Of a stretch of 41,140 bases of DNA, positions 1-41,140 are shown one piece after another. A model generated the notes under the pieces. That model saw nothing but the letters and a program-made list of their open reading frames with translations, was not told where the DNA came from and did no database searches. Each line of letters opens with the position of its first letter. The first letter of the stretch is position 1. Both the position numbers and the translations under genes were made by a program. The DNA is from Actinomycetota bacterium (GTDB lineage Bacteria > Actinomycetota > Acidimicrobiia > Acidimicrobiales > Ilumatobacteraceae): NCBI GenBank assembly GCA_009701715.1, contig WLJO01000022.1:1-41140 (forward strand), given 5' to 3'.

Positions 1-598
1 ACAGCGGCAGCAGTTCCCGCTCGATCTCGCGGAACAGCAGGTTGTAGCGCGGTTGCACGCTCTCGAAGCGAACGACGTTCAGCACCTCGCTGCGGCCGAG
101 GGCACGAGCGAGTTGGTACGCGAGGAAGTTGCTGCAGCCGACGTAGCGCACCTTGCCCGAACGCACCACGTCGTCAAGCGCCTGCATCGTCTCGTCGAGC
201 GGTGTGTTCGGGTCCCAGAAGTGCACCTGGTAGAGGTCGATGTAGTCGGTCTGCAGCCGGCGCAGCGAGTTGTCGAGTGCCCGCATGATGTTGTGGCGTG
301 AGTTACCCATGTGCCACGGCTTGGAACCGGTGGGGCCCCAGCACTTCGTCGCAAGCACGAACCGGTCCCGCTTCGGCTTCAGCCAGCGCCCGATGATCTC
401 CTCGGTGGAGCCGTACTGGCCGTTTGGCGCCCCGAGCGGATAGATGTCGGCCGTGTCGATGAAGGTGATGCCTGCCTCGGCAGCGGTGTCCATGATCGAG
501 ACCGAGGTGTCCTCGTCGCACTGGTACCCGAAGGTCATCGTGCCGAGGCACAGCGGTGACACCTTGAGGCCGGTCCTGCCGAAACGTACGTGCTTCAT
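1..598 (-). CDS. Aldo/keto reductase, 3' end outside the window
   Basis: NAD(P)H-dependent oxidoreductase of the aldo/keto reductase superfamily, acting on carbonyl substrates in the cytoplasm; the real substrate cannot be told. About 199 residues are present, read on the minus strand from the ATG at 598-596. The N-terminus MKHVRFGRTGLKVSPLCLGT is the usual first strand, and the catalytic tetrad is visible: Asp and Tyr in FIDTADIYPLG, Lys in VLATKCW, His in YQVHFWDP. The family usually runs to 310-340 residues, so roughly 40 percent is beyond position 1. Frame and family are clear. It is divergent from the EamA transporter with only 14 nt between start codons, and a TACGAT hexamer (610-605) six nt ahead of the ATG suggests a leaderless transcript. 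Confidence 0.9.
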   Translation of the reverse strand, partial: MKHVRFGRTGLKVSPLCLGTMTFGYQCDEDTSVSIMDTAAEAGITFIDTADIYPLGAPNGQYGSTEEIIGRWLKPKRDRFVLATKCWGPTGSKPWHMGNSRHNIMRALDNSLRRLQTDYIDLYQVHFWDPNTPLDETMQALDDVVRSGKVRYVGCSNFLAYQLARALGRSEVLNVVRFESVQPRYNLLFREIERELLPL

Positions 599-612
599 GG
601 GATGATCGTACG
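599..612. promoter_or_regulatory. Back-to-back leaderless promoter elements
   Basis: Only 14 nt separate the ATG of the minus-strand reductase (598) from the GTG of the plus-strand transporter (613). TACGAT (610-605, minus) and GATGAT (601-606, plus) each lie exactly six nt from their start codon, so each would place the transcription start on the start codon. The two hexamers overlap by two bases. This is inferred from spacing only. Confidence 0.45.
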
Positions 613-1506
613 GTGAGCGTTGTCTTTGCTGTGTTGTGTGCCCTTGTGTGGGGGACCGCCGACTACCTCGGGGGCAAGGCGAGCCGACGGGCGGAGAGCA
701 GTGTGGTCACGCTGTTCGGCCAGGGGGCGGGCTTGCTGGCGGCGCTGCTCGTCATCCCGATTGTGGGTGACCGGGCGCCTCCCGCTGCGGACTGGGGCTA
801 CGGATTCCTTGCCGGTGGGTTCGGGGCCGTGGCGCTGATGTGTCTCTATCAAGCCTTCGCTACCGGGGCGATGACCGTGGTTGCACCCATCGCCGGGGTC
901 AGTTGTGCGCTCGTCCCGGCTATTTGGGGTCTCGTTGCTGGTGACAGACCCTCGGGCGCTGCGCTCGCAGGCGTAGCGATCGCCCTGGTGTCCATCGCAC
1001 TCGTCAGCGGTGCTGGAGCCCGCAGCGCGAACCCCGAGGAGCAGCGGACGCCCCTGTCGGCACACCTCCTTGCGCTGGTGGCGGGTCTGGGGTTCGGCTC
1101 GCTCTCTGTGGCGCTCAGCTACACGAGCGGGGAGGGTGGCCTGTGGCCGGTGGTGGCGATGCGCTGCGTCTCGCTGCCGCTCACCGGCGTCGTGGTGTGG
1201 CGTTCTGCGCGGGCTGCTGGCAGAGTTCGATCTGTCGACGATGCTTCCAGTCGACTGCCGTGGCGTCTCGCCGGAGCCGTACTCGCCCTTGCGCTGATCG
1301 GTGGAACGCTCGACACCTCGGCGAACACGCTCTACCTGTTCTCCACCCGCCACGGATTGCTTGCGGTCGTCGGCGTGATCGCGGCGATGTACCCCGCCGC
1401 AACGGTCACGCTCGCCTTCGTGCGCGACCGCGAGCGCCTCTCGGCGCTGCAGGCAACGGGATTGGGTCTCGCGGTGGCCGCGTTGGTGCTCGTAGCACGC
1501 GGCTGA
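613..1506 (+). CDS. EamA/DMT-family membrane transporter
   Basis: Drug/metabolite transporter superfamily protein, 297 residues, made of two repeated EamA halves with about ten hydrophobic segments. The first half starts with FAVLCALVWGTADYLGGKAS; the second starts near residue 150 (LLALVAGLGFGSLSVALSYT). It ends in the typical small-residue helix (GLGLAVAALVLVARG). It probably exports or imports a small metabolite across the inner membrane; the substrate is unknown. The start is GTG 613, which fits the hexamer six nt upstream and the first membrane helix. The gene converges with the acyl-CoA dehydrogenase, whose stop lies 1 nt beyond, so no terminator separates them. Confidence 0.85.
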   Translation: MSVVFAVLCALVWGTADYLGGKASRRAESSVVTLFGQGAGLLAALLVIPIVGDRAPPAADWGYGFLAGGFGAVALMCLYQAFATGAMTVVAPIAGVSCALVPAIWGLVAGDRPSGAALAGVAIALVSIALVSGAGARSANPEEQRTPLSAHLLALVAGLGFGSLSVALSYTSGEGGLWPVVAMRCVSLPLTGVVVWRSARAAGRVRSVDDASSRLPWRLAGAVLALALIGGTLDTSANTLYLFSTRHGLLAVVGVIAAMYPAATVTLAFVRDRERLSALQATGLGLAVAALVLVARG

Positions 1507-1507
1507 C

Positions 1508-2620
1508 TCAGCGGACGGACGGTTCCTTCGGCAGCCCGAGTACGCGTTCGCCGAGGATGTTGCGCATCACGTTCGCGGTGCCACCCATGATCGAGTAGGC
1601 GGGGCCGTACATGAGGCCAGCAGTGACGTCGTTCCACAACGTGGCGTCTGCCCCGAGGGTTTCGGCGACGAATTCGGCCACACGCTGCTCGTGCTCCGTG
1701 CAGAAGCACTTCGTCGCGGCGCTGAAGCCGGCGGGTGCCTGCTTGAGCACCTCACGTGCAACGAGGATCCGGCCGAGCCGGTAGTCCGTCTCCAACTTCG
1801 CAATGCGCTGGCGCACCACGCGACTACTGGTGTCGGCGCGCTCGACAGCGATTTTGTACAACGCATAGTTCGACATGAGCCGGTCGATGCCGCCGCGCTC
1901 GTGCTCCAGCTGGCGCATGGTCTGCTTGAACGCGGCACCTTCAGCGCCCACCATGTTGCCCACCGGCACGCGCACGTTGTCGTACCACACCTCGCAGAAG
2001 TGCTCGTTGGTGGTCATGTCGTCGATCTTGCGAATGGTGATGCCTGGTGTATCCATCGGCACGATCACCTCACTGATGCCGGCGTGCGGCGGGCCGTCGG
2101 TCGACGTGCGGCAGATGAGGTAGCAGTAGTTGGCCTCTGCACCGAAGCTCGTCCAGATCTTCTGGCCGTTGATCACGAAGTGCTTGCCGTCGCGCTCGGC
2201 CTTGGTGGACAGGCTGGCGAGGTCGCTGCCGGCGTTCGGCTCGCTCATGCCGATGCACCACGTGACGTCGCCAGCGAGCATCTCGGGCAGGTAGCGGTCC
2301 ACCTGTTCTTGGGTGCCATATTGGATGAGCGCGGGGCCCATCTGACGGTCGGCGAACCAGGTGGCGGCGATGGGCGCGCCGACCTTGATCATCTCCTCGG
2401 CAACGATGAGGCGGTCGATGGCAGGCCGCCCCCCACCGCCGAACTCCTTGGGCCAAGACATTCCGATGAAGGCCTCGGCGGCGAGTTCCTTGGAGAACTC
2501 TTTCGAGTAGCCGTTCATCCAGCAGTCGTTCCAGCGGCCGTACCGCTCAACCCCACCCTCGGCGACCTTGCGGGCCCGCTCGCGGAGTTCGTTCTGTTCT
2601 GGCGTCCAGGTGAAGTCCAT
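1508..2620 (-). CDS. Acyl-CoA dehydrogenase
   Basis: FAD-dependent acyl-CoA dehydrogenase, 370 residues, close to the family's 380. The N-terminal helical domain begins MDFTWTPEQNELRERARKVA. The middle beta domain carries the flavin/substrate motif CIGMSEPNAGSDLASL and the WTSFGAEANY segment. The C-terminal helical domain ends with the nucleotide-binding-type motif GGTANVMRNILGERVLGLP. It oxidises an acyl-CoA to the trans-2-enoyl-CoA and passes electrons to ETF. The long-insert layout resembles actinobacterial FadE-type enzymes used for lipid or steroid side chains, but the substrate is not readable here. The nearby enoyl-CoA hydratase would act on the product. Confidence 0.9.
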   Translation of the reverse strand: MDFTWTPEQNELRERARKVAEGGVERYGRWNDCWMNGYSKEFSKELAAEAFIGMSWPKEFGGGGRPAIDRLIVAEEMIKVGAPIAATWFADRQMGPALIQYGTQEQVDRYLPEMLAGDVTWCIGMSEPNAGSDLASLSTKAERDGKHFVINGQKIWTSFGAEANYCYLICRTSTDGPPHAGISEVIVPMDTPGITIRKIDDMTTNEHFCEVWYDNVRVPVGNMVGAEGAAFKQTMRQLEHERGGIDRLMSNYALYKIAVERADTSSRVVRQRIAKLETDYRLGRILVAREVLKQAPAGFSAATKCFCTEHEQRVAEFVAETLGADATLWNDVTAGLMYGPAYSIMGGTANVMRNILGERVLGLPKEPSVR

Positions 2621-2628
2621 CGGAGCAC

Positions 2629-2634
2629 AGACTA
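2629..2634 (-). promoter_or_regulatory. Putative -10 element of the acyl-CoA dehydrogenase gene
   Basis: TAGTCT read on the minus strand, 8 nt ahead of the ATG at 2620, with no Shine-Dalgarno sequence between. Fits a leaderless or near-leaderless start. Confidence 0.35.
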
Positions 2635-2739
2635 CGGGACCCCACCCACCACCCCCACCAGCATTCTCAGCATCGACTTCCTACGCCCAACATGGCGTTC
2701 TCCGGGCGAAACGCCCCGATTCCCGGGGCAGGGACCTGA

Positions 2740-2745
2740 CACAAT
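2740..2745 (+). promoter_or_regulatory. Putative -10 element of the HAD hydrolase gene
   Basis: CACAAT ends 6 nt before the ATG at 2752 and matches TATAAT in four of six positions. No ribosome binding site lies between, so the mRNA may begin at the start codon. Confidence 0.35.
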
Positions 2746-2751
2746 CATCCG

Positions 2752-3402
2752 ATGATCCGCGCCGTGCTCTCGGACTGGGGTCACACCCTGTTCGACACCG
2801 CTGGGAGCGTCGTGTTTCTCGAGCGCTGGGCGGCCGAGCGTGGTCTTGCCGCCACAACCCGTCGCATCTCCTCGCTATACCACTCGGCATTCGCGCAGTC
2901 CCGCTCCGCCGACGAACTGGCACAGGGACGTGACAAGTCGGCCGAGCGGCATCGCGAGTGCTGGCTCTCGCTCTGGGCTGAACTGGACCGGGAACTGCCC
3001 GGCGCTGCGGAGGCGCTGTACGCGTTCGAGACGAGCGCTGAGGGCTGGGTGCCCTTCCCGGACACCGCCTCGTTCCTGCGGGCTCTGGACTCGCACGGCG
3101 TGCCCCTCGTGATCGTGAGTGATGTCCCGTTCGATCTGCGCCCGATCTTCGACCACTACGGGCTGCTCCACCATGTGCACCGGTTCTTCCTGTCCGGGGA
3201 GCACGGCACGGTGAAGGCCGAGGGTCAGTTGTTCCGCCTCGCCCTCGAATCGCTCGGCCTGCGGCCCGACGAGGTTCTGATGGTTGGCGACAACCCGTCG
3301 AACGACGGCCATGCGGTGCTGCACGGAATCCGCACGTTGCTGCTCCCGCTGCCCCTGTCTGGTGCGCCGAGGGGCCTCGCCGACGTCATCAAGCTGCTCT
3401 AA
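2752..3402 (+). CDS. HAD-superfamily hydrolase
   Basis: Haloacid dehalogenase-like hydrolase, 216 residues. Motif I is near residue 6 in AVLSDWGHTLFDT: the nucleophile Asp is present, but the second Asp of the canonical DxDxT is replaced by Gly. Motif II is the Ser in VIVSDVPFD, motif III the Lys in GTVKAEGQLFRLAL, and motif IV the acidic MVGDNPSNDGHAV. A helical cap of about 75 residues follows motif I, as in the subclass I phosphatases. It probably dephosphorylates a small metabolite. Loss of the general acid/base Asp is known in some HAD members with altered chemistry, so activity is not certain. The adjacent genes give no clear substrate. Confidence 0.8.
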   Translation: MIRAVLSDWGHTLFDTAGSVVFLERWAAERGLAATTRRISSLYHSAFAQSRSADELAQGRDKSAERHRECWLSLWAELDRELPGAAEALYAFETSAEGWVPFPDTASFLRALDSHGVPLVIVSDVPFDLRPIFDHYGLLHHVHRFFLSGEHGTVKAEGQLFRLALESLGLRPDEVLMVGDNPSNDGHAVLHGIRTLLLPLPLSGAPRGLADVIKLL

Positions 3403-3493
3403 CTGCTCCCGGCGTTCTCCGCCACGGGAACGGTTGCCTGACGTGGGGCGGCGTAGGGGGAATGCGGATCCCCTGATCAACGACCGTGCTGGC

Positions 3494-3499
3494 TACCGT
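3494..3499 (+). promoter_or_regulatory. Putative -10 element of the enoyl-CoA hydratase gene
   Basis: TACCGT (TAnnnT) ends 6 nt before the GTG at 3506. It supports this GTG rather than any earlier in-frame start. Confidence 0.4.
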
Positions 3500-3505
3500 T
3501 CCGGT

Positions 3506-4285
3506 GTGCGTTCCGTAGCAACCTCCACCGAGCAGATCCAGGCCCACGTCGACGAGTGGGTTGGGTGGGTGACGCTGAACCGGGCGGACAAGCGCAACGC
3601 GATCTCGGAGGAGATGTTCGCCTCGATCAAGGAGGTACTCGACGCGTGGGCCACCGACGACGAGGTGCGTGTGGTGGTGGTGCGCGGGGCGGGTGATCAA
3701 GCCTTTGCCTCGGGTGCCGATCTGGGTCAGATCGATATCAACACGACGGGCTACCCGCCGCCCGGGGCGCGCAAGGGAATGACGCTCACGATCAACAAGC
3801 CCGTTATCGCGATGATCCATGGCTACTGCATCGGTGGTGGGCTCATGGTGGCAATGGATGCCGACATCCGGATCGCCGCTGACGACGCAGTGTTCTCCAT
3901 CCCGGCCGGTCCGCTTGGCGCCGGTTACCCGCTCATCGGCGTGCGCAAGCTCGTGACGCTCGTCGGGCACGCGCAGGCCTCGATGCTGCTGTTCACCGGT
4001 GAGCGAATCGATGCGCACATCGCCGAGCGACTGGGCCTGGTCAACAAGACCGTGCCGAAGGTTCACCTCGAGGCGGCCACCAAGGCCCTTGCCTCCCGGA
4101 TCGCCCAGAACGCACCGCTGTCCCTCGCAGCGGCGAAGGCGGCGATGAGTGCGGTGATCGATCTGCCGGGTTCCTCGCTCGAGCACGCGCAAGACCTCGT
4201 CGACCGCTGCTGGGTGTCGGAGGACTTCGTGGAGGGTCGGGCAGCGTTCGGCGAGAAGCGCACCCCGGGGTTCATCGGCCGGTAG
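3506..4285 (+). CDS. Enoyl-CoA hydratase/isomerase (crotonase family)
   Basis: Crotonase-fold enzyme, 259 residues, usual family length. It starts at GTG 3506; the reading frame is open back to 3284, but that stretch overlaps the HAD gene and has no crotonase character. Motifs: VTLNRADKRNAIS near residue 25, the first oxyanion-hole strand FASGADLGQI, and the second oxyanion-hole segment MIHGYCIGGGLMVAMDADIRIA. The usual catalytic Glu pair is not clear: the region after it reads PAGPLGAGYPLIG. It may therefore be an isomerase or another crotonase reaction rather than a true hydratase. It likely works with the acyl-CoA dehydrogenase and carboxylase genes nearby. Confidence 0.85.
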   Translation: MRSVATSTEQIQAHVDEWVGWVTLNRADKRNAISEEMFASIKEVLDAWATDDEVRVVVVRGAGDQAFASGADLGQIDINTTGYPPPGARKGMTLTINKPVIAMIHGYCIGGGLMVAMDADIRIAADDAVFSIPAGPLGAGYPLIGVRKLVTLVGHAQASMLLFTGERIDAHIAERLGLVNKTVPKVHLEAATKALASRIAQNAPLSLAAAKAAMSAVIDLPGSSLEHAQDLVDRCWVSEDFVEGRAAFGEKRTPGFIGR

Positions 4286-4321
4286 CAGCCCGAGCACCGA
4301 GCCGCCGGACAGAATCCGGGC

Positions 4322-4327
4322 GATACT
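4322..4327 (+). promoter_or_regulatory. Putative -10 element of the quinone oxidoreductase gene
   Basis: GATACT ends 6 nt before the ATG at 4334 and matches TATAAT at four positions. No Shine-Dalgarno sequence is present. Confidence 0.4.
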
Positions 4328-4333
4328 CCTGCC

Positions 4334-5314
4334 ATGCGTGCTGTCGTTCTGCGTTCCCACGGTGGTCCGGAAGTGCTTGTCGTGGAGGAGATCCCCGATC
4401 CGGTGCCCGGTCCCGAAGAAGTCCTCGTGGCCATCCGAGCCACGGCGCTGAATCGTGCCGACATCCTGCAACGGATGGGTCTGTACCCGAACCCATACCC
4501 CGAGGAGCACGAGGTGCCGGGTCTCGAGTTTGCCGGCACGGTTGTTTCTGTCGGCGAGCGCGTGCGCATGTGGAGGCCGGGCGACGAGGTGATGTCCATC
4601 ACCGGTGGTGGTGCCTACGCCGAGCGCATCGCTGTCCACGAGCGACAGGTCATGCGCGTGCCGGCCAGTGTCGGCCTCGACGACGCGGCTGCGATCCCCG
4701 AGGTGTACCTCACAGCGTGGGACGCACTCGTGGTGCAGGGCGGCCTCACCAGTGGCCGTTGGGCCCTCGTCCATGCGGGTGCCTCCGGCGTCGGCACGGC
4801 CGCGATCCAGATCGCCAAGGCCATTGGTGCCAACGTTGCCGTCACGTGCAGCGGCGGCAAGGTGGCGGCGGTGCGTGCCCTCGGTGCGGACCTCGTGGTC
4901 GACTACGGCTCGCAGGATTTCGTGGAGGAGACCAAGCGCGTTACCGGCGGCAGAGGTGTGGACGTGATCCTCGACGTCATCGGGGATGACTACGTGAACC
5001 GCAACATTGCGGCCGTCGCCCTGAAGGGTCGCGTTGTACAGGTGGGCGTGATGGGCGGCGCAACGACTCCCGTGAACATCGGTGCGATGCTCGCCAAGCG
5101 CATGCAACTCATTGGCACGGTGCTTCGTGCGCGGCCTCTTGAGGAGAAGATCTCGCTCACACAACGATTCATCGCGGAGATGCTGCCCCTGTTCGACACG
5201 GGGGTACTGCGACCGGTGATCGACTGCCGCTACCCGATGGACCGGATTGCGGAGGCGCACGCCGTCATGGAGCGAAACGCGAACGTTGGCAAGATCTTGA
5301 TTGACGTTGGGTGA
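4334..5314 (+). CDS. NAD(P)H quinone oxidoreductase, PIG3 type (MDR superfamily)
   Basis: Medium-chain dehydrogenase/reductase without catalytic zinc, 326 residues, matching the PIG3/TP53I3-like quinone oxidoreductases. The GroES-like N-terminal domain has the family signature ALNRADILQRMGLYP and PGLEFAGTV; the Rossmann domain has the NADPH-binding loop HAGASGVGTAAIQIAKAIGA. The C-terminus (MERNANVGKILIDVG) is complete. It reduces quinones or alpha,beta-unsaturated carbonyls with NADPH in the cytosol. It ends 77 nt from the convergent citrate synthase gene, with a symmetric terminator between them. Confidence 0.9.
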   Translation: MRAVVLRSHGGPEVLVVEEIPDPVPGPEEVLVAIRATALNRADILQRMGLYPNPYPEEHEVPGLEFAGTVVSVGERVRMWRPGDEVMSITGGGAYAERIAVHERQVMRVPASVGLDDAAAIPEVYLTAWDALVVQGGLTSGRWALVHAGASGVGTAAIQIAKAIGANVAVTCSGGKVAAVRALGADLVVDYGSQDFVEETKRVTGGRGVDVILDVIGDDYVNRNIAAVALKGRVVQVGVMGGATTPVNIGAMLAKRMQLIGTVLRARPLEEKISLTQRFIAEMLPLFDTGVLRPVIDCRYPMDRIAEAHAVMERNANVGKILIDVG

Positions 5315-5332
5315 CCCCCCAAAACGTTCTCA

Positions 5333-5367
5333 GTCCCGAAGCTCACGAAAATCGTGAGTTTCGGGAC
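5333..5367. terminator. Symmetric hairpin terminator between convergent genes
   Basis: A 16-bp stem pairs 5333-5348 with 5352-5367 (one G-T pair at 5341/5359) around an AAA loop. It lies in the gap between the stop codons of the oxidoreductase (+) and citrate synthase (-), so it can act on both transcripts. There is no long T-run on either side, which is common in high-GC actinobacteria. Confidence 0.8.
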
Positions 5368-5391
5368 CGATAGCGAGAGAGGTGAGAGGGG

Positions 5392-6663
5392 TTAGCGGGA
5401 GCCGAGCGGCACGTAGTCGCGCTCGTCCACGCCGGTGTACCACTGGCGCGGGCGGCTGATCTTTTGTTCCTTGTCGGTCAGCATCTCCTGCCAATGGGCC
5501 AGCCAGCCGACCGTGCGCGGGATGGCGAACAGCACCGTGAACATCTCGGCCGGGAATCCCATGGCCTGATAAATGAGACCGGAGTAGAAGTCCACGTTCG
5601 GGTACAGCTTGCGGCTCTTGAAGTAGTCGTCGTTGAGGGCGGCTTCTTCGAGCTTCAGCGCGATGTCGAGCAGCGGATTCTTGCCCGTGACCTCGAACAC
5701 CCCGTACGCGACCTCCTTGATGATGCGGGCGCGCGGGTCGTAGTTCTTGTAGACACGGTGGCCGAAGCCCATCAGGCGGCTGCCCGCCTTGCCGCTCTTT
5801 ACGTCCTCGATGAAAGCCGGGACGTTCTCGATCGAGCCGATGTCGGCAAGCATGCGGACGACTGCCTCGTTGGCGCCGCCGTGCAGCGGGCCATACAGCG
5901 CCGACGCTGCGGCAGCAGCAGCCGAGTACGGATCCGCCTGGCTGGAGCCGACGACACGCATCGAGGTGGTGCCGCAGTTCTGCTCGTGATCGGCGTGCAG
6001 GATGAACAGCACGTCCATGGCGCGCTCAAGGCGCGGGTCCACCTCGTAGTCGCCGATCTTCCACATCATGTTGAGGAAGTTGGCCGGGAACGAGATGTCG
6101 TTGTCCGGGTACACGAACGGAAGGCCGACCGAGAAGCGGTGGCACATCGCCGCGATCGTGGGTGTCTTTGCGATGAGGCGCAGGATCTGCTGGTCGCGCG
6201 AGCCCTTGTCGAGGACGTTCTTAGCCTCGGGATAGAAGGTGCCGAGTGCTGCCATCGAGGACACGAACATGCCCATCGGATGTGCGTCGTAGTGGAACCC
6301 GTCGAGGAAGCGTTTGCGCATGTTCTCATGCACGAACGTGTGGTGCGTGACATCGAGTGTCCACTGCTTCAACTGCTCGGCGTTCGGCAGGTCGCCGTTG
6401 AGGAGGAGGTAGGCCACCTCGAGGAAGGTCGACTTCTCGGCAAGCTGTTCGATCGGGTAGCCGCGGTAGCGCAGGATCCCGTTGTCACCGTCGAGGTAGG
6501 TGATGGAGGACCTGCACGCAGCGGTCTGCATGTAGGCCGGGTCGTAGATGAACAGCGACGGGTCGAGTTCCCGGACAGCCGATGCGGGGAAGACCCCGTT
6601 GGTGATCGGAACTGTCACCTGCTTCCCGGTCCGGTCGTCGGTAATCGTGATGGTCTCGGGCAC
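5392..6663 (-). CDS. gltA: Citrate synthase
   Basis: Condenses acetyl-CoA and oxaloacetate to citrate, entry step of the TCA cycle. 423 residues, the length of the hexameric type II bacterial enzymes. Catalytic residues are visible: His in LHGGANEAVVR (near residue 263), His in GFGHRVYKNYDPRA (near 303), and the catalytic Asp in NVDFYSGL (near 360). The N-terminal beta-rich region (MPETITITDDRTGKQVTVP) is also typical of type II enzymes, which are usually NADH-sensitive in Gram-negatives; sensitivity here is unknown. Start is GTG 6663 with an AAGGGG-like ribosome site upstream. Aconitase, the next TCA enzyme, is 26 kb away in the same window and has its own regulator. Confidence 0.96.
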   Translation of the reverse strand: MPETITITDDRTGKQVTVPITNGVFPASAVRELDPSLFIYDPAYMQTAACRSSITYLDGDNGILRYRGYPIEQLAEKSTFLEVAYLLLNGDLPNAEQLKQWTLDVTHHTFVHENMRKRFLDGFHYDAHPMGMFVSSMAALGTFYPEAKNVLDKGSRDQQILRLIAKTPTIAAMCHRFSVGLPFVYPDNDISFPANFLNMMWKIGDYEVDPRLERAMDVLFILHADHEQNCGTTSMRVVGSSQADPYSAAAAAASALYGPLHGGANEAVVRMLADIGSIENVPAFIEDVKSGKAGSRLMGFGHRVYKNYDPRARIIKEVAYGVFEVTGKNPLLDIALKLEEAALNDDYFKSRKLYPNVDFYSGLIYQAMGFPAEMFTVLFAIPRTVGWLAHWQEMLTDKEQKISRPRQWYTGVDERDYVPLGSR

Positions 6664-6789
6664 CTTGCGCGTCCCCTTTGTGAGGTATCTGACGTGGTTT
6701 CGGGGCTTGCTCCCCGGGCGGCGATGTTACCCGAGGCAGCGCCGGTCGCCTCTAGTCCGTGACCGGTGGGCGTTGTGCTCAGGCAACCG

Positions 6790-8136
6790 TTAGAGCGGCG
6801 TGTTGTCGTGCTTGCGGGACTGGAGCCGCTCCCGCTTGTCCTGGAGCACCGTGAGGGCATTGGCGATGATTGAGCGGGTTTCGGCCGGGTTGATCACGGC
6901 GTCCACGAACCCGCGCTCGGCGGCGACGTAGGGGTTGAGCAGGCGTTCGGCGTAATCGCGCTCGAACTCGGCCTTCTCCTCGGGTGTTGCCCGTCGCTGG
7001 AGGATCGCCGCGGCCTGGCCAGCGCCCATCACTGCCAATTCGGCCCAGGGCCAGGCAAGACAGAGGTCGTTGCCCATTTTCTTGGAGTCCATCACGATGT
7101 ACGCGCCGCCGTAGGACTTGCGCAGGATGACGCAGATCCGGGGCACGGTTGCCCGTCCGTACGCAAACACCAACTGGGCGCCGTGGCGGATCATTCCCCG
7201 CCACTCGAGGTCCTTGCCGGGGTAGAAGCCCGGTGTGTCCACCAGGGTGATGATCGGGAGGTTGAAGGCGTCGCAGAAGGCCACGAACCGGGCGGCCTTC
7301 TGGGAGGCGGGGATGTCCAGTGTTCCGGCGAGGGCCATGGGCTGGTTGGCAACGATGCCGACCGGTCGGCCGTCGACGGTGGCGAAGACGGTGACCACAT
7401 TCGCGGCCCAGCGGGCCCGAAGCTCCATGTACTCGCCGTCGTCCGCGAGGGCCTCGATCACCTTGCGCACGTCGTAACTGCCGGTTGACGTGGGCGGGAT
7501 GAGCGCACCTGCCTCGGGAACCTGACGGTCTGGCGGGTCGTCGGTGGGCCATCGGGGTGGCTCGTCGTCGCAGTGATCCGGGAGGTACGCAAGCAGGCGA
7601 GCGGCCTCGGCGCGGGCAGCGTCGATGTCGGTGACCACCACCGCCGGCAGGCCGCTCTGGCGGGCGTGGGTCTCGGCACCGCCCAGTTCGTCGTTGTCGA
7701 TGAACACGCCCGTGAACTCGGCCACCATCGTGGGGCCCGAGACAAACGCATACGACCGCTCCGTCATGATCACCCAGTCGGCGACACCGAGCAGGAGCGC
7801 CGGGCCCGACACGGCCGGTCCGTCAACGATCGCGATAATCGGCACGACCCCCGAGCAGGTGGTGATCGCTCGCGCCGCCACACCCCAACCGTGCAGTGCG
7901 GAAATGCCCTCCACGAGATCGGCTCCCGAGGAGGCAATCTCCATGATCAGGGGCAGTCGTTGGGCACGCGCCGCTTCTGCCGCCTCCGCGATGGTCATTG
8001 ATGCCGAAGAGGACAGGGCCCCGAGCTTTACCGAGCCGTCGATGCCAACAGTGACCACCCGTCGACCGTCAAGGTCGCCGACGTACGCGCGTGCGGGTCC
8101 GGGCGCGCCGGAGCGGAGACCGATGGGAAACGACAC
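6790..8136 (-). CDS. Acyl-CoA carboxylase, carboxyltransferase (beta) subunit
   Basis: Carboxyltransferase of a biotin-dependent acyl-CoA carboxylase, transferring CO2 from biotin to acetyl-, propionyl- or related acyl-CoA. 448 residues, shorter than the 510-540 of AccD/PccB proteins, because the N-terminal half is reduced. Both crotonase-like halves can be seen: IDGPAVSGPALLLGVADWVIM type sequence in the first, and LVDTPGFYPGKDLEW, RKSYGGAYIVMDSKKMG and AVMGAGQAAAILQRR in the second. The start is GTG 8136. An earlier in-frame start would overlap the LysR gene, and TAGTGT sits 7 nt ahead of this GTG. No biotin carboxylase subunit is in the window, so its partner is encoded elsewhere. Substrate is not assigned. 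Confidence 0.85.
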   Translation of the reverse strand: MSFPIGLRSGAPGPARAYVGDLDGRRVVTVGIDGSVKLGALSSSASMTIAEAAEAARAQRLPLIMEIASSGADLVEGISALHGWGVAARAITTCSGVVPIIAIVDGPAVSGPALLLGVADWVIMTERSYAFVSGPTMVAEFTGVFIDNDELGGAETHARQSGLPAVVVTDIDAARAEAARLLAYLPDHCDDEPPRWPTDDPPDRQVPEAGALIPPTSTGSYDVRKVIEALADDGEYMELRARWAANVVTVFATVDGRPVGIVANQPMALAGTLDIPASQKAARFVAFCDAFNLPIITLVDTPGFYPGKDLEWRGMIRHGAQLVFAYGRATVPRICVILRKSYGGAYIVMDSKKMGNDLCLAWPWAELAVMGAGQAAAILQRRATPEEKAEFERDYAERLLNPYVAAERGFVDAVINPAETRSIIANALTVLQDKRERLQSRKHDNTPL

Positions 8137-8143
8137 GCAGAGA

Positions 8144-8149
8144 ACACTA
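8144..8149 (-). promoter_or_regulatory. Putative -10 element of the carboxyltransferase gene
   Basis: TAGTGT on the minus strand, 7 nt ahead of the GTG at 8136 and just inside the 20-nt gap after the LysR gene's stop. Suggests an independent leaderless transcript. Confidence 0.4.
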
Positions 8150-8156
8150 CGGGTCG

Positions 8157-9086
8157 TCAGGCCCGCCCCGGGGATTCGATACCCATGTGGACGCCCGGCT
8201 GCGTGGTGCCAATGTGGTCCAGCACGGCCCGGGTGACCTGTCGGGCTGCGCGGGTTGGCGCCGAGGGTCCGGGGCGGCGGCGCTGGGCCCACGCAACCAC
8301 CCGGCGCGGTAGTTCGGGCACCCGAACGATGTGAAAACTGCCCTTCAACCAGCGGGGGACCGACGTGGCCGGGACGATGGCTGGCCCGAACCCCTCGAAC
8401 GCCAGCGATGCGAGCAGTCGTACCCCGTCGATCTCGGCGAGCGGCGTGAGGGTGACCCCTACCTGTGCTGCAGCGCGGTCGACCACCCGCCGCAGCGCAA
8501 CACCGGTTGGTGCGAGGAGCAGCGGATAGTCGGCCAGTTCCACCAGTGACATCTCGGTGCGGTCCGCGAGTGGGTGGCCCGTGTGAACGAGCAGCATGAG
8601 GTCCTCCGCGAACAGGGGCTCGATAGAGAGTTCTGGATCATCGACGGGGAGGTGGACGATGGCCGCGTCGAGGTGGCCCTCGAGGAGGCGACCGACCAAA
8701 CCGCTGGAGGGTCCCTCCGAGATCACGGTTCGCAGTCGGGGGAAGTCGGCGGCCAACTTGGGCAGCAGTGTGGGCATCACCCAGCGACCGGTGGTACCGA
8801 TCACCCCGATCCGGGTGGTACCCGCCACATCGGTGTCCCGGGAGGACATCTCAGCAGTGATCTCCTCGAGTTCTCGTTGGATCCGTCGGGCTCGTTCGAC
8901 CACCTGGAACCCCTCCTCGGTGAGCCCGCCACCGTGGCGGTCCACCAGCGTGACGCCGAGCTCTTTCTCGAGGTGAGCGAGGTGCCCGGAGACGTTTGAC
9001 TGCACGGTAAACAGGGCGCGGGCGGCAGCCGAGAACGATCCGTGATCAGCTATTGCAGTGAGGGCGGCAAGTTGTCGAAGGTCCAT
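8157..9086 (-). CDS. LysR-family transcriptional regulator
   Basis: LysR-type regulator, 309 residues, normal length. The N-terminal winged helix-turn-helix is plain: MDLRQLAALTAIADHGSFSA, then VQSNVSGHLAHLEKELGVTL and the wing DRHGGGLTEEG. The periplasmic-binding-protein-like effector domain begins near residue 92 (TTRIGVIGTTGRWVMP). Inducer unknown. It lies directly upstream of the carboxyltransferase on the same strand (20 nt gap), which makes that gene a possible target. A palindrome close to its own start could be an autoregulatory site. The far C-terminus is Arg- and Pro-rich and probably disordered. Confidence 0.9.
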   Translation of the reverse strand: MDLRQLAALTAIADHGSFSAAARALFTVQSNVSGHLAHLEKELGVTLVDRHGGGLTEEGFQVVERARRIQRELEEITAEMSSRDTDVAGTTRIGVIGTTGRWVMPTLLPKLAADFPRLRTVISEGPSSGLVGRLLEGHLDAAIVHLPVDDPELSIEPLFAEDLMLLVHTGHPLADRTEMSLVELADYPLLLAPTGVALRRVVDRAAAQVGVTLTPLAEIDGVRLLASLAFEGFGPAIVPATSVPRWLKGSFHIVRVPELPRRVVAWAQRRRPGPSAPTRAARQVTRAVLDHIGTTQPGVHMGIESPGRA

Positions 9087-9095
9087 CTCTCAAAA

Positions 9096-9110
9096 CGATA
9101 ACAAGTATCG
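9096..9110. promoter_or_regulatory. Possible LysR-type operator
   Basis: CGATA and TATCG arms around a 5-nt centre form a 15-bp palindrome of the ATA-N-TAT kind favoured by LysR proteins. It sits 10 nt ahead of the LysR start and overlaps a TATCGT hexamer 8 nt from the ATG on the minus strand. Autoregulation is an inference. Confidence 0.4.
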
Positions 9111-9121
9111 CTATGTTCTGT

Positions 9122-9150
9122 TTGCATGTTCACGCATTCACTTGCATACT
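9122..9150 (+). promoter_or_regulatory. Promoter of the three-hairpin small RNA
   Basis: TTGCAT (9122-9127) and CATACT (9145-9150) are separated by exactly 17 nt and resemble sigma-70-type -35 and -10 boxes at four of six positions each. A transcription start near 9157 would lie just ahead of the first RNA hairpin. Confidence 0.5.
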
Positions 9151-9156
9151 AAACTT

Positions 9157-9276
9157 CGTACTCGACAGACGGAGGCCCCCGCCTCCGAAGTCGAAGAACC
9201 GATGAGGATCCCCCATCCTCAGTGGTTCCAGGTTGAGAGCCGCCGCTTCCCCCGAAGTGGCGGCTTTCCCGCTTTT
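9157..9276 (+). ncRNA. Probable 6C-type small RNA with C-rich loops
   Basis: Three successive hairpins carry C-only loops. Stem 9171-9176/9181-9186 has a CCCC loop. Stem 9203-9209/9215-9221, extended by 9196-9200/9224-9228 across a 2x2 internal loop, has a CCCCC loop. Stem 9238-9249/9254-9265 (12 bp, one G-T) has a CCCC loop and is followed by a loose T-rich tail (TTTCCCGCTTTT), so it looks like the terminator. Two C-loop hairpins followed by a terminator is the layout of the actinobacterial 6C RNA, whose loops are known to pair with G-rich mRNA sites. Loops here have four or five Cs rather than six. There is a promoter-like pair upstream and no convincing ORF. A structured leader of the next gene is the alternative. 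Confidence 0.7.
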
Positions 9277-9338
9277 AGGCATCAGTTGACCCCGGTGAGG
9301 GGAGAGCGGCGGCGGCCCGACAGAAACAGGTTGGAGGC

Positions 9339-10316
9339 ATGGATCACGGCGGCGAACTCGAACGCCTTCAGAGTGAGAACGAGTATCTACAGGATCGCCT
9401 GAACGATGTCTACGCCAGCACGTCGTGGCGGGCGACGGCACCGCTCAGGGCGGTGCAACGGGTACTGGCTCGGCGGGCAGTGGTTCGACGCATGTGGAAG
9501 GCCCGCATGGTTCAGCAGTACGGCACGAGGATGCCCATCGTCTACGACGGCGAGCTGCCGGACTCCATCGGTCGGCTCGATGCGGGAGACGCGCGTGCCT
9601 GCGCAATCGTCCATGCCTTCCATCTCGACCTCCTGCCCGAGATCGTGGAGAGGCTTTCGCTGTGCGGCCGGTTGCACCACGCCATCGTCAGCCACCCGCC
9701 CCACCTTCGCTCCGAAGACGTGCTCGCACATTGTCAACCCCTCATCGATCGCGGGGTACAGGTCAACGCACAACGATTGCCCAATCGAGGTCGTGACGTG
9801 CTTCCGTTCGTCTCGGTGGTGGAGCAGGCGCTCAACACGGGCTGTGAGGCATTCATCAAGGTACACACGAAGAAGTCGGGGTACCTGCCCGATCAACGCG
9901 GGGAGGTGTGGCGCACTGGGCTCCTGACCGGCCTGCTCCCGTCGCCCGACAACATCGAACGCATTGTTGCATTCGTGGTCAACGCGCCCGTTGCAGGGTT
10001 CGCAGCACCTCGGCGCTGGATTTCGACTGTCGATGAGGACATCAGGGACCGTCGGGTGCTGCGTCAGTTGGAACGGCGCGGCGACATTCGACGCTGGGGT
10101 CGGGCGCGAAGAAGTTTTCCCGCAGGGACCATGTTCTGGTGCGGGAGGAACTGGCTGGAGTTTGTGCGTGATCTCGGTCTGCGTCCGAACGAGTTTGACC
10201 CCGAGCCGATGCGGCATGTCGCCGGAGTAGCGCATGCCATGGAGCGCCTCATCGGAAGTTTCGTCGCGGATCGGCGAGCGTCGGTGTGGCTCACCTCGTT
10301 TGGTGACGACCGGTAG
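9339..10316 (+). CDS. RgpF-like (rhamnan synthesis F) domain protein, copy 1
   Basis: 325 residues. It starts with a short coiled coil (LERLQSENEYLQDRLNDVY) and the S-x-SWR-x-T-x-PLR motif that often joins coiled coils to glycosyltransferase modules. The main domain matches the rhamnan-synthesis F family: CAIVHAFHLDLLPEIVERL, then PNRGRDVLPFV, FIKVHTKKS and the GEVWRTGLLTGLLPS segment. This family acts in making rhamnose-containing surface polysaccharides, probably in cytoplasmic assembly of the glycan. A GGAGG ribosome site just ahead of ATG 9339 fixes the start. A paralogue lies at 25552-26550, and a full rhamnose pathway lies downstream, which supports the role. The exact reaction is unknown. 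Confidence 0.8.
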   Translation: MDHGGELERLQSENEYLQDRLNDVYASTSWRATAPLRAVQRVLARRAVVRRMWKARMVQQYGTRMPIVYDGELPDSIGRLDAGDARACAIVHAFHLDLLPEIVERLSLCGRLHHAIVSHPPHLRSEDVLAHCQPLIDRGVQVNAQRLPNRGRDVLPFVSVVEQALNTGCEAFIKVHTKKSGYLPDQRGEVWRTGLLTGLLPSPDNIERIVAFVVNAPVAGFAAPRRWISTVDEDIRDRRVLRQLERRGDIRRWGRARRSFPAGTMFWCGRNWLEFVRDLGLRPNEFDPEPMRHVAGVAHAMERLIGSFVADRRASVWLTSFGDDR

Positions 10317-10349
10317 GCCTTCCTCCTCGTTGCGGGGCCGCGAGGAAAC

Positions 10350-10355
10350 TAGCGT
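10350..10355 (+). promoter_or_regulatory. Putative -10 element of the sulfotransferase gene
   Basis: TAGCGT ends 7 nt before the ATG at 10363. It supports that start and a leaderless transcript. Confidence 0.35.
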
Positions 10356-10362
10356 CTCGGCC

Positions 10363-11274
10363 ATGGGCGCCACCGCTAGTAATCCCGCGCCGAGCGGGAC
10401 CGATGTCATGCATGTTGTCGACGGGCGGTCCGCGCCGCTCGAGGTCAAACTCCGATCTGTTCGCGAACTCTTCCTAATCGAGGCTCAACGGGTCGCGCAC
10501 CTCCAGCGGGATCTCCAGACTTCGCGTGCCGAGGCTCTGTACAAGGACACTCTGCTGAGCGAGGCAGCGGACTATGTTCGTGGCGTGGCCCCGTTTCAAC
10601 CGTTGCAGTACGTCTTTGTGGTGACGTACGGGCGCAGTGGCTCGACACTCATGCAGGGTGTGTTGAACTCCATCGACGGGGTGCTATGTCGGGGGGAAAA
10701 TGCAGACCTGCTGCGCGGCCTCCGAGACTCGGTCGCCTCGCTCAAGTACTCGCAGGGAATGGCACCAACCAACCCGGAACATCCATGGTTCGGAGCGGAA
10801 TCCTTGTCATTGTCGACGTACCTGAGCGACCTTCGTGGTGCGGTGGTTCGTCAGTTGCTCGGAGACCGGTCGCCGGATGGTCTTCGCTACCTCGGTTTCA
10901 AGGAGATCCGGTACTTCGAGCATTTGGAGCACGATCTTGAGGACTATCTCGAATTTGTTACCGATCTCTTCCCGGGTGCTCGATTCATACACCACACCCG
11001 TGAACACTCAGCCGTGGCGAAGTCCGAGTGGTGGCGCGAGTTTGAGACCGAGGCTTTGCTCAGTCAGCTTAAGGAATTCGACGACAGGGTTCGCGCCTTC
11101 TGTGAGAAACGGTCCGCAGACCACGTGCTCGCCACAAGTTACGAGCGTCTTCTGGCCGATCCAGAAGAGACGTATCGGTCGGTGGGCGCGCTCTTTGGTT
11201 TGGACGTTGAGGCAAAACGTATTCATGAGGTACTTAGCAGGGAACACTCGTATCGCACTTCCACCCAGCGCTGA
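10363..11274 (+). CDS. Sulfotransferase family protein
   Basis: PAPS-dependent sulfotransferase fold, 303 residues. After about 80 residues with a helical stretch comes the 5'-phosphosulfate loop, VVTYGRSGSTLMQGVLNSI, and later the 3'-phosphate strand-helix FVTDLFPGARFIHHTREHSA. The C-terminal part (ATSYERLLADPEETYRSVGA) is also typical. It would move sulfate from PAPS to a hydroxyl, most likely on a sugar of the surface glycan made by this locus; that substrate is inferred from position only. ATG 10363 is chosen for the TAGCGT element upstream; ATG 10408 is a possible alternative. It is the last gene before the IS-disturbed region. Confidence 0.8.
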   Translation: MGATASNPAPSGTDVMHVVDGRSAPLEVKLRSVRELFLIEAQRVAHLQRDLQTSRAEALYKDTLLSEAADYVRGVAPFQPLQYVFVVTYGRSGSTLMQGVLNSIDGVLCRGENADLLRGLRDSVASLKYSQGMAPTNPEHPWFGAESLSLSTYLSDLRGAVVRQLLGDRSPDGLRYLGFKEIRYFEHLEHDLEDYLEFVTDLFPGARFIHHTREHSAVAKSEWWREFETEALLSQLKEFDDRVRAFCEKRSADHVLATSYERLLADPEETYRSVGALFGLDVEAKRIHEVLSREHSYRTSTQR

Positions 11275-11537
11275 AGTACTCAGCGGAACGGGTTGCGGCG
11301 AGTTTCCGGAGTCGGACGGTCAGCAGTCGTCGCGCCGTGACCTCGTCGAATGACGCAGGGGCCTGTTCGGGTCAGTGGTCGTTCAGGCGAAGCTCAACGA
11401 AGCGAACTTTGGGAGCACGCGGCCCAATCGGTCCGGAGCAGCATCTTGTCCTGAGTGCTGCGTGTCGCCGTCGTGCCGAGGCGCCAGAAGTTCGGCTAAT
11501 GCTGCTTCGATCTGGAGTGGGGCGGCACCGAGCGAGG
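11275..11537. other. Gene-free stretch before the IS copy
   Basis: 263 nt between the sulfotransferase stop and the left end of the IS copy. No frame has recognisable protein similarity, and I see no strong hairpin or repeat. It may hold remnants disrupted by earlier insertions. Confidence 0.4.
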
Positions 11538-11552
11538 TGAAGCGCCCCGGGT
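11538..11552 (+). repeat. Left inverted repeat of IS copy 1
   Basis: Begins TGAAGCGCCCCGG. The same 13 bases begin the outer end of IS copy 2 at 15451, which confirms the boundary. Confidence 0.8.
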
Positions 11553-11588
11553 TCTGTGGAGGCTCTGACCTTTGAGAAGGATGGAGTC

Positions 11589-11909
11589 ATGCCGAAGAAT
11601 GGGAAGTACCCGGATGAACTGCGCGAGCGTGCGGTGCGGATGGTCCTGGATCATCAACACGAGTACGGGTCGCAGTGGGAAGCGATGTGTTCGGTCGCCG
11701 AGAAGTTAGGGCCGAAGCCTGAGACGGTCCGTTTGTGGGTCCGCCAGGCCGAGAAAGACACGGGCCGTCGGCCTGGTGCTACGACGGATGAGCTTGCTCA
11801 GCTGAAGCGGTTGAAGCGCGAGAACGCTGAACTGCGTCGTGCGAACGACATCTTGAAAGCGGCCGCGGCTTTCTTCGGGGCGGAGCTCGACCGCCAGTCG
11901 AAGAAGTGA
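11589..11909 (+). CDS. IS3-family transposase OrfA (helix-turn-helix)
   Basis: 106 residues. DNA-binding half of an IS3-family transposase: MPKNGKYPDELRERAVRMV, a helix-turn-helix reaching ETVRLWVRQAEKD, and a C-terminal leucine-zipper-like helix (LKRLKRENAELRRANDILKA) that ends AAAFFGAELDRQSKK. ATG 11589 follows a GAAGGATGGAG-type ribosome site; a GTG at 11556 in the same frame is less likely. It ends in a GTGA overlap with orfB. It appears intact, but its partner is not functional in this copy. Confidence 0.88.
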   Translation: MPKNGKYPDELRERAVRMVLDHQHEYGSQWEAMCSVAEKLGPKPETVRLWVRQAEKDTGRRPGATTDELAQLKRLKRENAELRRANDILKAAAAFFGAELDRQSKK

Positions 11910-12490
11910 TCCGGTTCATCGATGCTCACCGTCATCGGGTCTCGGGTGCGCTTCGTTGGGGGATCGAGCCGATCTGCGCGGTGTTGCAGATCGCCCCGTC
12001 GACGTATCACGCCGCGAAGAAGCGGCCGCCGTCAGCGCGGGCGGTCCGTGACAGCGAGCTGCGCCCACAGGAGCTGCGGGTGTGGGAACAGAACCTTGCG
12101 GTCTACGGCGCGGACAAGGTGTGGGACCAGTTGAACAAAGACGGCATCCGCGTCGCGCGTTGCACCGTCGAACGGTTGATGGCCGACATGGGCTTGCAGG
12201 GCTGCCGCCGTGGTCTGGTCTGGATCCGGACCACCGAAGGCGATCAACGCCTCGACCGGCCCGCCGGTCTCGTCGAGCGCCAGTTCCGTGCGCCGGCACC
12301 GAACCGGTTGTGGGTCGCCGACCTCACCTACGTCGACTGGTTCAACAACCGACGCCTCTACGGCGAGATCGAACCCGGCCCCGGCTTCACCACCCCAGCA
12401 GCGTTCGAAGCCGACCGCTACAGTCAAACCATCTCCGCCGAACCGGCGAAGACACAAACCACCGAGCCCCGAAAAAACCGGGGCGTTTCA
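11906..12490 (+). pseudogene. IS3-family transposase OrfB with the catalytic middle deleted
   Basis: Begins at GTG 11906 overlapping orfA by 4 nt. It has the HTH_21-like N-terminal part (FIDAHRHRV, APSTYHAAKKRP, VYGADKVWDQL) and the start of the integrase core, NRLWVADLTYV, which carries the first Asp of the DDE triad. The next residues, DWFNNRRLYGEIEPGPGFTT, belong to the extreme C-terminus of the family. The second Asp and the Glu are therefore missing, along with about 110 residues. The second IS copy still shows remains of the missing middle. The reading frame stays open past the IS end to 12787, giving a 293-residue fusion with flanking DNA that is unlikely to mean anything. Confidence 0.85.
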
Positions 12491-12596
12491 TACGCCTATC
12501 GGGGAGCCGATAGAGGTCGAGTCGACGAACCGCAAGTGGTGGAACACGGGGCTCGAGCCGGCAAACGCCACGCTCGAGGACGTTGCTCTCCTCCAA

Positions 12597-12764
12597 AACC
12601 GACAAGGACGACCTTCGGCACTCGGCATGCTCAGCCCGATGGAGTTCAAACGCCGCCACGCTGTCGACAACCCGGCACAAGACAAACAAGCGGACAGCGT
12701 GAAACTCAGGTCACACGAGGGCATTCACCAAACCGCAGCGGTTCAGCGTGTTCAACCGCAGTAG
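12597..12764 (+). pseudogene. Remnant of another IS transposase C-terminus
   Basis: In the frame ending at 12764, the segment NRQGRPSALGMLSPMEFKRR (12597-12656) looks like the RRRHSALGxLSPxEFE signature near the C-terminus of IS3-family OrfB proteins. It lies outside the boundary of IS copy 1 and in a different frame, so it is a fragment of a separate element. The rest of 12491-12769 shows nothing else I can name. Confidence 0.5.
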
Positions 12765-12769
12765 AAATG

Positions 12770-13564
12770 TCAATCGGGTTGATCTAGTTCGGGATTGACA
12801 GTGAGCTGTCTGAACCGGCCTAAGTCAAGATCGGGGAGCAGGCGCAGTGATGCATTGAGTTTTCCGAGGGAACCGGACTCCTTCACTCGCACCAGGTGAA
12901 CCGTGTCCGCGATTGACAGATGGCGAACACCAGACCAAGTAGTCAGAGCATTCCAGGTCCAGTCTTCGACTCCGAAGCCTCTAGTCGCGTCAACTTCTTT
13001 GTACTGATATTGCTCAAGAAGCTGCCGGGGACAAATGTGATTTGAAGTAAAAACGTTGTTGAAAAGCAATACGCGCGGGTCGAATGATTTCGAAGTAGAT
13101 GAGATATGCTCAAAAAAGAAATTCTTTTTGTCCCAAGGTTGGACGGTCCGATCGTTAAAGGAAAGAAATTCGTCCTCGTGAAAATAATACGCATATCGAG
13201 GATGAGCCACCCAGTTCGAGTCGGCTTGGCGGAGGGCAACGTCCATCGCGTGGCTAATCCACTTCGAACCAAACAAATCGTCACCATCAAGAAAGCCAAC
13301 GAATTCAGTATCGGAATGTTCTATGACGCTTCGCCGCACTTGACCCAAGTCTCCAAAGTCGTACTCAAGGATGTCGTCCCAGCGATGCGCTGTTCCAGTT
13401 ACTGCGAGTCGTGTCTGAGTCGTAGCACGATCCATGACTGCGACAACGCGAATCTCGAAACCTCGGTGGCGAGCAACCTCGACGGATAGCAGACTGCTTC
13501 GACAGGAGGCGTGACTCAGGAAACCCTCGCCATGGAAGTTTACATAAATCGTAAGGTCGTGCAC
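12770..13564 (-). CDS. Glycosyltransferase, family 2-like (GT-A fold)
   Basis: 264 residues. The N-terminus MHDLTIYVNFHGEGFLSHAS and the metal-binding motif FVGFLDGDDLFGSKWI near residue 91 match GT-A glycosyltransferases of the GT2 type. EDWTWNALTTWSG near residue 205 stands where the catalytic-base ED motif is expected. It would transfer a sugar from a nucleotide donor to a glycan in the cytoplasm. The start is GTG 13564, 2 nt after the stop of the upstream glycosyltransferase, so the two are coupled. Base composition is much more AT-rich than the flanking genes (for example about one third GC at 13081-13140), which points to horizontal transfer. Donor and acceptor unknown. Confidence 0.75.
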   Translation of the reverse strand: MHDLTIYVNFHGEGFLSHASCRSSLLSVEVARHRGFEIRVVAVMDRATTQTRLAVTGTAHRWDDILEYDFGDLGQVRRSVIEHSDTEFVGFLDGDDLFGSKWISHAMDVALRQADSNWVAHPRYAYYFHEDEFLSFNDRTVQPWDKKNFFFEHISSTSKSFDPRVLLFNNVFTSNHICPRQLLEQYQYKEVDATRGFGVEDWTWNALTTWSGVRHLSIADTVHLVRVKESGSLGKLNASLRLLPDLDLGRFRQLTVNPELDQPD

Positions 13565-13566
13565 AG

Positions 13567-15432
13567 TCAGACTTCTCCTCGCTTGAGAAAGATCTCCGCA
13601 ACTCGGTCCTTGAACATCGACTGAGAATGCTTGGCCATCAGCAAATCTCGAGCCTTCTTCACTCGTTCACCAAGCTGTATAACGTTCAGAGACAAAAGAT
13701 CGTCCAGCGCTTGCGAAATACGGTGAGCGGTCTCCTGCGCGCTTATCCCATTACCATAGAGAAAGATTGATTCGGTACCGAACGTCTCAGTGATTCCTCC
13801 AACCGATGCAGCGATTATCGGGATTTCCATCTCGGCCATTTCCAGGACGACATTAGGCATCCCTTCGAATTTGCTCGTGAAGAGAAATGCATCAAACTCG
13901 TCAAGATCGATTTCGTGTACGCTGTTGACGCTCCCTCTGAATTCGATATTGGCTGGATAGCGATAAACCCCTTCTAGCTCGTTTGGCCCGTACGCAATGA
14001 CGAGTATGTTCGGCCGAAGCCGACAAAAGTCGAGAAGAGCCTGAAAGTTCTTAAGAAGCTCGAGTCGACCGAACCATAACAGCGTGATCGGAAGATTCGC
14101 GGCCCTTCGGAGTTCTCTGAGTTCACTGGATGATTTCTTGGCTTTGCTCGAGACAACCATTGCCGGCAACACTTTCAGTTTCAACCCGAAATCGCTTGGC
14201 AACCGAGGTTTCACGTGGTTTACGTAGTTTTCGTTGTCAGTGACAATGTCTCCGGCATTCACGGCGTCGAGTAGGAAGCGGGATGAATAGGACACACCGA
14301 GTTCGGTGGGCGATTCGCTAAAGATCAGACTGAAGATCGATTTTGTCTCACTCAACGATCTACCATGGTTTCTCAACGCCTGAAAGCCGGTCTCCGAATT
14401 GCAAAAAATGAGATTCGAGCTAATCTTTGAGTTCAGATACAGTGCGAGCAGAAACGACTTCTGCCATGATCGTTCTACGGCTTCATGGAAGGAATGAAAG
14501 TGGAGTGATCGGTGATTTCTATGTTCTCCAAGAAAGTCACGAACTGACCGATAATTTTGGTTTGTTACGAGAATCTCGACTCGCTCGCCGCTCTGACGTG
14601 CTATCTCATCGGCCAGCTGTAGACAGTATTTCGTGGCACCTCCGATTGTGAGCGCGTCCACAACAATGACAGAGTGAGCCCTGATCGCTAGATTTCTGTA
14701 AAGTTCGGCCGAGTCGATCAAATCTCGACGATCAAGGTCGACCGCCGAAAAGTTCCTGAGAAATCGGAGTGCACTAGCATTACAAAAGGAGGGAATTGGG
14801 TCGAAGGCGAATTGCTCCTCGATCTGATCGAGTACGTCTTGGGGCACGCGCGACTTAACTACGGCCCAGTTTTCGCCGTTCCAATCAAACATGTCAAGGG
14901 CGTCATAGTCGAACCACAGGTTCTCCCGGAAATATTGCATGTTCACCACACGAAATTCGCGGGCGAACTCGGGTGACGCTCGAAGATTGTTCAGAAAATG
15001 ATGGTGGGGATGGTCCGTCTGGGTTCTCCACTCCTCGACCTCTTTCGGGTTAAACCAGTCGGCGGTCTGGATCCAGGCGTCTGAGTTTTTGAGGAACTCA
15101 AGGATTTGGCTTACCGTCGTTAGATTGTACGTTCGGCTTAGATAGTCGAGTCGAACGTTTGGAAGTAGGCGCAAACTCAGAAAATCCGTGACGCCCAAAA
15201 GATACTCGAACGGACGCGACCTCGAGGCCAACGGTATCTGCTGCTTTAGGTACGAGGTGTTGATGAATCTATTTGGATTTCGTTCTTCCCTCTCCCCGCT
15301 CACGATGAAATGAACGACCGGGTTGATTTCAGCTTCTCTGACATCCTCATATGTGTTCAAGTACCACGGGCCATCGACGACGCCCTCATACCTTCGATAC
15401 AGACGAAGCACATCCGTCTTGGATTTCAGCAC
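13567..15432 (-). CDS. Glycosyltransferase, family 4-like, with N-terminal repeat module
   Basis: 621 residues from GTG 15432. The N-terminal part (DGPWYLNTYEDVREAEINPV, then HFIVSGEREERNPNRF) is a module often found ahead of glycosyltransferase domains in large surface-polysaccharide enzymes. The C-terminal half is GT-B: VIVVDALTIGGATKYCLQLA, LLWFGRLELLKNFQALLDF, and the donor-site FTSKFEGMPNVVLEMAEMEI followed by ASVGGITE. It probably adds a sugar to the surface glycan. The frame stays open to 15729 through IS sequence, but GTG 15432 has an AAGGAG site 10 nt upstream, just inside the IS boundary at 15451. It is AT-rich like its downstream partner. Loss of an original longer N-terminus through the IS event cannot be excluded. 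Confidence 0.75.
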   Translation of the reverse strand: MLKSKTDVLRLYRRYEGVVDGPWYLNTYEDVREAEINPVVHFIVSGEREERNPNRFINTSYLKQQIPLASRSRPFEYLLGVTDFLSLRLLPNVRLDYLSRTYNLTTVSQILEFLKNSDAWIQTADWFNPKEVEEWRTQTDHPHHHFLNNLRASPEFAREFRVVNMQYFRENLWFDYDALDMFDWNGENWAVVKSRVPQDVLDQIEEQFAFDPIPSFCNASALRFLRNFSAVDLDRRDLIDSAELYRNLAIRAHSVIVVDALTIGGATKYCLQLADEIARQSGERVEILVTNQNYRSVRDFLGEHRNHRSLHFHSFHEAVERSWQKSFLLALYLNSKISSNLIFCNSETGFQALRNHGRSLSETKSIFSLIFSESPTELGVSYSSRFLLDAVNAGDIVTDNENYVNHVKPRLPSDFGLKLKVLPAMVVSSKAKKSSSELRELRRAANLPITLLWFGRLELLKNFQALLDFCRLRPNILVIAYGPNELEGVYRYPANIEFRGSVNSVHEIDLDEFDAFLFTSKFEGMPNVVLEMAEMEIPIIAASVGGITETFGTESIFLYGNGISAQETAHRISQALDDLLSLNVIQLGERVKKARDLLMAKHSQSMFKDRVAEIFLKRGEV

Positions 15433-15450
15433 TTTGCGAGAACTCCTTGT

Positions 15451-16461
15451 TGAAGCGCCCCGGATTGCAGAGCGCGCCGGCGGTTTGTGTCTTCGCCGGT
15501 TCGGCGGAGATGTCTCGACGATAGCGGTCGGCTCCGAGTGCTGTTGGGTTGGTGAAGCCAGGGCCGGGTTCGATTTCGCCGTGAAAGTGGCGGTTGCTGA
15601 TCCAGTCGTCGTAGGGGGGTGGGGGCGAACTCGACGTCGTTGATGCTGCGCCAGGGGCCTTTCGGATAGATCACTCCCACTTGTAGAGCCCGTTGAAGCT
15701 CTCGGCCAGCGCGTTGTCGTGGCTGTCACCCTTTGAGCCGACCGTCGCCACGATTTGGTTGCCGGCGAGGCAATCCGCGTGGCGCACGCCGAGGTATCGC
15801 ACGCCCCTGTCGCTGTGATGAATCAGTTCGAACAGGTCAGCGCCGGCTCGTCGGCGGTTGACGATCGTCATTTCGAGCGCGTCGATCGCGAGGTCCGAGC
15901 GAAGCGGCTGCGATGCCTGTCAGCCGACAACTATGCGGAGAAACACGTCGGCTAAGAACGCGACGTAGACCCAACCCGAATTTGTTTTGCACTTATGTGA
16001 GGTCTGCGCCCCGCAAGCGGTTCGGTGCCGGCGCCCGGAACTGGCGCTCGACGAGTTCGGCGGCCGGTCAAGGCGGTGATCGCCTTTAGCGGCCCGGATC
16101 CAGACCCGACCACTGCGGCAGCCCTGCAACCCCATGTCAGCCATCAACCGCACGTCGGTACCGCGCGCGACGCGCATGCCGTCTTTCTTTAACTGGTCCC
16201 ACACCTGGTCCGCTCCGTAGACGGCAAGGTTCTCTTCCCGCACCCGCAGCACCTTCGGGCGCAGCTCGCTGTCGCGGATCGCCCGTGCCGACGGCGGCCG
16301 CGGCTTCCCAGCGTGATACGTCGACGGGGCGATCTGCAACACCGCGCAGATCGCCCCGAGCCTCCAACTGAGCACACCCGCGACCCGATGACGGTGAGCA
16401 ACGATGAACTGGAGCACTTTGCCGATTGGTGGTTGAGCTCCGCCCCGAAGAAAGCCGCGGC
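15451..16461 (-). mobile_element. IS3-family element, copy 2, decayed and 5'-truncated
   Basis: Same element type as copy 1, in the opposite orientation. The outer end at 15451 begins TGAAGCGCCCCGG. Homology continues through orfB to the last codons of orfA and stops at about 16461, where it meets the end of the glycosyltransferase gene at 16466. Most of orfA and one inverted repeat are missing. It retains the central part of orfB that copy 1 has lost. Confidence 0.8.
15480..16417 (-). pseudogene. IS3-family transposase OrfB, broken by stops and frameshifts
   Basis: Starts at GTG 16417 (equivalent to the orfB start of copy 1). Readable pieces: APSTYHAGKPRPPSARAIRD and ENLAVYGADQVWDQL; then a frameshifted stretch over the first catalytic Asp region; then TNSGWVYVAFLADVFLRIVV, followed by TGA where Trp is expected; then, in the same frame, LIHHSDRGVRYLG (second Asp) and GSKGDSHDNALAESFNGLYK (Glu); then another stop near 15668, and the C-terminal GEIEPGPGF in a different frame. 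It cannot make a working transposase. The end coordinates are approximate. Confidence 0.82.
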
Positions 16462-16465
16462 TCAC

Positions 16466-17566
16466 TCAGTGACGGTAGCGAGTTCCCGAGCCTCGCTGTC
16501 TGGTGAACTGGGTGGTGTCCGACGGGACGCGGTCCAAGGCAGCGATGTAGCGAGCGGTGACCTGTCGCCAGTCGAGATCGGTAGGCACCGGGGGAGACAT
16601 GTCTGCGCTCCACGCCGGGGGGTTACGGAGTCGGGCGGTCAGTCCGGCGGAATCGCTCCAGTAGGTGCCGTGCACGTGAGCGACCGCTCGGTTGAAGGCA
16701 TTGTCGTGCGCCAACACCGGGGTCCCGTGCGAGAGCACGTCGACGAGCGATGGGTTGGTGCCGCCCACGGTGTGGCCGTGGATATACACGCGAGCGGTCA
16801 TCATCAATTCGCACAGACGGCCGCGGTCCCAGATTGGGCCGAGCAGTTCGATGCGCGGATCGGAGGCTGCCGTCAGTTCGATGCGGCGCCAGTAGTCGTT
16901 CGGTCGGTTGGGTCCCCCGAGGACGATGAGCCGAGCGTCGGTCTCCGTGTTTGCGAACGCCTGACAGATCTCAAGGACCTGGTTCTCGGGTTCCGGCCGT
17001 GCCATCACGAGGTAATGGTCACCGGCGCGATCCGGTGTCCACCGGTGGGTTCCGTCGGCCTCGGCGCGGTCACAGCCGCCATAGGCGACGTACTCCGTTT
17101 CGCGCCCGAACTCGTCGAGGAAGATCCGCTGGATCTCGCGGCTATCTGCGATGAGCGTGAGGGAACTGCGAATGGCCGTCCTGCGCGCGAGGCGATGCAC
17201 CGACCGGGCTACAGGGCCCCACTTCGAGCGAAGGTGTTCCATCCCGTCCATGTGCAGCACGACACGAGCCCCGCGACGTTGCAACCACAGTGCCGTCCAG
17301 ACGTTGACAGGATTCAGCACGAGTACCGAGTCGCCGCGTTGAACGCGGGGCCGTGAGGTCCACGTGAGGATGGGCGTTGCTGCGGCGTGCAGTCCGAACC
17401 GCTTCAGTAGGCGGGCGATAGCGCTTCGTTGTTGGGTCTGATCATTCGTCCCGATGACGCAGACATCGAGACCTCGCTCGCCGAGTCCGATGGCAAGATG
17501 TTCCGCAAGCGTCTCGAACCCGCCGTAGCGGGCGGGTATTCCCCGGCTTCCGATGATCCAGATCAT
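16466..17566 (-). CDS. DUF1972/rhamnosyltransferase-type glycosyltransferase (GT4)
   Basis: 366 residues. The N-terminus MIWIIGSRGIPARYGGFETL is the hallmark of the DUF1972 glycosyltransferases, several of which are rhamnosyltransferases. It is followed by HMDGMEHLRSKWG and a GT-B C-terminal half (YLVMARPEPENQVLEICQAF; VGGTNPSLVDVLSHGTPVLA). It probably adds rhamnose, supplied by the rml genes, to the surface glycan. The start at ATG 17566 overlaps the upstream stop by 4 nt (ATGA), so the earlier in-frame starts are rejected. It is the last gene of the MoxR-DUF58 run. Its stop lies 5 nt from the truncated IS, so the original C-terminus may have been altered. Confidence 0.82.
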   Translation of the reverse strand: MIWIIGSRGIPARYGGFETLAEHLAIGLGERGLDVCVIGTNDQTQQRSAIARLLKRFGLHAAATPILTWTSRPRVQRGDSVLVLNPVNVWTALWLQRRGARVVLHMDGMEHLRSKWGPVARSVHRLARRTAIRSSLTLIADSREIQRIFLDEFGRETEYVAYGGCDRAEADGTHRWTPDRAGDHYLVMARPEPENQVLEICQAFANTETDARLIVLGGPNRPNDYWRRIELTAASDPRIELLGPIWDRGRLCELMMTARVYIHGHTVGGTNPSLVDVLSHGTPVLAHDNAFNRAVAHVHGTYWSDSAGLTARLRNPPAWSADMSPPVPTDLDWRQVTARYIAALDRVPSDTTQFTRQRGSGTRYRH

Positions 17567-18825
17567 GTGCGGAGCAATCTGAGTACGGCCCGCGTACGCG
17601 GCCATCTCTTGGCGGAGGATCTTGCTGCATCTACTGCAACGGCGGCAAGCAACCACGACTCGGTGGCGCTCGGTACCGAAACCTGGTCCGCACCGAATGC
17701 GGCGACGGCACCTCGCTCGGCAACCTGCGCAGCGGGGATACGCACTGCCTCCGGCCAGCCGAGCCGGACCATGTCGTGAGCCGTTCGGTCGATTGACGGG
17801 TTCGCGGAGAGAGCCCAGCCGAGACGATTCAGTTCGAAGACCATCCACGACCACGACGCTGCTGCGCTCTCGGCTGGTGGGAGCCGTTGTAGGCGACGCT
17901 TCCAGCGGTGCAGGCGGTGCTTGCCGAGCCAGAGTCGGAGGGAGATCGCGAGCAGCAGGAGTGCAAGGAAGAGGAGCGTGATGATGAGTGCAAGATCGAG
18001 CGGCTTCTTGCGGGGCTTCGTCTGTGGATTCGGTGGCGGCACGGTGGTGGCTCGGCGCACGGTCGTGCTCGGCTTGACGCTACTTGTGGGTGGTTTGACT
18101 GTGCTGACCGGTGGCTTGACTGTGCTGACCGGAGGCTTGACTGTGCTGACTGGAGGCTTCGCTGTGCTGACCGGCGGCCGTTGTGCCCACGGAGGCCTGA
18201 TGCTTTCGGGCTGAACGAGCGCGGAGACGGTTGCCCGGTCACCCCGAGTTACCCGAGAGAGCACCTGTTCGGCGCCGACGGAGGCGAGTACAAAGGCGGC
18301 AGCAACGACGAGGCCGACAAGCACAGCGATGAGGCGGGGCTTTCGGACGCGTCGACGGTGTCTCGCTGCATCGAGCGCAGCCGTGGTGGCAAGTGCCAAT
18401 AGGGAAGTGATCAGCGCGACGTATCGAACCTCTCCTGCCGCTCCGTAGTACATCGCACCACAGATACCGAGCGCTACCGAAGCGAGGAATGGCGGTATCC
18501 AAAGCCTGCGTGCCGAGTACACGGCGCATGCCGCGGTGACCCCACAGACAGCGGACGAGCGCGCGACTGGTCCCGACGTCTCGCCGGACAGTGCGTTTAC
18601 CGCGACGGACCACGAGATGGCTCCAGCAAGTCCGGCGATCAACCCGCCAACCTGTTGGGGCTGGCCAATGAGGGCGGCCACGAGGCCCGAACCCGCTACC
18701 GCGACGAGGACGAACGCAACGAAGGCCCCGGTTGTCACGGCTCCGGTGTAGGCGAACGACGATGCGACGACCGTGGCGAGAGCAGCCCCGAGAGCGAAGC
18801 GTCTCAGTGCGACGTTGGTGTCCAA
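17563..18825 (-). CDS. Membrane protein with proline-rich linker, companion of MoxR/DUF58
   Basis: 420 residues. Several hydrophobic segments fill residues 10-210 (for example FVAFVLVAVAGSGLVAALIG and LIAVLVGLVVAAAFVLASVG). An extended Pro/Thr/Val linker follows, containing the repeat PPVSTVK. Then comes a final membrane helix (LALIITLLFLALLLLAISLR) and a C-terminal DUF4129-like helical tail (SWSWMVFELNRLGWALSANP). The order matches TgpA-type partners of MoxR-DUF58 systems, but I find no Cys-His-Asp transglutaminase core, so that domain seems lost or never present. It starts at TTG 18825, overlapping the DUF58 gene by 22 nt. The linker is likely outside the membrane. Function unknown. Confidence 0.7.
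   Translation of the reverse strand: MDTNVALRRFALGAALATVVASSFAYTGAVTTGAFVAFVLVAVAGSGLVAALIGQPQQVGGLIAGLAGAISWSVAVNALSGETSGPVARSSAVCGVTAACAVYSARRLWIPPFLASVALGICGAMYYGAAGEVRYVALITSLLALATTAALDAARHRRRVRKPRLIAVLVGLVVAAAFVLASVGAEQVLSRVTRGDRATVSALVQPESIRPPWAQRPPVSTAKPPVSTVKPPVSTVKPPVSTVKPPTSSVKPSTTVRRATTVPPPNPQTKPRKKPLDLALIITLLFLALLLLAISLRLWLGKHRLHRWKRRLQRLPPAESAAASWSWMVFELNRLGWALSANPSIDRTAHDMVRLGWPEAVRIPAAQVAERGAVAAFGADQVSVPSATESWLLAAVAVDAARSSAKRWPRTRAVLRLLRT
18090..18173. repeat. Four tandem 21-bp repeats inside the linker-protein gene
   Basis: Four units at 18090-18110, 18111-18131, 18132-18152 and 18153-18173 differ at a few positions each; a degenerate fifth lies at 18069-18089. Each encodes seven residues of the PPVSTVK type on the minus strand. 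Repeat number is likely variable between strains. Confidence 0.85.
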
Positions 18826-19922
18826 CGCACACTCTCGACCGGGATTGCGGGATGTTCGCCTGATGCCGGCGGCATTGGGGTGATGAGCCGAATGGTTGCG
18901 TCGCGACCACGTGTCAGCAGAGCGTTGCCGAGCTCGGCGCTCGGTCGGAAGGTGACCACGATGATCCTGCGGAATCGGTGCGATCGCAGCGCACCGGGAA
19001 GGTGCTGGTGTGCGGAGCCGAGGGTTGGCTGCAGCACGATCTCTGCCATCTTTCGGTCGAACGCACTCCGCGACGTTCTGTCGACGAAGAACGCGTGATC
19101 GACCTGCCCATGCAGGAACGCCAACTGCACCCCGTCGACGACCAGGCGGTGCACCACGCTGGTGGCGAGTTCGACACCAAGTTCGAAGTTGTCCAGGCTG
19201 TCGTCTGCGTCAAAGGTCTTCCCGGACTGCCACGCACGGGGGTCGGTGTCGAGGTAGACGAGTGTGTCTCGTGACTCGGTGCCCACGCGCTCGCGCACGA
19301 TGAGAGTTCCCGTGCGGGCTGTCGAGCGCCAGTGAATACGCCTCGGCTCGTCGCCGATGACGTACTCGCGGAGCAACTCGGAAAGATGCGTCTTTCGGTG
19401 GGAGCGAGGTGCCTCCCAATCGTCGCCGGGGTTCCACATGCGCAGGTCGTCGTCAACATCCCCGAGCCGTGGAGTGACCACAAGCCTCACGACAGGTCCC
19501 CGTGCCAGCGTTCGGTGCGCGAAACCGAAGGGGTCTGCCCACGCCGCCAGCAGCGGTCCGCGAGAGGTGACCGTTCGCCGGGAGGTATCGAACTCGATGT
19601 CTGCGGTACCGGTGTGCCCGTCCCACGAGGGGGAGTGGAACGGACGCGGTGTCGCCTCGTTCTCCTCCTCCACGACGACGCCAAACCGTCGTCGGGAGCG
19701 TACGGTGACCTTGGTGGCCGCTTGCGACAGGCGTGGCACCTCGAGGTCCTCCGGCACGGCGCCCACCGAGGCATTGCGCGCGGTGAGTGCCCAGAGGGCT
19801 GCCAGAACGACAGCGGCAGAGAGAACCAAGCCGATCGTGACCAGCTCCGGCCAGTCGGCTGCGACACCGAGCACGAGGGCCGCGACGCCAACGGCGAGCG
19901 ACCCGGCACCCTGTCGCGTCAC
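18804..19922 (-). CDS. DUF58-domain protein
   Basis: 372 residues. Two N-terminal membrane segments (SLAVGVAALVLGVAADWPEL and GLVLSAAVVLAALWALTA) are followed by a beta-rich region and the DUF58 core motif EYVIGDEPRRIHWRSTARTG, then a von Willebrand A-like fold with LVYLDTDPRAWQ. DUF58 proteins work with MoxR ATPases in envelope assembly or protein maturation. Start at GTG 19922 overlaps the MoxR stop by 4 nt (GTGA); longer in-frame starts lie inside moxR and are rejected. The tight coupling shows the two proteins act together. Confidence 0.88.
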   Translation of the reverse strand: MTRQGAGSLAVGVAALVLGVAADWPELVTIGLVLSAAVVLAALWALTARNASVGAVPEDLEVPRLSQAATKVTVRSRRRFGVVVEEENEATPRPFHSPSWDGHTGTADIEFDTSRRTVTSRGPLLAAWADPFGFAHRTLARGPVVRLVVTPRLGDVDDDLRMWNPGDDWEAPRSHRKTHLSELLREYVIGDEPRRIHWRSTARTGTLIVRERVGTESRDTLVYLDTDPRAWQSGKTFDADDSLDNFELGVELATSVVHRLVVDGVQLAFLHGQVDHAFFVDRTSRSAFDRKMAEIVLQPTLGSAHQHLPGALRSHRFRRIIVVTFRPSAELGNALLTRGRDATIRLITPMPPASGEHPAIPVESVRWTPTSH

Positions 19923-20878
19923 GGTTGAGCGGTGCCTGGAGGTACAGGCACCGATTGGAGCACCGACGCGATCACGTCCGCGGGCGTTGTGCCACGCGTG
20001 AGTTCCCGTGTGCTCATGAGCAAGCGGTGCGGCAGGACGTGGGGCGCGACGTACTGCACATCGGAGGGGAGTACGTGTTCCCGGCCGACCACGACGGCTC
20101 TCGCTCGCGCGGCACGGAGCAGCGCCACCGATGCACGCGGGCTGCACCCGAGTAGCACTGCCGGATGCTCTCTCGTGGCCGTGGTCAACGAGACCATGTA
20201 GTCAAGGAGGGAATCAGCCACATGGGTGCGCGCTGTCAACTGAATGAGCTGTTGTAGTTGGTCGGCGGAGATGACCGGTTGGACATCGTCGAACGAGCGA
20301 CCGGCGTGTTCGTCTCTCAGGATGTCTGCCTCTGCCTGTCGGTCCGGGTACCCGATCGACAGCCGCATCAGGAAGCGGTCGAGCTGTGCTTCGGGCAGCG
20401 GGTACGTGCCGTCCTGTTCGACAGGGTTCTGGGTGGCGATCACCATGAAGGGTCTCGGCACTCGGTGTGATGTGCCGTCGACGGTGACCGTGTGCTCCGC
20501 CATCACCTCGAGGAGGGCTGACTGCGTACGCGGTGAAGCACGGTTGATCTCGTCGGCGAGCACGATGTTGCAGAAGACCGGGCCGGGGCGAAACTCGAAC
20601 ACGTCGGCCCCTTGGCGGAAAATCGAGACACCGGTGATGTCTCCCGGGAGGAGATCGGGGGTGAACTGGATCCGGTTCCACGAACCGCCGATCGAGCGGG
20701 CGAGAGCACGGGCGAGCGAGGTCTTGCCGAGCCCGGGTACGTCTTCGATCAGAAGATGACCTTCCGCGAGCAGACAGGTGAGCGTGAGCGACACCACCTC
20801 TTCCTTGCCGCGCATGACCGCGTTGATGTTCCTTGCGATCCCGTTGACCGTCTCGCTCATCTCGGCGATCGTTGTCAT
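19919..20878 (-). CDS. MoxR-family AAA+ ATPase
   Basis: 319 residues. Chaperone-like AAA+ ATPase. Walker A is LIEDVPGLGKTSLARALARS (near residue 45), Walker B LADEINRASPRTQSALLEVM, sensor 1 VIATQNPVEQDGTYPLPEAQ, then the arginine-finger region LDRFLMRLSIGYP. The C-terminal helical lid has LTTATREHPAVLLGCSPRAS, typical of MoxR. It most likely activates or assembles the DUF58 and linker membrane proteins at the envelope. ATG 20878 is preferred: the sequence upstream has no MoxR character and an AGGGA site precedes it. First gene of a four-gene coupled run ending in a glycosyltransferase. Confidence 0.93.
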   Translation of the reverse strand: MTTIAEMSETVNGIARNINAVMRGKEEVVSLTLTCLLAEGHLLIEDVPGLGKTSLARALARSIGGSWNRIQFTPDLLPGDITGVSIFRQGADVFEFRPGPVFCNIVLADEINRASPRTQSALLEVMAEHTVTVDGTSHRVPRPFMVIATQNPVEQDGTYPLPEAQLDRFLMRLSIGYPDRQAEADILRDEHAGRSFDDVQPVISADQLQQLIQLTARTHVADSLLDYMVSLTTATREHPAVLLGCSPRASVALLRAARARAVVVGREHVLPSDVQYVAPHVLPHRLLMSTRELTRGTTPADVIASVLQSVPVPPGTAQP

Positions 20879-20984
20879 GTTCCCTGCGCCACCCCAGATT
20901 TCGGCATACCTCGCCGTTCTGGCCATGCTACTCGGCGAACCACGGGGGTCTTGGGCGATGCCTTCGGAGCACGCCCACAGGAGC

Positions 20985-21674
20985 TCAGCCTTCGACGAGG
21001 TACGAGGCGTCGAGGCGCACAAAGCGGTTGCAGATACCAGCGAGGAACTGCTCGTTGTGCGAGGCGATCAGCAGGATCCTGCTCCGGTCGATGAGTTCCC
21101 GGAAGCGCAGTGTGGCCCGCTCGGCGAACTCGGAATCCGCCATGCCGATGCCCTCGTCAATCACGAGGATGTCTGGTTCGGCGACCGTCGCGATGGAGAA
21201 CGACAGACGCGCCACCATCCCGGCGGAGTACGTGCGCACTGGGTGCCGGAGGCGGTCGCCCAAACCGGAGAACGCGGCGATCTCGTCGACCTTGGAGTCC
21301 ATCTGCGCTGGGGTCTGGTTGATGTAGACACCGCGACGGATGATGTTCTCGTAGCCGGTGAACTGTGGGTCGAGTCCGAGTGACGAGCTGAGCATGGCAA
21401 CGACGGAGCCGTCGATCTCGACGGTTCCGCGAGTGGGCGGAAGGATCCCGGCGGCGACCCGAAGGAGGGTGGTCTTTCCTGCCCCGTTGGGCCCGACGAT
21501 GCCGATGCGCTGGCCGTCGTCAGCGTTGAGCGTGATCGTTCTGAGCGCTTCGATCGACTCGATTTCGGGGCGGCGTCCAGTAACCACCTGAACAAGCCGG
21601 CTCTTCAGGTTCATATTGTGCTCGCCATAGATGGGGAGCGTGACGTCGACGTTGCGGAGACGGATTCGCGCCAT
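20985..21674 (-). CDS. ABC transporter ATPase for polysaccharide export (Wzt/TagH-like)
   Basis: 229 residues. ATP-binding subunit of an ABC-2 glycan exporter: N-terminal RIRLRNVDVTLPIYGEHNMN, Walker A GIVGPNGAGKTTLLRVAAGI, signature VRTYSAGMVARLSFSIATVA, Walker B DILVIDEGIGMAD, and switch His in LLIASHNEQF. It is short and lacks the C-terminal glycan-binding domain of Wzt proteins that recognise a capped O-antigen. It therefore resembles TagH or capsule-type subunits that do not read a terminal cap. It lies 3 nt after the permease gene, and the two form one unit. Confidence 0.92.
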   Translation of the reverse strand: MARIRLRNVDVTLPIYGEHNMNLKSRLVQVVTGRRPEIESIEALRTITLNADDGQRIGIVGPNGAGKTTLLRVAAGILPPTRGTVEIDGSVVAMLSSSLGLDPQFTGYENIIRRGVYINQTPAQMDSKVDEIAAFSGLGDRLRHPVRTYSAGMVARLSFSIATVAEPDILVIDEGIGMADSEFAERATLRFRELIDRSRILLIASHNEQFLAGICNRFVRLDASYLVEG

Positions 21675-21677
21675 GGT

Positions 21678-22496
21678 CTACAGCCAGTACCGAATGCGCC
21701 GGCGAGAGCGGCTGAATGACACGAAGGCAATCACGAGGTTGACCACTGTTCCCGCGAGGAGCAACATCCACAATCCGCGATCTGCCGGCCGCCCGAGCAG
21801 CGGGTCCCGGGCAGACAGCACGGGCCACGCCATGGGGTTGATCACCACGACCCAATGTCGTTTTGGGAGCTGAGACGGATCCCAGAAGATCGGGGTCATG
21901 AACATCATGAGCGGAACGATTGCGTTGATCGCTACCCGCACGTCCCGGAAGCGCAGCCCGAGCGGCGCGAGCCACAGCATGGCGCCGAAGGCGTTGACGA
22001 GGATGAGAGCGAGCGCGGCGGGTACCAATCCGATCGCGGCGAGCGTCGGCCGGACCCCGTACACGATCGGGATGAGCACCATCACGACGGCACTGTGGAG
22101 GAACGTCAGTGCCTGATTGGCGAGTGATTGGAAGGTATAGAACGAGACGGGCAGGGTGGACGAGGAGAGATACGAGGCAGAGTCTGAGTAGAGCGCAGGT
22201 GCCGAGGTGAGTGCACCTGCGATGAACGACCAGATGAGCACCCCGTAGGCAAGAAGCGGGATGAAGCCCGAACGCTCAACCTTGAACAACTGGCTGTACA
22301 CCACACCGATACCGAGCACCCACACCAACTGCTGAAGTGTGATCCAGAATGGACCGAGCACCGTCCGTCGGTAACTGCTCTGGATCGACTGCCGGGCGAG
22401 CAGCCACCACGACCCCCGCTTCTCCCATCCGGCCCGGAGATCGTCCCTGGCGAGCGCGTAAGGCGATCGGTCTGGGTTCCCTACGGCAACAGTCAC
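21678..22496 (-). CDS. ABC-2 permease for polysaccharide export (Wzm-like)
   Basis: 272 residues with six predicted membrane helices. The N-terminal cytoplasmic helix and first segment (LLARQSIQSSYRRTVLGPFW; LQQLVWVLGIGVVYSQLFKV) and the C-terminal MMFMTPIFWDPSQLPKRHWV followed by INPMAWPV are typical of O-antigen/teichoic-acid exporters. It carries the lipid-linked glycan across the membrane together with the ATPase encoded 3 nt downstream. The start is GTG 22496. TAGCCT is 6 nt upstream, which suggests a leaderless promoter for the two-gene operon. Confidence 0.92.
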   Translation of the reverse strand: MTVAVGNPDRSPYALARDDLRAGWEKRGSWWLLARQSIQSSYRRTVLGPFWITLQQLVWVLGIGVVYSQLFKVERSGFIPLLAYGVLIWSFIAGALTSAPALYSDSASYLSSSTLPVSFYTFQSLANQALTFLHSAVVMVLIPIVYGVRPTLAAIGLVPAALALILVNAFGAMLWLAPLGLRFRDVRVAINAIVPLMMFMTPIFWDPSQLPKRHWVVVINPMAWPVLSARDPLLGRPADRGLWMLLLAGTVVNLVIAFVSFSRSRRRIRYWL

Positions 22497-22502
22497 CTTC
22501 GG

Positions 22503-22508
22503 AGGCTA
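22503..22508 (-). promoter_or_regulatory. Putative -10 element of the ABC exporter operon
   Basis: TAGCCT on the minus strand, exactly 6 nt ahead of GTG 22496, in the 62-nt gap after the DUF4012 gene. Confidence 0.4.
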
Positions 22509-22558
22509 CTCGTCCGGTCCGTCGGTGGGCCTGCACCCGGGGTATCGCCCGGGTGACG

Positions 22559-24835
22559 TCAGAGATCGAATCCGAAGGTGCCTGACTCGAGGATTGGGGT
22601 GGGTGTGAGCGGCTTCCCGTTGTGGGTCACCGTGAGCGGCAGTGGTTGCGCCGTCGGCGGGGCGTCAACGAGCAGTCGACGCGGCGGCCCGCCGGCTCCT
22701 GTTCCGGCGACCTCCATGGTGAGCACAACGGTCGCACCGGAGGCGATTTCGATAGTTACCGTGGCGGTGTACAGTCCGCGCTCGTTCCCGGGGTTCCACG
22801 ACACCTCCGCGTCGGGTGACATGACCGACACGATCGGTGCAGACGAGTACAGGGTGACGAGGAGTCGGTTGGTGCCGAGCGGGAGTCCGACAAGATTGCC
22901 GATCACATAGTTGGGGAGGCCCTGGGCCGGAGCGGTGTTCCGCAGGGCGAGGGTCAGGGTTCCGGCAAGATCGGCAGACCGTCGGTCGGTCTCGACCCCG
23001 TAGGACACACTGCCCTCGAGATACGCATCGATCTTGTTCCCGTTGCCGTTGTAGAGGGAGTACCCGACGACGTTGGTTGACTCGTCGAACGACAGTTCCT
23101 TGGTCATGTTCGCGTTGCGCAGAACCGCCTGTTCCTCAGGCCGGCGCGCCCACGCGGCAAGGCGGTGCTGACGGGCCATGGGGCTCATCAGGGCGGCCAG
23201 TTTCGGCGGCGACGGGAGTGCCCCGGCGAGGCTGCGGTCGATGGTGGTGCGGGCGAGTGTCTCGAGCAGGTCGACGCGGTCACCGAGGTTCTCGACGAGG
23301 TATTGGTCCCTGAGCAGATACTGGAGAGCGTTGTCGGGGGTGATCTCCACGCCGATGCCGGGGATGCTCACGGACCCGGTGATTCGCATGAGTTGCGCTA
23401 CGGCGAATACGTCCATCACGAACACCCCGTCGAGTTCGCTCCCTCCGCTCTGCGGGTACAGGTCGGCAATGGTCTCGGCCACCCAGGGGAAGAACGGGCT
23501 GACGGTGAGGTTGGTCCAGACCCCGGGCCCAACCGTGCGGGTCTCGGGATCGTCGAGGAGGTACGGGCCGTAACGCGCGAGGAACTCGCCCGGGGTCCGG
23601 GTGAGGCGCGGGGTGCGCGGTGCGGCGGCGAGGAGGTCGCCGTGGCGACCGAAGCCGGTGAGCTCGAGGCGACCGTTGTCGATCGTAATCTCGGCCCAGT
23701 TACCCATGAGCCCGCCGAGACCACGCGCCTCGGCCGGTGTGGTGAGTGCAACGAAATAGCGACGGACACCGTTGGCGCCGAGCATGTCGGGCGCCCGGAC
23801 AACGGCCTCCCGCACGTCCACGAGTTGCGTCCTCCGCTTGGCGATGTCTTGCGACAGCGACTTGATCAAGCCGTTGATCGGGGGGAACAACCAGTCCGAT
23901 CTCGCCCCGTCGGTCCGTTCCGCAAGGTCGCCCATGGCGCTGTCCAGATCCCTCAGCGGTGCGTCGAGCGCCCGGATCGCCTCCAGATTGATCCTGCCCC
24001 CGACGACGTCGAGGGCGTCGTAATCCGTCCGCTCGAGAATCGCCGCGATCTGCTCGGTGGCGGCCGCGGCCTCCTGAGCCAGTCGACGTACTGAGCGTCG
24101 CTGCTGCGCAACAAGCGGCACTGCCCGCGCCGGAACGCCCCACCACGCCCCGAGCGAATCCTCCGCACTGTTGAGGAGCCTCGATGCGTTCGCGAACCCG
24201 TCGAGCGCTGCGTCGAGTTCGCCCTGATCGACGAGTCGCAGCGCCGCCCTGGCTTCGCGCCCCCCGTTGAGCAGTCTGGAACCGGCAGTCGCCGCGGTCA
24301 CGCCGAATCCGATCACGCAGGCAAGTCCCAGACCACCGATGGCCAGCACGATGTGCTTCGAGCGACGTCGCTGGTCATCCGGTTGCCGTCCCCAAGCGAC
24401 GACGGCTACAGCGAGAGCGAGGGCGAGTCCGACCGCCGACGAGATCCCGAACGTGCCCAGCGAGCGGAGCTGGGCGAGCACCTGAGCTAGGGCGGCGGCT
24501 ATGACGGCGCGCTGTAGTTGGGTCCCGTCCCCGGAGCGCCACCAGAGCAAACCGAGGGTCACCGCAGCAACCCCGACGCAGAACGCCCACGCACTTCCTG
24601 CGAGGCCGGTGGAGACAGCCGTGCCGATCACGAGCATCCTGAGCGGGGCTAACGAGGCCAGCCACACCCAACCGGCCACCGCAACGACCACCACGGCGAC
24701 GTCGAGCACCGTCGTGCCCGTTGGCGCCAAACCGTGGGTCCCGACCGCGGCGCCCGCCGCCAGTGCGAGGGCAGCGACGCCTAGCGGCGTACGGTCGGGT
24801 GTGGAAGGGAGGGGGTTCTCGGTATTGGCGCTCAT
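22559..24835 (-). CDS. DUF4012-family membrane protein
   Basis: 758 residues. About five membrane helices occupy residues 15-205 (for example VLDVAVVVVAVAGWVWLASL and IVLAIGGLGLACVIGFGVTA). Then comes a helical region with SLGAWWGVPARAVPLVAQQR, and the DUF4012 core: RRYFVALTTPAEARGLGGLM, DNGRLELTGFGRH, FFPWVAETIADLYPQSGG, VDLLETLARTTIDRSLAG. The C-terminal 150 residues are beta-rich and probably extracellular. DUF4012 proteins often lie in actinobacterial polysaccharide loci and are thought to act at the surface; their reaction is not known. ATG 24835 is chosen because the longer frame upstream has no membrane or domain character. Confidence 0.82.
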   Translation of the reverse strand: MSANTENPLPSTPDRTPLGVAALALAAGAAVGTHGLAPTGTTVLDVAVVVVAVAGWVWLASLAPLRMLVIGTAVSTGLAGSAWAFCVGVAAVTLGLLWWRSGDGTQLQRAVIAAALAQVLAQLRSLGTFGISSAVGLALALAVAVVAWGRQPDDQRRRSKHIVLAIGGLGLACVIGFGVTAATAGSRLLNGGREARAALRLVDQGELDAALDGFANASRLLNSAEDSLGAWWGVPARAVPLVAQQRRSVRRLAQEAAAATEQIAAILERTDYDALDVVGGRINLEAIRALDAPLRDLDSAMGDLAERTDGARSDWLFPPINGLIKSLSQDIAKRRTQLVDVREAVVRAPDMLGANGVRRYFVALTTPAEARGLGGLMGNWAEITIDNGRLELTGFGRHGDLLAAAPRTPRLTRTPGEFLARYGPYLLDDPETRTVGPGVWTNLTVSPFFPWVAETIADLYPQSGGSELDGVFVMDVFAVAQLMRITGSVSIPGIGVEITPDNALQYLLRDQYLVENLGDRVDLLETLARTTIDRSLAGALPSPPKLAALMSPMARQHRLAAWARRPEEQAVLRNANMTKELSFDESTNVVGYSLYNGNGNKIDAYLEGSVSYGVETDRRSADLAGTLTLALRNTAPAQGLPNYVIGNLVGLPLGTNRLLVTLYSSAPIVSVMSPDAEVSWNPGNERGLYTATVTIEIASGATVVLTMEVAGTGAGGPPRRLLVDAPPTAQPLPLTVTHNGKPLTPTPILESGTFGFDL

Positions 24836-25032
24836 GGGTTCCCGCAGGGACGGCATCTGCGAACAGTCTCGCCGATCGCGCCAGATTCGCCCGGCACGGT
24901 GTGCCGGAACCCTGCCGAAGAGTCGGAACCCTGCCACAAAGTCTTTTAGTGAATTGTTCGCCACTGGCTGCGGTTTGGTGTAAGTTGTTCCCAGTCCTGG
25001 GTGGGACGAAAATTCTTGAGAGGTGGTTTCGG

Positions 25033-25494
25033 ATGAAGCGTTGGATCGCAGCAGTTGCCGCAGTCGGACTGGTTGTCGGCATCGCAGGCCCGGTGGCCGC
25101 GAAGGCAGTAGGCGCCAAGCCCTCCAAGTCGGTGGTCGTCAGCGCCCCGAAGTCCGTGAAGGCCCCGACGTCCCCGATCACCGGTGCACAGCCCGTGGTG
25201 CCCAAGGACCACGGCGGCGGCTACCCCGGCCCGAACCTTCCGACGGTCAAGGTCGATCCGTCCACACCGCGTCGCGGCTATCGGTTCAAGGTGAAGGTTG
25301 AGCACTTCTGCGTCCACGGCACCGTGACACTCAATCTGTCCCCGACTCTGTCCGGCTGGCCCAAGACCTTCAGCACCAACCGCTATGGCAAGGGCGAGAC
25401 GTACATCTCCGGTGGCATCCCCACGAGGGGGAACTACACCGTCACGGCCACCTGCACCACATTCTCCGCATCGAAGTCCTTCCGGGTTAAGTGA
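25033..25494 (+). CDS. Small secreted protein of unknown function
   Basis: 153 residues. A clear Sec signal peptide (MKRWIAAVAAVGLVVGIAGP, then VAAKA) is followed by a Lys/Pro/Val-rich stretch. The beta-rich domain that follows (PSTPRRGYRFKVKVEHFCVH, TLNLSPTLSGWP, GNYTVTATCTTFSASKSFRV) resembles an immunoglobulin-like fold; its two Cys could form one disulfide bond. I do not recognise a named family. A GAGAGG-type ribosome site precedes ATG 25033. It is divergent from the DUF4012 gene and 57 nt ahead of the second RgpF-like gene, so it may be a surface component of the same glycan system. Confidence 0.8.
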   Translation: MKRWIAAVAAVGLVVGIAGPVAAKAVGAKPSKSVVVSAPKSVKAPTSPITGAQPVVPKDHGGGYPGPNLPTVKVDPSTPRRGYRFKVKVEHFCVHGTVTLNLSPTLSGWPKTFSTNRYGKGETYISGGIPTRGNYTVTATCTTFSASKSFRVK

Positions 25495-25551
25495 CCCCAG
25501 CGTCCGTAGCGGGTTGACCTCCGGGCGATCCAGCAAACGAGCGGGCCAGCG

Positions 25552-26550
25552 ATGACGCCAGACGAATTGATCGTCGCGCTCCAAGCAGAGAACGATGGTC
25601 TGGCCGCGGTCATCAGGGCGATGGAGTCGAGTCGATCCTGGAGACTGACTCGACCACTGCGCAACCTTGCTGCAGCCTGGCGACGCGGAACACCGCGGAG
25701 GGCGTATCGGCAGGCGCAGCGACGCTCGGTGCTGCGCCGTGGATCGATGGTGGTCGGCATACCGCCGGTGCCCGAAGGGGATCCCTGTCCGTCGGTGTGC
25801 GCCATTGTCCACGCGTACTACCTCGAGATCCTGCCAGAGATCGTGTGGGCGCTGCAGCGGTGCGGCAGTCTCACGAACGCGCTGGTGACGTTCCCCGCCG
25901 GCGGGGAACGGGAGGGATACCGGCGCGCCGTTGCCCCACTCGTCGCAGCGGGCGTTCAGGTAGACCTCATCGCAGTAGAGAACCGTGGCCGTGACATGCT
26001 GCCCCTTGCACTCGTTGCCCAACGGGCTTTGGACACCGGAGCTGAGGTGTTCATCAAGGTGCACACGAAGCGCTCGCCGCATCTCGGGGAGCAGGGGGTG
26101 ATCTGGCGTGCGGAGCTGCTCAATGGGTTGCTGCCTGACCTCGATTCTGTTGAGCACACCGTGCGTTTCGTCGCGGCTGAACGCTCGTTCGGTTTTGGTG
26201 TGCCCATTGCGAGTCTGGGCGGGAAGGCACACCGCGGCAAGAACCGGGCAGCGCTTTCCCTCCTGTCGAGGCGCGCCGGGCTTCGCGTCCCGAGACGGCT
26301 CTATTTCCCGGCTGGGGGCATGTATTGGTGCTCCCGGGGTTGGCTAGAAACAGTTGCCGCACTTGGGCTCACCGCCGAGGACTTTGAGGCCGAACTCGGC
26401 CAACTCGACAGCACGATGGCCCACGCACTCGAGCGCCTGATCGGCTGTTATGCCGCAACCAACAAGGCCACGATCTGGGTCATGGGTACCCCGGAGGGAA
26501 TGCCACAACCGGTGGCCGTTGATGGGCTTCGCGTGGCGTTACCGCGTTGA
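25552..26550 (+). CDS. RgpF-like (rhamnan synthesis F) domain protein, copy 2
   Basis: 332 residues, clearly paralogous to the protein at 9339. Same layout: short helical start (LIVALQAENDGLAAVIRAME), SRSWRLTRPLR, then the core CAIVHAYYLEILPEIVWALQ, ENRGRDMLPLA, EVFIKVHTKRSPHLGEQGVI and WRAELLNGLLPD. The GG-rich FPAGGMYWCSRGWLE segment has its match in FPAGTMFWCGRNWLE of copy 1. Probable role in assembling the rhamnose-containing glycan. It is followed at once by the sugar-phosphate transferase, which fits a step early in chain building. The two copies sit about 16 kb apart at opposite sides of the exporter and glycosyltransferase genes. Confidence 0.8.
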   Translation: MTPDELIVALQAENDGLAAVIRAMESSRSWRLTRPLRNLAAAWRRGTPRRAYRQAQRRSVLRRGSMVVGIPPVPEGDPCPSVCAIVHAYYLEILPEIVWALQRCGSLTNALVTFPAGGEREGYRRAVAPLVAAGVQVDLIAVENRGRDMLPLALVAQRALDTGAEVFIKVHTKRSPHLGEQGVIWRAELLNGLLPDLDSVEHTVRFVAAERSFGFGVPIASLGGKAHRGKNRAALSLLSRRAGLRVPRRLYFPAGGMYWCSRGWLETVAALGLTAEDFEAELGQLDSTMAHALERLIGCYAATNKATIWVMGTPEGMPQPVAVDGLRVALPR

Positions 26551-26585
26551 CGATCGATAGGGACGCAGCGGGAAGGGAGGCTGGT

Positions 26586-27941
26586 GTGAACGTTGTCGTT
26601 GGCCGTCGTCGGCTTCGGTACGCGGTAGCGCTCGGTGACGTTGCTTGCGCGTCGCTCGCCCTCCTGTGCAGCACGGTTGTCGAGTCGAGATGGGGAGTCG
26701 ACCAGCCGCGCGGCGGCTGGATGGATGGCGGGCCCTTCGTCGTCGGCGGCGGGATCCTTGTCGTGTGGTTGGCCTCGCTTGCGCTTGCGGATTCGCGAGA
26801 CGTGAATCTCCTCCTTGCCGGCGCGGACTACTACACACGCGCAATTCGTGCCACCTTCGGTGCGTTCGGTGTTGCAGCGGTCGGCGCGCTTGCCGCAGGG
26901 ATGGACTCTGCCCGGCTGATGATCTCGCTCGGGTTCCCCCTTGGTGTGGTGCTGCTCGTCGCCGGGCGCTGGACGGTACGCAACACCCTGCTCCGCCGTA
27001 TCCGGAAGGACCCAGAGAGCTGGATCCGTCAGCGCGTGCTCACGCTGACGTCGGGGACGGGCACTGCTCCTGCCGTTCGTTTCTCGTCGGGTCAATTCCC
27101 GGTCTTCGCCGATCTCGGCTCGCTGGTGGCCACCGATCCGGAACAGGTGCTTTCGGAGGCGTCTGCGGTGGGTGCCACGCTGGTTCTGGTCTCCCGGGAG
27201 TGCACGTTCACACCCCGTCAGGTCCAGTTACTCGGTTGGCGTCTCGACAGTGTGGGTATTGGGCTCTGCGTTGAACCCTCGTCGTCGTTCATTCGCCCGG
27301 GTCAGACGTTGCTGCTCCCGCACCCGTCCGCAACCGTGCTCCTGGTGCGCACGGTTCACCTTTCCACCAAGGACCGCTTCCTCAAGAGGACGGCCGATCT
27401 GGTTCTCGCCACCCTGCTCCTGCCGTTGCTGATGCCGGTTGCGCTGCTCGCTGCGGCCGCTGTGGTGCTCGAGGACGGATTTCCAGCACGGTTCGCCCAG
27501 CGCAGGGTCGGCCGGAACGGCAGGTCGTTCACGATCCACAAGTTGAGGACGATGTATCGCGATTCCGATCGGGACCAGCCAGCGCCCCGCTCGCCGAAGC
27601 GACAGGCTGACCCGCGGTGCACCCGGGTGGGTCTCGTTCTCCGCCGTTGGTCGATCGACGAGATCCCGCAGTTGTGGTGCGTGTTCACCGGATCGATGTC
27701 GCTCGTGGGCCCGCGTCCGCGTCTCGAGGCTGAACTCGCCGACTCACCCGAGGAGTACCGGCGTTTGGAGGCGCGTCCCGGCATCTCCGGTCTCTGGCAG
27801 ACGAGCGGTCGGGCGGACCTCACCTTCGAGGATGCAGACCTGCTCGACGTGGAGTACGTGGACAACTGGTCGCTGATCGGCGACCTCGTGATTCTCGCAA
27901 GAACGGTGCGAACGGTGCTCGGCCGACGCGGGGCGTACTGA
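26586..27941 (+). CDS. Polyprenyl-phosphate sugar-1-phosphate transferase (WbaP/CpsE-like)
   Basis: 451 residues. Starts the lipid-linked glycan by joining a sugar-1-phosphate to undecaprenyl phosphate at the membrane. Four N-terminal membrane helices and a soluble middle region precede the conserved catalytic domain: FLKRTADLVLATLLLPLLMP, FAQRRVGRNGRSFTIHKLRT, then SIDEIPQLWCVFTGSMSLVG with the Asp-Glu dyad, and RPGISGLWQTSGRADLTFED. GTG 26586 has a GGGAGG site 5 nt upstream, so it is chosen over TTG 26547, which would overlap the preceding gene. It converges with the rhamnose operon. The sugar it transfers is not known. Confidence 0.9.
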   Translation: MNVVVGRRRLRYAVALGDVACASLALLCSTVVESRWGVDQPRGGWMDGGPFVVGGGILVVWLASLALADSRDVNLLLAGADYYTRAIRATFGAFGVAAVGALAAGMDSARLMISLGFPLGVVLLVAGRWTVRNTLLRRIRKDPESWIRQRVLTLTSGTGTAPAVRFSSGQFPVFADLGSLVATDPEQVLSEASAVGATLVLVSRECTFTPRQVQLLGWRLDSVGIGLCVEPSSSFIRPGQTLLLPHPSATVLLVRTVHLSTKDRFLKRTADLVLATLLLPLLMPVALLAAAAVVLEDGFPARFAQRRVGRNGRSFTIHKLRTMYRDSDRDQPAPRSPKRQADPRCTRVGLVLRRWSIDEIPQLWCVFTGSMSLVGPRPRLEAELADSPEEYRRLEARPGISGLWQTSGRADLTFEDADLLDVEYVDNWSLIGDLVILARTVRTVLGRRGAY

Positions 27942-27961
27942 GCGCACCGTCTCGGCGGTAC

Positions 27962-28825
27962 CTAGCGCTGGGAGCGCGGGAGGCGCGCAACGAGTTCGTG
28001 CAGCGGTTCGCCGAATGGTCGGAGCAGGGGAATGCCGACGGTCTGCAGGGCGATGTTGGCCAGGACGCTGTTTGCGGGACGAGGGGCAGGACGCGGCGGC
28101 TGGAGGTCCGAGGTGCTGACCGGTGTGACGCGGTCGGGGTCATGCCCGTCGGCCGCGAGCACCGATCGGGCGAACTCGAACCAACTCACAGCGCCCTGGT
28201 TCGTGGCATGCACGATGCCGGGAACGCGAGTTACCGCCAGCAGCCTGAGGAGCGGCGCAAGGTCAGCCGTGAACGTCGGGCAGCCGCGCTGGTCGTCCAC
28301 GAAGCGCAGGGGTGTATCCCCCTCGGCGAGGCGAAGGATGGTCTTGACCATGTTGGGCCCGTGCTCGCCGCACAACCAGGACGTCCGCACGATCGTCGCC
28401 GAGGGAAGGTTCGCAAGCGCTGCCCGTTCGCCGGCGAGCTTCGAGCGGCCGTAGGCGCTGAGCGGATCGGGCACGTCCTGTTCGGTATACGGCCTGTCGA
28501 GTGCTCCGGAGAACACGTAGTCGGTGGACACGTGGACGAGGTGCGCACCGACGCTGTCGGCAACCTCGGCGAGCACGCCGACGGCCGTGCCGTTGGCTGC
28601 TAGTGCCCGGTCAGGGTCGCCCTCGCACGCGTCCACAGCGGTCCACGCGGCACAGTTGATGATGACCGACGGCCGAAGCGACCGGACGGCCGCGCGAACT
28701 GCGTCCCGGTCCGTGATGTCGAGGTTGGCGCGGTCCGGTGCCGTCACGTCATCGCCGGCGTCGGCGAGGGTGAGCAGCACGTCGCTGGCCAACTGGCCAT
28801 TCGCACCCGTAACGAGCACCCTCAC
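27962..28825 (-). CDS. rmlD: dTDP-4-dehydrorhamnose reductase
   Basis: 287 residues. Last step of dTDP-L-rhamnose synthesis: reduces dTDP-4-dehydro-L-rhamnose with NADPH. The Rossmann loop LVTGANGQLASDVL, the catalytic VHVSTDYVFSG, and the YxxxK pair in YGRSKLAGE are present. The start is GTG 28825, overlapping the rmlB stop by 4 nt (GTGA); the in-frame region before it lies within rmlB. It ends the operon, 20 nt short of the convergent sugar transferase gene with no clear terminator between them. Confidence 0.94.
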   Translation of the reverse strand: MRVLVTGANGQLASDVLLTLADAGDDVTAPDRANLDITDRDAVRAAVRSLRPSVIINCAAWTAVDACEGDPDRALAANGTAVGVLAEVADSVGAHLVHVSTDYVFSGALDRPYTEQDVPDPLSAYGRSKLAGERAALANLPSATIVRTSWLCGEHGPNMVKTILRLAEGDTPLRFVDDQRGCPTFTADLAPLLRLLAVTRVPGIVHATNQGAVSWFEFARSVLAADGHDPDRVTPVSTSDLQPPRPAPRPANSVLANIALQTVGIPLLRPFGEPLHELVARLPRSQR

Positions 28826-29829
28826 GGGCTCGCCCAGGCCGAGGTCTCCACGACGGGGGAGCGCCCGATGAGCGGCTCCCACCACTGCCGGTTTGACGCG
28901 TACCACTCGATGGTGGCGTTGATGCCGTGATCCCAGTTGATGGTGGGCTGCCACCCGAGTTCCCGGCGGATCTTGGTGGAGTCGAGCAGATAGCGCCGGT
29001 CGTGCCCGGGGCGGTCCGGGACGATCGTCTTGAGCGACGAGGGTTTGCCGAGGTGGGAGAGAATGGTGTCAGCCATCTCCTCGATCGAGACCTCTACGCC
29101 GGTACCGACGTGATAGGTCTCGCCGATCCGACCCTGACCGAGAACGAGTTCGATTGCTGCGCAGTGGTCGAGTACGTGGATCCACTCCCGGCGGTTCTGG
29201 GTAGACGCGTACATCGGCAACGGGCGGTCCTCGAGGGCCTGGGTGGTGAAGAAGGGCACCACCTTCTCGGGGAACTGGTGTGTCCCGTAATTGTTCGCAC
29301 AGTTGGTCAGTGTGATCGGCAGGTCCCACGTCTCGAAATAGCTGCGCACCACGTGGTCACCGCCGGCTTTGGACGCGTTGTACGGCGTCCGCGGACGGTA
29401 CGGCGACTCCTCGGTGAATCCCGCCTCTGCGTCGAGGTCCATGTCGCCATAGACCTCGCAGGTGGAGACGTGGTGAAAGCGGTGCACTCCGGCGCGTCGC
29501 GCTGCCTCACACAGAGCCTGAGTGCCGAGGACATTGGTCCGGAAGAACCGCGCGGGGTCGAGCACCGCAAGGCTGTTGTGCGACTCGGCCGCAAAGTTGA
29601 CCACGATGTCCACCCCGTGCTTGGTCATCAGCGCATGGACGGTGTCGGTGTCCGAGATATCGGCGTGGACGAAGTGCAGCGCCTTGATGTCGTTGAGGCT
29701 CTCTCGCACCCCGGCGTACGTGAGGGCATCGAGCGCGATGATCGTGTCGTCCGGGTGGTTCTCGCGCCAGTACCGGCAGAAGTTGGAGCCAATAAAGCCG
29801 GCAGCACCGGTAACGAGCAGTGTGTTCAC
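28822..29829 (-). CDS. rmlB: dTDP-glucose 4,6-dehydratase
   Basis: 335 residues, usual length. Converts dTDP-glucose to dTDP-4-keto-6-deoxyglucose. NAD-binding loop LLVTGAAGFIGSNFCRYW, NFAAESHN, and YxxxK in YNASKAGGDH, with NCANNYGTHQFPEKVVPFF are all family marks. The active-site triplet expected as Thr-Asp-Glu reads Thr-Cys-Glu here (HHVSTCEVYGDM), so the usual general acid Asp is replaced by Cys; other residues could compensate, and the change should be noted when assigning activity. Start GTG 29829 follows a GGAG site. It lies between rmlC (14 nt gap) and rmlD (4 nt overlap). Confidence 0.9.
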   Translation of the reverse strand: MNTLLVTGAAGFIGSNFCRYWRENHPDDTIIALDALTYAGVRESLNDIKALHFVHADISDTDTVHALMTKHGVDIVVNFAAESHNSLAVLDPARFFRTNVLGTQALCEAARRAGVHRFHHVSTCEVYGDMDLDAEAGFTEESPYRPRTPYNASKAGGDHVVRSYFETWDLPITLTNCANNYGTHQFPEKVVPFFTTQALEDRPLPMYASTQNRREWIHVLDHCAAIELVLGQGRIGETYHVGTGVEVSIEEMADTILSHLGKPSSLKTIVPDRPGHDRRYLLDSTKIRRELGWQPTINWDHGINATIEWYASNRQWWEPLIGRSPVVETSAWASP

Positions 29830-29843
29830 GTGCAGGGCTTCTC

Positions 29844-30398
29844 CTACGTCCGCATCGGCCAACTGGGCTGGAGCCGTGGCTCGAGCTTGCTGCGACGGGG
29901 GTTCGCCCGGTCCCGAGCAGACAGCACTGGATCGGTGACACCCCAGTCGGCGCCGATCTGCGGGTCGTCCCACGCGACACCGAGTTCGTCGGAGGGGTTG
30001 TAGTAGCCGTCGACGAGGTACGTGATGGTCATGTCTGTGAGGGCGGAGAACCCATGAGCAACACCCGGTGGGATGAAGACACCGAGGTGGTTCTCGCCGG
30101 AGAGGTCGAGGGTGAACGTGGCACCGTCGGTTGGGCCACCGCTCCGTAGGTCGTGCAGCACCATACGGGCGGTGCCGAAGGGTACGTACCAGTAGTCGGC
30201 CTGGTGCAGGTGGTAGTGCAGGCCGACGATCGAGCCGGCGCGTCGGTCGGCGCGGTTCGATTGGATCATCTCGCGTGCACCCGGAACCCACTCCCGCCGG
30301 TAGGTCTCCACGAACTGGCCGCGATCGTCGCCGAACACCTGCGGGGACACGACGTACACGCCAGCGATGACGTCGGAGGTGGTCACGGAACTGGGCAT
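29844..30398 (-). CDS. rmlC: dTDP-4-dehydrorhamnose 3,5-epimerase
   Basis: 184 residues, cupin fold, normal length. Epimerises C3 and C5 of dTDP-4-keto-6-deoxyglucose. Family marks are DDRGQFVETYRREW, IVGLHYHLHQADYW with the active-site His, HLGVFIPPGVAHGF, and VDGYYNPSDELGVAWDDPQI. Many RmlC proteins have RGLHxQ at the first His; here Arg is Val and Gln is His, so the phosphate-binding side differs. Context in a complete rml operon still makes this the epimerase. It follows rmlA by 8 nt. Confidence 0.9.
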   Translation of the reverse strand: MPSSVTTSDVIAGVYVVSPQVFGDDRGQFVETYRREWVPGAREMIQSNRADRRAGSIVGLHYHLHQADYWYVPFGTARMVLHDLRSGGPTDGATFTLDLSGENHLGVFIPPGVAHGFSALTDMTITYLVDGYYNPSDELGVAWDDPQIGADWGVTDPVLSARDRANPRRSKLEPRLQPSWPMRT

Positions 30399-30406
30399 GG
30401 TTGGGG

Positions 30407-31477
30407 CTACTCCACGTCGATCTGGCTGTGGTCGCCGACCATCAGGCGAAGGGCCTTGGGTCGACTCTGGGAACGGGTGACGACAGCGTCCCTGCCGATC
30501 AGGGAGTCCTGCAGCCTGGGGACGTCGGTGATCTTCACGCGTTCCAGCAGCACTGAGTGCTCCACCTCGGAGTGGTCCACCTCGCAGTCGGGGCCGATCG
30601 CCGTGTACGGCCCGATGTAACTGTCCACGATGCGCGACCCTGCTGCGATTGCAACCGGCCCGCGGATTCGGGAGCGGATGACCTGTGCGCCCTGCTCGAT
30701 GATCACGCGGCCGTCAATGGTGCTGGAGCCGTCCACCTCCCCTTCGATGCGGGTTTCGATGCGCTCCAGCAGGAGGCGATTGGCCTCCAGCAGCGGGGTG
30801 AGTTTGCCGGTGTCGATCCACCACCCATCGAGCAACTGTGCCCTCACGCGGAACCTGTTGTCGACGAGCCACTGCACGGCGTCGGTGATCTCGAGCTCGC
30901 CGCGCGCCGATGGGCCGATGGCGCGCACAGCCTTATGGATCGTTGCGTCGAAGAGATACACGCCGACGAGGGCGAGATCGCTGGCTGGCTCGGCCGGCTT
31001 CTCGACCAGACGGAGTACGTCACCGCTACCGTCTAGCTCGGCAACCCCGAAGCGATGGGGATCGGGCACGCTCTTGAGCAGGATCTGTGCTGCTGGGCGT
31101 TCTGGGTCGTCGTGAAATGCACGTACGAACGTGGAGAGATCCTGTTCGAGAAGGTTGTCTCCGAGGTACATCACGAATTCGTCGTTACCGAGGAAGTCGC
31201 GGGCGATGAGCACGCAGTGGGCGAGTCCGAGCGGCTCGTCCTGAGGGATGTAGGTAATAAACGCACCCCATCGGGAGCCATCGCCCACTGCCGAGCGCAC
31301 TTCCGATGCGGTGTCGCCCACAATGATGCCGATCTCGGTGATGCCTGCATCCACCATCGACTGCAATCCGTAGAACAGGATCGGGGTGTTGGCCACCGGC
31401 ACGAGCTGCTTGGCACTCGTGTACGTGATCGGCCGCAACCTCGTCCCTGCGCCACCCGCCAGGATCAAGCCCTTCAT
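30407..31477 (-). CDS. rmlA: Glucose-1-phosphate thymidylyltransferase, long form
   Basis: 356 residues. Makes dTDP-glucose from glucose-1-phosphate and dTTP, first step of the rhamnose pathway. The N-terminal nucleotidyltransferase signature is MKGLILAGGAGTRLRPITYT, with SAKQLVPVANTPI, MYLGDNLLEQDL and VEKPAEPASDLALVGVYLFD following. Past residue 250 there is a hexapeptide left-handed beta-helix (IDGRVIIEQGAQVIRSRIRG), the mark of the long archaeal/actinobacterial form rather than the 290-residue RfbA. ATG 31477 has TAGGCT 7 nt upstream and opens the operon rmlA-rmlC-rmlB-rmlD. Confidence 0.95.
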   Translation of the reverse strand: MKGLILAGGAGTRLRPITYTSAKQLVPVANTPILFYGLQSMVDAGITEIGIIVGDTASEVRSAVGDGSRWGAFITYIPQDEPLGLAHCVLIARDFLGNDEFVMYLGDNLLEQDLSTFVRAFHDDPERPAAQILLKSVPDPHRFGVAELDGSGDVLRLVEKPAEPASDLALVGVYLFDATIHKAVRAIGPSARGELEITDAVQWLVDNRFRVRAQLLDGWWIDTGKLTPLLEANRLLLERIETRIEGEVDGSSTIDGRVIIEQGAQVIRSRIRGPVAIAAGSRIVDSYIGPYTAIGPDCEVDHSEVEHSVLLERVKITDVPRLQDSLIGRDAVVTRSQSRPKALRLMVGDHSQIDVE

Positions 31478-31484
31478 CGAATAG

Positions 31485-31490
31485 AGCCTA
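31485..31490 (-). promoter_or_regulatory. Putative -10 element of the rml operon
   Basis: TAGGCT on the minus strand, 7 nt ahead of rmlA's ATG, in the 43-nt gap after the nitroreductase stop. Suggests that the rhamnose operon has its own leaderless promoter. Confidence 0.4.
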
Positions 31491-31520
31491 GACGGGCGGG
31501 CCGGGCATGTCTTGATCGCG

Positions 31521-32186
31521 TCAGCCAGTGAACGCCGATCCGTCGAAGCGGTCCACTGTCGTGAACGCGTCGACCGGCCTGCGCCGGAGTTTCGTTGGCT
31601 GGTGCTCGGGGTACCCGAGGAACAGCGTTGCTGCGATGGCGTGGTGTTCCGGCAGACCGAGCAGCGAGGCAACCGATGGCTCCCGCCGGGCGAGGAACGT
31701 GGTGAGCACACCACCGAGCCCACGGCTGCGCGCCGAAAGCAGGGCGCTCCAGCAGAACGGGTACACCGATGCGCCACCGACGATCGCGGTGCGATTGAGG
31801 TCTTTGTCCATGAGGGCAAGCTGGCGCATGTCCACGCCGATTACGAGCACTGCCGGTACGTGTTCGATGGCGTCCACGAGGTCGCTCGGCACGGATGCAT
31901 ACGGCGGCTGTGGGCGCTCTGCATCGTTGATGTCGGTTACCGAGAAGGCAGTGCGACCGGTTGCGTTGATCGCTATGTACTCGTCCCAGACGGCTTGCAT
32001 GTGCCTGCCTAGCTCCAGGCGAATGCTGCGATCCCTGACGACCACGACTCGCCAGCCCTGTCGGTTGCCGCCACTCGGGGCGAAGCGGGCGTCGTCGAGG
32101 ATGGCGTGCAGGGTTTCGTCGTCCACCGGTTGTTCGGTGAAGCGACGCACGCTGCCCGTGCTGCGTAGCGCTTCGCTGGCATCCAC
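31521..32186 (-). CDS. Nitroreductase-family flavoprotein (next to aconitase)
   Basis: 221 residues. FMN-dependent nitroreductase fold: STGSVRRFTEQPVDDETLHA at the start, FMN-binding APSGGNRQGWRVVVV, and the later SALLSARSRGLGGVLTTFLA and LFLGYPEHQP strands. Substrate unknown; the family reduces nitro compounds, quinones or specialised metabolites. Start GTG 32186 lies 4 nt after the aconitase stop, so it is probably co-transcribed with aconitase. Confidence 0.85.
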   Translation of the reverse strand: MDASEALRSTGSVRRFTEQPVDDETLHAILDDARFAPSGGNRQGWRVVVVRDRSIRLELGRHMQAVWDEYIAINATGRTAFSVTDINDAERPQPPYASVPSDLVDAIEHVPAVLVIGVDMRQLALMDKDLNRTAIVGGASVYPFCWSALLSARSRGLGGVLTTFLARREPSVASLLGLPEHHAIAATLFLGYPEHQPTKLRRRPVDAFTTVDRFDGSAFTG

Positions 32187-32190
32187 GCGA

Positions 32191-34458
32191 TCAGGCCTTG
32201 CCCTCTGCCACCTTGCGGCGCACGACATTGAGCGCGGAGCCCGCTCGGAACCACTCCACCTGCTCGGGGCTGAAGGTGTGCACGGCCTCGAAGTCGACGA
32301 CCTCACCGGAGGGCTTCACGACCTGGCACTTCACGTTCTGACCGGGGACCGGGGGGAGATTGAGCACGTTGATGCGGTCGTCCTCGCCGATCGAGTCGTA
32401 GGTGCTCGGGTCGGCGAAGGTGAGCGGCACGAGCCCCTGCTTCTTCAGGTTCGTCTCGTGAATACGGGCGAAGGAGCGGGCGAAGATCACCACGCCACCG
32501 CGGTAGCGCGGCTCCATCGCTGCGTGCTCACGGGAGGAACCCTCGCCGTAGTTGCGGTCGCCGATGGCGCACCACTCGATGTCCGCAGCGCTGTACCGCT
32601 TGGCGAGCTCCGGATACGTGGCAGTGGAGCCGTCAATCACGCTCTTGGCCTCGCCGACAGCGTCGTTGTATGCGTTGACGGCGCCGAGGAACAGGTTGCC
32701 GGAGATGTTCTCCAGGTGGCCGCGGTACGTGAGCCACTTGCCCGCAGCAGAGATGTGGTCCGTGGTGCACTTGCCCTTGGCCTTCATGAGCACCGGCAGG
32801 CCGAGGTAGTCCTTGCCGTCCCATGCGGTGAAGGCCTCGAGCAACTGGAGTCTCGAACTAGTCGGTGACACCGAGACCGTGAGGTTGGATCCGTCAGCCG
32901 GGGGTGCGATGAAGGTGTCTTCGCCCGGGTCGTAGCCGCGTGCCGGCAATACCTCGCCGACCGGCGGGTCGAGCCTCACCTCGACACCGTCAGCGTTGGT
33001 GATGGTGTCGGTGGTGGGGTCGAAATCCAGTCGCCCGGCGAGCGCGAGCGCGATCACCGTGTCCGGCGACGTGACGAACGACAGCGTGTTGGCCGATCCA
33101 TCGTTGCGCTTGGGGAAGTTGCGGTTGAACGAGTTGACGATGCTGTTCGGCTTCTCGGTGACCTCGGCAGCACGCTCCCACTGGCCGATACACGGCCCGC
33201 AGGCATTTGCGAGCACGGTGGCCCCGACGGCCTCGAGGTCTGCCATGAGCCCGTCACGCTCGATCGTTGCGCGGATCTGCTCCGAACCTGGCGAGATGAG
33301 CAGGTCACACTTGGCACGCAGCCCTTTCGCTGCTGCCTGACGCGCGATGGAGGCGGCGCGGGTGATGTCCTCGTAGGAGGAGTTTGTGCAGGAACCGATG
33401 AGGGCTGCCGAGATCTCGAGCGGCCAGTCGTTCTCCCGGGCTGCGTCACCGACCGCCTTGCCGACACGATGGGCACGGTCGGGGGAGTGCGGCCCGTTGA
33501 TGAGCGGCTTGAGGTTGTCGAGGTTGATCTCGATGAGCTGGTCGTAGAGCGCGCCGTCGTCGGGGCGGAGGTCGCCCGCAACCTTGTCGGCCGCATCAGC
33601 GATGCCCTCGCGACCGGTTGCCTTGAGGTACATGGCCATGTTTTGGTCGTAGGCGAACAGCGAGCAGGTGGCACCGATCTCGGCACCCATGTTGCACACG
33701 GTTGCCTTGCCGGTTGCCGAGATGCTGTCCGCGCCGGGGCCGAAGTACTCGACGATCGCGCCGGTTCCGCCCTCTACCGTGAGCACGCGTGCGACCTCGA
33801 GGATGACGTCCTTCGGGGACGACCAGCCGGACAGCGTTCCGGTGAGCTTCACGCCGATGACCTTGGGCCACTTCACGTTGAACGGGAAGCCCGTCATGAC
33901 GTCGACCGCGTCTGCGCCGCCGACGCCGATGGCCACCATGCCGAGGCCACCGGCGTTGGGGGTGTGGCTGTCGGTGCCGATCATCATCCCGCCGGGGAAG
34001 CCGTAGTGCTCCAGCACCACCTGGTGAATGATCCCGCTGCCGGGGCCCCAGAAGCCGATGCCGTACTTGGCGGACACGCTGCGCAGGAAGTCGTACACCT
34101 CGCGGTTGTCATCGATGGCGACGCCCATGTCGATCTTGGCGCCGACCTTCGCGGAGATGAGGTGATCACAGTGCACCGTGGACGGAACAGCGGTGGTAGG
34201 CAGACCGGCGGTCATGAACTGCAGGAGGGCCATCTGCGCCGTGGCGTCCTGCATCGCGACGCGGTCCGGGTTGAAGTCGGCGTACGAACCGCCACGCTCG
34301 AGTTCCTGGCCTGCCGGGTCCACGAGGTGGTTGATGAGCACCTTCTCGGTCAAGGTGAGCGGGCGCCCAAGACGCTTGCGGCCGAGGGCGGAGCGCTCGG
34401 CAAGGGTGGCGTACACCTTCTCGACGAGTTCGATGGGGGTTCCGGCGGACACGGCCAT
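32191..34458 (-). CDS. Aconitate hydratase (mitochondrial-type)
   Basis: 755 residues, the length of mitochondrial-type aconitases rather than the 890-930 of AcnA. Interconverts citrate and isocitrate with a 4Fe-4S cluster. Cluster ligands are visible in [12 protein letters not shown] and [11 protein letters not shown]. Substrate-site motifs are [34 protein letters not shown] and [23 protein letters not shown] 34458 has an AGGAG site 6 nt upstream, so this gene has a true leader. The leader contains a hairpin and the promoter region holds a nested palindrome shared with the divergent GntR gene, which suggests direct control. Confidence 0.95.
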
Positions 34459-34491
34459 GTTGGGCTCCTAACAGGATGGGTGGTGTTGGTG

Positions 34492-34511
34492 GACGGGCTT
34501 GCAAACCCGTC
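34492..34511 (-). promoter_or_regulatory. Hairpin in the aconitase leader
   Basis: GACGGG (34492-34497) and CCCGTC (34506-34511) pair around an 8-nt loop. The 34506-34511 arm is also part of the 12-bp operator palindrome, so two pairings exclude each other if both arms are transcribed. Confidence 0.45.
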
Positions 34512-34542
34512 ACTTGTAGACAAGTGTAAGACAAGTGACGGG
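34506..34542. promoter_or_regulatory. Nested palindromic operator between aconitase and GntR genes
   Basis: A 12-bp perfect inverted repeat (34506-34517 with 34531-34542) encloses a second perfect palindrome, CACTTGT-AG-ACAAGTG (34511-34526). The half-site ACAAGTG appears at 34520-34526 and 34531-34537, and its complement at 34511-34517. On the minus strand the site covers a TACACT hexamer that could be aconitase's -10. A GntR/HutC dimer encoded next door is the natural ligand. Confidence 0.7.
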
Positions 34543-34583
34543 GGTGCGACAAGCACCCGACAGGTCTGGGATTACCGCGAATC

Positions 34584-35324
34584 ATGGCTACCGAACGCAC
34601 CATCCGATACCGCGAGATCGCCGAAATTCTGCGTGGACGCGTGACGAGCGGTGAGTACGTGGCAGGCCGGTTGCTGCCGAGCGAGTCCGAACTCTCCGAA
34701 CAGTTCTCTGCGAGCAGGGTCACGGTCCGCAGGGCCCTGGAGTTGTTGCGTGACGAGGGACTTGTCTCGGCGCGTCAGGGTTTCGGGTGGTTCGTGGCGA
34801 GCGAACCGGTGCGCCAGTCGCTCGGGCGCCTCGCAACCATCGAGGCGCAGATGGCAGACAGCGGGATGAATCCTCAGCGTCGGATCCTCGAGTTCGCCTT
34901 CGTCTCAGCAAGCCCCAAACTGCGCCGGATCCTGGGCTCGGACCAAGTGCTCCGGGTTCGACGCCTCAATCTCGCCGACGGTCAACCGTTCGCTGTGGTG
35001 ACGGTGTGGTGCCCCGCGGAACTTGGTCAGGACCTGTCGCGTAGCGACGTGGAGCGCTCGCCGTTCTACGAGTTGCTGCACGTGCGCCTGAGCGGTGCCA
35101 CCCAGACGATCGGTGCCGATGCGGTGAGCGCCGACGACGCTGTGCTCCTCGGCGTGCCGGCCGGGTCGCCGGTGTTGCGGTGCGAACGGATCACCAACGA
35201 CGAGCACGGCCGTCCGGTGCTGTATTCCGAGCACGTCTTCCCGGCCCACCGCACCGAGTTCGTCGTGCACCTCCCGCACGCCGAACCCTCCATCGCCCCG
35301 TCCGGGCTCCGCCTCGTGGAGTGA
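34584..35324 (+). CDS. GntR-family regulator, HutC/FarR subfamily
   Basis: 246 residues. Winged helix at the N-terminus (IRYREIAEILRGRVTSGEYV; LPSESELSEQFSASRVTVRR; ALELLRDEGLVSARQGFGWF) and a UTRA ligand domain after residue 75 (RRILEFAFVSASPKLRRILG; LRVRRLNLADGQPFAVVTVW; RPVLYSEHVFPAHRTEFVVH). HutC-type regulators bind small metabolites through the UTRA domain. It is divergent from aconitase across 125 nt containing the nested palindrome. I infer it controls aconitase and itself; the ligand could be a TCA-related or acyl metabolite, but this is not visible. Confidence 0.9.
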   Translation: MATERTIRYREIAEILRGRVTSGEYVAGRLLPSESELSEQFSASRVTVRRALELLRDEGLVSARQGFGWFVASEPVRQSLGRLATIEAQMADSGMNPQRRILEFAFVSASPKLRRILGSDQVLRVRRLNLADGQPFAVVTVWCPAELGQDLSRSDVERSPFYELLHVRLSGATQTIGADAVSADDAVLLGVPAGSPVLRCERITNDEHGRPVLYSEHVFPAHRTEFVVHLPHAEPSIAPSGLRLVE

Positions 35325-35346
35325 GCGCGAGCCCGGACGTGCCTGA

Positions 35347-35352
35347 CAGACT
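35347..35352 (+). promoter_or_regulatory. Putative -10 element of the second crotonase gene
   Basis: CAGACT ends 6 nt before ATG 35359. The identical hexamer at the same distance precedes the nitroreductase at 36811. Confidence 0.35.
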
Positions 35353-35358
35353 GGGTAC

Positions 35359-36168
35359 ATGTCCGAACGCGTGAACATCACCATCTCCGGGGGCGTCGCC
35401 GACGTCCGCCTCAACCGCCCAGACAAGCGCAATGCCCTCGACGGCGAGATGTTCTCGGCCATTGTCGAGGCCGGCGAGAGCCTGAAGACCGCGCAGGGCG
35501 TGCGTGCCGTGGTCATCTCCGGAGTGGGCGCGTCGTTCTGCGCCGGACTCGACTTCGCGTCGTTCCAGGCGATGTCGGGTGGTGGCGACAAGTCGGAGCG
35601 CCCGACGGCGGGGATCACCGACATCGCTCCCGGCCGCATCACCCATCACGGCCAGCAGGCGTCGTGGGTGTGGCAGGAACTCGCCGTCCCGGTGATCGCA
35701 GCGGTTCACGGTCATGCGCTCGGCGGTGGCATTCAAATCGCGCTCGGCGCCGACATCCGGATCGTTCACCCCGACACGCAGATGTCGGTGCGCGAAACGT
35801 ACTGGGGTCTCGTTCCCGACATGACCGGCTCGCTCACCCTGTCGCAGGTATGCGGTCTCGACGTGGCAAAGGAGCTCACCTTCACGGCTCGCGTCTTCAG
35901 CGGTCGCGAGGCGAAGGAACTCGGCATTGCGACCAAGCTCTCCGACACGCCCTATGAAGACGCGCTCGCCCTCGCCAACGAGATTGCCTCACGCAACCCC
36001 GACGCCATCCGTGCGGCGAAGCGCCTGTTCGCGAACTTGGCCAACGCGCAGGCCGCCGCGCAGTTCGCAATGGAGCGCCGCGAGATCGGCGCGCTCATCG
36101 GCTCGCCGAACCAGGTGGAGGCCGTAATGGCGGGCTTCGAGAAGCGCGCCCCGAACTTCAAGGACTGA
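35359..36168 (+). CDS. Enoyl-CoA hydratase/isomerase family protein (crotonase)
   Basis: 269 residues. Crotonase fold: VADVRLNRPDKRNALDGEMF, first oxyanion-hole strand SFCAGLDFASFQAM, then an insertion of about 30 residues (GGGDKSERPTAGITDIAPGR), and second oxyanion-hole segment VHGHALGGGIQIALGADIRI. The region that usually holds the catalytic Glu reads VRETYWGLVPDMTGSLTL, where Glu in RETYWG and Asp in VPDMTG suggest a dienoyl-CoA-isomerase-like arrangement. It converges with the nitroreductase 4 nt beyond its stop. Confidence 0.87.
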   Translation: MSERVNITISGGVADVRLNRPDKRNALDGEMFSAIVEAGESLKTAQGVRAVVISGVGASFCAGLDFASFQAMSGGGDKSERPTAGITDIAPGRITHHGQQASWVWQELAVPVIAAVHGHALGGGIQIALGADIRIVHPDTQMSVRETYWGLVPDMTGSLTLSQVCGLDVAKELTFTARVFSGREAKELGIATKLSDTPYEDALALANEIASRNPDAIRAAKRLFANLANAQAAAQFAMERREIGALIGSPNQVEAVMAGFEKRAPNFKD

Positions 36169-36172
36169 GGTC

Positions 36173-36811
36173 CTACCAGTTGTTCCAATGGACGAAGTTG
36201 CTCGTGTCGAGCCGCTTCGCAGGCTTGAAATCCGTGCCGATGGTGTACGCGATCGGGAACAGTCCGCCCTGGGTGACCTTGTCGAAGGGGATACCCAGCA
36301 GTTCGGCAGCCTCTTGCTCTGCGGGCAGGTGCAGCGTTGTCCACGCCGACCCGAGACCGCGCTCACGCAGCGCCAGCATGAAGCTCCACACAGCGGGCAG
36401 CAGGGAGCCCCACTGCGACGCCGCCTGGAACACCGGTGCGTTGTCCAGCCGTCCCTCGATGATCGGGATCATGAGCACGGGGACCTTGTGGAAGTTCTCC
36501 GACAGGTGCTCTGCGGACGAGCGGACGCCCTCCTTCTGGGCTGCGCGCATGTCGCCCTCGGGCCACTCGCGGGAGTACTTCGTGTACTCGTCGAAGTGCC
36601 GCTTGTAGAGGTTGCGGAGGCCGAGTTTCTTCTCCGGGTCGTCCACGAACATCCAGTGCCAGCCCTGGCTGTTCGAGCCAGTGGGGGCCTGCAGTGCGAG
36701 GTCGAGGCACTCGAGGATGACCTCGCGCTCGACCGGCTTGTCGAAGTCAAGACGCTTGCGTACGGAGCGGGTGGTGCTGAGGACCTCGTCAGCCGAGAGA
36801 TTGAGTTTCAT
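36173..36811 (-). CDS. Nitroreductase-family flavoprotein
   Basis: 212 residues. FMN-binding nitroreductase: TTRSVRKRLDFDKPVEREVI, APTGSNSQGWHWMFVDDP, and WSFMLALRERGLGSAWTTLH, with the C-terminal FPIAYTIGTDFKPAKRLDTS. It is distinct in sequence from the copy beside aconitase. Substrate unknown. ATG 36811 has CAGACT 6 nt upstream. Confidence 0.87.
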   Translation of the reverse strand: MKLNLSADEVLSTTRSVRKRLDFDKPVEREVILECLDLALQAPTGSNSQGWHWMFVDDPEKKLGLRNLYKRHFDEYTKYSREWPEGDMRAAQKEGVRSSAEHLSENFHKVPVLMIPIIEGRLDNAPVFQAASQWGSLLPAVWSFMLALRERGLGSAWTTLHLPAEQEAAELLGIPFDKVTQGGLFPIAYTIGTDFKPAKRLDTSNFVHWNNW

Positions 36812-36817
36812 GGGCAG

Positions 36818-36823
36818 AGTCTG
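36818..36823 (-). promoter_or_regulatory. Putative -10 element of the second nitroreductase gene
   Basis: CAGACT on the minus strand, 6 nt ahead of ATG 36811, between that gene and the stop of the HprK-PqqD gene (36845). Confidence 0.35.
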
Positions 36824-36844
36824 CCGGGTTCCGGTCGGTTGTGC

Positions 36845-37984
36845 TCAGGAACGGACTGCGAGGCCGGAGGCAGCGAGCATCTCGAGCCACGTCTCCACGG
36901 CCACGCCGGTCGCCTCGTCCGGGGAGTCGGCGAGGAGCACCGACGCTGGTGTCGGTTCGGCGAGGATCTCCCAGAGGGCGATCCCGAGCGCGTCGAGGCG
37001 CGCGAACCGCCGTGTCGTCGGTTGGTACGCAACGCCGGACCCGTCGTCAAACGCCCATGCCACGCTGTCAGCGGCTAGGCACCAACCCCACCCTGTCGCC
37101 GCGCTTGCGGAGCGTCCCGGCAGCCGTCGGTGGCCGACGACAGGACTTCCGGCAGCCTGCTCCCACGCAGAGGCCACAAGTGCCGACGCCACCTCGACAT
37201 CGTCGAAATGCAGGTGCCAGGCCGGGCACCTGCTCGCGATGCCGACGAGTACAGCGCACGCCTCGGTGCCGAGCCGCTCGGTGTCGTGACAGCACGACAC
37301 GAGGAAGTCGACAACATCGGCCCGGTTGTCGAACGGGATGAGTGAGTTGGTTGCGCTCCGCCGGTACTGCGGGGCGAGCACGACGGTGGGCAGTACAGCG
37401 GCACCCGCCGCTCGTCCGCCGAGTTCGCGCAGCGATGTCTCGACACGGTGGTAGTCGTCGCGTTTGCGCTCGCCGCCGATGCCCTCAAACAGGTGCCACA
37501 CACCCTGCCGCAGCGTGAGGGGGCGGGGGTAGGGCTCGATGCGCGTGCCCTCGCGGTCGAAGGTGATCTGTTCGTCGGTGACGTACTCCCAGCCGGACCG
37601 TACGAGGCGGGCAGTGAGCGTGGACTTCCCATCGCCGGACCGACCGGCCATCACCACGGCGCGGCCGTCGCGGGCCACGCCGGCTGCGTGCAGGTGCACG
37701 CGGTCCGGTTCGCTGTCCAGCTTGCGGTGGTTCAGTACCCGTGTGATCTCCAGCTCGTGCGCGGCGAGGTCCGGGTGCTCGAGAAGTGGGATTCCGTCAA
37801 GCATGCTCACGAGCATCCCCGTAGCGCCGTGGCTGATTGATACGCGCAATTCCTCGGTGCTGCTGCCGGGTTCGGCGTCGGGGAACCCGGCGTAGAGGTC
37901 GTCCCATCGGGCGATGATTCCGGGGTCGGTGGCCCCGACCGTGACGCGAAGCGGCCCGACGGCGATCGGCCGGGAGTGAAGCAT
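36845..37984 (-). CDS. HPr-kinase-like P-loop protein fused to a PqqD-like domain (A)
   Basis: 379 residues from ATG 37984 (GTG 38017 or 38041 are possible but would enter the divergent promoter). Residues 1-90 are a beta-rich part. Then comes a HprK-like kinase core: HLHAAGVARDGRAVVM, Walker A AGRSGDGKSTLTARLV, and the acidic switch WEYVTDEQITFD. A variable helical region follows, and the last 70 residues (YQPTTRRFARLDALGIALWE, LADSPDEATGVAVETWLEML) read as a PqqD-like winged helix. HprK folds phosphorylate Ser or peptides; PqqD folds bind leader peptides in RiPP systems. The pairing in one chain suggests a peptide- or protein-directed kinase. Family function not established. Confidence 0.75.
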   Translation of the reverse strand: MLHSRPIAVGPLRVTVGATDPGIIARWDDLYAGFPDAEPGSSTEELRVSISHGATGMLVSMLDGIPLLEHPDLAAHELEITRVLNHRKLDSEPDRVHLHAAGVARDGRAVVMAGRSGDGKSTLTARLVRSGWEYVTDEQITFDREGTRIEPYPRPLTLRQGVWHLFEGIGGERKRDDYHRVETSLRELGGRAAGAAVLPTVVLAPQYRRSATNSLIPFDNRADVVDFLVSCCHDTERLGTEACAVLVGIASRCPAWHLHFDDVEVASALVASAWEQAAGSPVVGHRRLPGRSASAATGWGWCLAADSVAWAFDDGSGVAYQPTTRRFARLDALGIALWEILAEPTPASVLLADSPDEATGVAVETWLEMLAASGLAVRS

Positions 37985-38052
37985 CGGTGCGGAACCCCCG
38001 CCGTCACTGCCTGTCACAGCAACGAACGCTACCCACAGCACCGGGCCACCCG

Positions 38053-38058
38053 TATCCT
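38053..38058 (+). promoter_or_regulatory. Putative -10 element of the HprK-PqqD (B) operon
   Basis: TATCCT ends 6 nt before GTG 38065. The 80-nt gap between the two divergent kinase-like genes is the only promoter space for both. Confidence 0.45.
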
Positions 38059-38064
38059 GCGGTC

Positions 38065-39243
38065 GTGATGAGCAGTGAGACTCTCGGTGGGCGGGTGCGG
38101 GTCCCGGTGAGGATTGACCGCTATCTCGCCACCATCGATGTTTCCGAGGCGATCGCGTCGAGCACCCGAGGCCTGTTGGTCGATCTGGTCCGCACGGATA
38201 CCGAGGTGGTCGGGGCGCTCATCGTCGTCGACGACCGGGGTCGGATCACGGTGGACGGTCGGCAGTGGGACGCTGGGCAGGACCAGACCGTGTTCGACCA
38301 GTTGGTCTATGTGCTCCTGCAGGCCTCCCTCGACGCGGACCCGGATCGCCTGCACCTGCATGCAGGGCTCGTCTCGAGGTCCAATCGCGGGGTCCTGATC
38401 GGTGGGCACGCCGGGTGCGGCAAGTCCACACTCGTTGCGCAGTTGCTCCGCGCCGGGTTCGACTACCACACCGACGAGCGCGTGGCCGTCGACGACGCGC
38501 TGGCGCTCGGTCCTCTCCCCAAGCCACTGTCGGTCGTCGCCGGTTCGTTCCCCGTGCTCGCCGAGTTCGACCCCACGGCCACGGGGCACGGCGTTGCATC
38601 CCCGAGGCTGTGGCACGTCCCGGCGAGCGTGATTGGACCGGGATCGGCGCGGACGTCGCCCCCCGAACTCGCCGGCATAGCGCTCGTCGAGTACCGCGTC
38701 GGGGCCGCGCTGGATTCGGCCGAGATGCACCCGATCACGGTCGCCCGGGTGCTGCTGGCAGACAGCATCGACGTAGATCGGTACGGCTCTCGTGGGCCGT
38801 TGCTCGTCACGAGGTTGTGCGCTTCGGTACCCTGTCGTTCCGTGATCCATGGAGGTGGCGCTGACGTTGCGGGGTTCCTGAGCGGCTTCGCAACCGGGAC
38901 CGATTCGTTCGCCGGCGCCGAGGTAACGCAGATCCTCGCTGCCTCCGATGCGCGTCCCGCTTCGGGTGCTCCCGTACCCGTCGACCTCCGTTCGGTCCTC
39001 GGCCCGGCAAGCGGAATTGCCGGTGCAGCAGCAGCGGACCGGGCGCTCATCCGAACGGACTCCGGGGCGCTCGTCGAACTCGACGAGGGGCAGACCGCAT
39101 GGTTCCAACTACTTGACGGCTACACCGCGCTGAACGTTCTGGTGCGCGAGGTTGCCGAATCCATCGGTCTCGACGAGCACGCGATCGGCGCCAGTGCGGT
39201 ATCGGTGTTGAACGGTCTCGTGGCGCTCGGGGTAGCGGCATGA
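38065..39243 (+). CDS. HPr-kinase-like P-loop protein fused to a PqqD-like domain (B)
   Basis: 392 residues from GTG 38065 (ATG 38068 is next in frame). Same plan as the divergent gene: beta-rich N-terminus, then LHLHAGLVSRSNRGVLIGGH, Walker A GGHAGCGKSTLVAQLLRAG, acidic switch FDYHTDERVAVDD, a middle region unlike the first protein, and a PqqD-like end (LVELDEGQTAWFQLLDGYTA; LDEHAIGASAVSVLNGLVAL). The N-terminus and P-loop align well with protein A, while the middle does not, so the two are likely paralogues with different targets. Overlaps the next gene by 4 nt (ATGA). Confidence 0.75.
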   Translation: MMSSETLGGRVRVPVRIDRYLATIDVSEAIASSTRGLLVDLVRTDTEVVGALIVVDDRGRITVDGRQWDAGQDQTVFDQLVYVLLQASLDADPDRLHLHAGLVSRSNRGVLIGGHAGCGKSTLVAQLLRAGFDYHTDERVAVDDALALGPLPKPLSVVAGSFPVLAEFDPTATGHGVASPRLWHVPASVIGPGSARTSPPELAGIALVEYRVGAALDSAEMHPITVARVLLADSIDVDRYGSRGPLLVTRLCASVPCRSVIHGGGADVAGFLSGFATGTDSFAGAEVTQILAASDARPASGAPVPVDLRSVLGPASGIAGAAAADRALIRTDSGALVELDEGQTAWFQLLDGYTALNVLVREVAESIGLDEHAIGASAVSVLNGLVALGVAA

Positions 39244-39731
39244 ACGGCGCCAACGACGTGAACGGGGCCGACGACGCGGCCGATCCCTTTGCAGGTCGCC
39301 CCGAAACGGTCACTATCGAGGGTGTCGGCGAGGTGCCCGTTGTCTACACCGAGAACGACGAGGCGCCGCTGCCGCCTGTCGGTCCGGCGGACGTCTTCGT
39401 GATCAGCCCGGAGGCCACGTGGGTGGTGCTCGGCGACGAGGTGGTCGTCCATCATGCAGCCTCGTCCACGAGCCACGCGCTGGACCGTGTCGCTGCCCTG
39501 CTCTGGCAGTGCCTCGATGCGGAGAGCACCCTGCACGACGTGCTCAGCGATCTGGCGGACGCGTTCGGTGTCCCGCTCGACGGGATCGTCAACGATCTCG
39601 CCACGGTGGTCGCAACATGGAAACGCGACGGACTCGTTGTGCATGCGGGCAGTTCACCTTCGTTGGCGCCCACCGGGTCGAGGTCCGGTACCCCGGCCCT
39701 TCGGCACTTGGTCGACCCACCCAACAATTGA
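39240..39731 (+). CDS. Stand-alone PqqD-like protein
   Basis: 163 residues. The first 60 residues are acidic and probably loose (NGANDVNGADDAADPFAGRP). The rest has the PqqD-like beta-strand and helix pattern: FVISPEATWVVLGDEVVVHH, SHALDRVAALLWQCLDAEST, LHDVLSDLADAFGVPLDGIV, NDLATVVATWKRDGLVV. Free PqqD proteins bind the leader of a precursor peptide and present it to a modifying enzyme. Here it starts inside the stop of HprK-PqqD B (ATGA), so it is made with that protein. No precursor peptide gene was recognised nearby. Confidence 0.65.
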   Translation: MNGANDVNGADDAADPFAGRPETVTIEGVGEVPVVYTENDEAPLPPVGPADVFVISPEATWVVLGDEVVVHHAASSTSHALDRVAALLWQCLDAESTLHDVLSDLADAFGVPLDGIVNDLATVVATWKRDGLVVHAGSSPSLAPTGSRSGTPALRHLVDPPNN

Positions 39732-39749
39732 GACGGTGCTGCGCGGTCC

Positions 39750-40472
39750 GTGTGGCCGCACTCCTTGGTGATCGGTGTGCACGGGTCGGCCGTCACGATC
39801 GGCACCGATGACCCCGGTCTGGTGGGCTTCCTCGAACCTTGGCGGATTGACGAGCCCACGAGCATCGTGGACTTCGGTCTCGAGACCGCGCCGGCCCAGC
39901 CGACGGAGCGCTCAGCGCCCCGGATCCTGCCCAGTCTCAAGCACGGTTCGGAGCCGATTGCCCGCGTCGAGGACGCGGCATTCCTGCGGGATGCGCTGTT
40001 ACGCATGGTTGTTGCGGCGACCTCTCCGGTGCCGAGGGGACTCCTCAGGGTGAACGGCACCGTGCTCGAGAGCAGCGGGGTCGGTCACCTGGTCCCCGAG
40101 CCCAACCTACGGACGGTGTCCCATCGGGCCCTTGGCCGTCGGGGGATCACGGTCCACGTGGGCCAGACGGTGCTCGTGGACGTCGAGACCCGCGAGGTGG
40201 TGCTCGACGTGCCGCTCGGCATCGATACCCCGGGCCGTCGGCTTGCACTCGCGTCCTGGTGGATGAACCATCGGGAACCGGCCATCCCCACCACCCCCAC
40301 CGAGGACGTTGCCCGCCTGCTCGGCAACGTTGTGATTGACGCCGAACTTGTTGCCGAGCAGGCTTCGTTGTGCTCACTTGCAGCGCGGCTGGTTACGTCG
40401 ATGCGCCCTCGCTACGTCGCCTTCGGTCGGCAGTCCCTTGAAAACGAACTCACCGCCCTGTTCGGGCGGTGA
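39750..40472 (+). CDS. HprK-like protein without a Walker A loop
   Basis: 240 residues. Its opening (SLVIGVHGSAVTIGTDDPGL) resembles the beginning of protein A (PLRVTVGATDPGII), and the central LLRVNGTVLESSGVGHLV stands where the HLHAAGV strand and P-loop would be, but no GxxGxGK sequence exists. The later HVGQTVLVDVETREVVLDVP fits the strand pairs that follow a P-loop core. It looks like a degenerate paralogue that may have a structural role with the two kinases. The start GTG 39750 is 18 nt after the PqqD-like stop. The C-terminal codons form half of a terminator hairpin. The family link is tentative. Confidence 0.5.
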   Translation: MWPHSLVIGVHGSAVTIGTDDPGLVGFLEPWRIDEPTSIVDFGLETAPAQPTERSAPRILPSLKHGSEPIARVEDAAFLRDALLRMVVAATSPVPRGLLRVNGTVLESSGVGHLVPEPNLRTVSHRALGRRGITVHVGQTVLVDVETREVVLDVPLGIDTPGRRLALASWWMNHREPAIPTTPTEDVARLLGNVVIDAELVAEQASLCSLAARLVTSMRPRYVAFGRQSLENELTALFGR

Positions 40473-40475
40473 GTT
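40447..40475. terminator. Perfect hairpin terminator closing the HprK-PqqD set
   Basis: A 12-bp perfect stem (40447-40458 with 40464-40475) and a TGTTC loop. It overlaps the last eight codons and the stop of the upstream gene and lies 35 nt before the end of the convergent gene at 40510, so it may serve both. Confidence 0.8.
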
Positions 40476-40509
40476 GAACGATCGGTTGGGGCGGCGGTTG
40501 CCGCTCCTG

Positions 40510-41140
40510 CTACTTGCAGCGAACCCGGAACAAGATGCCTAACTTGCAGCGGTCGTTCTCCCCACCACCGGTGCGACCGGTGTGGTAGTAGACGGTGCCG
40601 GTGAAGTGGTCGCCGCCGGTGCAACCACCGGGCGCTACTGCCGTGCCGCCGCCCGTGCCGATCGGAGTGTCCGAGGAACCCTGTGCCCAGGTGGTGGGTG
40701 CAGCGGTCTCGTTGGTCGGGTCGCAGGGCGCCTTGCTCTGCGGGTTGCAGACCACGTGCTCCACGACGATCTCGCAGTTGCTGTCCTGTGACGTGATGGC
40801 CACTCCACCACCGTGGTAGTAGTACGCCTCAACCGTGTTCTTGCCCTCGGACCCCGGGATGTTGTTCGGGTTGCCGGCGAACACGACACCGCGGTTGGTG
40901 CCGTCAACCTTCACATTGATGTTCATCGTCTGGCCGGCACCGGAGTCTGTCTTTGCGACCACTCCGTCAACCGTGTTCACGACGTCGGCGTGCCACTTGC
41001 CAACCTTGCCGTTTTGGTTCGGCGAGAACCATACGCAGCACGTGCTGCTCTGCACGCGGTAACTGTCGAAGCCCGCTGCGGCGTACGCCGGGATGGACTT
41101 CATCATCGGCACCGTGTACACCACTGCTCCGGCGGCCGCA
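40510..41140 (-). CDS. Cys-containing, probably exported protein, 5' end outside the window
   Basis: About 210 residues are present; the frame is open through the right edge, so the true start lies beyond. The first visible residues (AAAGAVVYTVPMMKSIPAYA) look like the end of a signal or membrane segment. The rest is Gly-, Asn- and Thr-rich with eight or more Cys (STCCVWFSPN, SNCEIVVEHVVCNP, APCDPTN, GGCTGGDHF, DRCKLGILFRVRCK), suggesting disulfide bonds outside the cell. I do not recognise the family. It may relate to the HprK-PqqD genes or may only be a neighbour on the other side of the terminator. Confidence 0.6.
   Translation of the reverse strand, partial: AAAGAVVYTVPMMKSIPAYAAAGFDSYRVQSSTCCVWFSPNQNGKVGKWHADVVNTVDGVVAKTDSGAGQTMNINVKVDGTNRGVVFAGNPNNIPGSEGKNTVEAYYYHGGGVAITSQDSNCEIVVEHVVCNPQSKAPCDPTNETAAPTTWAQGSSDTPIGTGGGTAVAPGGCTGGDHFTGTVYYHTGRTGGGENDRCKLGILFRVRCK

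Follow-up and report, generated by a model that had tools for sequence, protein, structure and literature searches.

An HprK-like kinase and PqqD gene cluster of an Ilumatobacteraceae bacterium and its association with a class of putative Tat-signal proteins

The DNA analyzed here, a stretch of 41,140 nucleotides referred to as the window, is an entire contig (C15) of an Ilumatobacteraceae genome, and the contig end falls within a gene cluster, inside gene E1. Features of the cluster are collected in Table 1. Four genes, A to D, had been placed near this end by a first-pass annotation of the same DNA, and gene calls confirmed their position. In the comparison with a same-genus relative, dS ranged from 1.18 to 1.44 and dN from 0.44 to 0.57 for A-D: dN being well under dS, these are real genes and not products of chance. 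Gene A could also begin farther upstream, at a GTG at 38041, and candidate starts of gene B are found at 37987, 38068 or 38095.

Table 1. Coordinates of the cluster features within the window
Feature	Position	Strand	Basis
Gene A, 379 aa, HprK-like kinase core followed by a PqqD-like module at the C-terminus	36845..37984	-	TIGR04352, E 4.6e-22
PqqD-like C-terminal module of A, approximate limits	36854..37078	-	PqqD family profile, residues 303-352
Walker A of gene A, residues 114-121; conserved H99 upstream, D137 downstream	37622..37645	-	alignment
Gene B, another HprK-like kinase, likewise ending in a PqqD-like module	~38068..39243	+	TIGR04352, E 2.1e-12
Gene C, PqqD protein, start overlaps stop of B	39240..39731	+	PF05402, 37.9 bits (cut-off 23.4)
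Gene D, HprK-like protein without P-loop	39750..40472	+	hhalign to kinase family
Gene E1, candidate substrate, an exported protein missing its N-terminus at the contig end	40510..41139	-	similarity to L035 and E2

The divergent genes A and B encode, as had been proposed, the same fusion of an HprK-like core with a C-terminal PqqD-like module. Both match TIGR04352 (HprK_rel_A), with 78.4 and 46.7 bits, respectively, under the cut-off of 200, and the solved structures best matched by a profile of the kinase family are those of HprK (1ko7, 1jb1, 2qmh). Residues H99, G119, K120 and D137 of A occupy invariant columns (n=13 sequences); H99, K120 and D137 align with the His, Lys and first Asp of HprK, all three kept in A and B, while the position of the second HprK Asp is a Glu in both. 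Their tails match a profile made from the stand-alone PqqD proteins of the cluster family (i-E 1.8e-6 for A and 3e-5 for B), and a six-frame search with this profile recovered the A tail from position 36854 (E 6e-5) and, in a larger set, the B tail (1e-3); the Pfam PqqD model gave no match to either tail at E <= 1. Identity to the genes of L035, a locus in a same-genus genome, is 43.6% for A, to its syntenic counterpart, and 48.6% for B. A role in anti-phage defence was considered and rejected, the sole match being one of B to mad8 (E 0.0024) that spans 35 residues in the P-loop region.

Gene C is a separate PqqD-like protein, coupled to B by an ATGA overlap (39240/39243), in agreement with the first reading; it scores 25 bits with TIGR04353, under the cut-off of 35, and among solved structures matches only TbiB1, weakly (E 0.19). 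Gene D finds no match in Pfam, in NCBIfam or among solved structures. Its family (19 sequences) nevertheless aligns by hhalign with the kinase family (30 sequences) over 226 columns, at a probability of 96.4 (P 1e-9) and without Walker A, while decoy alignments of nucleotidyltransferase and PqqD families gave probabilities of 0.1 and 0.2; a shallower profile comparison, with few sequences, reached only 45.4. As judged from these alignments, D is an HprK-like protein that has lost its P-loop, as the description of a fourth kinase-like protein without Walker A had anticipated. At four loci (L080, L082, L083 and L091), D is fused behind a PqqD domain. AlphaFold models of A (run with B) and of D alone had mean pLDDT of 28.2 and 31.5, too low for use.

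The cluster had been described as having no recognised precursor and no partner enzyme. Both absences are explained by the contig edge, which cuts the cluster: another contig of the same genome, C4, begins with the missing half, namely a second E gene (E2), a second PqqD protein (PqqD2; PF05402, 26.0 bits against a cut-off of 23.4) and a nucleotidyltransferase (PF14907, 104.9 bits against 31.2), so that a partner enzyme and, in E1 and E2, candidate substrate genes are at hand. The complete order is gltB (named by eye), nucleotidyltransferase, PqqD2, E2, contig gap, E1, D, C, B, A and nitroreductase. L035 carries without interruption nucleotidyltransferase, PqqD, E, D, C, B, A and nitroreductase, the same set in the same order. 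Intergenic gaps within the assembled parts do not exceed about 110 bases, and thus leave scant space for a further precursor gene there. PF05402 occurs at three places in this genome, two of them inside the cluster; single loci of the family contain up to five PqqD modules (L038, L039).

Gene E1 is convergent to D and carries a truncated, probable twin-arginine (Tat) signal. Its product is 52% identical to the L035 protein, in which the SRR signal is complete, and its DNA is 89.4% identical to E2, a figure that favours two copies rather than strain variants of one gene. With the Tat model TIGR01409 (cut-off 16.7 bits), E2 and the E protein of L035 fall slightly short, at 14.1 and 15.9 bits; those of L038 and L084 score 16.2 and 21.6, and that of L045 has no match. 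TatC is found in the genome. The signal follows the consensus RRxxLxRxAVxGAxVWxAPxxLSxxAxA and heads diverse mature domains, 58 mature E-type regions falling into 29 groups. A single kinase specificity would hardly be expected to cover such diversity, unless the enzyme is guided by the leader only; no conserved acceptor residue was identified in E, and the mature L035 protein matched no solved structure.

Signal and cluster are associated across genomes. Within this genome, E1 and E2 were the sole matches to the signal profile at E <= 1e-3, with 25 of 56 first-look candidates scored. In a reverse test, sites were picked by the signal profile alone, and their surroundings, up to 8 kb away, were examined for cluster components (kinase, D, PqqD or nucleotidyltransferase). 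Strong sites (E <= 1e-5) had a component nearby in 13 of 21 scored non-seed cases within the class and in 9 of 12 in other classes; the figure was 4 of 19 for weaker sites (1e-5 to 1e-3), and none of seven fetched sites where the local profile saw no signal had one. The PqqD background amounts to 50 places in 100 genomes, or about 0.3% per 16 kb. Of the strong sites without a component (8 of 21 and 3 of 12, respectively), those of G367, G385 and G338 are on short contigs (10.5 kb or less) in genomes that carry D on a different contig, and G088 has D about 9 kb away; the others are both sites of G035, one of G087, that of G438, two of G589 and that of G809. Among 296 genomes, 15 contain both D and the signal, 4 only D, 8 only the signal and 269 neither (Fisher p 2.7e-16), and removal of the five signal-seed genomes left 10, 4, 8 and 269 (p 3.8e-11). 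Looking from the other side, 10 of the 21 loci that the kinase profile had selected gave no signal match at 1e-3, and L041, L046-L050, L053 and L054 are kinase loci without an E-type gene. The neighbourhoods of homologues are not random.

Parts of this arrangement have been named before. The HPr-rel-A system of NCBIfam (kinase A, TIGR04352; PqqD family peptide chaperone, TIGR04353) shares with the cluster an HprK-like kinase adjoining or fused with PqqD, although A, B and C all score under its cut-offs, as given above. A relative on plasmid pMt-1 of Methylobacterium tardum is annotated as PqqD family peptide modification chaperone, and a nucleotidyltransferase family protein is encoded nearby; by eye, its PqqD-like module seems N-terminal, whereas it is C-terminal in A and B. 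Compared with HPr-rel-A, the present cluster has in addition a third kinase-like copy, lacking the P-loop, and a partner that bears a Tat signal. Lasso-peptide systems (PadeK, ThcoK, PsmK with PsmN) have the kinase and nucleotidyltransferase types in common with it. According to PMC9266682, lasso-peptide clusters can pair an HprK-like kinase with a nucleotidyltransferase, PsmK and then PsmN act in turn on the precursor Ser in pseudomycoidin, and lasso kinases are reported to need His-Lys-Asp-Asp, including the second Asp, where A and B carry Glu. The candidate substrate differs, since it is here no short peptide but a protein of some 200 aa that is exported and carries a Tat signal, and neither lasso cyclase nor leader peptidase was recognised by eye among the genes of C4:1-14000 and the window. 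HPr(Ser) kinase/phosphorylase, in turn, has the P-loop core and His-Lys-Asp site of A and B, which depart from it by the PqqD-like module, the context and scores far under the family cut-off (16.4 and 18.9 bits with the equivalog TIGR00679, against 240).

In the PEP-CTERM/exosortase system, export is defined by a signal, one signal being joined to many mature domains and served by dedicated processing genes. E-type proteins likewise join one stereotyped signal to many mature domains; here, however, the signal is N-terminal and of the Tat type, and the neighbours are of cytoplasmic kinase and transferase types, not a membrane protease. The claim of a wholly undescribed system is not supported, because NCBIfam names an HprK-related kinase/PqqD system and lasso clusters (PMC9266682) offer a precedent for pairing kinase and nucleotidyltransferase. 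HprK/PqqD pairs are known under NCBIfam names; their tie to a Tat-signal-defined protein class was not found in the literature searched.

The sequences themselves show which genes make up the cluster, that they are conserved, what domains they encode, and that the signal is associated with them. They suggest, with a probability of about one half, that the cluster serves to mature a surface protein exported through the Tat pathway. The earlier idea that two HprK/PqqD-like fusions point to a protein-targeted kinase system gains from the conserved neighbourhood, the separate PqqD and the P-loop-less fourth member. We infer E as substrate, the kind of residue modified and the order of steps, and take the phosphate and transfer chemistry by analogy from lasso-peptide enzymes. 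E would be synthesised in the cytoplasm, bearing a polar leader and the stereotyped twin-arginine signal; the PqqD modules, namely C, PqqD2 and the A and B tails, would bind the leader and hold E, a Ser or Thr of which would be phosphorylated by A and B, using ATP. D, together with C, might act as a non-catalytic partner subunit. The nucleotidyltransferase would next extend the phosphate with a sugar or a nucleotide, in the manner of PsmN following PsmK in pseudomycoidin, and E, folded and modified, would exit via the Tat pathway. Many homologous clusters adjoin polysaccharide genes, as seen by eye, and the product may therefore belong to the envelope or capsule.

More tentatively, at odds clearly short of even, one stereotyped Tat signal could mark many proteins as clients of a cytoplasmic machine composed of PqqD, HprK, P-loop-less HprK and PF14907 proteins. 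Before export in the folded state, this machine would add a phosphate-linked group, which might serve as an attachment point for envelope polysaccharide. No substrate class for PqqD/HprK/nucleotidyltransferase sets is assigned in the literature searched; through the signal link, concrete candidate clients emerge, namely proteins that a profile of the Tat signal can recognise, spread over at least two actinobacterial classes. If true, a client-marking Tat signal would parallel the sorting signals used in wall or outer-membrane anchoring, RiPP-type leader-guided modification would extend to entire surface proteins, and the fact that Tat exports proteins already folded would account for modification being able to come first.

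The cluster might instead be a RiPP-like system acting on a short peptide encoded elsewhere, with E as a bystander sharing the locus. Lasso kinases act on short precursors (PMC9266682), the related PqqD bears the name 'peptide chaperone' in NCBIfam, a sequence gap separates C15 from C4, and the kinase loci without an E-type gene indicate that such kinases can work without E. Yet D and the signal co-occur across genomes, signal sites are predictive of the cluster outside its own class as well, and the assembled parts leave little space for another gene; a short hidden precursor is less likely, and we regard this explanation as improbable. Ranked next below it, and also improbable, is a regulatory kinase system for polysaccharide production, which would target an envelope or regulatory protein and so control capsule assembly, E being a structural component of that same envelope layer. 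HprK is itself a regulatory kinase, chain-length determinant, nucleotide-sugar dehydrogenase and glycosyltransferase genes surround (by eye) L082-L085, L089-L091, L149, L150 and L154, among other loci, and a dTDP-rhamnose/ABC-2 export locus lies about 5 kb from the cluster in the window. Aconitase, GntR, enoyl-CoA hydratase and nitroreductase genes (some named by eye) intervene between the two, however, and up to five PqqD modules per locus, along with a nucleotidyltransferase, exceed the needs of a switch.

That A and B are ordinary HPr kinases of carbon control, placed here by chance, is hardly credible: HprK is indeed their best match among solved structures, but their equivalog scores, the PqqD-like tail, the presence of two copies plus a P-loop-less one and the conserved company of PqqD and nucleotidyltransferase all argue against it. 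A plasmid search with A gave one match, a Methylobacterium plasmid, and the viral contigs searched yielded one short locus.

The cluster occupies the right-hand end of the window; the last gene, E, is truncated by the contig end, and its reading starts within a hydrophobic signal, which ends PAYAA. At L035, a same-genus locus with an uninterrupted set, the orthologue is full length and has, besides the same hydrophobic stretch, a polar leader and SRR; the gene order is gltB (by eye), nucleotidyltransferase (PF14907 at 3.6e-31), PqqD, E, the kinase-like gene D, the PqqD gene C, the kinase genes B and A, and nitroreductase. When searched against the source genome (2.8 Mb, 96 contigs, 97.35% complete, the window being the whole of its contig C15), the L035 nucleotidyltransferase had a sole match at E values up to 10, on contig C4. 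Within its first 2 kb, C4 carries a second E copy, E2, a PqqD protein (26.0 bits to PF05402) and the nucleotidyltransferase (104.9 bits to PF14907); gltB (by eye) comes next. By synteny with L035, C15 and C4 are adjacent contigs, and the complete cluster includes an enzyme partner as well as an exported protein. Over 470 bases the window copy, E1, shares 89.4% identity with E2; this similarity may explain the contig break and favours two copies, strain variants of a single gene being the less likely reading. The first-pass annotation, according to which the cluster had no recognised precursor or partner enzyme, reflects the contig edge, which cuts E in the window and leaves E2, the PqqD protein and the PF14907 nucleotidyltransferase on C4.

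Its description of the four proteins was borne out: a HprK-like core and a PqqD-like C-terminus in one chain, twice, a separate PqqD-like protein, and a fourth kinase-like protein devoid of Walker A. A and B match TIGR04352, HprK-related kinase A (E 4.6e-22, 78.4 bits, and 2.1e-12, 46.7 bits, respectively, both below the cut-off of 200 bits), and the top Protein Data Bank matches of a 13-relative kinase profile are HprK structures (1ko7, 6.8e-9; 1jb1, 4e-8; 2qmh, 4.1e-8; 3tqf, 2.4e-5). The catalytic His, Walker A Lys and first Asp of HprK have aligned equivalents in A and B; the second Asp is aligned with Glu in both. A profile of the family's stand-alone PqqD proteins (n=15), searched without filters, picks up the C-terminal tail of A at i-E 1.8e-6 and that of B at 3e-5, as well as those of the syntenic L035 kinases (0.0023 and 0.00014); Pfam's PqqD model matches neither tail of A and B. 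C is a PqqD by Pfam. D has no family match in Pfam or NCBIfam and lacks a P-loop; hhalign comparison of 19 D-like and 30 kinase sequences aligns it to the kinase family with a probability of 96.4 (P 1e-9; 226 columns). Decoy comparisons gave 0.1 (D-nucleotidyltransferase), 0.2 (D-PqqD), 0.0 (kinase-nucleotidyltransferase), 7.1 (kinase-PqqD) and 0.4 (nucleotidyltransferase-PqqD). The predicted folds of A and D are profile-based assignments. C and D are probably a single functional unit, because a PqqD domain followed by a D domain is found fused in one protein at four loci (L080, L082, L083 and L091).

Comparison with L035 gives protein identities of 43.6–56.4% for A to E and the nucleotidyltransferase (dS 0.94–1.70, dN 0.40–0.57), and of 79.6–90.7% (dN 0.07–0.15) for the genes alongside, which encode nitroreductase, enoyl-CoA hydratase, GntR, aconitase and RmlA. 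The cluster genes are under purifying selection, and evolve as a block several times faster than the flanking genes.

E-type proteins share the N-terminal consensus RRxxLxRxAVxGAxVWxAPxxLSxxAxA (n=17), a putative twin-arginine (Tat) signal. The signal profile selected 20 of 516 called locus proteins at E <= 1.1e-4, 11 of them seeds, the next best being at 0.099. TIGR01409 (cut-off 16.7) recognizes an L084 protein (21.6 bits) and falls slightly short for E2 (14.1), L035 (15.9) and L038 (16.2 bits); the L045 E-type protein has no match to it. A later, larger listing contains 58 distinct proteins with the signal at 1e-5 or better. BLAST at E 1e-3 sorts their mature parts into 29 groups of up to 11 members, and many of these mature parts contain several Cys.

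Association of signal and cluster was evaluated in both directions. Among 21 kinase loci (the window plus 20 chosen from 45 listed kinase matches), the signal was found at i-E <= 1e-3 in 11, and not in 10, including L036, which is cut by a contig end; L044 has a weaker match, 1.1e-4 in a smaller protein set. In reverse, 296 class genomes and 346 genomes of the phylum were searched with only the signal profile, and sites were scored for any of four components (kinase, D, PqqD, nucleotidyltransferase) no more than 8 kb away. The 40 scored of 57 non-seed class rows (non-seed for the signal profile only, the kinase and D profiles including some of these genomes, e.g. G003) gave 8/16 at E <= 1e-6, 5/5 at 1e-6 to 1e-5 and 4/19 at 1e-5 to 1e-3; an extra G438 row (1.2e-6), at a locus already a miss, would bring the class count at E <= 1e-5 from 13/21 to 13/22. 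All 12 rows from other classes (8 genomes) gave 7/10 and 2/2 in the first two ranges. None of seven fetched weak sites lacking the signal by the local profile has any component. As background, PF05402 occurs at 50 places in 100 class genomes, about 0.3% per 16 kb, a figure for PqqD alone of the four components. Eight strong class sites are misses. In three of them (G367, G385, G338) the contig is no longer than 10.5 kb and the genome carries D on another contig, and in G088 D is about 9 kb away, which leaves four unaccounted for: both G035 sites, one of the two in G087, and G438. The misses in other classes are G589 (2 of 4 sites) and G809. Three tandem E-type signal proteins at L118 likewise have none of the four components within 8 kb.

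Across the 296 genomes, the draw being taken as identical for both searches, D and the signal at E <= 1e-5, a limit that for the signal was chosen after the list was seen, occur together in 15, D only in 4 (G416, G135, G139, G142), signal only in 8 and neither in 269 (Fisher p 2.7e-16). With a limit of 1e-3 the counts are 16/3/29/248 (p 4.2e-12); without the five signal-seed genomes, D-profile seeds retained, 10/4/8/269 (p 3.8e-11); by genus, counted by hand with seed genera left out, 5/3/8/127 (p 1.3e-4). Because genomes are related, these p values overstate independence.

A possible course of events may be proposed. The PqqD modules would bind the E leader, as suggested by PqqD as leader binder and by the association; A and B, judging from their HprK site, would phosphorylate E, and D with C would act as a non-catalytic subunit, consistent with the loss of the P-loop from D and with the PqqD-D fusions. 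The nucleotidyltransferase might then elaborate the phosphate, by analogy with PsmK/PsmN, the pseudomycoidin kinase/nucleotidyltransferase pair, which according to a review puts a phosphate, then a hexose, on a precursor Ser, true nucleotidylation being still considered possible there (PMC9266682). Folded E would leave via Tat, in agreement with its signal and with TatC encoded in the source genome.

NCBIfam already has a name for HprK-like kinases paired with PqqD, and the window proteins are not filed as members because their scores miss those models' cut-offs; a Methylobacterium plasmid also carries a PqqD-kinase fusion (by eye) near a nucleotidyltransferase. Neither the P-loop-less partner nor a link to a protein class defined by a Tat signal was found in the open-licence literature searched.

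Many homologous clusters lie among chain-length determinant-, nucleotide-sugar dehydrogenase- and glycosyltransferase-like genes (by eye). In the window, other genes stand between the cluster and a locus for polysaccharide and dTDP-rhamnose. A second kinase set of the source genome, on contig C70, is among the kinase loci with no Tat-signal match; related sets occur in two same-genus genomes (L048, L049). In the giant protein of L045, DUF11 and GEVED domains are accompanied by a Peptidase_C25 (gingipain family) domain at the C-terminus. The transposase-like pair of the window is perhaps an insertion element.

Location of the features discussed in the window and at related loci
Feature	Location	Content
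Gene E (E1)	window 40510-41139, minus	
Nucleotidyltransferase	C4:959-2026	
Polysaccharide export + dTDP-rhamnose locus	window ~15700-31500	ABC-2 transporter, MoxR-like ATPase, bacterial sugar transferase, RmlD, sugar dehydratase, DUF4012 protein
Second PqqD-like + HprK-like kinase + PF14907-like nucleotidyltransferase set	C70, L041 1795-5774	with two glycosyltransferase-like genes
Giant exported proteins (~2200 aa) beside E-type proteins	L045 2072-8752; L051 6040-12723; L043 10194-16742	
Three tandem E-type signal proteins	L118 ~8000-9540	
Transposase-like ORF pair	window 11556-12784	HTH_21 match in second, first by eye
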